DNA of 64,000 bases. It comes from Brachyhypopomus gauderio (taxonomy: Eukaryota > Chordata > Actinopteri > Gymnotiformes > Hypopomidae). The notes below the pieces were generated by a model, which was not told the DNA's origin, did not search any database, and saw nothing but the letters and a program-made list of their open reading frames with translations. The stretch lies in the NCBI RefSeq assembly GCF_052324685.1, contig NC_135222.1, positions 6,859,414 through 6,923,413 of the forward strand. Reading direction: 5' to 3'. Each line of letters opens with the position of its first letter. The first letter of the stretch is position 1. The position numbers were made by a program, and so were the translations under genes. This document shows positions 1 through 64,000 of this stretch, in pieces.

Positions 1-1003
1 GGCGTGGTTGTTGGTGCCAAACAGGCTGAGTATTTCAGAAACTGCTGATCTACTGGCATTTTCACACACAACCATCTCTAGGTTTTACAGAGAATGGTCT
101 GCAAAAGAGAAAATATCCAGTGAGCGACAGTTCTGTGGGCGCAAATGCCTTGTTGAAGCCAGAGGTCAGAGGAGAATGGCCAGACTTGTGTGAGCTGATG
201 GAATGGCAACAGTAACTCAAATAACAACTCATTACAACCGAGATATGCAGAAGAGCATCTCTGAATGCACAACACATCGAACCTTGAGGTGGATGGGCTA
301 CAGCAGCAGAAGAAACTGAGGCTACAATTCGCACAGACTCACCAAAATTGGACAATAGAAGATTGGAAAAATGTTGCCTGGTCTGATGAGTCTCGATTTC
401 TGCAGCGACAATCGGATGGTAGGATCAGAATTTGGCGTCAACAACATGAAAGAATGGATCCATCCTGCCTTGTATCAACAGTTCAGGCTGGTGGTGGTGG
501 TACAATGGTGTGGCAGATATTTTCCTGGCACACTTTGGGCCCATTAATACCAACTAATTAGCATCGTGTCAACACCACAGCCTACATAGCCTACCTGAGT
601 ATTGTTGCTGACCATGTCCATCCCTTTATGACCACAGTGTACCCATCTTCTGATGGCTGCTTCCAGAAGGATAACGCACCATATCATAAAGCGCGAATCA
701 TCTGAGACTGGTTTCTTGAACTCGACAATGAGTTCACTGTACTCAAATGACCTTCACAGTCACCAGATCTCAATCCAATACAGCACCTTTGGGATGTGGT
801 GGAACGGGAGATTCGCATCACGGATGTGCAGCCAACAAATCTGCAGCAACTGTGTGATGTTATCATGTCAATATGGACCAGACTCTCTGAGGAATGTTTC
901 CACTACCTTGTTGAATCTATGCCACAAAGGATTAAAGCAGTTCTGAAGGCATAAGGGGGTCCAACCCGGTACTAGTTAGGTATACCTAATAAAGTGGCCG
1001 GTG
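1..1003 (+). mobile_element. Tc1/mariner transposon relic, 5' end cut by window edge
   Basis: Transposase remains are split over several frames. An N-terminal helix-turn-helix-like piece lies at 8-193. The first catalytic Asp is in a WSDESRF block near 380-402. A DNAPYH block with the second Asp is near 671, and an SPDLNPI block leading to the catalytic Glu region is near 762-812. The three acidic residues expected of a DD34E transposase are visible, but not in one open frame, so the copy cannot make active enzyme. The downstream end is the fish Tc1 terminus CCTAATAAAGTGGCCGGTG at 985-1003, followed by a TA target dinucleotide. It lies in the last intron of palm1. The left inverted repeat is outside the window. 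Confidence 0.85.
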
Positions 1004-1005
1004 TA

Positions 1006-2153
1006 TAGAAATTTTAAATCTTTTCATAGAGTTCAAATTAGTCAAAGAAAAATGAATCCATGATTTTTATTTTTTTTTATGATGAAAAAAAAATTAAGAT
1101 TTTCCTGGGCACTGTACACTGGCGATAGAAAAAATACAGGATAATAGCCTGCTTAATGGAATTGAAGTATTCAATAAAAGCTAAATGACTGTACCAGTGC
1201 AATACCAGGCTGAAAGCTTGTCAGGTCTAAAACTATGACTAATTCATCTGACACACCTAACAGCAGCTTCTCGTAAAGGTACAACTTCAGCTCAGCATGG
1301 CTTAATGGAAGAAGAGTTTCATTGTTGTTTTTTTTGTTATTGTTTTGTTTTTTTACAGTTCCCCTAAAATGTATTTCTTCATTTTATATCCTTATTTGCC
1401 ACTTGTGGTGATCGGTGGCGCTCGCTGGTAGGCATGTGCTCGTGCTCACCCCGGCTGGAGCATGCTCCTTGCCCCTTAGAGATTTCACTAGCTGCCTCAA
1501 ACACCATTTTAAAAATCGGTTTCCTCATTGAGGTAAAAACATTTGTGTTACATGCTTTCATGTGAGGTTAAAAAAGCTAGTGATGCAAGGGGGCTTAAAT
1601 CACACAAATAAAAACTACCTACAAAAGAAAAACCCCATTGTTTTTCAAGCATTTGTCACAAGCATGTTAATACTGCTAGCTGCTAGTGCTAACAGTGGTG
1701 CTAATCCTGTGATGTTCCCACCTTGCTTAGCCCCTTCACTCTGTGTGCTAATGCTTGCCACAGCCTCTGACTGAGCCTTGGGCAGCTAAGAGTTTCAGTG
1801 AATTTCCACAACCACTGGACAGTATTCCACTGTTGACTACTGAGTGCTTTATTCATTCCCTTCACTCTAAGGGTGACAATGTTTACTACATGATGTTAAT
1901 GCTTCAATTGCGTCATCTGATATGTTCTTATTAGACATAGTATGTTCCTCAGGAAAATAACTTCATACTTACTGCCACTGCTGTTTTTTCATGATTAAAA
2001 CAAACAAACCAAAAAAACAATTGGGATACCTCTTCACTTCCCAAGTTATGTACGTTGAGAAATTTACAATGAAGGGTATGAATAAGGTTTAACCCACAAG
2101 TCTGTCCTACTCATCCTGTCCACCTGTGCCTAACCTAAATTTGTCTTTTACAG
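1006..2153 (+). other. palm1 last intron, remaining part
   Basis: Non-coding sequence between the Tc1 end and the palm1 terminal exon. It is AT-rich with short homopolymers and no recognised element. It closes with a usual branch/pyrimidine region and the acceptor TCTTTTACAG ending at 2153. Confidence 0.6.
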
Positions 2154-2731
2154 TGGTGCATGAGGTACGTGCCGTAGATGGTGCTGTGGCCAATGGCGTC
2201 CACCAGCTGAGCTCCTCTGAGGTGGAGGACCTCATTCACAAGGCTGATGAAGTCTCCATGACTGAGAGCAGCAGAGCTACGTCCACACAGGAGGTGGAGA
2301 AAATCTCCAAGGCAGAGAAACCGGAGGTCGCATCCGCGCAGGCAGGCGTCCCTGCCGCCGTGACGGAGATCACAGGGGTGGAGGCCAAACCCTCCGCAGC
2401 CACCCCGCCCACAGAGGTGGGTGCAGCCAGCGCAGAGAACCCCGTCACCATGGTCTTCATGGGCTACCAAAGCGTGGAAGACGAGGATGAGACGAAGAAG
2501 GTTCTGGGGCTGGAGAGCACCACTGTCACGGCTGAGCTCGTGGTCATTGAAGATGGAGAGAAGAAGGCCACCGCTGCCGCTACCCAGGAGGAGCAGGCAC
2601 CCCCAAACGGAGGCCCCGCCGAGCCGGCCAAGGCCCAGGAGGAGACCGCGGAGGCGCTTCAACCCGAGCCCGCCTCTGCCGACATCAGTGTCAAAGAGAA
2701 GCAGCCGTGCAAATGCTGCACCGTCATGTGA
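2154..2731 (+). CDS. palm1: Paralemmin-1, last coding exon (5' exons outside window)
   Basis: Paralemmin-1 is a prenylated and palmitoylated phosphoprotein of the inner plasma membrane, linked to membrane dynamics, filopodia and dendritic spines. This exon encodes about 192 residues. The block VHEVRAVDGAVANG followed by SSSEVEDLIHKADEV, the ITGVEAKP segment, and the VTMVFMGYQSVEDEDETKK block running into KVLGLES and AELVVIED match the conserved C-terminal half of PALM. The C-terminus is CKCCTVM, which gives a CaaX box (CTVM) with two upstream cysteines for palmitoylation. The exon begins after the acceptor TTTACAG with a codon split 1+2, so the N-terminal coiled coil lies upstream of the window. 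PALM1 rather than PALM2, PALM3 or palmdelphin is chosen from these blocks and from the neighbours misp and ptbp1. The a/b teleost copy cannot be told. Confidence 0.94.
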
Positions 2732-3155
2732 GCGCAGGCACGGTGCCCTGCAGGGACCCTTCCTCACCACGCTACACCGTGACACCATGCCAACGAAACA
2801 ACACCGTCGCAAACACAGAGGAGTGACAACATCTTGCATCTTTTCATCGAAAGCTATTGTTTTCTTCATTTTTACCTTTTATAATTTTTTACTTTTTTTT
2901 TTTTTTGTTTTTTTTTCCTTTGCGTTCATCTGCCGCATGCATTTCTTTTCTGCTTTGGTTTCATTGTAACTGAGACAGATGCTCTCTAGCGCCACCTTCC
3001 AGAAAGAAGGTTGCAGATTTCATTATTTTATGCTCTTGCTTGTTACCAAGCACCGGTCAACACGTGTCTTTCTCTTTTCCAGCTTACACTTCTTACACAA
3101 ATTCATAGGTTTTGTAGTCTTACCTTTCTATATGAAGGACTCTGATATCTCTGTA

Positions 3156-3190
<35 letters not shown>

Positions 3191-6005
3191 CGAATCATTT
3201 ATTTTTAATATATATTTATTTTATGCTCCATTCTTAAGCTCATTGTTTGCAGAAGCATGGTGTGTGAATCGCTCTCTGTTTCTGCTCATATTTGATCTTT
3301 GTCCAAAGCAGACAACACCGGGAGGGGAGGGAACAGTCATCCCATGGCATAGTGCTACACTTCTGACTGATCAAACTGTGAGCAAAGACACAGCCTTGCT
3401 GTTCTACAAGGAGGACTAAAGATAATATGGGATTTCATAAACACATGCTACACTTAAATAATAGGTCACATGTAATGAGATATCAGTCCTGAGCAAGCTT
3501 ACCCATGTATTGATTTCAGGTTGCATGTAAAAGTGCTTGTGTGTGTGTATGTGTGTTTGCGTGCACCAGCATTTGTAATGGTGCTGCCATTTGATTACTC
3601 TGTCTCACACATTCACATAAAAAAAACACACACACATACTGTGAGGCACTACAGAGCAATCCTCGTATCTGGACCTTGTGTTTTAATAGCCCTCCCAGTC
3701 ACACACTCTCACATACACACACACTCTCACACATGCACTCACACACACACACAGTCATGCCTGCTCTGTTCCCTCACTGAGGTCAATTCTGCATAGTTTG
3801 GTTTTATATTCTTGTGTGTCCATTAGGGAGTGGTCCTCTTTAATCTGAGAATTTAAAGAAAATTTAAATAGTATCACTAATGTTAAAGAGAGGGGTCTTT
3901 CATATTGAAAAGTCAGAATGAGGAAATGATTAGATTTTCTCAGTTTTTCCCTGATTCTCACTCTCGCCTCAGTTTATTTGCATTAATTTCTCATGCTTTT
4001 TGATGTTACCTGAAGTCCAGTCCAGTTCAGTTCCTGGCTCATTTTGTATGAATAGCTGATCAAATATCTGCCTATGTAAGTACTTCAACAGCCTTGATCT
4101 TTCTCTGAGGTAGATTGCTTTCATGGAAACAGTGTGTATGTGGGGGGGGTGGGGGTCATGTGGGACAGTGGTGTTGGACGGGTGGGGGTGCGGGAGGGGT
4201 GCCAACTTGCACTGCCTTTACTCTCCTCTAAGACAGTCAGCCCAAGGAGAAATTAACACGGAGAAATGACCAGTTTGCTGGAGCCAGACCTATGCAAGAG
4301 CTCTTCCAGGTAGCCTGGTCAGCAGCTGTTAAATGATGCTTGCGATTGTGAAGTAAGATCCTGGGGTGTTCAGTTCCCACACACCATTACATCTCCTCCT
4401 GAGCCCAGTGGCTCCACAGGGCAACACTGCTGAATGTGGATGCTGAGAATAAATTTGGCATAGAATGTTAACTGGCAATTCAACCAGTTTAACCAAGTCT
4501 CAAAGATGCCTATCACAGTGTAAAAATATTAGCATGCCAAAACCGAAGTTCACATAAAACATGTTGGGTTTTCCTTATTTTAAAAATTCTTTTAGTTTTT
4601 TTTTCTTTTTGTGGTCATTACTTTTTCAGCTGGTGTCAATGGCATATGGCTTGTTGATCTTAGTGGAAGATGTGATCGTTGGTCTGTCTGTAATACCTAC
4701 TCATGTATTATGAGGATTGATTTTATTAAGGATTCTTGTGGTGCTAACTTATCCAAACTGTCATGCAACAAGTTCTTTTTCTAAAATGCATTCTTTGCAG
4801 CTAGCCTTTTGCTCCTGGTAGCAACAATGAGTTACTTTATAGTGTTTGCCTCTGAGTATCACTCCTGTTTTTCTAAATTTAGCATGTATGCTAACAACAA
4901 ATGCTAGCCTTTCTCTTTTGTTGGCTAATTCACTTTTATTTTTTTTATTTTTAGTCATTTATTCTTTGTAAACAGATATGGAAATGCATTATAACGTTTT
5001 TTATTAAGATGTTCGAAATTGCTTTATGCTCTTTCACTGGCACTACCACACTAGTTTGGAGGTATTTGTTTGGGACTCTTGGTTTGTGTCTGTGTGCGCG
5101 TGTAAGCGTGTGCACTTGAGTGCTCTCCTTTTGTATTGGCAGGAATGATGTCTACATAGCTGCACTTATTCTGGTAAGATTTCCTTGGGAAATCCTTGGC
5201 GCGTGCCTTGACACTACTATAGTTCTGACCGTGAGCCAAAGTTGGACGGAAATTATGGAACAGCTACACCTGTGTATCCATGTGAACCGCAAGACACCCC
5301 ATCTGCAGAGACCTGCCATCTCATCCACAAGATCCACACGGTGCGGTGTCTGTGAAGCTTGCTTGTCTGCGCGGACATCCTGATCATGGAGCAGGCCGCT
5401 TACCCTCAACCTTCACCAATATGGCAGACAAGCAAAAGCTGATGGCAGCCATTCTGAGCTTCCTGTACCATCACCTGGACTCACATGTCACTATGAGCAT
5501 TATAGTTACCTCTGATGTTTTTTTTTTGTTTGTTTTTTTTTGCTCAGCAGCGCACCCTAGTGTTCATCAGTACTAACATTCCAGTTCCGATGTGTTCCAC
5601 AGCCCCGAATGCCTTCTTGCCTGGCCAAACGGCCTGGCATCTCTCTTTGTAAACATGCATGCTTTTTATAGGTATATCCACATATCTACATATCCATGTC
5701 TGTGTTCAGTAATGTCTCCCTCTCCTTGTAGCTGAAGCCTCTCCTATCCTCCATAATGTCAGTGATCTAGATGTTCCAATCATTGTGTCTGGGAGCACGG
5801 CCGAAGGAGCGGACTTCCTGCTAGTGTCAGTGAGGTCACTTCCTGTATTGCAGTGAGGCTCTTGGTTGCTCTGACTCCATTTCTTCCTCACGGGGCAGAC
5901 GTCTCTTAGTCGCCATCATGGAAATGAACTCGGGCTCGGGAAGATCTGCTTTCTTACTGACGTGAAAGTGCTGTAGAATGGGTCTGAAACGATATTAAAA
6001 TGTGA
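2732..6005 (+). other. palm1 3' UTR and intergenic tail
   Basis: No coding signal. It begins as the palm1 3' UTR. Candidate polyadenylation hexamers are AATAAA at about 4449 and ATTAAA near 5993; which one is used cannot be decided from sequence. It contains T-rich runs (2891-2920), an (AT)n tract, interrupted CA repeats at 3628-3755 and a G-run near 4142-4152. Confidence 0.45.
3161..3190. repeat. (AT)n microsatellite
   Basis: About 15 AT units inside the probable palm1 3' UTR. Confidence 0.9.
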
Positions 6006-7309
6006 CGTGCTTAATGGAAAACGATAACGGTCTCCTGTGTTTTGCTCTCCTAAAGAATGACATCACAAACATCTAGTTAGTGTGCATTTTAGGTCACCAA
6101 GCAAAATATGGTCAGCAATGACGAGTGAGTTCTGCTGGACTTACAAAGGAGCACAGAGCGTTGCAAAGAATAGACATTTCCCTTCATGCTCCCAAGATAA
6201 GGGGTGTTTCCTGCCCTTCTCAGCAGCATGTTTTTCAAAGCCGTTCTGAGAGAGGTCTCACATCGTCACTACTGCTGTTCAGGGCTAAAGGAATGGACTA
6301 GACTCTCTGTATGGCATGAGGTGGGGCTGGATTAGGTTATGTGGGAGGTGGTGTTCTATTCTTTGACTTTGTCTAGGACTTGCTGATGGTCAGCAGCATT
6401 CCAGCCTCATATCCCTGCTCTCAGCGCGCACACACACACACACAGAGCAACTGCAGCCAGAATATAACAACCAGGTCCCAACACACCAACTTGGGGCTTT
6501 GTCTATTTGGCTAATACCTTCTGGACCACACACGCAGATGGTGGAGTCAAACACACACATGCACGCACGCACACACACACACATCCAGCCAAAAAGGAGG
6601 GGGGGCTTTAATAGAGGCATCATCCCAAAGTCCATCCCAAAAACCAATGGGCCTTTTTTAGCACTGGACCAAGATTTAATGCTGTGCCTGGCTTACACTG
6701 CATGGAACAGACTGCAGTGCAAACTGAATAATCCTGAGTGGGCCATTGGTAAGCATGAGACGAGAGCACATACCACACATACCCCACACACACACCCCTT
6801 CCCGGCTGTTGCTTAAATCCAGTATTCAAGTTAACAGTTCACTGTTTTTTGAAGTTATCAGCCATGTTTCAGTACACACCTCCATGTCAAGTGTTATGCA
6901 ACAGTTTGGAGCATGTGAGGTAAGTGAAGTCTGCTGTACTACCATATACATGTAGATGTTTCACATACATGTACACACACAAACATTAAATATTTAGGAC
7001 AAGACTTATTCTACAGTTTGTTTTTAAATGAAGAGTGGGTTTAGACATTACATAGCACTACCACTAGATGGCAGGATTTTGGTATTTGTAAAACTTGTTT
7101 ATCAGATTCATATCAAACAGATAAATCATATGAAAATATTTTATCCAAAACATTTTCAACTTGTGTTCTCTGTCCCCATTCCATATGGTGCAAATTCAAA
7201 CGGGATTTCCTCAAAATTGAATGCATGTCGAAAAACACAGAAGAATGCATGTCAAATTAATATGAAAGTACGAGAAACATTAAATCCAAAACAGAAAGTG
7301 ACAACATGT
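6006..7309. other. Intergenic, CA-rich, no gene seen
   Basis: Two interrupted CA tracts (6428-6447 and 6550-6583) produce spurious His/Thr open frames on both strands. No splice-site-bounded coding block was found. The far end of the Tc1 element at 7310-8651 may extend into this stretch, but I could not find its inverted repeat. Confidence 0.5.
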
Positions 7310-8651
7310 TCAACATGTGGAATACATGTCAGAATGGACAGCAAAACCTGTTATGTTGTTTTCACATCTCATTGGGTTTACTGAAAAATACACGTTTTGT
7401 TTTCCATATAAAAATGCTGAATTTGTGTTGGCATGGACAGTATTCATCAATTTGGTGCCAAATCTCTTTGATAGCAGTTGCCAGATCAGCTTTGCAGGTC
7501 GGAGCCTTCTTGTGGACCATTTTTTCTCAATTGGGTTGAGATCTGGACTATTTGCAGGCCATGACATCGACTGAATGTGTCTTTCTCCACGGAATGCCTT
7601 CACTGTTTTTGCCCTATGGCACGATGCATTGTCATCTTTGGAAAATAATTTCATTATCTCCAAACATCTGTTAAATTGAAGGGATGGGGAAAACTGTCCA
7701 AAATGTCAATGTAAACTTGTGCATTGATAGAAGAATTAACCACAGTCATCTCCCCAGTGTCTTTACCCGACATGCAGCCTCATATCAAGGACTGTGGAAA
7801 TTTGGTTGTTTTCTTCAGGCAGTCCGCTTTATAAATCTCATTGGAACGGCACCAAACAAAAGTTCCAGCATCATCACCTTGTACAATGCAGATTCTTGAC
7901 TCATCACTGAAGATAACTCATCCAGTCATCTACAGTCCATGATTGCCTCTCTTTAGCCCATTGCAGTCTTGTTCTTTTCTGTTTAGGTGTCAATGATGCG
8001 TTTCTTTTAGCTTTCCTGTATTGAAATCCCATTTCCGTCAGGAGATTTCTTACGGTTCGGTCACATACATTGGCTGCAGCTTCCTCCCATTTATGCTTCA
8101 TCTGTTTAGTTGTACTTTTTCATTTTTCAAAACAATGAAAATGGCCTTAAGTTATTGTCTTGATGCTTTGAAGTCTTTCTACCAGTACACTTGGCTTTAA
8201 CAACCATCCCATGCTGTTTGTATTTGGTCCATATCTTGGATACAGCTGACTGTGAACAGCCCACATCTTTAGCAACCATGTGTGAAGTTACCTTCTTCAT
8301 GAAGTTTCACAATCCTCTCTTTTGTTTCTAGAGACATTTCTCTTGTTGGAGTCGTGGTTCTTACCACTCCACTTCGTCCAGCAGCCCTCCAAGGTGTCAT
8401 GACTGCAGGTGTTTTTAACTGCAGACTAACGAGCAGATCTAATCTGAGGCAGGTGCCCATTTAGGGAAAGGAAATTGACTGGGTGTGTCCTTATTTTCTA
8501 CCTCCAATTTGAGTGATTCCATACAAGTTGCACTTTGGATTGACCTTATTATTGCATCATGTTTTTGATCTGAGTTTGTTCTACAGAATAAAATGTCTGA
8601 ATGTGTGCTCATCCCAGACTGGTGATTCTATACTTTTTGCCAGGGGTTGTA
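7310..8651 (-). mobile_element. Tc1-like transposon relic, minus strand
   Basis: Reading the minus strand from 8651, the element opens with the terminus TACAACCCCTGGCAAAAAGT. It then shows an N-terminal transposase block (METKERIVKLHEEG-like, near 8300), a middle block with KQKRTRLQWAKER near 7980, and a C-terminal block DDNASCHRAKTV...SPDLNPIEKKW near 7500-7640, which holds the second Asp and the Glu of the DD34E triad. The blocks are in different frames with stops between, so the copy is dead. The terminus near 7310 is not recognisable, so that boundary is the end of the coding homology only. Confidence 0.82.
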
Positions 8652-9521
8652 CAGTCCACCTTGAAATGTAAACAAGGCACAACTACACAGTGTGTTTATA
8701 GTTGTTATTCATCCATGACAACACATCCATTCATTGATTCACACCTGACTTAAATGAATGCCTAATTGCTCCATAATTGCTCTACTTCCCTTTGACTTGC
8801 CTTTGTTGTTCACAAATATTAAGTCAAGGTTTCAAATGTGCAAAAAGAGATTTTTCTGCAGAGGAAAAGACAAGCTAATTCAACCTGAATGCAGATTTTG
8901 CAGTCTGGGCAAATTTGTGACATGCAGGTTCCAGTAACACAAAGCTTTAGTGTCTCAGATGAATTCAAACACAAGCTACAAACCAGCAGGGAAATGCTTG
9001 AAGACTATGAACTAAGATAAATAAAGAACAAACCTTGCTTTAAAGTATCATATTATATAGAAAACGCATCCAAGATAAAGACAGCATCCTGATTTAACCA
9101 AAAACATTGAAAAATGAGGAAATGAAATGGGCTAAACATACATAAAGACTTCTAGAAGGTAATAGTAACCAGAGAGCGCCATGCATCATTTGCTGGGCCA
9201 GATGGACGAGCCAATGACTGGATCTGTAATAATGGTAATAGTAAAACGCATATAGATGCTGACACGTACACATGACACATTCACCTATCATCTCACCCTA
9301 CCAGGTTCTTAACAAAGGCCATGGCATTTGACCAATGGGAAACTTTCACTGCTTTTGCTCTATAAAACTTGCCCATGGCTCAGTCCAAAGTACGAGTAGC
9401 CAAAGAACAATGCCAGAATAACAATGGAGTGGCCAGAGTAAACCTGCCTTTCAAGATGGCTTCTTATTGGTAGACTCTTAAAGATGCCATTGGCAATTTT
9501 TTTTGTTGATACTTCTGTTCA

Positions 9522-9602
9522 AGGCAAGGCAAGGTTTCTTTCCATAGTACCTTTCATACACACTGGAGATTCAACGTGCTGTACACAAAAGAACAGAAAA
9601 AA
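9522..9602. repeat. Interspersed repeat, AAGGCAAGGCAAG type
   Basis: The CAAGGCAAGGCAAGG start, the 'tagtacctttcatacacac' core and the 'gattcaacgtgctgtac' end resemble a short repeat that is very common in fish genomes. Family assignment is from memory of the motif only. Confidence 0.5.
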
Positions 9603-11165
9603 ATTATTATGACCTGAGCTCTCTCATCTTGGGAAGGTCACTGCCACACAGTATAATACATACAATTTAAAAACAATTTTATTTCTATTTTAAAGAAATA
9701 AAATAGAAAAAAAAAAACATTTTAACAGCAGGACCGCATCTGGACACAAATGATTCTGAAGATAATTCCGAACACGTTATTGCCTTCCACTTATAAACCT
9801 TATATCTTGACATATACCTAATTGATATTCATATAATGAATATGAGATTGCATTTAAACAGATTAAGATCCACTGCATTCATCAACATTACTCAATTTCT
9901 TAACAGAAAAATAGTATGTGTGAATTTGTGTTGAATTAATTCAATTCAATGTCATTCAGACCGCTTTGAAATGCAAATAGCTCAGAACTAAACTGCATTC
10001 GTTTGAGTGCTGTGAATGTGTCAAAGCAAAACACAAGACACATCACGGCTATTTGTTCCACAGCAAAATGGCATCACTGTCCAGTAACAGGCCCCCTGCC
10101 AAATGTGCTGTGTGGTCCATATGGGGCCCTACAGACCACAGCAGAGTTGCAGCCAATCAGATCACCAGAGTTTACTTTTGTAGAATGTAACTTATGCTCG
10201 TATCCAAGGCAACATACATATGTACCAGTTTGACCTCATATGTACTGCTCTGACATTGGCAATACTACCACCATGTGCTACCAGGTGAGATACAGGAAGC
10301 CACTGGAAGTTCAGCAGTTATTTGTAATGAATGGATCCTTCTCTGTTTCCTTTTGTGGAATAGTTACCCATGCATCTCTTATCACTAACTAGTCTGATGA
10401 TCTGATGAACAATTCCTCTGGACATTCACTCTTTCTTAATCTGTAATGTTGTGATGTCACCGATACAGTCCATTTCTACCATGTGGTGTTTTTTCTACCA
10501 TGTGGTGTTCTACCATTAGGTGTAGGTGCATGTGTGTGTTTGGTGGGGGGAGTGTGTCTAAACAACTTCCCCCCTCTCCCCTCCACAATCAGTCTCAGAC
10601 ACTCAGACACTGTATGTCTGGATGTGGTAGGTGTGGCTGATTACATTGGTTGGACTTTGTCTGTGACTTCGATTCAATAAAACTTGGCGAAAGGCAAAAC
10701 ACGGTGCTAAGTGTATATGTTATTTTGCTTAATTTACTGTCATAAGGTAAGTTTCCAGCGTTTCACTGTTATCGGAATATGTGCTCACCATCTCGTGATT
10801 GTCAACTATGTTGAGGTTTTACTGAGGATGGTTGTATGTAGTTTAATATTTATCCTGAAGAATTTAGGACGTTTTATGGTGTGGAATAAGGATTTTTTAA
10901 AAGGTGGAGTAGAGGTAGGAGTGCTTACTGGTAAGAGGAGAAATTAATATGAAGTTAAAGCACAGGCACAATTTTTCCAGAATTGTGACCTTTGCATGTG
11001 TTAAGATACTTAGGCTTGATCTATAATCCTTTAATAAAGTCAGTAATTTTTACTGATAATAGTTAAATTACCCTTCGGTTCTTGAATATTCTATGGACTG
11101 ATCCTTGGTATAATTGTTGATTAATATACCTTGTCTCATTTTTAAATCAGACCCTGATGAACTGT

Positions 11166-11228
11166 AGATGAATAAGAATAAGAATATCTTTATTGTCATT
11201 ATACCAGGTATAATGAAATTAAGGTGCC
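11166..11228. repeat. Interspersed repeat tail, CTTTATTGTCATTATAC type
   Basis: The phrase TCTTTATTGTCATTATAC followed by GGTATAATGAAATTAAGGTG is a common 3' tail of fish retroposons. Only the tail is recognisable. Confidence 0.4.
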
Positions 11229-11679
11229 TTACTTGTGGTGTAAAGTGTTTAAAATATTTTAAATAAACTATAAATTACAGTAATTTACAAGAAAGTATTT
11301 AACAAATAACAAATAGCTTTAGAAGCAAATGCTATTGAGATGCTATTAAAATGTAATGGGATATGTTTAGAAATATCTGAGATAGAATGTTGAGAGATTA
11401 TCTTGAATGACAGCTATGTGGACAAGTGTGCATTATTAAAATTACTTCATTTTCATTATAGCAACGATAGCATTTAAAACAAAACATTCCTTCTGTAAGG
11501 CCTCCCGCCCTTGGCAGCTGGCACTTGGGCTGAACTGACTTACCCATTGTCTCTGTTTTGAAATAAAAAAAATGTTGCAATCCACCCATCTACAGAATGC
11601 TGTCAACAGCAAAACATGGTGAGAATTTGACAAAATTATGACAATCTCTTGTTTTTGGGGCCCTCCCATCTAAGAGCCT

Positions 11680-11953
11680 CACCCAATCAGGAGTGTGTAA
11701 AAGTAAGCTTCCAAGAAGTGTTGCTACAGGTTTATCAGGGACGCACAGGCCACAGTGTCTGAACTCTGACAGTTCAGCTCGGGGACCTAAACTTTTGAAA
11801 AACTACGTCAGATAGTCACTCGAGCAGGCTGTCTCATCTAATGATTTTACTACATTCCGCTGCTCTCCTGCATTACATGAGAATAGAAGAAGGATTCATT
11901 AATTTCATCCAGTTTTTACGAGAAAACTACTGTATTCTCTTCGTTGTTAGGAG
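11680..11953 (+). promoter_or_regulatory. misp: Probable misp promoter and non-coding first exon
   Basis: A CCAAT box is at 11683-11687. About 270 bases downstream there is a strong donor (GGAG|GTGAGT, exon end 11953). It can splice to the acceptor TTTTGCAG (exon start 12739) that opens the misp coding exon. This gives a 5' UTR exon of unknown start and a 785-bp intron that contains a long CA repeat. Inference only; no transcript evidence. Confidence 0.4.
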
Positions 11954-12541
11954 GTGAGTTTTTCAGAACGGTGGATTACATTGTGAAACTGGTCATTATT
12001 TTATACATGGCACTCATCTCTCTAATACTTATTTGACTGTATATATTTTAAAAGGCTATAACAAATAAACCTAATTCCGATGAGGAATATTATGTTTCAT
12101 ATTTTTCATATTTCACCTACATTTAATTCAATATTCTACTCAACTATGTTTTGCTCTTGTTTTTCCATGCAACACAGCATAAAAGAATCTTCTAGACATC
12201 TGATGTCGTGTTACATTATGCAATATTTTCACAGCTGTGTGAAATGTCGCATTGTTTAAAAACACTGGTGGCATTTTTTCTACATAATGGGAGCTTAAAT
12301 TGTAAATGATTGAAGAAGGTGTGGCTGCTCTTCTGAGTTTCTCCGCTCACACTATTGGCAATCATGTGCTTCATTGTTAAACCTGAACTGTGTTAGCAAT
12401 GTAATTTTATTATCATATATTATATTTTAATATATAATTATTATATATGTTTATATATACTTCATTCATTATATTTAATCATGGCATCTTTTATTTCACT
12501 ATTCTGTCACATCAGGAGAAATGTTTTAGGACAAACCACAA

Positions 12542-12543
<2 letters not shown>

Positions 12544-12608
<65 letters not shown>
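12544..12608. repeat. (CA)n microsatellite
   Basis: An uninterrupted CA tract of about 32 units in the inferred first intron of misp. Its length makes it likely to be polymorphic. Confidence 0.95.
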
Positions 12609-12611
<3 letters not shown>

Positions 12612-12868
12612 TTAAGAGTTACACACACAGTTAATAGTTAAAATTCTGTAATCACCAAAAGTAGTAAGTAATTTTAACAGTTTGTGCCCTTTAACCATAT
12701 TCAAAAAGGACTGAAATCCTGGTTTCCTGATTTTGCAGAAAGAGACGCCCTTTGTATCAGGCAACCCTCAAGATGGGCACATACTAGTTGACCTATTCCT
12801 GTTGGCCTGCTGCATCACTGGTGCCTGTGTCGTTAGAGTCCCTGCTGGGGGAATCATCCAGGAGAACC

Positions 12869-15800
12869 ATGGGCAGCACTCCTAAACGATGGGTGATGAA
12901 ACCACTCACACCAAAGCTGGAGAAGTCTGACCTACGTCCCATGCTGAGCCCTGGCAGTGAACCACAAGCTCTAGATCAGGGCTGGAGTCCAAACCAGGAT
13001 AGAGGATCTCCTATCTTCAAGTTTGATGCCATCTCAGTGTCTCGATTCCAGCCTGTGACACTGTCAGGCACAAATGGAGAGGGCCCTTTGGACGTGGTGG
13101 TTCATGCTACGCAGGTGTTGGTGTCTGATGAAAGCAACACCAGTGACGACTGGCAACACAGTGATCCCAGCAGTCCTGGGAGTACAGACTCCCACATGGG
13201 CTTCTATTCTTTTGTGGAGGATCCAACAAGCCCAGAGGCAGAGAAGAATGAAGCCTACATGGTTTCGCCTGAGCGACAGGCCAAGCTTTCCACCCTGAAG
13301 GAGAAGAACAGCTTTAAGCTACAAACTTATTCAGGAGACAGAATACCTGAGAAGCTGTTCCAAGACAGTAACGGAGATTCCCTTTACCAGTTAGAGGACA
13401 ACTTGACAGAAAGCAATGGCGACAACAAGCTAGATCGTATGGAGATCATCCGTAGTCAGGCCCCGAGAAAGAATCAAGTACTCAAAGAGCAGTGGAGTGC
13501 TCTGGAGAATCTGGATCTTAGCAAATCTCCCCACAGTCTGGTTGAAGGCTTTAGTTTGCGCTACAGCCCTGCGAGCATGAAACTCCCCAAATCTGAAGCA
13601 GAGCCTGACAGTGTTGACAGCCAGCAGATCGACTTCAATTCAGCACGAAAGCAGTTTCTAATGATGGAGCATTCCAAACATAATCTTTTCCGCAAGGGTT
13701 CTCCTCAAATGCTGACCTCTCCTAGACCATGGGGAAGATCTTCAGTCATAAAGGCTGGCAAGGAAATTGGGATAAACCAGAAGCCAAAGGATGAGCCTGA
13801 CCAGAATCCAATCTCTTCAAAGAGACAAGAAGAGGAGACGGTGACCTTTATTGAGGATTCCAAAAGCCAGATTCAAAGTAACTCGATTGATGACCTGGTC
13901 ACGGGACTCCATAACCAATGTGTGAGCAACACGAGAGATGGAAGCTTGTCCAGTGAACCTTCTGGGTTAGAAAAGAGGAGAACCTCATCAGTATCTTGCA
14001 TGAGCGAAACCCCCATTGAGAGGGAGATTCGAATAGCTCAAGAACGAGAAGAGGACTTGCGCCGTTCGCGGGGAATATCGCACACTGACACTTCAGAGAT
14101 GGTTGAGATCAAGACCAAGCCTATTCTCTCTCAGCCACTGCCACAGACAAAGTCGATCAAAGCCAAAGAGACAAGTAGGGTAAGTTTTCTCATTCAACGT
14201 GAGTTGGAAAGAGTGAATCAGGGCCAAGGCTTTCATGACCGAGGCACTCCACGTGATATGAATGAAAGTACAAAAACATCAGTCTCTGAGTCAGACCAGA
14301 AGCCCACTTTATCCTTGAAGATGAACCCCATAGACACCCCTGATTCAGAAGATGAAACATGGACTGTGGAGCGTTCTGTGTTTGTGGATCAAGAGGATGT
14401 GCCTGACTCCGAAGAGATTCTCTCTCCCTGCTGCCCCCATCGCCACAAAGACGAGACAAAGATTTGGAGGGGCACCCCTCACACCAGTGCTGCAGAAATC
14501 CTAGATGGACATGTCAGAACAAGTTATGCAACCATTTCAAGTCCACCATTTTGGAAGGCTGCACACAAAACAAAAGAGCAAGAGAGAGCATCTTCACCCG
14601 CACATTCTCTGTCCTCTCCTCCAGAACCCGTGAGGAGGATTCGAGCTGAAGGAGCCTTGTCTTATTTGGAGAGAACAAACGAGTGGCCTTGCATGCAAAA
14701 TGCCCCAGACGTAATCCGCAGGGAGATCGAGGAGGACCTCAGACGGGAGCAGGAGCTTCAGGAGCTGCGGGAGACCAACAGCCTGGCCCTCTCAGTGGAC
14801 AGGAGCGCAGGCATCTTGGAACCCTCCGTGCCATCTCTCATTAATTTAGAACACAAGTCGGAGCAAAGCAATGCTGACAATAGTCTGAAAACTGCACCAA
14901 TCACTTCACCAAACATTTCTCAGGAGAACCTGCAAGAGATAGATGCATCTCTTCCAGACAGACAGAGGACAAATGAAAGTCTCTTATCCCCCTCAAACGT
15001 GGATTCCAGCCCAGTCTCCCGCCCATCATTGGCAGGTATAAAGATTTAGCTTGTTCACTATTGGTCGAGCGGAGAATTGGGCTTTTGTAAATATAAAGTC
15101 TTCAACAGTTGCAGGGAACAGGAAGGGCAAATGTATTCTTTTCAGAGGTCACTGTTAAGAGTCAAATTCCAAATGAATACTGGTAAGCGATGCAGATAAT
15201 AATCATTGGGGCTAAAGTCTTTGATATGAGAGCGATATCAGAGATCTACATGCAGACTAAGCATGTGTGTGGAATGTGCCTGTACATTCTTCACTCAAAA
15301 GAGACTAATTACATCTATAAGGTGGATGTTACATCATAAACCTACGATTATGTGTGTTTTGTTCTCTGTTGATACTCCTCTACCCTGTCTCTGGTTCCTC
15401 GCATATTTTTGTCTTGTCACTTATATTTTCTTCTTTAAAGGTAACACATTTAGCATTTGATATTTTTGAATTATCATTCCATAAAACTTCTCAATGAATG
15501 CTCCAGTAGCTGACCTGGTAGAGAAGGTAAAGTACTAACAAGGTCATAGTTTTGATTCCCAGAGAACTGATAAAGAACACAAATGGGACAGGGTAATAGC
15601 ATGCACCAAATGCTGATAATCTCTGATTCTAAAAATTCCATCCATGGAATTTACAGCAGTTATATGAGAGGAAGTGCAACATTTATATGCTGTATCTTAC
15701 CAACTCACTGATTTACAAAGCAAGTAACTGATTAACTGTGTTACTTGTTTATGGATGTCAGTTTTAAGAGATGAAATAGCTTACTTCATTAGTTTCTGAA

Positions 15801-16912
15801 CTTTGAACATGACATGCAAGCAACAAGACTAATTATACAGTGTTGGAGTGGTTAATTATTGATGCAGTGCACATGACATTACCAGAGTTTTAAAAGGCCC
15901 GTAAAGTCACAGTGTTATGACTTTAACACCAACATATACTGACTGATTTTAGTCACTGAATCAGCACATCGCAAACATCGCACATATTCACACTGAAATG
16001 AACAGTAATAGTTGTCCAGACCACAGGCCTTTCTGTGATACTCTGTAGGAGTATTTTTGAGCTTTACATACAACAGGCTCGTTTCTCCTTTACAGGGTCG
16101 AGATTTCCCACCATTATGACAGCCCAGCCTTGGTCAAGCTCAAGAAGCTCTTTGGCCTTCCTTAGGGGATTCTCCGTTCTCCCTGCTGGTCTACGGCATG
16201 GGACGTTCTCCTCCAGACCTGCCAACAAGGGCTGGACTGAAACTCTGCTAGAGGACTTTGAGGAAAGGCGACTCAGGCTAAAGCTAGAGGAGAGTTCTGT
16301 AAGTGAAATACTTTCCATGTTCGGAACGTCATTCAAAACTTCCATAGAACAGTGGGCACTCTTCCATAGAACAGTGGGCACTCTTCCTTAGAACAGTGGC
16401 CCAGCTAAGCTTCCAGTTAAACTAAGGAAGTGGTTTAACCACTCTAACAAGGTCTAACCACTTCCTTAGAATAGTGGTCCAACTAAACTCAGTGAACTAA
16501 TTGATTCATAGCAAAGTGACAGTTGAATATGCAGATGAAGTAAGATAATTGGTAAATCCATATGAATTAAGATTTATAAAGTTATTGTAGTTATTGTATA
16601 TAAATAATGATGCCATCAACAAGGGCATCATTTAAAGCAAAAAAGAGCTGTACGTGTTTGTAGAACTGAGATATCTTGGCTAAACTTTAATCTTCATTAC
16701 CTTATATTTACAGTATGCTGGGATTCAGCCTATTGACACTATCAACAACGCGGTAAGAAAGCACATTGATGCCTATGGTGACAGAGCACAGGTTTCCTCG
16801 GGTCATGATTGTTGCTTTGCTGCAGGTCGTGGATGCAACGCGTGTGACGAAGCACAAAAGCCCACAGGCGGTGCGCTGGGAGGCTGGCGTGTATGCTAAT
16901 AAGGACGACTGA
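12869..16912 (+). CDS. misp: Mitotic spindle positioning protein (MISP), 4 coding exons, 831 aa
   Basis: MISP is an actin-bundling Plk1/Cdk1 substrate that links astral microtubules and the cell cortex to position the spindle. Coding exons are 12869-15035, 16096-16298, 16714-16752 and 16826-16912; all junctions are GT-AG and the phases agree. I chose ATG 12869 (context ACCATGG). The open frame runs further upstream, but without an ATG. Diagnostic MISP blocks are [18 protein letters not shown] (about residues 253-270), [20 protein letters not shown] (about 381-400), [18 protein letters not shown] (about 618-635), and the C-terminal [13 protein letters not shown] plus [11 protein letters not shown]...[12 protein letters not shown], which parallel the human YAGINPSDGIN and RVTRHKNAMAERWES ending. 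The protein is serine-rich, low-complexity and mostly disordered apart from short helices. It sits between palm1 and ptbp1 as in human. Confidence 0.93.
15036..16095 (+). other. misp: misp intron
   Basis: AT-rich intron of 1060 bp between the large coding exon and the 203-nt exon. No internal element was recognised. Confidence 0.7.
16339..16402. repeat. 22-bp tandem repeat, about 2.9 copies, in a misp intron
   Basis: The unit CTTCCATAGAACAGTGGGCACT is repeated twice exactly (16339-16360, 16361-16382) and once with changes (16383-16402), starting 40 bases after the donor of misp coding exon 2. Confidence 0.85.
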
Positions 16913-17218
16913 GTCACCATGGAAACGGGATGATGCCTGGGATCGGCAGACTTGACGAACTGGACAGGCTGGATTTAAATTCCACAGAACGCTCACTCAG
17001 ACACACACCCTACAGTGACACTCAACCAAAGACACCATGAACTATGAAGGCCATCCTAATGAATCACGAAGAAGAACTCTCTGAGGATGAAAAAATGACG
17101 GTCACTGTTTTGTGGCTGGAGTTCCAGCGTGTGGAGTTCCCGTGGCCCGTTTCAGTTCTCTGCTCTCACAGAGACAATGCCAGTCTTCACAAGCGCTGCC
17201 TGTGGTTGTCCCAACAGG

Positions 17219-17256
17219 AATAAAGTACTCTGGTTTGAAGAGGTTGGGTTAATAAA
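17219..17256 (+). terminator. misp: misp polyadenylation signals
   Basis: Two AATAAA hexamers (17219-17224 and 17251-17256) lie about 310-345 bases after the misp stop, which gives a short 3' UTR. Confidence 0.6.
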
Positions 17257-18675
17257 GCTTGACAAATTCTTTATCATCAAAAAGAGGGTTAAAGATATAT
17301 ATAGATAAAAAGTTGTAATCATAAAAGAACAGTTTGATAATAATCTCTCCAGCCGATGCCTTAAAAAAAACATGTTTCAGAGGTGGAGGAGAGTTTCTGT
17401 CTTTGCATCTTAAAATGCTTTATTTTTTTGAAATCATTTCAAGCTTATATTTTCAAGATCAAAGTTATCAAAGAGAATCAGTTTGCAGTTAGTTATCAGT
17501 TTGCTTTGTGCCCCAACCCCTAATCTCATCCTGCACTTACAGAAGCTCTGAGCACAATGTCGTAGCACTAGGCAGAATGACTTGAAACTATTCAATTAAA
17601 AAATTTTCAAAACAAAAGACATGTAAGAGACTGCAGGACTCCTCGGCATGGGAAGTGTCTGGGTATTAATGTCGGTTCACATAGACTTACATGAATGTTC
17701 ATTCCAATAATGGCTGCTCCAACAGCACCTTGTGCAAAGGGATGTAACATGTAGCATTGCTTCCCTTAACTAACTGTGGGGAATGTGGGACAAGCACCTG
17801 TAGCTTTGTAGTGTATGTCAAATGCAGTAATAGAATTAGAATGCACAATACTGCAAAGGGTTAGGATGTGTGCACTGAACAGCAGAGGGATCTGTTCATC
17901 TGAGTGCAGAATGCATGATGGCAAAAAAAATACAGGTTACACATAGAAGCATGTACCAAGCAGTTAAGAAAGTGTAAAGGTCAAAAGCACTCAGAGTTAA
18001 AGTTTGCTAAAGGCTGCACTGGCAACCCAAAAGACACACCAATGCCACTTTCAAAAAACTGTATACAGAAATGAGAAACAAAATGCAGAATCTCTATAAA
18101 AGCACCTCTTTGAACCCGAAATGTGACATTCGTACGTCTGATTAAAGGTTGATACGCAGGAAAGGAGCAAAATAAAGTTTCAAGTTGAAATGGTCTGGCT
18201 CTGCCGGTCTTGAGACTCCGTCTTGTGAGTGACCTTCTGAAAGTTCTCCCTCTTGACTCTGCAGCGTCCACGGATGGTGTGGGCATGGAGCAGGAGGGGC
18301 AGGAGGGGCTGGTGCACGCTGCTGCCCGCGATGGCGTGGGTTTGGCGTGTGCGATGTAGATGCTTGATGGTGTTCCCTTTCTTCTGTCACTTGCATTTTC
18401 ACTTCACTACCCTCGCTTCTTCTTTCCCTCCTGTAATCACTGTCAGACTGAAACTTCAGGGGTTTGCTGCATATAACCTGCTTTAATCACAGCTCAAACA
18501 AGACCACTGAAGCAGCCCAGAATGTGGAAGGAATACTTTGGGTATGTATAATAGACATTCATATATATATTGCTTGTATTGTATTAATTGTAATACTCAG
18601 TGAATCATGACCACTTTAGCATCTTTGTAAACACAGCATCAAATAGTGAATAAAGTTGTAAGCCATTGAAACATA
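17257..18675. other. Intergenic misp-Tc1, no confident gene
   Basis: The only mildly coding-like piece is 18142-18402. It is open on both strands, GC-rich, and on the minus strand rich in Pro/Ala/His. It has an acceptor-like site at about 18263 on the plus strand but no partner exon. AATAAA is at about 18648. I would not annotate a gene here. Confidence 0.4.
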
Positions 18676-20183
18676 CAGTACTGCTTGAACGTTTGTGAAC
18701 TCCTTGAGTAGTTTAGACTTTTCTGTTGTTTTACGATGATTCTCTTATTTTATCATTAATTCCATTTACTTGTTTTGAGGGAAATGTATGAGTTACACGA
18801 ATCATGGAATCTGATAATGTACAAAAGTAAATGAACCACAGCTGCACTGGTAAAGTCAGTTAGGTAAAAGAGTCAGGTGAATCACGTACTCAAGAAATCA
18901 ATTAAGCAGACTGATCAAATGAGACATCCTTGGGAAAAGACTTGAGCCACACTGATTAACACTGTCGTGCCAAGGAGTAAAGTACACAGATGCAGATAGG
19001 AGAAGAGACATCCAAGGACATCAGAAAGAAGGTGGTGTCTGTCTGTGGAAAGATACAAGATCTCCAAAGGTTTCCCGCTCCATCCTTCCACTGTAAGATA
19101 AATCATTTACAAATGGAGGACACTCAATATCACTGTATCTCTGCCCAGAAATGGATGCCCATCAAAACTTACAACAACAAGCACCAGAAAAATAATAATT
19201 CAGTTAAAGGCCAAAACCCACACATCACCTCCAGAGAGTCGCAGACCTCTCTGACAGCATCTGGGATAAATGTACATCAGGCAAAAAATGTATAACAAAC
19301 CAGAGGCTTTCTGGAAGTCCTTTCTCTGGACAGGTGAGTCCATATTTGAATTATGGCACCACAATTACAGGTGCTATGTTTGAAGAAAAGTAAACACTGT
19401 ATATAAAGAGAAGAACCTCTTTCCAAAAGTGAAGCATGGTGATGAAAAAGCGAAGATCTCTGCCTGCTTTTCTCCATATTGTCCAGGGAACCATAATTTC
19501 CCAGGCCTGTCAACATATTCTTGACCAGAATCTCCTGCCAACAATCTGAGAGTTCAAGCTGGAACGGTAATTGATTATGCAACAAGACAATGACTGGGTT
19601 GGCCCAGTCAAAGCATGGACCTCAATCTCATAGGGATGCTATGGCAAGATCTGAATCAGCCAGTACATGCCAGATGTCTCTCCAACCTCAACCTCAACTC
19701 TCAAACTCTAACCCTGCAAGGAGGAGTGAGCAAAAATCCCAAAAGCAGATGTGAGACACTCGTTTGTGGTTACAGAAGACGTATGGTTGAAGTAATGGCT
19801 GCAAAAGGATGCACCACAAGCTACTAAATAAAGAGTTCATACTTTTTCCACTTGGCAGATTTTTGGTTTTTACTTTTTTTAAAAATAAATTATGAAAAAT
19901 ATGTATTTTGTTTTACTGTGTGCCTTATTTGGAAGGTCTGCTTTTCAAATTGAGATTTGGATGTTCATTTAATTTTAGAAAACAATGATCATGTTTGGAT
20001 GGTACACACATCGGCGCAGATGGAAATTCTGAAGTGAGGGGGACCAAGCTGTATAATATATACGTTTATGCTTGTAGATGCTAGATTTTGGATAGGGTCA
20101 ATATAAATCTGGAGGGGACATGTCCCCCCCGTCCCCAGTGCCATCTGCGCCCCTGGGTACACAAACATTCAAGCAGCACTGTG
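18676..20183 (+). mobile_element. Tc1-like transposon relic with both inverted repeats
   Basis: The left terminus CAGTACTGCTTGAACGTTTG (18676 on) pairs with the right terminus whose reverse complement reads CAGTGCTGCTTGAATGTTTG (ending about 20181-20183). TA lies outside each end. Internal transposase remnants include an EETSKDIRKKVV block near 18999-19035 and a C-terminal RRMVEVMAAKGCTTSY block at 19780-19827, broken by frameshifts and stops. A 147-bp hAT MITE sits inside its 3' part. The element ends about 130 bases before the start codon of the SLC46-like gene. Confidence 0.85.
20009..20155. mobile_element. Nested hAT-type MITE (147 bp)
   Basis: A perfect 8-bp target duplication GGTACACA (20001-20008 and 20156-20163) flanks a 147-bp insert. 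Its ends are CATCGGCGCAGATGG and, as reverse complement, CAGGGGCGCAGATGG. Eight-base duplications with CA...TG ends are typical of hAT transposons. There is no coding capacity. Confidence 0.85.
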
Positions 20184-20311
20184 TATTGATCGTGTGGCTC
20201 ACTGCAATAGATGTTTCTATATTATATATATTATTGTATTTATTTACTTATTTTTATTTATATTTAAATTTTTTTAAGGTGAACAATACGTGAGTCATCC
20301 CATCTGATATA

Positions 20312-23300
20312 ATGGAAAACCTTTTGAATATGGTGGAACCAGTCGTGGTTATCCATAAACTGGGGACCTCCTTCTTCGAGATGGCGCTTACCCTGACAGT
20401 GTACAACCGCTTGCTGGAAAAAGCAGGTGGTGAGGCAGAGCAGGTGGAGCAGGTGGAGCAGGCGCAGGCAGCCTCCGCCCATTTCTTTCTCCTTGACTCC
20501 ATAATCTCTACCATGGCGGCCATGTTGTCCATCGTGCTGCTGGGGCGTGTTGCAGACCGGCGGGGTCCTAAAGTGTTCGTCATCGTCTCCCAGCTGGGCT
20601 CAGTCTTGGGAATGTGTTTCCTGCTGCTGTTCCTGTACTGCGACCTACCTGTGGAGTTCCTCTTCCTGGGCACGGCCGTGTACGGCCTCTGTGGGGGCTC
20701 TCCGGCGTATTGGGCCGGCGTTGTGGCGTTGGCGGCGCTCGGCTCCGGGCCGAGGTCCCGTACGCTCAAGCTCAACGTGGTGGACATGTGTGCGGGGGTG
20801 GCCGGGGTCCTGGGTGGCCTGCTCTCTGGATACGTATACCGAGTTGGCCACCAGGGGGCGGTGCTGCTCGTTACAGCCATCGCCCTCAGCACGCTCTCGC
20901 TGCTGCTCTCTACTTTCTTCCTCTCTTCCCCCAAGGAAGACAAGGAGGAAGAGGAGGAAGAGCGGCCGCTGATGGGGCCGGCGGGAGGAGGCCGTCCCGA
21001 CTCCGTAGCGGGCGTCCTCCTGATGACGGCCATGGTGGTGTTTATGCTGGGCATGGTGGGGGCGGAGGACGTCCTCACCCTCTACGTCCTCAAGCCACCT
21101 CTGAGCTGGGACTCTGTGTGGGCGGGCTACGGCAGTGCTGCCACTAACGCCATGTACGTGAGCAGCTTCCTGGGCGTACTGGCGCTGTCCAGGGCGCTGG
21201 GGGACACGCCGCTCGCCCTGCTCGGCATCGTGTCCAACTGCACCGGGATGGCCATCATGGCTTTCACGGAGGAGAGCTGGATCTACTTCCTGGGTGAGTG
21301 GTACAGAGGGGTAACAATCTCTCCCTGCATGCCATGATCCAAGGAACTGCCACTTGACTAATGCCAGTACTACAGTGGCATTAATATAATCAAATACCAT
21401 TTTCTAAAGCCTCACAGTACTGACATGCAAAAGAACTGGCTCGATCCAAACAAAAAGCTTATAAAAGAGCATGAAAAAGCTCTCATTGCAAGTAATAAAA
21501 GCAATGAGATATTATGAAAGCAGTCATTGCTTTGAGGAACTATAATTTATGCTTTGCTTCCAACAGCTCGAGGAATCATGATGTTTGCTTGTGTTCCCAT
21601 GCCAACACTACGAGCAATGCTTTCCAAAGTTCTGGACACACAGCAATATGGTAACGCTTCAGATACGCCACAAAAAGCAGACACGTTATAACAAGAGGAG
21701 AAACACCCACATGAGAATAGATTAAGATGAAATAACAATATTCTGTATGGTCCAAAATAATATAACCAATAGACTTACTCATGAGCCATGGGTCAAAAAA
21801 GGTAGAAAACTAAAAACCAAATGTATAAATAATAAAAGTAATCTATAAAGTGAGTGAAAAAAATGTTAAATATTTATCATGACATAACCTGAAAATAATA
21901 TATTAAAACACATTTGTAAAATATAAATAGTACAAAAAAGCTGTCTTAATATAGGCCTAACATTTCTTAACTGCTGACACATTCATTGTGGAAAAGCGAC
22001 TCGTTCTATTGAAGTGTAGACATCTCAACACTTCTGTTTTGTGGTTTCATTCTTGGCACATGTCGTCTACAGCGATCTTAAGCAATCACATGATTTATTT
22101 CGGCACTCTAGAGTTGAAGTTCAAATATAAATACTTTAAGAAATGTCAAATAACATTAAAGATGAATATCCTGAGACACAGATGAGAAACACGGAGTGTG
22201 AAAACGCTCCACTGTGATTCTCGCCGTAGGCCGCGCATTCGGCCAGCTGCAGCTCGCCCTGGCTGTGACAGAGCTGGTGTCGACGGTGGTGTTCTCCTCC
22301 ATTTACCCGCTCACTCTCCACAACTGCAGTGGCCTGTGCTTCCTCCTCTCCTGCGCCATCAGCTACCTCAGTGCCATACCCATCCTGTGAGTGTCCCCTC
22401 CCACACAGCAGAATGAGCATCACTGGATTAAGATGATGGTTCAGTACCGTGCTGGTGCGCTAGGGTGCACAGGCAGAGGTTTAAATTGCATTTGACGAGA
22501 ATGCTTTCTCAGTAGGGACAATTGCACATCTACCTGAAGCTTGATGAGTGTCTGATTACACTTGTTTAAGCAGTCTCAAGTAAGACTGTGGTTTCATTCC
22601 ATCACTGTGAAACTAACCCTGAATATGATTTGTTGTGATGTTGAACAGCAGCAGTGATGATTGTTGCTTAGAGTTCAGAATCACTCCTACGTTGGATTAT
22701 GTTACAAACGCAAATCAGTTTTAGTTTTAGAATCAGTCCATTAATGCTTTACAATAATTTAGAGCTAGTTTCTCAAAATGTATATATGTGAATGTTTCTC
22801 CAGCACTGTGTTAGGATATGTCTTGAATGCAGAAAAATTCAGTTTTGGGTATCAATACCTGCTTTGTTGTACTAAATAAGAGGATGTGTCATACCTTATA
22901 TCTGTGTCATATCACCTCTGTTCAACACACAAGGAAACAGAACACACTGCAGTATAACTAATGTGTATAGAAAGCAAACTGATAACATAGTTGGGCAATT
23001 CGATTCATTCACACAAAACAGGTAAAGTTCCTGTTCTAATTGGACACATTTTACTCCTGTCCCCGGCATGCTTATGCAAAGGATTTAAAACTAACCGTGC
23101 TGCATTATTTCCCTTTTCTTCTGTTTTTTTTTTTTTTTTTTGCTCATGTCAAAGGTCATAACCCTTTATTAAATGGGTACAAAATGCTCTGTTTGCAGAT
23201 ATCTGAAGTTCAGGCAGAGGAACACTGGGTGCCCTGACACACACGTACAGGAACAGGAAGCTGCGTGTGGCCTGGGTCAACCCAGCCATGATTACAGCCA

Positions 23301-23349
23301 ATCACCAGGAGGTGCTTCCTCAATTATCACCAATCACATGCTGGAATAG
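20312..23349 (+). CDS. SLC46-family major facilitator transporter (slc46a2/TSCOT-like), 457 aa
   Basis: Exons are 20312-21293, 21567-21650, 22230-22386 and 23199-23349, all GT-AG with agreeing phases. SLC46 proteins are 12-TM proton-coupled carriers: A1 carries folate/heme, A2 (TSCOT) and A3 carry muropeptides or related substrates. The start MENLLNMVEPVVVIHKLGTS fits the family's N-terminal VEPVV helix. MFS motif A appears as LGRVADRRGPK (about residues 76-86). DLPVEFLFLGTAVYGLCGGS and VVDMCAGVAGVLGGLLSGY match the TM4-TM5 region, and the cytoplasmic loop KEDKEEEEEERP separates TM6 from TM7. HNCSG in a luminal loop is a possible glycosylation site. The blocks resemble SLC46A2 more than A1 or A3, but subfamily is uncertain. 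Length is normal for the family. The 3' end is convergent with the minus-strand gene, with only 59 bases between the two stop codons. Confidence 0.9.
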
Positions 23350-23408
23350 GAGTCACGACAACGTTATACTGCAAAACAAATGCTTTAATCAGTTCTGATG
23401 CTGAACCG

Positions 23409-24862
23409 TTACACTGCATTCAAGAAAGACTGCTTGTAAGATCCCATGGTCTGAACAAGTTTACTGAGATCCCGTACCATCTTCTTCACCTTCACTGGTG
23501 TTCTAGTGTACCAGCTCAAGGTTTTTGGCTCTGCTCTGGGCATTGAGTAGAACGCGTCGTTGTAGCTGGTGAAGCCATTGCTATGCTTAGAGATGTACGT
23601 CCCAAAATCCTGCAGTGGGCGGGGTCCTCTGGAGAAGCGAGCATCCTTAAGGCCCCGCCCCCGTCAACGAGCGACTACTCGAGCCCTGAGAGCCAGACGG
23701 CCACTGCTGCTTGAAGTAGGACGCCAGAAGACTGTCTAGCTGTTCGGCCGAAAGGTCACGCAAGGATGAAATTGTCTCTGGTTGGTGTAGTAAAATCCAG
23801 CTCTGGAAGTTTGCGACATTACTAGAGCTTAAAGATTTATTTAACTGTCCTGAATGGGGAGAGTGATACAAGGACATAAGGTTACTGACAAACACTGGCA
23901 CTGTAGTTATCGTCACAGGTCTGAATACAACTTCTGCTCTGTGTGGGTTTTTTTCATAATGACATTCCCACAGAATGTTGCACCATATAAACTTGGTGTA
24001 AAGGTTACACATTTAAAACATATTTATATATACGATGTAAAAATGAGTGAAATCCATCTGAAAATATAAAACAAATCTTTATGGAGGAAAAAAAACTCAC
24101 GTTTGTCTGCATTTTCTTTGGCTGGTAGGTCTTTTTTATCTGTGTCCTGCAGTTCCTGCATTTCTACAGAAGAGGGCAGCAGTGCAGCAGAGTCTGGAGC
24201 GTACACCTTAGAAACGGGCTCCCCGTCCTTTATGGGGTGCGGCAGGGTCTGCTAGGGCAATGAGACGCCTGTGTACTTTCACTCTTTGAAACATTCAGCT
24301 CTTCTTCTGAAGCAGTGTCGTCTGAGTTCATATCCACCGCAGAACCATAGATCGGTATATCTCCTCCAGCGGAAAAGGCTACATCTTTCTTTTAACTTTT
24401 TCGGTCCTGGCCATCAATTGAGACGCTAGAACATGTGGTCTCAGGATTAAAACTAGAAGGTTCCTCTATTGACAGCATCCAGGGACTGCCAGAGAGACCC
24501 TTTGTCCATTTCTTGCCCGTTTTACGGATATTAGTCTCAGGGCTAGAGACGAGAGTAAACACTTCAGGTGAATACTGATTCATCCTCGATTTAGGAGCCT
24601 GCTCACCAGATATACTGACGCTGTCATCCGAGTCAAACACTTCACTTTTTATCGTTTTATCTAGTTTTATCATTGAAAACTGCGCATATCCACAGTATTG
24701 TTGTTTTGGCCGTCTTTGTTTGCCATTCACATCCTCGCTCTCTTCCCTCTCTCTTTTTAATTCCGTTAAATGAGTAAATGACCACCTGTACGCATGTCCA
24801 CTGAGAAACTTTCCACGCTGGGCATATGACGACAGATGTGCGCGTGAGTGTGGACCCACGCC
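23409..24862 (-). pseudogene. Unrecognised minus-strand gene with three frame lesions
   Basis: Two exon-like blocks are joined by a clean intron. The upstream block runs 24862 down to 24101 (donor AAAC|GTGAGT), and the last exon 23849-23409 opens after CCCCATTCAG. The reading frame is kept across the junction. The encoded protein is acidic and serine-rich in its N-terminal half (for example DSDDSVSISGEQ), with a basic, aromatic C-terminal tail (FGTYISKHSNGFTSYNDAFY, then LSWYTRTPVKVKKM), ending at TAA 23409-23411. Three lesions interrupt it: an in-frame TAA at 24392-24394, a frame change near 24230-24255, and a one-base frame change in the C-run 23658-23662. Sequence on both sides of each lesion still looks like protein. 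A candidate internal ATG is at 24671-24673; a 5' exon further upstream is possible. I do not recognise the family. It could be a young pseudogene or an intact gene with assembly errors. Confidence 0.6.
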
Positions 24863-26729
24863 ACTAATTTTTTAAAATCTGCTACCATAGCACTTGTTGC
24901 CTGGTGACCATGATGCAACAGCTGCCAAAAATATAAAAAAAATTAACATTAACCAAGAAATTAACCAAGCTAATATTAACGTAAATGTTGATACGTTAAT
25001 ATACACCGAGCTTTGGACGCTTGATTATTAAAAGCAACATTTAAAACATCGACCCTTAGGTCAAAGGTCCATCACACAGGTGCAGTTTGCCACCGAGACT
25101 AATGTAACTCAAAATCAAAATCTCAACGTTTGAGATGGGTGTATGATATAAATGGAAGCCATACCTCTGTCATCATCCTTATGTAGAAAATGGAAAAGCT
25201 GCGTTGCGAAAGTCAACGTAACGTGAAGCCGCTTCCCAGCTAACGCCCTTCAGAACGTCTTATTTTAAACGTAATTGTCATGAGACGAATTGATGTCACA
25301 TTCCAACAGTTTATACGTAAATGGCAACATCATGTTAGCGACAGACCAGGGATTGATTTAATTATATTACAAAATTTAATAGTTTAGCATGGTCTGTGTG
25401 AGTGCAACTCCTTACATCGACCACAAGATGTCGCTCTATAGAAATTTCCCATCATTAGGGCTGAATCAACCGAAAGCAAACCAAACGGTTCCTGTCCGTT
25501 CACAGAATTTTGAATACAGTGTAATTAAAAATATTTCCAATAAACCTTTAAAATATTACTACGTTGGAAATGTTTTACGTAGGTAGCTGATTATTACGTG
25601 ACTAACTGTGATTATAAAAATAGTAATAATAGTAGTAATAGTAGTAATAGTAATAGTAATAGTAATAGTAGTAATAATAGTAATGATAACAATAACGAAA
25701 GTAGAAAGATGATGAAGGAGAAGATGGAGATGAATCCGTGTCTTTTAAACCGGATATTGTCATCTGTTGCTGTATCGGTCCCATCTGTTGTATACGAATA
25801 TTAATACTCAATATTAATTATTATTATAACGATAATAATTATAATAATGATAATCTAGGAAGAAGACTTTAAAACAACTGCCTTTAGACCTGTTTTTCTT
25901 GTTCCCATCTGTACGCTCGGTCCTCGGCTTGCAGACAACGAGTGTCAGGATCTCTTGCAACCTCCCAATGTATTATTCATCTTTAAGCAGGTGTGTAACC
26001 TGCACCTATGTTGAAAAGCAATTTTCTAAGTGAGCAGTAGAATTATTCATGATGATACCTGACTCCATATACCTTCATTTGAGAAAAGTCATCAGAACAT
26101 TAAGAAAGCAGTTTCATTGTGGAAATGCTTCAAAGAAAGAATAATAATAATTGTACTATCTATAGTTAGAATTAGATCAAATAGATTATTTAAGTTACAA
26201 ACGTATTTACTCGTGTTTATTTATTTTGTATGTTTTAACTTCAAACTCTTTATGAAGGCTCTGTGCATGTTACTTTATGACACATTTGCATCAGATTACC
26301 TAAACGGTGATCAGTTAATTTCAGAGCCTTTTAAATACATCAGTGAGATTTGGGCTTCTTTGATGACAGGAATGGCTGGAATTTAGTGGACATTCCATGA
26401 TCAGAAGTCAACACTATGTATGGCTGTTAGTTAAGAACAAAGGCGAGTTTATCAGTCCCCTGTCCACCCATTTACCCTCCTAAAAGCCATGCAATTTTTA
26501 AAGGGATCATATTGCAATTTTATTTTTTTCTTATCATGTTGTCAGTGGTAACCCATGTAAGACAATGTTTTGTCAATTGTATTGATAAATATAAGGCCCA
26601 CTTTAATAATAACAAGTTGACCTGTACTCTGTCTGCTAAGCATGGTGGAGGTTAAATCTTTGATGCATGTAAATGAGGAAATATACATATGCACATGAAA
26701 TGTTTATGAACGATGTACATCTCATGTAC
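24863..26729. other. Intergenic, probable 5' region of the minus-strand gene
   Basis: No confident exon. On the minus strand an ATG-containing stretch at about 25165-25180 is followed by GTATGG. Its phase does not join the block at 24862, so I did not use it as exon 1. The remainder is AT-rich. Confidence 0.4.
25617..25690. repeat. AAT/AGT trinucleotide repeat
   Basis: A mixed run of AATAGT-type triplets. It gives an artefactual poly-Asn/Ser frame on the plus strand and poly-Tyr on the minus strand. Confidence 0.9.
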
Positions 26730-26737
26730 ATCACAAT

Positions 26738-28190
26738 TAGGGGTGCAGGAAAAAATCGATTCGAGCTCGAATTGCGTTTCTAACATTGAACGATTCAGAA
26801 TCGATTCTCATTTTTTTTTATCGATTTTTTTTTCTGGGTGCGTATGTGCCTTCTCAGCCACCGTAGTGCTAGGCAAAACAAGGAAACAGGTTTGACTATG
26901 TGCAGGTATGCTAGTAAAGCTACAGTGGGTTGTGTAGTGTACGGTATTTGTTGTTGCGCCGCTAAAGTATGAAGTCCAAATGGCCCCGCAGTCTTTGAAA
27001 GCAAACATTTGTAAACACTTTAGATTTTACCGTCAACCCGGCCCGGATGGGCTTGATCGTTTGCACACGCATAAAGACGCTACAGATGATATTCGGGAGT
27101 TACAATGATTATAACTCCTGGTAAAATAAAGTTAAAATAAAAAATAAAAATAACTTAGTTCATTGAGCACTCTAGTTTTGTCCTAACTAGATATTTAGAC
27201 ATAATACTGCTGTAATACTGCGAAGTCATGGTCAGAGGTGAACTTCAGTATAATCATTGTGTATTTTATTTAAAATAATTAACACCCTTGAGCCAGTGTG
27301 TCTTTGGACATAGATAATGCCGTTTGCTGTGATGAATAATTAAAGTCTAGCTCTTATTTATGCATAGAAACGTAAATCAACAATATAATCTGTAGCGTCT
27401 TTATGCGGATAAACGAGGGGAGTCGGAATTCGCCACAACACACAAGCCAAATCTGTCGCACATGAAATGCTACAGGCACCGATCACAAACTGATCAGTTC
27501 AGTTAAAAGTGTTCAGTTCAGTAGATGTAAGCGGCTTTTAGAAAATACGGTGTATATATATATTTTTCATCTGTGAAGTGGAAGTTCTGGCATCTAACGT
27601 AAGCCTACCCATTTTATTAATGTAACAGCACTTTTATTTTTGGAAGCACTTTCATATATTTTTTATTTTTGTGATTTGTTAAGGAAAAATGTGTAATTTT
27701 GTTTCTGGAAGTGGCATGTTCTCAGAAATAGGCAGCTAGCCTAAGCCTAATTCTTGTACGAAGCAATTTGTTGTTTTTTTACAGAAAGAGCAGTATTTTT
27801 GTATAATAAAATTTTTGAGTAGTGGCCAGTTCTGGCAGCTAGCCTAAGCCTACCAATTTTATTTACTTTACTACAGTTTTATTAGTTTAATGTAGTGTTC
27901 AGAGTGTCAGCCTCAAACAGACATGTTGTCTTGGATTTACCTTTGTGTGTTTACATTATTGCAATATGTTGATAAAACCTTTACAATTATAATATCTATA
28001 TAAATGTACTCTGCTTTCATGCCAGCAGACCGAAGTAGCTCGTTTTGAATTGAGAATCGTTTTTAATCGGAAAATAATCGTTTTTGAATCGAATCGTTGG
28101 GATCTGAAAGAATCAGGGAAAAAATCGAATTGTGACCTCAAGAATCGATTCTGAATCGAATCGTGGGATTCCCAAAGATTCGCAGCCCTA
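26738..28190. mobile_element. Non-autonomous hAT element, 1453 bp
   Basis: A perfect 8-bp duplication ATCACAAT (26730-26737 and 28191-28198) flanks ends TAGGGGTGC... and ...GCAGCCCTA, which are imperfect inverted repeats. Subterminal zones at both ends are packed with GAATCGATT/AATCGATT-like palindromic motifs (26755-26830 and 28045-28165). No transposase frame remains. The interior has a local duplication: GCAGCTAGCCTAAGCCTA occurs at about 27732 and again at about 27836, and a decayed third copy lies near 27592. The right end is 236 bases upstream of the ptbp1 start codon. Confidence 0.9.
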
Positions 28191-28259
28191 ATCACAATAC
28201 GATATACATTTAAAGAGCATTGGGTTCGTACAGAGACTGCGCCCTTTACTTTGATGTGA

Positions 28260-28426
28260 ATTCTCATCCAATCACAAACGACCTCGTATCTTGGCCGCCC
28301 ACACGTTTCGCGCTCCCCAATCACCGGATTCGTCCGCCTCGAACTGCTCCGCCATTTTGTCGCGGTATAAGAAAACTCAGGCAGGCAACAAAGTTCCCGA
28401 TTAGACCTGTAGTTCCTCTTTGTGCA
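28260..28426 (+). promoter_or_regulatory. ptbp1: ptbp1 promoter and 5' UTR
   Basis: Two CCAAT boxes (28268-28272 and 28317-28321, NF-Y type) are followed by a GCCATTTTG motif at 28351-28359 (YY1 type, common at housekeeping start sites). The segment is locally GC/CpG-richer than its surroundings. The ATG follows at 28427. The exact start site is not visible. Confidence 0.65.
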
Positions 28427-31400
28427 ATGGACGGGTAAGTTTATTGTTGATTTTTTTCCGAATAAAAATTATGTTGTTGTTTATTGCATCGCCATTCACT
28501 GTTCTAAGGATATTTACCGGGTAGATAGAAGATAAATTGTTTTGTTATGTAGTAAGTTTGCTTGCAAACGCTGTTTCGGGTTGCGATGGAAACAAACTCT
28601 GATGGTGGTAGCTAGCTGGACGGCTAGTTCTCCACGTACTGAGGTACTTTGGAAGTGTTCAGCCACCTAGCTAACTTTACTTTTCTTACTTACATCACTA
28701 AGTTGCTGATTTTATTCCCGGGTTTGCATGTTTTGATCGTTTGTTCGATGTTTGTTTGTTTTTTTTTTGCCAAGTTAGCTATTTGTAAAAAAAAAAAAAA
28801 AACTTTTTGTCGTCTGTGTTTTGCCGTCACCGTCTTCAGCCCTGCTCACAGTCCAGCGAGGCTGCACACCTTGGCCATCATGGCCACTTGTTGAATTGCA
28901 CTAGTAAAGATCCAGAATTTCAAAAGTGCTAGGTAGTAACTTTACTAGTCAGCTATCAAACCTGTCAGACATAATGAATTCGTTTTGCCAGGAAGTAAGA
29001 GATTAGCTAGACAGTAATTAGCGAAATTCTTTCTCTTTTTGTTGTGGCACTGACTTCTCTTTCTCTGTACAGCCGCCTAGAGACTGAATTGTATCCTATG
29101 GGATCAGGTTACGCAGAATTAGAGTAAGTCCTCATGTTTTTTTCCTGCTTGAAGTTAACTAGTGTTTAATGAAAGAATGCATCTATAAGTTTAGACGACC
29201 ATATCATATTTTTAAACTGTCAGTTTTCAGCCACAAATAGATCCGTGTGGTTGATTGTTTCCTTCTACACTTCTTCTCAGTGTCTCAGGCCATTGCTGGA
29301 CCATTTTATTGTTTTTTTTCGCTTAGAAATGCTGACCTGTTGTCATAAGCTGGCTTAGATATTTGAATATCACGTAACACCATTTATACAGCTCCCTTTT
29401 ACACACAATTTGTCCCAAACCCGATATATATAAACTTGGCGCTGATTAACTATTTATTTAGTTACAGATAACAAACCAGTTGCATACAATCATATACATA
29501 TACCTATACCCTTAAAATCTGAAATGGTGCAACTCTAGTGCTGATCTGTTTTCGGGTTTGATTAAATATTTTATGTTTGTCGGTCCGCAACAGAAGCGCT
29601 TCAGTTGCTGCGTTTCCTGTACAATGGGGAGAAACAGGATGTGGGGGTTAATGTTCAACCAGCCATGGCTGAAATACCGCTCATATTTGTGAGGGGAGAT
29701 CTGTGGGAAAGAAGGCTTGGATGCTGTTTTCACTATGTAAACCCTTCCCATTATATCTGTAGTGGGAAAACATCGTTCTTGTTTGCAAAAAAAAATATTG
29801 GTTGAGGCGAGATTCCAACTTTTGGGGATTTATTAAGATATGATGTACAAGATATATTTTATGTACATATAAAATGTATATATTCATATACTTAAACTCA
29901 AAGAAGATACCAGGTGAGTAACTGCAGTGTACTGTAGTAAGAGGTAGGACCTAGGATCTGTCTAAAGCGTAATGCCTTGTTTCTCTGGCAAGTTTGTAAA
30001 CAATGTTGGTTTCTCTCTGGACTTATCAGAACATACTGTTCTACTTTTAAGTATTTGCATGAGAAGTTAAAGGTCATCTGCTTCTTCCCAATTCCAATGT
30101 GAGCTTTTTCTCCTTCGTTTGAAATGTACTTCTGTTGGCATTTTGCATCACAACCTTTTTCTCATTTTTTCTTTATATTTCTTGCAGTGTTGTCCATGAA
30201 ATTGCAGTTGGTACAAAGGTAGGCCTTTTATTCCTTTGCTCTGTGTTTGATTTATATATTTTTTAACAGTATACCACTAAGCAACTGTAAGAAGGACGTG
30301 AGGGGTTTTTGTTGTTGGACAATGGCTCTGTTCCTGAGAGCTCATGTTCTCGCTAGCCGTCTGTCTGTTGCTGAGGTGTACCATATCACTGCTCCCCTCA
30401 AACCAGCCTGACTTGTTTCACCGTAAATATAAATGCCATGATGAAATTGGACTGGAATTCCCAGACCAACGCCTTTTAGTGGTCATTTCGTCTTTTGCTG
30501 CTAAATGTATTTTTGCACAAAGGTATTGTCTGCAAGTGTTTTTTGCAGTACTGCTTTAAGGTATTTCCAGATTACCTATGTTTATAAAAGCAAAGAGAAT
30601 CTCCACTGTCTCTTGGGTCGGCTTTCAAAGGTTATTGTGACGTGCGTGTTCCTACCTAGTCTTTAATGAAAGATAATCATCTGTGGTATGTGGGTAGTAA
30701 AGGGGGCCTACAAGATTCAGAACAAAGGAGTGATTCATAGACACCATTAACATGACTTTGGGCCAGAGAGTGCTCTAAAGTGACCTGAGATTCTCCTGGT
30801 TTGTTTTAGGATATTTTAAGCAGGCAATAATGTAATGTTAGAAAGACCATGCACATTTTTCAGTTTGGGGCAAACTGAAAGTTGAATCAAATAAAGTGTG
30901 TGTGTGTGTTGTACAGTTTGTCTCCTGCTGTCCGTTTTTGGCCTGCAAGGATCATTTCAGGAGAGGGAGCTTGAGATCTGAAATAAGAACTATGGGAGAG
31001 ATTTTCCTCTTCATTTTAATAAGTTAAATGGTGGTTAAATATTTTGTGGTGAAGTAAATATAATTGGGGGTCTAAAATAATATTTTGTTCTATAAACCAG
31101 GTTTACTGGTTTTGCAAGTTGACATGTAAAAATAGATTTGTAATGTGTGCTTTTTAGACTATTGAAGGTTCCCCTCCTTTTAGTTTTATGGTTGTGAATT
31201 TAAGTGTCCTCCTCTGGCTGGATTGATTCAGATGCACCGAGGGTTTCTCCCTGGTGTTTCGTGATTGTTTTCACCTGTGTTGTCAGGTCTGCCTCGGGGA
31301 TGGTCGGCATTATGCTGCCTGATTGTTCCTTAGCCCTGCAAGTGAACCCATTTTAAAAGCATTCCTCAAAAATGGGCTCGGGTGTTGACACGGTGACATG

Positions 31401-34400
31401 AATGGAAGCTATTCATCACATGCAAATATGTTTGCATCTCCCCTCTGGACACACATGTTCCTCTTGTGTTTGTTCAGCAGTGCTGATTAGAGGGAATGTG
31501 GGTGGGGGGAAGTGCTAATGGACTCGGTTGATACCACTGGCCCACGTTTTTATTCTCATTGTAAGTCTAACATGTAACACATTATTTACTGGGTGAACAT
31601 CCTAATTTTTCTTGGAATGTTGGGTTGATGGCAAAACACTCACGTCTGGGATGGAAACTACATTCTCGAGTGTTGGGACAGACGCACACCTGGTCCACCG
31701 AAGACAAACGGCCTTGTGTATTCAGGCCACAAAGTCCTGGGTTGGGTTTCAGTCACCTGCACCCACAGGCATAAGGTCTCCATGGTGAGAGAATGGCAAT
31801 CAGGGCTGCCGTGGTAACGGCCCCATTCGTGGCACGAATTGCCCACGTCTCCCGCCTTCCTGCGTTTCTCCACACCTTGCTGATCCCTTTAACCTGGTTT
31901 CATTCCAGTTCACAGTCCCCACCCAACAAGTGCAGCAAATTCTTCTGTTTGTTCCTTTTACCTGTTGAACAAACTCTTACCAGGTTACATATTCTGCGTA
32001 GGGACTTTAAGTCCTCTTTGACACAACCTTAAGCTACTCTTAAGTGTAACTCAACAGGTTTGACATCCAAGACTCTGTGGTCTTCCTCTTCCGTTTTCTG
32101 AAGGTTGGCCTGAAGACTCGACAGTGGCTTTATGGCTATAAGTCGGTGTGGAGTGGTGAGAGAACTTTGTTTAGCAGTGCCGTAGCCCAGACCATTCCCC
32201 CTCCTCTTTTACCTCATGCACCCTAGTGGTACCCTCCCCCTCTTCCTAGCTGCATATGGTTCTAATTGAGCCTTGTGGCAGTGGAATTTTAAATGTGGCG
32301 GAGGGTATATGTGCATGTGGCCTGCTCAGTTAGGTGATTGATCCCTCTGGTCACGTCTAATGGTCTCGCAATGCCTGCAGAGTATTTTGAGGTGTATGTC
32401 TGTTCTGTATTCACTGTGACTTTCAGATATCTAACCGCTTGTTAAACTTGCATACTGGAACATTTTGCAGGCATGTGTGTGTGTGTGTTTATTTGCATGT
32501 CTTTGGAATGGAGATGATCTTCTGTCTAACTTGTATTGGGAATGTAAGTGGACTGCGTTGTCTGGTGGTGGTTGACCAAGCTTGTTTGCTTAGAACTGTA
32601 GCGATCGCTCAACTAAATCGCTGTGAAAACAGCAACTGAATCCAAATGTGAGCTCAGTTGCTTTTTTTTTTTTTTTTTTTTTTTTAAGAATATATATATA
32701 TATTTCTCAGCAGTCAAATAAATGAAATTGGATTGGAGTCGTGTCCTAGTGGTAGAGACGGACTGATGTGAGTCTGGCCACTCATTCCCTCTGCCTACTG
32801 ACCCAGAAACTCCCCCACTCCCTTTAAAACACCAGTTAATTCCTCATTCCTGGGCTGGTGGGGCTGGGGAAGGTTTAGGGCTGGTGCTTGATCTGTGGAC
32901 CCACCCTGCGCGCAGGAAGTCTAGATGTTGTCACATTGCCCACTTCCGTTCTGGCTTACAAACCGTGTAAAATCTAGCCCATGGCTGTCCTTATTTGGTC
33001 AGCTAGCTCTGTCTCGCTGGATTGTGACTTCTCAGCAGCTTCCTGAAGCTGAATGTTTCACCATGTCTGTTCTTGTTCCTGCACTGCAGTGACCTGTCTA
33101 CTTACTGGATGCTGTGTTTGGTGTCTGTTCAGTGGCGTGTGGTGATTGGTTGACTCGGGGGGGAGGGGTCACGCACCACAAAAAAAACTTGTCTGTCAAA
33201 GATTAATATGTAATCTGTTCAATTCACGATCGCTTTCCTTTGAACTTCCTTCTTCTCCCCCTCAGAGAGGATCTGACGAGCTTTTCTCCTGCGTTTCCAA
33301 CGGGCCATATATCATGAGTTCGGCAGGTATATATTTCCGAGGCACACCCATACCGCTGCCCTGAGCATGCGTGTGTGTCGCCAGACTGGCGTAACCGTGT
33401 GGTCTCCCATCACAGCGAATGGCAATGACAGCAAGAAGTTTAAAGGTGACATCAGAAGTCCCGGCGTTCCGTCCCGCGTCATACATGTGCGCAAGCTTCC
33501 TGCTGACATCAACGAGGCAGAAGTCATCTCTCTAGGCCTTCCCTTTGGCAAAGTCACCAACCTGCTCATGCTGAAAGGAAAGAACCAGGTATTCTTGCCA
33601 ACACCTCCCAAAGCTATCGGAATAGGACTCGTGAAGGAGAGAATTGATATTGCAGTTTGTTATGAAAGCTGTCGGGATAGCAGCCAAATAGGAAGTATTA
33701 CAACTATTAAGGGTTGTAGGGTTTGAAAATGTTCTTACAAAAGGATTGGGGGAGGGGGTCGGTATTTCTTGTATGTAACTATTAATTTTTTGTCTTCAGT
33801 ACTCCCTCTGAATGCTGATAACACCGTAGGCCTGTTTTGGAATGAAACAAACACTAAACTCTGGGTGGCACGTGAGCTAAGCTAGACTTTGTTTGCCTAG
33901 GCTTTCCTTGAGATGAACTCTGAGGAGGCAGCACAGACGATGGTCAGTTACTATTCGTCAGTCACGCCAGTCATCAGGAACCACCCCATCTTCATGCAGT
34001 ACTCCAACCACAAGGAGCTGAAGACGGACAACTCGCCAAACCAAGTGGTGTGTGTGTGCGTACGCGTGTGTGTCTGCCCCCCCCCCCCCCCCACTGCTCC
34101 AAGACTACGTACAGGCTCTCTCTCCCTTTTATAAACATCCAGTCATATTTCTTATTGGTCCTCTTGGTGTAGGAATGGAATAATATGAAACCAAGTGAAA
34201 GTAATCTCACTTTTTGCTGTCATTGCATTATGGTGCTTGTAACCTAAATATTTTCCAAGTTGAAAACGGCCCTAGTAAATCCTGTTTGGAAAGCCCCACA
34301 TCCCATAATGTCGTGTGTTCCTCTAGCTGCTGGAAACGCTGCCACTCCTACAGCTTTAGTGGAGTGTTGCTATGAGCCTGCGGCCTTGTTTACCGCCGTG

Positions 34401-34505
34401 CGTGTATCTTGTGGTTTTCTGTACTGCGTGGCCCAAAATTCCTGCCCTCCCTTTCTAAACACTGCTTCCCTGCAGACCTCACACGGTCTCTCTCTCTCTC
34501 TCTCA

Positions 34506-34540
<35 letters not shown>

Positions 34541-37500
34541 TCCACAGTCAAAAGCACAGCAGCCCTGTCCACCCCCTCCTCCTGCCATCAGTTATGTTAA
34601 TAACGCCATTCAATTAAGCGGAAGGCATTTCTTTGTTGCGGGCTGCCGCGAGTGAATCTGTTTATCAGCAAATGGGAGAAACCACTGGTTTCCCTGTTTT
34701 GTTTGCAAGAATTGTAACGAGGACGCATTGTTAGGCAAACGTCCTGTGTGCCTTCTGAAACAGGACAGGAAGTAGGATGCGTGAGCTTGCTTGTTTCTGC
34801 TGCGACTGAAACGCTCCCTTCTCTGTCCCGCCCGTGACGGCAGAGAGCACAGGCCGCGCTGCAGGCAGTCAACGCTGTCCAGACGGGCAGCATGGCCATC
34901 GCTGGTGTGGACCCCACCGGGGGCTCCGGCCCCAGCCCTGTCCTCAGGGTCATCGTGGAGAACCTCTTCTATCCAGTCACCCTGGATGTCCTACACCAGG
35001 TAGGCGCCCCCTTGTGGCCGCTGTGCCATCAGCAGGAGTTGTGCCTGCCTGTACAGAAGGGTTTTTAAGTATAGATGAACCTGACATGCATTTGTCGGAC
35101 ATCTTGGAGGTTTCTTTTTTTTTTTTTTTTTTATAACCCAAGTGTTTTGTTTTAATAGATTTTTTCCAAGTTTGGCACTGTGCTGAAGGTGATCACTTTT
35201 ACCAAGAACAACCAGTTCCAAGCTCTTCTGCAGTTTGCTGATGGGCTTACTGCTCAGCATGCTAAGCTGGTGAGTGGTGCCACCTAGAGGTCAAACATTT
35301 TAACACCGTTTTCTGAATTGGGGATGGTGCATTCTCAGCAGAACACATGACATGAAGACCTGACCTGTTAGAAAACCTGTCGGCACCATGGAAATATTGT
35401 AATCGACCTTTAGTTTTCATAAATGTTTCATTTCATCACGCAAGTAATGTAAATGCATTTAGTTGGTCAGAAGTTGCACGTGCCGTCCTGTAATGTCCGA
35501 CGCGTGGCTGCTGTTGTCCAGGCGCTGGACGGCCAGAACATCTACAACGCCTGCTGCACCCTGCGCATTAGCTTCTCCAAACTCACCAGCCTCAACGTCA
35601 AGTACAACAACGACAAGAGCAGAGACTACACGCGCCCCGACCTGCCCACAGGCGACGGGCAGCCGGCCCTGGATCATCACGCCATGGCGGCCGCCTTTGG
35701 TAAGACACCCCCCCCCCCCCCCCCGCTCCGCCCTGTCATTGTCTGACGCCGAGCGTTAAGTGCTCTCCGCTCACGCAGTTGTGCCTTGTGGCCCACGTGT
35801 CTGTCCATGCGCAGCTACTCCTGGGATCATTTCTGCCGCGCCCTACGCCAGCGCCCACGCCTTCCCCCCGGCCTTCGCCATCCAGCAGGCTGCAGGTACG
35901 TACCCTCCGCTCTCCTCTCTACACACTTGCTTTGTGACCGGGCTCGTATACAGCGAGCGAGGCCCGGAATGGGCGGACTTCTCTGACTGGACTCTCTTGT
36001 CTCAGGCCTGGCCATGCCCGGCGTTCATGGAGCCCTGGCCTCCCTGGCCATCCCGGGGGCGGCCGCTGCAGCAGCCGCAGGCAGACTGGGCTTCCCCAGC
36101 CTCGCCGGAGGACACTCCGTCATGTTGGTCAGCAACCTGAACCCTGAGGTTAGAGACACGGCGCTTTACTAAACGCGTCCATGGGGGAGGGGGTTCAGAC
36201 TTCAAAGCACCAGCGTGCTCGGTTGTAGACTTCAAAACACTTGAAGCTGGAGAGTAACGCTCCTTTTTATCTTTAAGTGCTGGTCTAGACCAAATATCTT
36301 CAAAGTGAGCTCATTCATGTAAAGTTTTGTCATCACGTTAATCAGAAATACCATCCATGTGTTTTCATATGTGAGGGGTATTTCAAAAAGTTTTTCCAGC
36401 ATATTTAGCCCTACAAAATATAATGTAAGTTCCAAGATTGCAGAGCTAGGGGCTTTGGCTGAATAAATCAAGTTCTAGAAAGTTTCTATTTTGGTGAATA
36501 CAATGTTTATTCTAGATGGCACTTTGAATTTCAGTTACAATAAACTTTTTTGTTTTCCTCCCAAATATTTACCCTTTCTGTTTACTTAGCTTTAGTTTTG
36601 TAATTCCTTTTCCTAACATTCCTAAGTTAATTTGAGCTTCATGAATATTTTCTGCTGACCCCTTTTAAAAAGAGTATTCTAATCCATTTATACAAGTTCA
36701 TTGTGAAGTATAATTCTTTCCTGAAAGTTTGAGAACATACTTTGTGAAAGAACAAATGAAAGCAGCTTGCTGAAGAGATGCAGTCCCACCACTGGGAGTT
36801 GCTTTCTCAAACCCCTTCTAGCTTTCCTTCATGTACACAAGTGGCAAACTTGATGAACTTGAAGATGGTTTGATTATTCTTTTAAAGTGGTTCAGCAGTA
36901 AGGCTTACCTTTTGGTTGTCTTGAGGAATTATATGCTTTATTCTTTAATTATGAAAAAAAACAGCACCTTCTTCTGTTGGATAAGTTTCTTTAAAGTTAA
37001 CTTGACCGCTATTGTATTTCTGTATGTGTACTGACCTTGTTTTTTTTTACCTCCTCTTTCTCTCCCTCCCCATTCCCCTTATCCCATTCTTATTTTATTT
37101 TTTATTTTTGAAAACCATATCTTCCTACACACCTCACATTTTAACCACACACACATATGTATACGTTATGCTCACACAACACCACACATTATTACACACA
37201 CACACACACACACGCATGTGTATACATTATGCTCACCCTCAACACCACACATTTATTCCTCACACTGTTATGTTTACCAATCCCCCTCCTCTTTCTGCTC
37301 CCAATCCATTAACCATCTTCATGATCCAACCACCGTTTTTCGCCATTTCCCGTGGAACTGCCTCCTCGCTGTGGATATGTTGAACCTCCATTCTGCCTCC
37401 GATCTTTTCCTGTCCCTTCCTCCCTCCGCTGCCTTCCTCTGCTGTCCTCTAAAGAGAGTTACGCCCCAATGCCTCTTTATTCTTTTCGGTATGTTATCCT

Positions 37501-39182
37501 TAGCATCTTTTTTGTTATCACTTGTTTGTTCTGTTCTCTTTCGATCTCTTCCCTCACAAGGCAGTTTGTTCCTAAAACACGAGTGCTTCTGTGGTTTCTG
37601 CCGTTTGTGTGTTGAGGGGACCAGGAAGCCAAAAAGCTGCAGCATTCCCGCCAGCACTAACGGCTGGAGCGCTAGTGACCCTGCCGAGGCACCTCAGGCA
37701 GGAGCACATGCTGCATCTTTTTGTGCTTTAATGAAAGAGTATTTACCATTTTCAGAATGCATGCTTTTGGAAATTTTGCTTCTGTTTTTGCATGTCATGA
37801 GGGAAGCTTTTAAACTTTGGTTAATAGTCAAGACTCCTGATTTTTTTCCATTTTGTAGAAGAGCCTTAATTTTCACCCAACCTTTTGCCCTTGAGCTAGC
37901 TTATTATTTTTTTCAGCGAGTTTCATTTTCTTGAGTCTGTTATTCATATATAAAGGCCACACACAAGCCCGTTTCTCTTCCAGTCTGCAAAAGTGTCCAC
38001 ACGTACCCTTCCCCTGTCCTCTCGGTTAGCGTTTTCACTTTGACAAATATCCTAAACCCTGTCCTTATCACTAGAATTACTGAAGGCCTTTGTCTTAGAC
38101 CTGTACCTAGGTCATGGAAATGGAGGACATGTCCACCTTTTTAATAGTTAACGTAGGCTAGCTAAGATTTCATTGACTTATTTCGGTAGCTCTTCGTGTA
38201 CTTCTGTGAAGCCGCACTCATTTGATGGAGTGTCTTGATTGTGACCTGAAGTTTTTTGTAGGGCTCAGATGTGTTAACATGGTTGTAAATGTGTTTTTAC
38301 ATTTCTAGTCTGATTTATGAGCTTTCCTCTTCTGTCTAGGTGTTTATGGTGATGTGATAAGAGTGAAAATTATGTTCAACAAAAAGGAGAATGCCTTGGT
38401 TCAGATGGCCGATGCCACGCAGGCCCAGCTAGGTAACAGCCCAACCTTGGTTATTAACACTATTACATTTCACATGTTTGATTCTTTTAACAACACATTT
38501 CTCATGATGTATAATCAAATATTTCATATCTTAATTTCTCTTTTCATAGCCATGAGCCATTTGAATGGACAGAAGCTGTATGGGAGGGCACTGCGCATCA
38601 CATTATCCAAACACACGACTGTTCAGCTGCCCCGTGAGGGCCACGAGGACCAAGGGCTCACCAAAGATTACAGTAACTCTCCCCTTCACCGCTTTAAGAA
38701 GCCTGGCTCCAAAAACTACTCCAACATCTTTCCTCCCTCCTCAACACTGCACCTCTCCAACATCCCGTGAGCAAAAACTGTTCCTCTCGCTTTAGGTTAT
38801 GTTGAATTTAGTTGAGATAAAGAGAAAAAACAACGATGCAGTGTACTTGTATTTGATTGGTTGCGATTCTGTCTCTGACAGGCCTTTAGTTGTTGAAGAT
38901 GATCTTAAGATGCTGTTTGCCAGTTCTGGTTCTCTGGTCAAGAACTTTAAGTTCTTTCAGTAAGTTCCTGACAATTTTCTCATACTTGGTTCATACTTTC
39001 CTTAATATTCATGCCTTTCGTTGCTTTCTAATGCATGTCACCTTTTCAGGAAGGACAGAAAGATGGCCTTGATTCAGATGGGATCAGTGGAGGAAGCGAT
39101 TGAATCCCTTATCGAGTTCCACAACCATGATCTTGGAGAGAACCATCATCTTCGTGTGTCTTTCTCAAAATCCACCATTTGA
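28427..39182 (+). CDS. ptbp1: Polypyrimidine tract-binding protein 1, 16 coding exons, 563 aa
   Basis: PTBP1 (hnRNP I) binds UCUU/CU-rich RNA through four RRMs and represses alternative exons. Exons: 28427-28434, 29073-29123, 30188-30218, 33266-33326, 33416-33588, 33901-34044, 34844-34999, 35159-35269, 35522-35699, 35815-35895, 36006-36148, 37455-37488, 38340-38432, 38550-38766, 38882-38959, 39050-39182. All are GT-AG and all phases agree. The N-terminus has MDG, then [18 protein letters not shown] and KKFKG, which match the bipartite nuclear localisation region. RRM1 is about 71-150 ([26 protein letters not shown]). RRM2 is about 187-262 ([20 protein letters not shown]). RRM3 is about 369-443 ([28 protein letters not shown]). 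RRM4 is about 486-562, ending VSFSKSTI. The linker has an alanine run. PTBP1 rather than PTBP2/3 is chosen from sequence and the palm-misp neighbourhood. Without exon 2 the product is 546 aa. Confidence 0.98.
29073..29123 (+). other. ptbp1: ptbp1 exon 2, probable 17-codon cassette
   Basis: Flanked by CTGTACAG and GTAAGT. Both ends have the same phase, so the 51 nt ([16 protein letters not shown] plus a split codon) can be included or skipped without changing the frame. The human PTBP1 protein I know goes directly from MDG to the VPDIAVGTK segment. Confidence 0.7.
30219..33265 (+). other. ptbp1: ptbp1 intron 3
   Basis: Intron of about 3 kb. It holds a poly-T run at 32660-32686 and otherwise moderately T-rich sequence. 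No further splice-bounded coding block was found. Confidence 0.75.
34487..34539. repeat. (TC)n(AC)n compound microsatellite in ptbp1 intron 6
   Basis: A short CT run passes directly into about 19 AC units. In the transcript this is a CU-rich stretch of the kind PTB binds. Confidence 0.9.
35815..35895 (+). other. ptbp1: ptbp1 linker exon equivalent to mammalian exon 9
   Basis: 81 nt, phase 1 at both ends, encoding [20 protein letters not shown] and following residues of the RRM2-RRM3 linker. Its position and sequence correspond to the exon that mammals partly skip to make weaker-repressor isoforms. The short preceding intron contains a C-run at 35708-35724. Confidence 0.8.
37035..37600 (+). 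promoter_or_regulatory. ptbp1: CU-rich autoregulatory zone around the 34-nt ptbp1 exon
   Basis: From 37035 to 37454 the sense strand is dominated by UUCU, CCUCUUUCUC, CUUCCUCCCUCC and UCUU-like runs, with a CA repeat in the middle. CUUUUUUGUUAUCACUUG and UCUCUUUCGAUCUCUUCC continue after the exon to about 37556. These are PTB-type sites on both sides of exon 37455-37488. Skipping that exon shifts the frame and gives a stop at 38355-38357. Confidence 0.8.
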
Positions 39183-40854
39183 GGAGACTATTGTCTCTGA
39201 GGGACTGAGTCTGGAATAACCAGTCACTTGCAAACATGGAGGGATGACTTCACTTTAAGGAGCCTCAACCACAGTACACTTCCAGCATTCCTATAGTGTA
39301 TTTATGAAGAATATGTAGTGGTTCATATGACATTTTAAAGGGGTTTTGTGTGTGGGAGTGTGAGGACTATCAACTATCTATTGATGCTCCTCTTAATTTT
39401 TGCTTCTCGCTGTGTTTTGTTTGGTCAGTTTGGTGGACTCCTGCCTCTCATGGCATTCACACCTTTTAAGTACTTTTCCAGAGGTACTACCTGTGCCTTA
39501 CTTTCAAATCTTACTGCTACTTCTGAGACCATAAAAATTGTCTATTGCCTTAAACCGACATTGACAGTGCTATAGTCTACAATCTGTGTACTCTCGTGTA
39601 ATTTACTTTTGATTTTGTTTCTTAACAGCTATAGGGCATTGTGGGAAGTTGTTCCCTACCCCCCCCACCTTGCTTGGAGCTACACCCTGTAAATCCATAT
39701 CTTTACTATACCCCCAGTTGGTTTGCTCAAGTCTTATCATGTATACTGTATCTATAGATCTAGATATAGAATGTTTACATTCCCTTTTTTATTTAATGCA
39801 ATCATGTGTACAAATTCACCATTTATTGTGTATTTGAGTTTTCATACTGTTGGCCATAGCATGCTGGCCCCTGCTCAGTGGCTCCACTGCTACTGTGCCT
39901 ATGCTATTTCTGTATCTTACATAGACCTTAAGTATTGACTTCATATATTGTGATGTTTTATAACTATTCTACTATAATTCCCCAATATATTTTGTGTATT
40001 CTTGTACCTTTTCTGTGTACACTACAGCTCAAAACCAAAGGTTTTATTCTGCTTAAGGAGATGTGTATTCTTCACACATACTTTCCAAAATGTCCATTAG
40101 AACTTGGTTTGTTTTTAAAGTGACCTTCAGTTTAAAAAAATGAAAAGGAGAAAAAAAATTGTATGCTGGGAATCTCCTACTGTTGGATTCCTACCAGTCA
40201 GTATGTGTTTCTTTCTTTCTGCTCTCTATCGTAATTTGTGTTTTTTAGATGAGTTGTTGTTTAATTTTAGCCATATCCACTTTGTTTTTCTTATTGTTTT
40301 AAAGATCAGGAGAGGACCTCTGGGCTGAAGTCCTTGGCCTAGTTTGGCGTTTAGCTCCGTGTTTTTCCACAGTCCTCAGGGCCCACCTGATGGGGCCACA
40401 GCTTTACTCTGTCCACGTTCCCAACACCATTAGGTTAGAGCAAAACTGTGGAGGCCATGGCTGAGAAATCCCTGGTTGAGTTGACGTCACACAGATTGAG
40501 CCTCTCCACATGATGCTGTGTAGAGACACACTTTAGTTCCTTTTATTTAAAGGCCGACATTTTGGAATTTATTTTTGGTTCACTTTTAAAGTTTTCTTTA
40601 AGGTAGCTTTTATCAAACTGCATGAAACCATGCCTGAAAAGAGGAATTGGCCTTTTACATTTTAGACAAAGATTTAGAATTTTGACATTTTTGAAGGGGG
40701 TGGGGTGGGACTTGCTAAACCTTAAGTGCTGTAAAGTTAAACTGCACAGTGGCGGTGTTTTTAGACAGTCATATTCCAGTTTTGTGAAAACGGCAGGACC
40801 TTTTATTATGCACCCCTTGCACAGCATTTGAACAACCTCAGTACACATCAGCCT

Positions 40855-40892
<38 letters not shown>

Positions 40893-41260
40893 AGTGCTTT
40901 CCTTTCCTTCAGGGGGATAAAATGAGGTGTAAATAATATTTTTGTACCACAATGATAAAAAAAAGCAATAGTTTGGTTTTTATATATATCTGAAAGCAGA
41001 TGTATATTTTGATTACAGCTATAGACCATGAGCATGCAAAAATGTTGCATTTATGAAAAGTAGAATTACACTGTTTTCCAAAAACTCATGTTTCCTGTCA
41101 TTACTCAATATGGATGGTGTACTTTTGTTACATTGTCTTCATTAAACATTTGTTTACTCTGATCACTCCAGTTCTGTCCATAATTTAAAAATAAATATTA
41201 GTTCCATGTACATGATGAATGACAGCAAAATATATTGCAGTAAGCTATGATTCATAGTAT
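39183..41260 (+). other. ptbp1: ptbp1 3' UTR
   Basis: A long non-coding tail, T-rich, with a poly-T run at 40858-40888. Candidate polyadenylation hexamers are ATTAAA 41141-41146 and AATAAA 41190-41195, about 2 kb after the stop. Small open frames here are not bounded by splice sites. Confidence 0.65.
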
Positions 41261-41268
41261 GTCTAGCA

Positions 41269-41820
41269 CAGGGGTGTCAACATATGGCCCACCGGGGGGT
41301 TCAGTCCAGCCCGTGGAATAAACCTACATTATTATAGAAGAATACATTTTATTTTTAATCTATATTCCTATATTGTCTACTAAGGGTGTGTTTTAGTCAG
41401 TTCTATCATATTACCCACTTTTTCTGTTTGCCCTTAAATGAAATGTCTTTGTCAAAAAAGAAAAAGGTGGATACAGAGTCAGATTTTTCAAGAAAAATTG
41501 AAAGATCATGTGTTCAGATGATCACATTGCTTCCCAGATGTGGAAAATGTCACTGTGATCAGTTATGCATAATGTACTTGAATAAATGTTTAACTGAGTA
41601 AAAGTTGTAGAAATTGCATATATATTTTTCTTAAAAAGTAAAAGTAGAAAGTTCATTTAAAGATTTTTTATAATTTACTTCTTTGCACTAATACAAAGAA
41701 AAAAAAAGTGGACTTATTGTTAGTTCCATGTAATTTTGGAATGAGTGTACTGGTCTGGCCGCCTTGAGATCCGATTAAGTTGTATGCGGCCCCCAGACCA
41801 AAATGAGTTTGACACTCCTG
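41269..41820. mobile_element. Non-autonomous hAT element, 552 bp
   Basis: A perfect 8-bp duplication GTCTAGCA (41261-41268 and 41821-41828) flanks ends CAGGGGTGTCAA and, as reverse complement, CAGGAGTGTCAAACTCATTT. This is the widespread vertebrate hAT terminus. No transposase remains. The interior is AT-rich. Confidence 0.92.
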
Positions 41821-41828
41821 GTCTAGCA

Positions 41829-42749
41829 CACACGGATTCATGTTCACACCCTTCTATTTTGGGGCTTTACTTCTCATGAGTAGTTTGCTTTTATACATGC
41901 AATTCAGCATTTAATTCTAAATGCATCCAAACCATGTATGTTTGTACATAACTGATGACAGACACTGGTAGTTTTAGGCAGCTGATTACAAAAAGACCAG
42001 ATTCTTGAAGACTTGATGTAGTTAAGTCAAAATATCATTGATGAATATTACAAGGAATTACACCAGATTATTTCCCTACTTATATTATAATGATTACGCA
42101 AGAGACAACCGACTAGACTGAAAGTTTCACTTAGATGTAAAAAAGGCATATAAAATATGTAGGCCTACTTACGTTTTGTGTTTATGGTTTGTGTCACTGA
42201 TCCAAGGATAGAGGCACAATCTGTTGTAAAATTGCAAATATTCACTGTGTTAGCGCCCCCTTGAGGCCATTTCCACAAAAAAATCTTTTAAAAGTTAAAA
42301 CTAAATGTACCTAAAAACAACATAAAAATATTTAGTTTCAGGCTGAATATAATTTTAAGACCAATTTTGACACAACTGGATGAACATAATTTATGTTGAC
42401 TATCAGTGGATTCATTTTTAGAAATCTAGAACGAATTTTGAGTATGTAATGTACGGTACAGAAGTTACAGGCCAAAACATTTAACGCTGCGCCACTTTGC
42501 TGACGGGGGTATCAGTACTTTCCTACATACTGCACAAGCTTGGCGTCTGATGCTTTCTTTGCTCCTTTAAATTAGTGTTAATCCAAATAGCACCTGACAA
42601 AAATGTATTCGCATTTGAACTAAACAGGGATTGGTTATGGCATTGTTTATGAACGTGAATAACGTTTAATTTAATTTCTGAATTGCGGCCCCTTATTATT
42701 CGTGCTTGCTTACGCAACAAAATTATGTCACTTCCTATCAAGACGAACG
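41829..42749. other. Intergenic ptbp1-fam174c
   Basis: AT-rich, no coding block or recognised repeat. Confidence 0.5.
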
Positions 42750-42898
42750 TATTAGAGTTACGTCATCAAAACACAGGAACAGGAAGTAACTTAGAAACGA
42801 GTTAGGTAGCTAGCTGACTAGCTAACTGAACGGTTTCTCTAAAAACCCTGAAAAGTGACACGCTTTTAAAATATCTGTCTGGGAAATAAGTCCTCGCA
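42750..42898 (+). promoter_or_regulatory. fam174c: fam174c promoter/5' UTR
   Basis: A CRE/ATF-like TTACGTCATC (42758-42767) and an ETS-like AGGAAGT (42781-42787) lie 110-140 bases before the start codon, in a TATA-less region. Confidence 0.55.
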
Positions 42899-43794
42899 AT
42901 GAAACTTCTAGCTTTACTTTCAGTATATTTCTTGCTGGCAGTTTCGTTGGCTGGAAAGCCCGTTACGTCTCCGGGTATCGCTTCTAACAAAACGACGAAG
43001 CCCGAGAACATTTCGAGCAGCGGCGCTCACACGACCCCGGGCTCTACTAGAGGTAAGGGGATGGGCCAGGTTGTGGACAGCTCTATGCTCAAGAGGACTC
43101 TGTATGTCATCATCGGCGTCACCATCATCGTAGTGCTTTATTTCCTCGTTCGAGCAGTCCGGTAAGTAGCTGGCCAGCCGACCTCGTTTACAGTCCCCAT
43201 GTTGGTGAACTTTGAGAACTTGGTGGATCAACACAAACATTGGCGCGTCCTTCCATCCGTATGTCCTTCTGCCTGATCTTATTCAATTAACCTTTCACGA
43301 TTGTGTCACTTTAGCCTGAAGAAAACGACAGTACACAGGAAAAAATATGGACTTTTGTCAAATTACGACGACACCGTAGAAATGGCACATCTGGAAAGCG
43401 ACGAAGAGGACACGACTGTGTATGAGGCGAAACCCTTGAGAAGGTGAGACAGACGTGCCAGACAAACGAGGCTTGTGCATGTAAGCACAGAGGTGGATAT
43501 TCCAACTTCAGAAGGTAAAACTCCTTCCCAGGATTTTACTCAAGCTTGCTGGATTTTTTAATTGGTGCAAGCCAGGTAAAATTAGTGGAATCAACACAAT
43601 CCAAGAAGCCTGAGCAAAATCGTGGTGAGGACTTTTACTTTCTGAACCTGTAATGTCAACCTCTGTGCAAGCACTTGTCCTGCCACTCAACCATGTTTAA
43701 ACTTTGGACCAAGGCTACTTAAAATAATTGTAGCGTATGATGTTGACAATCGTGAAGTTTTGCTGAACTGTCTAATGTGTGTTTTATCAGATGA
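42899..43794 (+). CDS. fam174c: FAM174C-like single-pass membrane protein, 131 aa
   Basis: Exons are 42899-43161, 43315-43443 and the last four coding bases at 43791-43794. The start ATG opens a signal peptide (MKLLALLSVYFLLAVSLAG), followed by a Ser/Thr/Asn-rich lumenal region with N-glycosylation sites NKT and NIS. A single TM helix, TLYVIIGVTIIVVLYFLVRA, comes next, then a short basic-to-acidic tail with RKKYGLLSNYDD, MAHLESDEED and VYEAKPLRR. The RLKK...YGLL...EMA.L.SDEE tail pattern fits FAM174C better than FAM174A or B. FAM174A-type proteins are Golgi/plasma-membrane proteins of poorly known role, so function here is not asserted. The family's three-exon layout is kept. The terminal Arg-stop is the same with or without splicing of the last intron. 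Confidence 0.93.
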
Positions 43795-43936
43795 ACCTGG
43801 AATGCCACAGCAACGATGAATGTACAGAAGACAGTCCATCTTCAATAAACATCCATATTCGATCAATATTTCAGTCATCTTCGCCGTGCTGTGAGCGACC
43901 AGAGAGGAGAGGCTGGATATTATCAACTATTTCAGC

Positions 43937-43942
43937 AATAAA
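43937..43942 (+). terminator. fam174c: fam174c polyadenylation signal
   Basis: AATAAA about 140 bases after the stop in exon 3. Later hexamers near 45050 and 45516 are alternatives. Confidence 0.5.
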
Positions 43943-46911
<2,969 letters not shown>

Positions 46912-49725
46912 ATGTGTGTATGTCGGTAATGTTTTGGACTACCACTGCATATTTATCCACCATTTTGAGTAACTGTTGCTTGTTGCAATCCTTTACATGA
47001 TTTTTCCAATAGTAACTGAAACATTCCACTCCAGAGGTCTACATTACAAAAGACGCCCCTCTACTCCATGAGCAGATTTGCCTTCAGTATTTTGTGTTCA
47101 GTATTTTGCTGCATTTCAAAAAGCTTGGAGAGGCAACCCAGAAATGGAAGGAAGGCCAGACCCGCCCTGCTGGTGCTGAGAGAAACACGACTCCAGTACC
47201 GCCCTCACTCACAACCGCCCTGGAAACGCCCTGACACAGCCACACACATTAAAAAGACCCTTCCAGGAGAGAGAGATTCATTCATTTTTTATTTTTTTAT
47301 TATTGTTTTTTTTAAGTCTTCTTACTGATAAGGTGTGCTCCAGCTGTGTGTATCCTGCCTTTCAAACCCGAGTGAGAGCTTGAGTGTTGTTGATGATTCT
47401 TATTTTCTCCGCCTCGATTCAGCAGTCTGCCAGGTTCCTGGTGTAAAGCCAGGGGTGTGCAGCTGCTCCGTGCTACCTTTCGGATGCTATTCAGCAGATA
47501 AAAAAGTTCCCCTTTGTGCCCTTTTGTACGACTCTCTGAAATCTGGAGGCCGGTGTGGAGATTTGCGTGCCTCCCTGTAGAGATCCTCTGGCTGTCTTCA
47601 GCCATTTGTACAGTGTGTGAGCGGTTTGCGTAAAATAATGGCCTCTCCTGACTTTCAATAGTGACAAGAGCTTTGCATTATGTTCCGCTGCACTGGGAAA
47701 ATCAGCCTTCCCTAGGGCCTACAACCAGCTTAAGGTTCCTCGCTGCTCCTTGAGCAACGGCCAGAGGCAAGAGGAAACAAAATTAGATGCTCAAGTCACT
47801 ACTGAAAGAAAGTTCAAGTGCACAGGGAGGGAAGGTGAAACAGAATGTTTACACTGTACATCCAACTGGTGAGTTAAATATTCAGTCAAATCTAAAAATA
47901 GTTAGTTAATGCTGTCAGTCAAATCTAGGATTATTTGATAGCTAGTTTGGCAGCTACAGTGCATCGATTGTTCTGTAAAGGAACCTTTGGTCCTTGCTGT
48001 GTCATGCTTGGTTTTAGATGGGGTTTGGATTTGAGGGTGTTATGGAGGCAGAGACAGCAATCCAAGTTTAGCCCAGGCATGGATCTGTGGTTTGATCTCA
48101 ACAGGCATAACAGATTCAATCAAGATGGGCACAACAGACCGGCCAGCATGCGCACAAGCAGAACCCAGGATGGTCCAAGATGTAAAAAAGGGGGATTATT
48201 ATTAATTTTTTATTTATGTTTCATTCTCTTGTTTTGCATTGCTTTTTCTTCTGTGCCTTTTAAAGCTGGGTCTTACTGTCCTGTCGTTGACTCACAATCC
48301 TCCTCTCTCTCTCTCTCTCTCTCTCTTCTTTCTTTCTCTCCCTCTCCCTCTCTCTCTTTCAAAGTCACTAGAGAACTTTCCTCCTGACCTTGCTGGATGT
48401 TGGATTGCCAGGGCTGCCTCTGCTTGACGGAGTGCCACAGGGGGACATAATAAACTGTGCCCTTTTCATCCAGGACACAAAGGCTGTGAGCAGAAGACTC
48501 TGGGCCTCAAAGGAAGTGACAGAACAAAAGACCCGAGACCAATAGATCCACCGAGTGGCAAAGAAGCCCGTATCTCTCTCCGTCCCTCCTTCCTCTTTTC
48601 TCTCATTCACACATACATAATCACAAATAGTCTAATAAACAAAGGTGAGTAACTGACGAAGTTCACTGGGAATTGTCACTGTCGAGCGAAATCGTGTGAA
48701 GGTTTGCACCCTGAAGGTTTGTGAGGTTAGATAAGATAATATTCTTATCTTAAATTCAGAACTGTTGAATGGTAGACTGTCAGCTGAACAGTACAGCAGC
48801 ACCTGTAGGCATGCTCCCTTCTTCAAATGTGTAGTCAGAGATCACCATCGCCATCTCGAGCCATGTTTAAAACCCTCTAATCTTATCATTCACACTCATT
48901 CAAACAATGGGGTCATTACCATTATTTTGGTAGGACACTTGGATCTTGAAAATGAGGCAACTGAAAGATGAAAGCTTGGAGAATTATTGGGACAGCACCC
49001 TAAAATTAATGTTCTTCATCACTCATGCCCGACTCTTAATTAGCTCACCTTTCTATTAATTATCATAACGATACTTCTTCTCTCCATCTATACTGAACAT
49101 GGATTTGACCTCTAGTGCATATCCTTGCTAACTTTTGAATTAATGAGAGGTATTTATCACCAAATAGCAATACTGTAAATAATCCTAATACTACTAATAA
49201 AGCATAATACTTCTGGAGATGAGCTGCAAATCTGCAAAGGGAGACTTTGTTGACTCCTTGAGATTGTAGACATGAGTGTCCGGCTGCATGAAGCCAGATT
49301 ATTGTAGTTTAAAATGAACTGCACATCAAGGTTTGAGGACACGTAAGGAAAGCTTTATCACCAGTGAGGTTGACTGGATCAAAGAGTTCACTCCCGTGAT
49401 CTTGCTCTCTCGCTTCAGAGTTAAAAAAGGAAAGTGGAAGAGGATAATACAGAGGAAGTGAGGCGTTTTCACAGCAGCAGATCTTATGGAAATGAGATGG
49501 AGCGATAGATACGGGGGAGAAACGGAAGCGAGCCGCTCCTCTCCTCACAGCCGTCTCCTCACCGTCCTCACCTCGGGGCTCCGCGGCTTTGCATTTTCGC
49601 CCGTGACACGCCGGTGAACAAAGCTGGATTGTGGGAAAGTGCTGGAATGCCAGCTCGGTCACACACAGCAGTCAAGCGGCGAGCAGTTTCCACCCAAGTC
49701 ATTTTTGGACTGCATTGCCCCCATA

Positions 49726-49756
<31 letters not shown>

Positions 49757-50027
49757 ACACACACCCCAACACCCACCCTCCCTTTTTTCCGGCCTAATCC
49801 CGCGCTCGCCTTCCTTCTCCTCTCCACTGCTTTTCCCAGCCCCCCTTCGGGCCTCTCTGTCCCGCCTGTCACGGCGAGACGGCTCCCAAACGCTGCCCCC
49901 TCCTCCCGTAAGACTGACGGACAGTTCAGAGGAGAGGGGAGACACAGCCCCACTCAACAGTCCTTTTCAGGGAGGTGATTAAAGATTTCTCCTTTCTCTG
50001 TGGCTCCTTTGACTCCCTCTTTTCTAG
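46912..50027. other. Intergenic, no confident gene
   Basis: Contains an interrupted CT tract (48298-48362) and a C-run/CA tract (49724-49767). Long frames in 49568-50348 arise mainly from the C-run and low-complexity GC sequence. Confidence 0.45.
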
Positions 50028-50245
50028 CGTGCGTCTCTCTGGAACAAAAGCTGCAGCCAGTGTTTGGGAACATGCACCCTCCTCGGGAGTTCGAGGTGGG
50101 AGAATGTGTGTGTGCTGGAGACGGTGTGTGTGCTGGTCAGAGGGTGGGGTGGGGTTGGAGGGGAGGGGTTGTGGGGTTACTACTTGTGACCTTTCTCTTT
50201 TCTCAGGCCGCTGAGGATGAATATGATTCGGCCTACGCAGAATCT
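50028..50245 (+). other. Two candidate small exons of an unidentified gene
   Basis: Block A, 50028-50095, lies between TTTTCTAG and GTGGGA and reads CVSLEQKLQPVFGNMHPPRE plus FE. Block B, 50207-50245, lies between TTTTCTCAG and GTATGT and reads AAEDEYDSAYAES. Block A ends in phase 0 and B opens in phase 0, so they join in frame. I recognise no protein, and no further exons were found. They could be chance or an alternative 5' part of a gene lying beyond the window. Confidence 0.25.
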
Positions 50246-51775
50246 GTATGTTTGACCCTTGTGAAAGAGCTGAACTCATTGTGTGTTCACCCGGTCGACC
50301 TTCTGACCCCTTCAGCACTTTGCATGAATCTGTTTTGAGCCGATTCATTCCCAGCTTCTCTTCCGGCCCTCTGATCAGTGCACATGGGACAGTAGCTCTT
50401 CATGCTAATGTTGCCATCGTATAACTTTTCATTGTAATTTTACATATTATTTCAAGACATTACAGCTGTTTCTACACATTAAGAAATACCTACAAAGGCA
50501 AACATGTGACATTAAGAATAATAAAATATCTTTAAACAATAATAAGTAAAAAAAAATGCAAGTGCAAAAAAGACTTTAAATAAAAAGGCTTTTTATTAGA
50601 CTGCAATATTTGAATTATGTTATTTTGAGCATAACCAATAGAGGTTTTTGAAAGAGCTCTTGTGGGAAAGCAAAGCCCGTCTGGCTGTGTGTGCTACAGA
50701 TCGCTTTGGCTGCCTCTCATTTATCTACACCATCCTCTCTCTGAGGAAGGCTGCATCATGTCAAACCACCCCCCCCCCCCCCCCCCCCCCAACAAATAGA
50801 CCTGAAATAAATAAATCAATGCCTTTTAGACCATTACCTGTTTTTTTATATGGAAAGAGTGCCGCTTTACAGAAAATGAGGTATTAACCACATATCTTGG
50901 CAATATAAAACCTGTGCTAAATTTTAATTGTTAGGCCTTTGTAGACATTAATCCGTATAGATGAGGCATCTATAGGTAATCATCCATTTTGCCTACTGTT
51001 GAATATAGGTATTGCCAAACAGATACTGTAGAAAGAACAGATGTCTGACTAACTATATGTTAACATGAGAGACTTAATGTAGATGGATGTGAGAGTTAAT
51101 GTAGCAGACACTAAGAGAGAGGAATACGGATCCTCTACAATGCTAACTGTTTCCCTCACCATTGTCTGTAGTTTTATTACCAAGTTGTGGAAGGACGCAA
51201 GTTGTCATTGCCTGCTACACTCATGAAAACGCCAACTGCGTTCAAATCAGTTGCTCTTCATTTAGAGATTGCATCAAAAACAGGTAGCAAAATAGCCCAT
51301 TTAGTTTTATTTGCTGCCCCCTGATAGCTCTGTTCTGCCTATTGAGAATGGGACTCGAATGGAACTGTTGCTCTCACAGAGGTTGAACGTGTTGGAAAAG
51401 TTACATGAGATGGTAACAGTGTTGATTGGACTCCTGAGTCCGTAGGGGATTTGGTTCAGGTTCTGTTTCTTAGCACAGGTGCCAGACTGAATTCCCCCCA
51501 TGTGGAAGAGACCACACAGCTGGTGTCTGAAAAACACCTTGGTCTTTAGGATTAATAAAGCACTTCTTTCAGTCAGTAATTTCAAAGGAGAGATTCTGTC
51601 TGAAGTCTCAGAGGCCCAGGTTTCTCTGCTAATCTCAATTATTATGCTGTTCACTGTTAGGGTCTCATAAATTCGAAAGAAGACCTTGTGAGGGTTGTTT
51701 TGTATGCATGTTAAAAAAAACTCTTATTTTCTCCCTTCATTTTAGTGTTTGTCATACTAATCACCAATTCTTAGT

Positions 51776-51826
<51 letters not shown>

Positions 51827-52101
51827 CTGACGCTCAAAATAGAGCAATGCGTTACCGTGGCAATGCCAGATGTTGTGAGATTATATTTTACTTCTGATTG
51901 TTGTCTTTTATGTCACATAAAATTTAAGAAATGCAATTCATAGACCTTACTGAAATTATACTATTATACTAATAATTATATTTGCTGAGAGACGTCATTT
52001 CCTGTCTGGGTAACGTGCGCGGGAAATTGTGAGCGGAAAAGTGAAAGAGAAGGATAAGCGATGACTACTACTGGTTAAGCAGGCGCACACGTTTTCACTG
52101 T
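50246..52101. other. Intergenic, no gene seen
   Basis: Holds a 24-bp poly-C run (50767-50790) and a TG microsatellite (51780-51824). No coding block. Confidence 0.5.
51780..51824. repeat. (TG)n microsatellite
   Basis: An uninterrupted run of about 22 TG units. Confidence 0.95.
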
Positions 52102-52253
52102 ATCTACTCTGGTAATCAGACTGACGCGTCTTACTGATGTCCACAACCGTTTTATTTTGTCTTGTCCGTTTTCACGGTGTTCAGTAACTTGATACAGAAA
52201 ATAAAACGGTTGTGGACATCAGTAAGAAGCGTCAGTCTGATTACCAGAGTAGA

Positions 52254-52254
<1 letters not shown>
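52102..52254. repeat. Near-perfect 57-bp inverted repeat (hairpin)
   Basis: Left arm 52102-52158 and right arm 52198-52254 are reverse complements with a single mismatch, around a 39-nt loop. A GT microsatellite (52256-52287) follows at once. It could be a small fold-back MITE or a snap-back duplication. No clear target duplication was seen. Confidence 0.92.
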
Positions 52255-52289
<35 letters not shown>

Positions 52290-52979
52290 TACACCAAATT
52301 ATTTAAAATGTAAATGAACTACATTTTCTTGCAATCTTATTTTAATAACCACATTTCAACCTTTCTAGACGAAGCACGACGTGATTTAGTTAAAGAGAAG
52401 GCCAAGAATGAACTTTGAATCGTTGAACTGTGAAACTCAAAATTTTCAAAATCCGAAAAGGTGATGCTGGTGCTATGGCCTGGTTCCCACCCATGCGTGC
52501 GGACTATACCCTGCCACTGAAAGAATAAACTAATTGAAATAAAGTGAAAGTGGGATAAAAACGGAGCCTCCGGACAATCAGGAAGGAGTCGTCTACGAGA
52601 GCGATCATGCGAACATGCGGTGGCCGGAAAAGACGCTCCTGTTGAGTCTAATGACACGGAGGGTAAGAATGAAACCCGCCGATTTACAATCCTGGTAACC
52701 GCGAAAAAACAATATCAAATGTACAGATTAGATCTCAATTTAGTAGCTATTAGCTAAACACATTTCAACCATCTGTGTAAGAAAAACGTTGGAGTCCACT
52801 GACCCCTCCAGCAATGCGACTCGACGTGTTACCACGTAGCCTACTTAATCACTCGCTTCGATTTATTTGTTTGTTTATTAGTCTGTTTGGTGTCTTTCTC
52901 AACACACAGTGTTTAAAACTTCTTCGCCTGGGTCAAATTTATTCCGGAAAACGTAGTACACAGGCAGCCTGCTCTGTGT

Positions 52980-53250
52980 CCGAATGACTCCACTAAACTC
53001 AACCGCTACGGCAGTCTCTCCCCTGACCGGACCGCTCCCTCAATCCTCATTCCACCCACGCGCTACGGCGCGCGACATCACTGGGCAAGCTCCGCGAGCG
53101 TCTGCTCTGGTCACACCTGGCGAGCGCGCCTCTTCCCGCCCTTCTCACGAGTGCCTCTGATACGCTGGCTTCCCTAACGCAGACGTTTCTCTCTTTATCT
53201 CTCGTTGTCGTTTAACGCCTCGCCACTCAGAGTTGTCGGTTCTTACACTG
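52980..53250. promoter_or_regulatory. CpG-rich segment
   Basis: A dense CpG stretch (for example CACGCGCTACGGCGCGCGAC near 53056) stands out from AT-rich flanks. It could be a promoter of a neighbouring gene or a lone CpG island. No start codon with good downstream coding was found. Confidence 0.35.
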
Positions 53251-53359
53251 AAAAGACTAGATGGGGAGGGGGAGGGGGGCTTCATTTTCCCTTCATGCTT
53301 TCCTGGTCAAAGTTAAAGCCATCATCTCTCTTCTCATCTCTTTCGAGTTGCTGCCACGT

Positions 53360-53540
53360 CTCGGTCCATTAATAGATTATTTTCCCGCGTTTCCAGTGCC
53401 ACACCAGGGCCCTGACGGGACTGGCTTGCCGTTGTTGACGTGTTGCCCGCCGTTGTTTTCCGGTGCGGTGATTAATGTTAATTGGAGGTATCAAGCCCCA
53501 TCTGTGTCCGTTGACAGCGGCGTCAGAGGACTGACACCGT
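53360..53540. promoter_or_regulatory. Candidate conserved non-coding element
   Basis: No repeats, balanced composition, homeodomain-type ATTA cores (CCATTAATAGATTATTTT near 53367; GATTAATGTTAATTGG near 53470) and an absence of coding structure. Judged by eye only. Confidence 0.3.
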
Positions 53541-54836
53541 AACGTTATGTGTGTAATTAGACATCAGGTCCAAAACCCCTCTGCAACCGTCGCTTGATTG
53601 AGAGGATTGGACCTGAGGAACCTGGGAAAGGTGGCGCAAAGAAGTCAATTATCAGTTTCACAGCTGTGGTGGGTGTAGAAGCGTTTCAGTCTTACACTGT
53701 TCCTGACACAAATCCACGTGGTTCAGCCCAGTTCATATCATTTAAAGAAGGCCTAATTCTCTCCGTTAAATTTAGGCTTTTATTGCATTTGAACAGGCTC
53801 TGTCACCATGCTAAATCTTTCCATGCCTCGTTAAAAACGGTTGCAAAAATTAGAAAGTTCATTCATTCTCTTCGCGTGTCTGTGCTTGCATCAAATTATA
53901 TAGTTAAGATTCATACACTGATCGGGAACAATTATAAACGGACACTTTCTGCACGCCCGCGTGGTCTACACAGTGGGGGGGAAACGCGCACCAGTCGGGT
54001 AGAATGAAAGCAGGAAGCTCTGGGCAGGACTATGAAAAAACTCATTTAAGTGCCCATTTCGTGGGCCTGTGGGGCATTGGCACCAGGCTGATTTAGCTCA
54101 GCCCAGCACTTAGACGGCAGCTGCCCTTCCCTCGTGCTAGCATTAAAACAGCAGGGGTTTTGGGGATGCATGTGGGGACCACAGACTGGTCCAGGAGTTC
54201 CCACCGAAAAGCGGTAACGACTGCTCGCAGCCCCCAGACCAAGATCCTCCGAGGACATTGCTGCTGTAGTCACTGACTTATTCATGTAAGCCACTGGAGT
54301 TGCTTTATTATGCTTTCTACAACAGAAAAGCAATACAGATGTCACTATATTTTAGCGCAGGTTGTCTGCGCATTTCAGTGCCCCTCACATTTGGGTGCCG
54401 TCCAGTAATTGATTTGTATACAGACAGGGTGTTTATCAAGCCAGCCATGCCGCACCCCGCCGCCTCTCCATATAGACTCGTCTTAAAACAGAAGACCGTC
54501 GATATTTACTGTGCCCTCCACACGTTGTTCCCGCACACAGGAGATATCGACACTCCGCGTCTGAGCCCGTGGGGGAGACGCGGCTCCCGCCGACAAACTA
54601 TCGGAATTTCTCTTAGCTTTGCTGTCACTCTCCCCGCAGGGCGGAGACGAGCATCGCTTCCCCAGTGCTTTGAGCTGAGCCCGACGTGTCCGCCGGGGAT
54701 CCTCAGCGGCGTCGGCCCATCAAAGCCTCTGCTCTGATCGGGATGAGCAGTCACTGAACCAAGTCACACTACAGGTGCGCCAAGCCATCAAAAAGCTCAT
54801 GCCTGTGCTGTGCTGTGTGTGTGTGTGTGTGTTTTT

Positions 54837-54900
54837 ACAGTGACAGCAAATGGCGATTTCTGTCTGCTGAGTTTCACTATATGCACACACACATACATAT

Positions 54901-54948
<48 letters not shown>

Positions 54949-54981
54949 TAGCAGACAGAAAGTGACATCTCCTGTCACTGT
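54837..54981. repeat. Fold-back repeat with a (CA)/(TG) core
   Basis: Arms 54837-54868 and 54950-54981 are reverse complements at about 27 of 32 positions. The loop has a CA run followed by a long TG run (54902-54946), which can also pair with each other. A second imperfect hairpin within 3 kb of the one at 52102. Confidence 0.8.
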
Positions 54982-55220
54982 ATGTAGACGTATTTTGACC
55001 ATTAAACTGTACTTCTGCAAGTGTAATTGAATTAAAGACAGAGACAAATTGGAGCAATTCAAATACAGAGACTTTAGTAGCGGACGGTAAGAAACGTTAA
55101 GGCAGTTACATTCTGGCTGTAGCAGTGGTTTAACTCATTCATCGTGGTGGCAGATGTGAAATCTGTGCCTCACTCATACACTGGTGGAGGATTCTTGGCC
55201 TAAGTATCAGTCCAGAGATG

Positions 55221-55270
<50 letters not shown>
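55221..55270. repeat. (TC)n microsatellite
   Basis: A pure pyrimidine tract of about 50 bases with one TTT interruption. Confidence 0.9.
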
Positions 55271-55273
<3 letters not shown>

Positions 55274-56696
55274 CTTTTGAGACTCCTCTCCACTTCATCC
55301 ATCACTGCCGTCTATCAATCTCTCTGCGTTGTGTTGCGGAGCGGCTGTCAGTGGAGGGAGTGTGGGGTGCGTTCCGCCCTGTTCTTCACGCCACTGCTCC
55401 TGTCATGCTTAAGGAAGATCGGCCTTTCCCTGCCGAGCTGACATCGTGCTCCACCTGCCCGCAGCGAAGCGGAGAGAGACGGAGGAACTTTCTCGCTACT
55501 CGGAGGGACCTCGCGCCGGCCTTATTATTATTTATGTGTTTGTTTGCGCTGGCCGCTGTTTATCCAGCTGATTGCCGGGTGGCGGGAGGCAGAACGAACC
55601 CTCTCGGAGGACAAGCAGGCGTCGTCATGCCGAGCTGATTTTGCCGCTGTGAGGTGCGCTTCCTCAGAAGAGGCCTGGGTGGAAGTGGGAGGAGTCTCAC
55701 GATGTCAATCAGGTGCTGCTGCAGACAGAAGCAGGCCAGTCACTCAAAAGCCCCACACACTTCTTCAGAGCATTTGTAATGTAATTAGGTATTGAGCAAG
55801 CCCATTATTTACTATACTGGCTCAGCTTTGTCTGACATGTAATGCATAAGGGTTGCAGCACAGCTACAGAAATCATTCTTCTTCGATTCTTCTCTTCATT
55901 TATTTCTTATTTGGGTGAACCTTAGTTAGGCAATGAAACTTAATCTTTAACAATTTTGTAGTATTACCAAAAAAAAACCCCTCAAGCCTCTACGTTGGTG
56001 ATACTGTACATTGGTACTTCTCAACTGTTGGGGTCTGGTGTGTACACGGGGCCAGGGGTGTGCACAGAGTCTGCATTATTTCACGCCTTTCGTCTGGTGG
56101 ACGTGCAGGGTAGGTCCGTGGAGGGAAAGGTCGCTGGGCTCTGGTTTCAGACCCGTCCGACTCGTTGCTCCAATATGCTTGTTGAGAAGCCCCCGGCACC
56201 ATCACTTCAATTACACACTCAGGTTTTGAGGGTTTCAATGATGCTCAATGGAGAAACGTGTATATGTATGGGGAGAAACCATACGTGGGGTCTCCAGGTT
56301 GGTGATAGGAAAAACACAAATTGGTACCTGTTTCTGCTTGTTTACTTTGAGTCACTCAGAGTGAGCGGGAGTGTGTGCACGACGCCGAGAACCCAGTTGC
56401 TGTTTAGCGAAAGCGGTGAGACCAGATGTGAGTCGCTGGAGCAGCCGGGACCCCTCTGGAGCTGTGAGCATCGCGTTTCTTTCTGCCAGCACTGGCCCGT
56501 GCGCTGGCCTGCTGGGCGAACCTCCTGCAGGGCCAGGGACCCAGCACCTCTGTCTGTTTGCCTAAGTGCCGATATCCACTCAGGGGAGACTGGCAGGCAG
56601 GAGAAGCTGGCGTTTTCCACACTTGTACCACGCTGATCTCTTCTAGCCAGCTTGCGCCCTCGTGGGCTCATCAACATTTTTTTGCATGCAAATTGT

Positions 56697-56745
56697 TCTT
56701 TCTTTCTTTCTTTCTTTCTTTTTTTCTTTCTTTTCCTTTTTTCTT
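56697..56745. repeat. (TTTC)n tract
   Basis: A polypyrimidine tetranucleotide run. Confidence 0.85.
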
Positions 56746-56829
56746 ACTTTTTCTGTACCTGCAAGCTGTCTAGCCGTCCTCTCCTCTAAAGTACCTATTT
56801 TAGTTTCTTCCTAGATTCCCAGGTCTGAA

Positions 56830-57120
56830 GTCAATGGTGAGTTAAGCCACTTCATTCTCCATTCTAACGTGCTGCACGGGCACTTTGTGCTGCTGACCGA
56901 CAGCTGCTGGAGGATGCTCGGAGCATACAGATCTGGAAGCCTGGGAAGCTGCTTCTGTCATTTCCCAGCTTACAGGACGTTTTACCCTGGTGTCTGAATC
57001 CTTGCTGGCAGTAAACCTAATGCCAGGAAGGCGTTTGATTGACAGCTGTGCATTCTAATGTCTGCCTGTGGGTTTTAGGTTATGCTTGTGCATTTATGTA
57101 ATTTCCAGGAATTACACGAC
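56830..57120. promoter_or_regulatory. Candidate conserved enhancer with PBX-MEIS site
   Basis: Contains an exact TGATTGACAG at 57036-57045, the composite PBX/MEIS (Prep) binding sequence, next to CAGCTG (E-box) at 57043-57048. The surroundings have balanced composition and no repeat. Confidence 0.35.
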
Positions 57121-57635
57121 TGCCGTGTATTTAAAGCACCCTCATTCCTCCCCTAAAGGGGAGAGCTGGTCTTGGTGAACTGCAAGATAAGACCAGTGGT
57201 GAATATGCTCATCTCTGCCAATTTTTGGGTGGCCAGCTCCTGGCTGTAGGCCTGAAAAGCTTTTCCACCTTCTGGCCAGAGGTCCATGGACAAGCCCCTT
57301 GTTTGTGGAGCCTTGCTTCTTTTGAAATGAGACCAGATAAGAATGTGAAGAAACAGAATACAAATATTAAGTAAGTAAAACTTCTTGCTTATTGTAAAGT
57401 CTGGACAATTTTGGCTCCAAAAATGAAAATAGACATGAAAGCTCTTCAAGTAGACTTGGGGTGTATCGTAGCAACTCTTGCAGGAGAGACAGGAGTTTTT
57501 TAAAGGCTAGCAGGGGGCATATTGACTGAGCACACAAGGTTAGCTAATGCCTGGTGAGCAAGCACTTTAAATGCTAATTTCAGTGGTTGCATTGTACCCT
57601 TCCCAAAATGCAAACGTGCACAAAACTCATAACAA

Positions 57636-57666
57636 CCCCCCCCCCCCCCCCCCCAAAAAAAAAAAA
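57636..57666. repeat. Poly-C followed by poly-A
   Basis: About 19 C then about 12 A. The C-run length may be unreliable in assembly. Confidence 0.9.
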
Positions 57667-58149
57667 CAACAACACCCCCCATCGTTTTTCTCAAGCCCTG
57701 CTAACTACTGACGAGACAACTGCCTGCCATAGCTTGATAGCAATCGGCGCTACTGACTTCTAGCCACCCTGTTGATAAAGAACCGACACAATGACTGTGG
57801 GAGTGATCAATCCGAATAGCCGTGTACCGCTGTTGGAGACATGGAAGGGATGGAAAATGAAAAAGGTTTGGAGAGTGTTTGCCTCACAAGCAACAAGAGA
57901 GCCATGAGTGCCCATGCGTGATTTGACGAGAGACGAAAGCTCTGTTTGGATAAAACTTGCCACGAGCCCCATCTGACAGGTCCATCGGCTAGCATGTCCA
58001 CACTTCGCATGCCTTTGACAACTTGGTGCTTTTGCCTAAAAGGGGTATTATGCAAAGGTATGGTCCAGTGCCTCCCATCACGAGGACCTTTTTCCCCCCC
58101 AGTGGGCCAGTTCTCCACCTAATACCCCCCACCTGCCAGCTTTTTGCCC

Positions 58150-58660
58150 GTCCCATTGTTTATTTACAAGAACCCCCTCCTGCGCAGAGCGGATGGATAA
58201 TTGCGTTGGCATGTGAGACGTAAATAATTGCCAATTTTCCTCCCGCTCTCGCCCTTACCAGTGCCTGGAACTGCTCTTCGCTGCTGCCGCATTCTCCTCC
58301 GAGACTATTAATTGGACACATCTTCTGTTTTCAATTACCCTAATTGGTTGCACTTGTGAGTTCTACAGTAGGTAGAAAGGAAGGTGCATTTATTCCCCCG
58401 TCCAGTCCGCTTTCTCTCCGAAGAAGTGGCGGGCATGCTTCTGGAATTTTTATCACCGCTTCTCCCACTTCAGTCTTGAAAGGCTTTTATGGATCGCCTT
58501 ATTGGATGGTGAAGCCTTCCCCCCAGAAGCACAATAAAGTACAGCCAATTAATGCTTGATGGACCCTCAAGTGACCGCTGAACAGGAGCGTATTTCTTAC
58601 TTTTTTTCTCGATTTCCTTGAAATCGGCGTTGATTGACGTGGTCTCTTTCCCTCAGACTC
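58150..58660. promoter_or_regulatory. Candidate conserved non-coding element cluster
   Basis: A repeat-free block with many homeodomain-type cores: GGATAATTGCG near 58193, TAAATAATTGCCAATTTTCC near 58222, CTATTAATTGGACAC near 58305, CAATTACCCTAATTGG near 58332, and TGATTGACG at 58631-58639. No coding structure. Confidence 0.35.
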
Positions 58661-59039
58661 CACTCCTGGGCTTCGTCTGAGGGAGCGTTTCACCTTGTCT
58701 TTGGGTCTCGTGTTCATGAGAGGGAAGAATGAAGCTTGTCTCTAGTTTTTGTTTTTGTTTTTTTGTTTTTTACCACCCGGTTGTTGGTAAAGGTAAAAAA
58801 AAAAAGACAAAAAGAAAAAAAGGTGTTTCTCACGTCGCACATCCGCGGGCCGCGGTCCTCACCCCGAGTGGGTCGCCGGCGGTGGCTGTGTGGCCCTGGT
58901 AGGCGAGCAGCTCGGTGGCTGTCAGGCAGGCATCCTGAGCGACTCCCTTCCGCTGGGCTCCCCCCCCAATCAGTATTCCTGCAGGTAGCAGCATGACTGT
59001 CAAACAGCAGCAGACTCTCTGGCACACCACGGAATGCTT

Positions 59040-60900
59040 GTCCCTCGAAGGCTTTGATGAATGGCCTTGATTCCTAGAACAATACCCATGCCACCAAGTC
59101 AGAGGAGAAGTGTTTGCTGTAAGCTCGGAAGTGGGGCTCAGATAATAAGGTGAATCTGTGTTGACTGTTATTCTTTAGGGGAAATATTTGGATCTTACTG
59201 CCTGGTTAATCCGTAAATCTTTGCTTGTTTATGTAAAGTTATTTTCAGCAACTGTAAGTCTAAAGTGAAGGGCTTCCACTTTTGCCAGCTTTCATTTTAA
59301 GATTGAAGAAAATAAGAATAAGATTTTTTTCTTATTCACATGTAATAGTACTCTCCTCCCAATACTGTAGACACTTTAATCTGACTCTTTTTAATGATCT
59401 AACTCCATTAGGTCATTAAGCCATTTGTACATGGAGTTCTCAGAACGGATGGATGGTTTAGGAAGTCTGAGAACCTGCGCCATTTACCTGTCGGTTGTAT
59501 TGCTCTGAGGTTTAGGACACGGAACCAGCAACATTCTTTACATCTTTGCCAAAGCTTATGGGTTACTGCATCTGAAATGCTTTTTCTTTACTGGAGATTA
59601 CAGACTCACATCATTCCTTTAGCTTTGGAGCTCATGTACTTGACCATCAGCGGTTTGGGTATCTGCCAGCCGCTTTGTCTTTCCTGAGGGCTGATTCCAT
59701 AATGGTATCATGTTACACTCTTACTATACATGATATACTAAAGTTGAGTTGGGGAATAGCAGCCTGGAGGTGAAAAGATGGTGGATGCTTGTTTGTGCAT
59801 TGGAGACACATGTTCCTTGTTGACCTTGAACCACAGCATCCCCCTCTCCATCAGCACCCTATACAGAATAATTATTATATCTGTGCGCCGCATGCAAAAC
59901 TATACCGCTCTCGCTGGTTCACACACCCTCGGGACTCGTAAGCTTCATGCACTTCTGTTCCGCTATGAGGCCTTTCCTGACCTGCGCATGGGATGGGGTG
60001 TCCTCTCTCAGTTCAGTTAAACATCAGTGATTTGCTGTTTTTCTACATACCGGTAGAGTGCTGTTTCGAGTCAGGCTGTCTGTGGTCAGCCCTGTGTGTC
60101 TGGGAGCAATCGAGCTATGTTTTAGTCCCCCCCCCCAACACACACACACACACACACACACCCTGCCACCATGCCGCCCACCCTGACAAGCCAGTGATGT
60201 CATTACCCTTGAAGGTTTTTTTTCTTTCCTCTGCTTTGATTATGTTCTGGTGCTGCGGAGGCCGGACTGAGTCTGTCACTGTTTTGTATGTCTTTTCATA
60301 ACCACATTAAAACCATACAGCGTGTATGTCTGATATTTCGGCCCATAGCCATGTAGTCGGTGCTCTGTGATTGGTTCAGCTGTGTGCTCTCTATTGCCCC
60401 TTGATCAAAGAGCCGATATACTTGTTCTGCTTGTCTAGTGTTCGTCCCTGAACTTTTTATCTTCTTTTTTTGCTCTTGTTTGGTTTTAATCTGTCTTTCT
60501 TTTGCACATGGGCATGTTGCTGACCTGAGTCACTATTGGATGGGTGATGGTGGGGCAGTGCTGAATGATATCTGAGTGACAGGCCCATATGTACCAGGTG
60601 ATCGAGTCCAAACGGCCACAGTGGGAACAACTCTGTCAACTCCGCTTGCTTAGTTTTTCTTTACAGGCAGCACCTAAGACCAGATTTAATGAGATGACCT
60701 TAAGATTGACCTTTTGGAATGAGGCTGGTTGCAAATGAAATTCAAAACAGGGTCCCTAGTAAATTTGCCCACCGGTCAGGTCCAGAGGCGGGGTTAAAGA
60801 TGACCCTTTGCCCCTGCCATGCACTGTACCCTTCAGACTGTATCCAGCCACGGGCATCCTGGACGAATGACTGCAGCTCTGTCAAACTGATGTAGAGCCG
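59040..60900. other. Intergenic, no gene seen
   Basis: Ordinary sequence with a short C-run/CA tract at 60127-60161. Open frames here lack ATG/splice context. Confidence 0.4.
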
Positions 60901-60929
60901 TCAAAATAGCCCTTTCATTGTGTGATTTC

Positions 60930-61230
60930 CCAGCCTGACCGAACACCGCAAGCTACGTTCTTCCCTCCATAGGAACCGGTTCAGGAAAACTGCAATTACC
61001 AAACCACAGAGTGTAGTATTTGTCAGGACCAGGCTAACAGGGGAGCATATATAGATACACCTGCCAAAATGGACAGGTAGTGAGGCTGAGTTAATTGGCC
61101 CAGGTTCTGCTGAATGTGGCCATTAAATGGTGGTGCTGCTAAACATTTACCCTGTCATTACTCCAACAGCGCTTCCCCGAGCCATTACCATAATTAACAA
61201 GAGAGTGCTTATTAAGTGAATAACCTAATG
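60930..61230. promoter_or_regulatory. Candidate conserved non-coding element
   Basis: A block with GGCCATTAAATGGTGG near 61121, CCATAATTAACAAG near 61188, and CTTATTAAGTGAATAACC near 61209. AT-cored motifs and no repeats, judged by eye. Confidence 0.3.
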
Positions 61231-61858
61231 GTCTCACACTGCTCTCCCATACAATAGTCTCTTAATGTTCAAGAATTGCTGGCTAATTCTTAATGTTGTA
61301 GAATTATGGGCTAGTTTTAAATTCAGATTCAACCTCACCTGAGGAGTAATTTTGGTTAAGGGAATAAATTATAGGAATGTTAATTTAAATTAATTTATTT
61401 GCTCTCTGCTTGTAAGCAATGAGTTGCAAAGTCCTGAGGCTCAGGGAGCTTTAAAAATGTCTCCCATAAAGCCAGGCCTTCTCACCATGTCATATTAAAT
61501 GATCATGCATATCTTGAATGATCATCTGAGTTTGTAAATTATAGCCTGAAATTTATCTAAATGATGTGGCAAGAGTCAGGAGGTAATCTGAGCTTTGAAA
61601 GTCAATCTCTCAACATGTAACTGCCAGAAACCACTCAAGATGAAGTTTACAACTTTCAAGTGTAAAACTATTTATTACCAACTGAATGGAGAATCTCAGG
61701 ATCATGGATTCAGGGAACAAAGTGATGAACTAAAATGTTCCATGCTGAATAAATGGACATACTCCAGCTTTGGGAAGTGATGTGTCTTTAAAACATAAGA
61801 GTGAATAAGATGCACCTGGAGTCCAGATTTCAACTGGTTCCACAGTAAATAAAGCTTG

Positions 61859-61859
61859 T

Positions 61860-61915
<56 letters not shown>

Positions 61916-61920
61916 TCCCT
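61859..61920. repeat. (CT)n microsatellite
   Basis: A polypyrimidine run of about 60 bases. Confidence 0.95.
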
Positions 61921-62439
61921 CCTGCTGTCTCAAAATGTAAAAATAACTCCAGCACTGAGTTCCGGTCTCAGCCTTGTCTTGTTCTCAAGTACTTTGACTT
62001 CTATCATATATGCAGTATAGCTCAAATGTCCTTTTCTGTGCTGCTTTCCTGTGGGCTGGAGAAATCACAGAGGGCTAAAGTGGCATGAGCAACACAGCTA
62101 AGTGCCAACACCTCTGACTACTGTACAACCCTCAGACAAACATGGCCTTGCATAAGAAAAACAAATACATTTACAAAACGACCTGATGTGTGACTGTGAC
62201 AGACACGAAACACGAAGGCTTTCTGCATTGTGAACGTTTTTATGAAAGAAATTTCCATATATTTGTATTATAATAATGATAAAAAAAACACAGCAATACC
62301 TACTCTTCAATACAAAGTAAAATCCCTCAAGGATGCTTAGTACAGCAATATTACATGGGCCGTTACATGGAAACAAACACGGAGGATTAAATGTATAAAG
62401 TCTCGGTATTGTGATCATCTCAGGCACGAGTCAGTGGTG

Positions 62440-62745
62440 TGTGTTCTCTCCTTCTGTTCTCTGAGTGGACACCTCCCTCCACAAATGGGTTACTCCCTGA
62501 GAATCTGAGGGCAGTGATTCGTTTTGTCCATTACAGTACATTGGTGCATCCCGCTGTAATTGCTCTCCAAGCAGGCGGTGGAAATACCGAATTCTGCCCC
62601 GGGTTTGTGTTACAGGCCTGGATGGTCTTCCATTTACATTAATAGGTCTATTTTCCTCCGTAAAAGCCTCGCCCGTCCATTTTGTACATCAGAGCCGCCT
62701 CTGCCTGCCTGTAATCCAAAAATTCTGTGAGCAGGACACCTCTCT
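62440..62745. promoter_or_regulatory. Candidate conserved element, coding-like on minus strand in part
   Basis: A repeat-free block of balanced composition. On the minus strand, 62737-62651 reads VLLTEFLDYRQAEAALMYKM and then DGRGFYGGK before a stop, behind an acceptor-like CTGCTCACAG. This may be a terminal exon or a non-coding element that happens to be open. Confidence 0.25.
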
Positions 62746-62899
62746 TTTCTTCTAAGGCACTCCTGAGAACACCTGTCTTTTTTTTACCTGTTCCTTTGCA
62801 AGAAGAAAACTCTGATGTATGATTGACCAGCATGCTGATCTTACACAGTGTGTTTTAATATATTATGACACACAATGACTTAATGTAAAGGGGCCAGGC

Positions 62900-64000
62900 A
62901 TCAGTGAGGTTGCCAGATAAGAGTGTCACACAGTAGAGAAGCGGATTGAAAGAAAAGATGATGCTGGTGATTGGTGAACCATGTGAACCACGTGTGAGTA
63001 CACTGAACGCAGTATTAGATATATGGCCCTTTCTTCACTTCCTAGCTGAACGTTTTATCTGTCTGGATGGTTAGGAATGATCATGAGATTAGCGATTCAT
63101 ATGCGTGGTGATTGGGAAATGTACTGTATGGCACACCTGAGAGATTTGGAAAGATTGATAGTTGTAACGGTAGAGGTAAATGTATTTATTTATTTATTTT
63201 GCTCATCAGATGTCATTTTGAAACTGAAGGTGTCTCTTCACAAGATCAGCTAGTCACCTAATGCCCCGATCTCTATGATCTGTCTCCTTTTATCATAGGT
63301 GCAATAACTCCAGCATTTTCCCTCAGTGAACAGAAACATTGGCAAGGCTAAACAATGACACGTCTCCTCTGAAGGCCGAGTGTTTGAGGTAGGTCACCCC
63401 TGCCCCTGCCGTGTCTCCTCCCTGATGCTGACTGAGAAGGGCTGGGTGACTCAGCACTGTCCGCTTTAATGCCATACCAACCAGAGCTTTGTCTCTGCCT
63501 CTGTGGGAAGGCTAATGGCATCGGCGTGGGAGCGGCTGGGCTCACATGATGATTACATTACCCAGTTCATAATGCTCAAACGCACACACCAACGGCCCTG
63601 CTGAGTCATGCGTGTAACCCCTGAACTTCTACTGTAAAGGACTGGAGTACATTTACTGTTAGGTGCTCACTGCTCTAGCATATTAAAGTAATGCAGAGTT
63701 GATTCAATTGACTTGATAAGTAGCTTGTGTACATTTTTGTTGTGTCTGATTGATTTGTGGTTCTCTTTAGTATTCAGTTTAGTATTCAGATGAATAATCC
63801 ATGAAATAATACAGCAACAGCTGCCATGGGTAATCATAAATATGAATGCAATTTCAAATGTGAACGCTTCACCGCTAAACTGTGCATTGCAGTGTTGCAG
63901 TATTGCAGCGTTATTAGTAATGACCAGTGACTGGGCACAAAGCTCTCTCAAGTGTGTATGCTTGGCTTGCAGTACCACTTGGTCTCAACAGGGGGTGCTC
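62900..64000. other. Intergenic, no gene seen
   Basis: No splice-bounded coding block or recognised mobile element to the window edge. Confidence 0.4.

Follow-up and report, generated by a model that had tools for sequence, protein, structure and literature searches.

ptbp1 of Brachyhypopomus gauderio carries the architecture of the known PTB autoregulatory exon switch, with a predicted distant branch point

The switch at exon 11 of human PTBP1 is reportedly known from the work of Wollerton in 2004, and work in Xenopus is said to have given Esrp1 a role in the PTB exon switch. Human PTB exon 11 is preceded by an AG exclusion zone of 381 nt, and its branch point, within UACUGAC at -351, was proven by mutation, according to the cited section of PMC1431707 (Gooding 2006), which also gives a zone of 590 nt with a predicted branch point at -566 for Fugu PTB exon 11 (citing Wollerton 2004) and a zone of 438 nt with a predicted branch point at -389 for exon 10 of human nPTB/PTBP2. 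A human exon 11 minigene was repressed by both PTB and nPTB, while exon 10 of human ROD1 uses a conventional branch point 21 nt upstream, as the cited passages of PMC1940037 (Spellman 2007) state. A review cites the PTB loop in Xenopus and Fugu (PMC7764535). Because the layout has already been described in pufferfish (Fugu) and frog (Xenopus), the fish switch reported here is confirmatory and does not represent a new mechanism. The prior publication of a fish case went unmentioned in an earlier sequence-only reading of this DNA. Its interest lies in confirming, for a further fish and across duplicated genes, how precisely the intron architecture behind the dosage control of a master splicing repressor has been preserved.

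The window, by which we mean the whole analyzed stretch of 64,000 nt (contig NC_135222.1, positions 6,859,414 to 6,923,413 of the forward strand), contains a gene assigned to ptbp1 because it scored 374.8 bits against RRM3-4 of human PTBP1 and 334.7 bits against PTBP2, in a comparison list that held no PTBP3 chain. It is flanked by paralemmin upstream and by a FAM174-like gene, with a match below the cut-off, downstream, and these neighbors agree with the human gene order around PTBP1. Only one early exon of the gene model, e2 at ~30189-30220, has an approximate boundary. The exon before the switch (36006-36148, plus strand), which was placed by the spliced frame and its AG/GT edges, encodes the linker and the start of RRM3 and ends with ...SNLNPE in phase 0. 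The next exon, at 37455-37488 on the plus strand, is 34 nt long, lies between the acceptor ctctaaag and the donor gtatgt, contributes 11 residues to RRM3, shifts the frame, and is, judged from the frame and the paralogs, the equivalent of human PTBP1 exon 11. Its skipping would join 36148 to 38340 and put the following exon (38340-38432, plus strand) out of frame, giving the predicted reading ...SNLNPE-VFMVM-stop with a premature TGA at 38355-38357. The three remaining junctions lie 75, 292, and 370 nt downstream of this TGA, beyond the ~50-nt limit, and lead to the last three coding exons (38550-38766, 38882-38959, and 39050-39182, together 38550-39182 on the plus strand), whose frame is open through 11 final residues to the stop. 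The 34-nt exon, the phase 0 end of the preceding exon, the V-F-M-V-M-stop reading, and the three downstream junctions had all been described in the sequence-only reading and stand as claimed there.

The strongest feature of the locus, which that reading had missed, is an AG exclusion zone together with a UACUGAC heptamer. The zone extends for 456 nt from the last upstream AG to the acceptor AG (36997-37452, plus strand) and is the longest AG-free run on both strands of the window, where the runner-up is 204 nt; the AG-free stretches at the other 13 acceptors of the ptbp1 model, including the approximate one of e2, measure 13-108 nt. UACUGAC, a perfect match to the branch-point consensus, occurs once in the zone, at 37029-37035 on the plus strand, and would place the branch adenine at 37034, or -421, so that both the position, well over 100 nt from the exon, and the heptamer fit the class of distant branch points, although the branch point itself is a prediction. 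In this ptbp1 gene, no adenine exists from -52 to -5 before the 34-nt exon. Compared with the human PTBP1 switch, the locus has the same frame-shifting 34-nt exon, UACUGAC, early stop on skipping, and pyrimidine-rich flank, but the zone is 456 nt rather than 381 nt, the branch point is predicted at -421 rather than found at -351, the longer zone includes a CA-rich stretch, and the function that was demonstrated in human would only be presumed in the fish. Fugu PTB exon 11 belongs to the same gene in another fish and has the same arrangement, though in a different species and with different lengths, as judged from the published values. An RNA structure that bridges the branch point and the acceptor was also considered, but this idea is unsupported for the last 165 nt of the intron, which folded no better than shuffled sequences (z +1.18; 178 of 200 shuffles were at least as stable).

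The same genome possesses a second ptbp1-like gene, two ptbp2-like genes, and one ptbp3-like gene. In each of the five paralogs (5/5) a 34-nt exon fits at the corresponding position, and four of them (4/5) have a long zone: the zone measures 409 nt in the second ptbp1-like gene and 407 and 401 nt in the ptbp2-like genes, each of which contains one UACUGAC, and across the four long-zone genes the heptamer lies 32, 34, 33, and 37 nt into the zone. With their 34-nt exon, zone, and heptamer, the ptbp2-like genes, which are paralogs of ptbp1, resemble the nPTB/PTBP2 exon 10 system. Exons at loci L013, L015, and L016 were placed by a pattern that fixes the 34-nt length, after the reading frames had been seen, while the L014 exon was located by eye; AG/GT edges fit at all four, a placement made from DNA alone. 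The upstream exon of L016 was not found outside an N stretch (1-3651) and perhaps lies within it, so its phase is assumed. For the four long-zone genes, the predicted stop after skipping would precede the next junction by 75 nt (ptbp1), 72 nt (second ptbp1-like gene), and 66 nt (each of the two ptbp2-like genes). In the ptbp3-like gene, the counterpart of ROD1/PTBP3, the 34-nt exon sits at the same place, but the zone is only 50 nt, as would fit a conventional branch point like that of exon 10 in human ROD1, and the predicted stop lies just 33 nt before the next junction. This gene serves as a natural control and suggests that the architecture has been kept selectively. Not every long-zone gene lacks a near adenine, however: adenine is present at -44 in one of the other three, at -38, -29, and -20 in another, and at -29 in the last, and this counts against our preferred reading.

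In principle, simple repeats and not selection could have produced the long zone, given that CA-rich runs occur in it between 37143 and 37251 and that AG-free runs of 301, 304, and 665 nt in other examined loci look like tandem repeats by eye. Such an origin seems very improbable to us, because the paralog zones reach 401-409 nt without most of the CA-rich stretch and without a tandem array visible by eye, UACUGAC stands near the start of every one of them, and none of 2000 sequences simulated from the intron with a first-order Markov model attained 456 AG-free nt (the longest run was 259 nt). The CA-rich stretch that makes up part of it is missing from the paralog zones, which weighs against an autoregulatory exon.

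The tract between the predicted branch point and the exon (37036-37454) had been claimed to be about 420 bases of CU-rich sequence. With 70.6% pyrimidine it is matched by none of 6318 non-overlapping 419-nt windows taken every 20 nt on both strands, but it is uneven: the part adjoining the branch point (37036-37110, plus strand) is 88% pyrimidine, while 37111-37260 is only 59% pyrimidine and CA-rich. When the core PTB tetramers TCTT, TTCT, CTCT, and TCTC were counted, the tract contained 17, a number matched or exceeded by 12.2% of 6360 windows; nine lay in the 150 nt that follow the branch point (6.4% of windows attain this count) and five in the 150 nt immediately upstream of the exon (27.7% of 150-nt windows). 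The further UCUU runs claimed downstream are evident, since 37489-37638 (plus strand), a candidate repressor site, contains 11 core tetramers, attained by 3.4% of 150-nt windows. Motifs beside the exon are only above average upstream and high downstream, and we dropped their density as the main proof because 12.2% of windows match it. Of the conservation that had been claimed, the 34-nt length and the frame effect hold, whereas the motif density of the tract is unremarkable in parts (12.2% overall and 27.7% for the last 150 nt), which counts against the preferred reading, as does the failure of the other three long-zone genes to retain the downstream cluster: the first 100 nt downstream contain nine core tetramers here against 3, 4, and 5 in those three, and the count for the ptbp3-like gene is 7.

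The modest tetramer density and the loss of the downstream cluster in the paralogs would also agree with a constitutively included exon, whose distant branch point and tract were inherited and are needed for inclusion but no longer sense PTB. We consider this improbable, since conservation extends well past the splice sites. A 79% identical match with the second ptbp1-like gene (37286-37517; blastn E 2e-51; four paralogs were also aligned) includes the intron part before the exon (37286-37454, plus strand), and the conserved intronic sequence amounts to 198 nt around the exon and 56 nt at the branch point, compared with just 5-22 nt at seven other exon matches in the same comparison. In addition, the zone has been kept in four genes, though the 34-nt exon of the ptbp3-like gene manages with a short one.

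We therefore regard an autoregulatory cassette exon of ptbp1, with PTB-driven skipping and decay, as by far the most probable reading of the locus. The spliceosome would use the branch point 421 nt upstream of the 34-nt exon, and the pyrimidine-rich stretch from there to the exon, plus the stretch past it, would offer candidate PTB binding sites. When PTB is plentiful, exon recognition would be blocked and the flanking exons joined in a shifted frame, so that translation would stop after five codons with three junctions downstream, exposing the mRNA to nonsense-mediated decay. At low PTB levels, the exon would be included and the protein made. For this fish, we infer the distant branch point use, PTB binding, skipping, decay, and feedback. 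The fish version of the PTBP1 loop proposed in the sequence-only reading is thus supported as a prediction, because the zone, UACUGAC, and the frame-shifting 34-nt exon recur in four genes and match the published human, Fugu, and Xenopus cases. In human fibroblasts, PTBP1 knock-down shifted exon 11 (cited part of PMC12618068); in a human survey, depleting PTBP1 changed the inclusion of exon 11 by 0.03, a difference that was not significant and had the expected sign (cited part of PMC6547761), and this small change counts against the autoregulatory reading. The switch might instead be mainly cross-regulated by Ptbp2 or another factor such as Esrp1, with self-repression being minor, an unlikely but more serious alternative than those above: nPTB equals PTB as a repressor of human PTB exon 11 in the cited passages of PMC1940037, and ptbp2-like genes are present in the genome, whereas PTB self-feedback has been published in human (cited parts of PMC1940037 and PMC7764535). 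Cross-regulation is compatible with the autoregulatory cassette exon, the two not being exclusive.

Since two ptbp1-like and two ptbp2-like genes appear to keep the switch and the ptbp3-like gene does not, one tentative possibility is that any PTB protein could damp all four genes at once, and that conserved mixed-base blocks of the zone, which at ~37320-37334 and 37364-37375 have columns invariant in 4/4 genes, may bind a separate regulator. Scanning the window against Rfam with gathering thresholds gave no matches, and the exact exon pattern was absent from viral_contigs, a check for stray vertebrate DNA. For a switch like that of ROD1 exon 2 in the ptbp3-like gene, AG-free runs of at least 200 nt were listed in L014, L017, and L018; L014 has a TTG-rich run of 231 nt, and L018 has runs of 301 and 280 nt, which are repeats by eye, and a CU-rich run of 201 nt on the minus strand.

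The 34-nt exon described in the sequence-only reading is present at 37455-37488 on the forward strand, with acceptor ctctaaag and donor gtatgt, and the frame consequence proposed there holds as well: joining 36148 to 38340, as occurs when the exon is skipped, gives SNLNPE-VFMVM-stop with the TGA at 38355-38357 and three junctions 75, 292, and 370 nt farther on. The exons modeled from 33416 to 39182, earlier ones being left out, encode 512 residues of a protein that carries RRM domains. The gene is ptbp1, because RRM3-4 of its product, scored as a hand-joined version with two extra residues, gave 374.8 bits with human PTBP1 versus 334.7 with PTBP2, and because it is flanked by paralemmin upstream (coding stretch 2093-2731, forward strand, 175.8 bits) and a FAM174-like membrane protein gene downstream (42890-43165, forward strand; 23.7 bits, under the Pfam family cut-off of 27.7), an arrangement that agrees with human PALM and PTBP1, which we take to be neighbors.

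A feature missed in the sequence-only reading is the AG exclusion zone of the exon, which runs from 36997 to 37452 and comprises 456 nt without an AG. The 13 remaining acceptors in the gene model have AG-free lengths of 13-108 nt, and the second-longest stretch lacking AG, with both strands of the window considered, is 204 nt. None of 2000 first-order Markov sequences of the intron reached 456 nt (longest, 259), nor did any of 100 such sequences of the whole window (longest, 189). The zone contains a single UACUGAC, 32 nt from its start, whose predicted branch A is at 37034, -421 from the exon. Because no adenine is found from -52 to -5, the window gene lacks a conventional branch adenine. Folding of the last 165 nt of the intron gave no hairpin that would bring the branch point closer to the exon. 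UACUGAC occurs often in the window (13 times vs 7.4 expected), and the weight therefore rests on its placement and on its recurrence in paralogs. In human PTB exon 11, according to Gooding et al. 2006 (PMC1431707), the zone is 381 nt and UACUGAC at -351 was proven by mutation, while in Fugu PTB exon 11, noted earlier by the same authors, the zone is 590 nt with a predicted branch point at -566.

When the window protein was searched against the same genome (796.5 Mb, 840 contigs; 9-10 kb fetched per locus), exon matches were obtained at four further loci, along with one weak match on C23. A 34-nt exon fits at the equivalent place in all five genes, its position being predicted with a fixed-length pattern in three of them and by eye in one. 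The best solved-structure matches indicate that the gene on C16a (L013) is PTBP1-like (197.0 vs 184.2 bits) and that on C130 (L015) is PTBP2-like (212.8 bits for PTBP2 vs 193.1). C16b (L016) is classed as ptbp2-like on the 11 residues encoded by its exon, which are identical to those of C130. C10 (L014), which we take to be ptbp3-like from its residues, scored 198.4 bits with PTBP1 and 191.9 with PTBP2, no PTBP3 chain being among the structures listed. The zones are 409 nt in C16a, 407 in C130, 401 in C16b, and 50 in C10; the short zone of C10 is the expected exception because the branch point of human ROD1 (PTBP3) exon 10 was reported 21 nt upstream (PMC1940037). Each of the four long zones, that of the window included, holds exactly one UACUGAC, 32, 34, 33, and 37 nt from the zone start and at -421, -372, -371, and -361 from the exon. 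The adenine gap is not general, since A occurs at -44 in C16a, at -38, -29, and -20 in C130, and at -29 in C16b. From the predicted stop after skipping, the next junction lies 72 nt away in C16a, 66 in C130, 66 in C16b (where the upstream exon could not be located, the locus before it reading N over much of its length, and its phase is assumed), and only 33 in C10. Outside the three zones, AG-free runs of at least 300 nt in the six scanned loci L013-L018 were 304 (L013), 665 (L016), and 301 nt (L018), all tandem repeats as judged by eye. The 665-nt run (L016:6737-7401) is an array of period 25 directly past the exon match ending at 6706 in the ptbp2-like gene. A CU-rich AG-free run of 201 nt also lies on the minus strand of L018, from about 8951 down to 8751, upstream of the first coding match of the ptbp3-like gene, and may belong to a switch like that of ROD1 exon 2.

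Comparison by blastn with the second ptbp1-like gene gave two matches within this intron pair, one surrounding the branch point (80% over 56 window nt) and one at 37286-37517 (79%, 198 intronic nt), while seven other exon matches included 5-22 intronic nt each; the comparison covered the introns beyond the two earliest model exons, which L013 does not contain in full. As exceptions, one weak match spans the last intron (68%, with 104 intronic nt), and two short ones fall out of gene order in the T-rich 35111-35153. The blastn alignment of the window gene with C130 was limited to about 95 nt around the exon (78%), and C130 and C16b aligned over 488 nt including both whole zones (77%). The mixed-base blocks 37320-37334 and 37364-37375 of the zone have columns invariant across both ptbp1-like and both ptbp2-like genes.

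In 37036-37454, the upstream stretch described as CU-rich in the sequence-only reading, the pyrimidine share (70.6%) was matched by none of 6318 windows of equal size taken every 20 nt on both strands without overlapping the tract, but enrichment of core PTB tetramers (TCTT, TTCT, CTCT, TCTC) is only moderate: 17 in the tract, a count reached by 12.2% of 6360 windows. The first 150 nt past the branch point hold nine (6.4% of windows reach this), the last 150 nt before the exon five (27.7% of 150-nt windows), and the 150 nt after the exon 11 (3.4%). Per 100 nt, the downstream cluster has nine in the window gene, three, four, and five in the other long-zone genes, and seven in the ptbp3-like gene. 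A CA-rich stretch is part of the window's zone and is largely absent from the paralogs. The richest windows of the tetramer scan, in the 48200, 55100, and 61600 region of the forward strand (59-61 hits per 419 nt), are probably CT microsatellites.

The anatomy of the switch is present in this gene, and the best explanation is that PTB drives skipping of the 34-nt exon and that the skipped mRNA then undergoes nonsense-mediated decay; from the human system we infer that branch-point use, PTB binding, skipping, decay, and feedback would apply to the window gene. The modest motif density and the downstream cluster, which the other long-zone genes do not retain, count against PTB-driven skipping, as does a human survey in which PTBP1 depletion changed exon 11 only slightly, albeit in the expected direction (PMC6547761), although another human study did find exon 11 shifted by PTBP1 knock-down (PMC12618068). 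The switch is real, well preserved, and already known: a 2020 review (PMC7764535) cites observations of the loop in both Xenopus laevis and Fugu rubripes. In zebrafish, ptbp1a and ptbp1b are both expressed (PMC8162057). No publication with a five-gene comparison in one fish was among the top matches listed in text searches whose coverage excludes most subscription journals. Comparing the paralogs neatly confirms the known switch.

Elsewhere in the window (G000:C12:6859414-6923413), an MFS transporter coding stretch (61.9 bits) occupies 20294-21337 on the forward strand. A 753-amino-acid ORF without a Pfam match, presumably MISP-like, lies at 12788-15049 on the same strand. The minus-strand ORF at 7313-7705 matches the DDE_3 endonuclease family at 32.9 bits and is a transposase remnant, and the ORF at 265-561 on the forward strand, without a Pfam match, is what we take to be Tc1-like in appearance.
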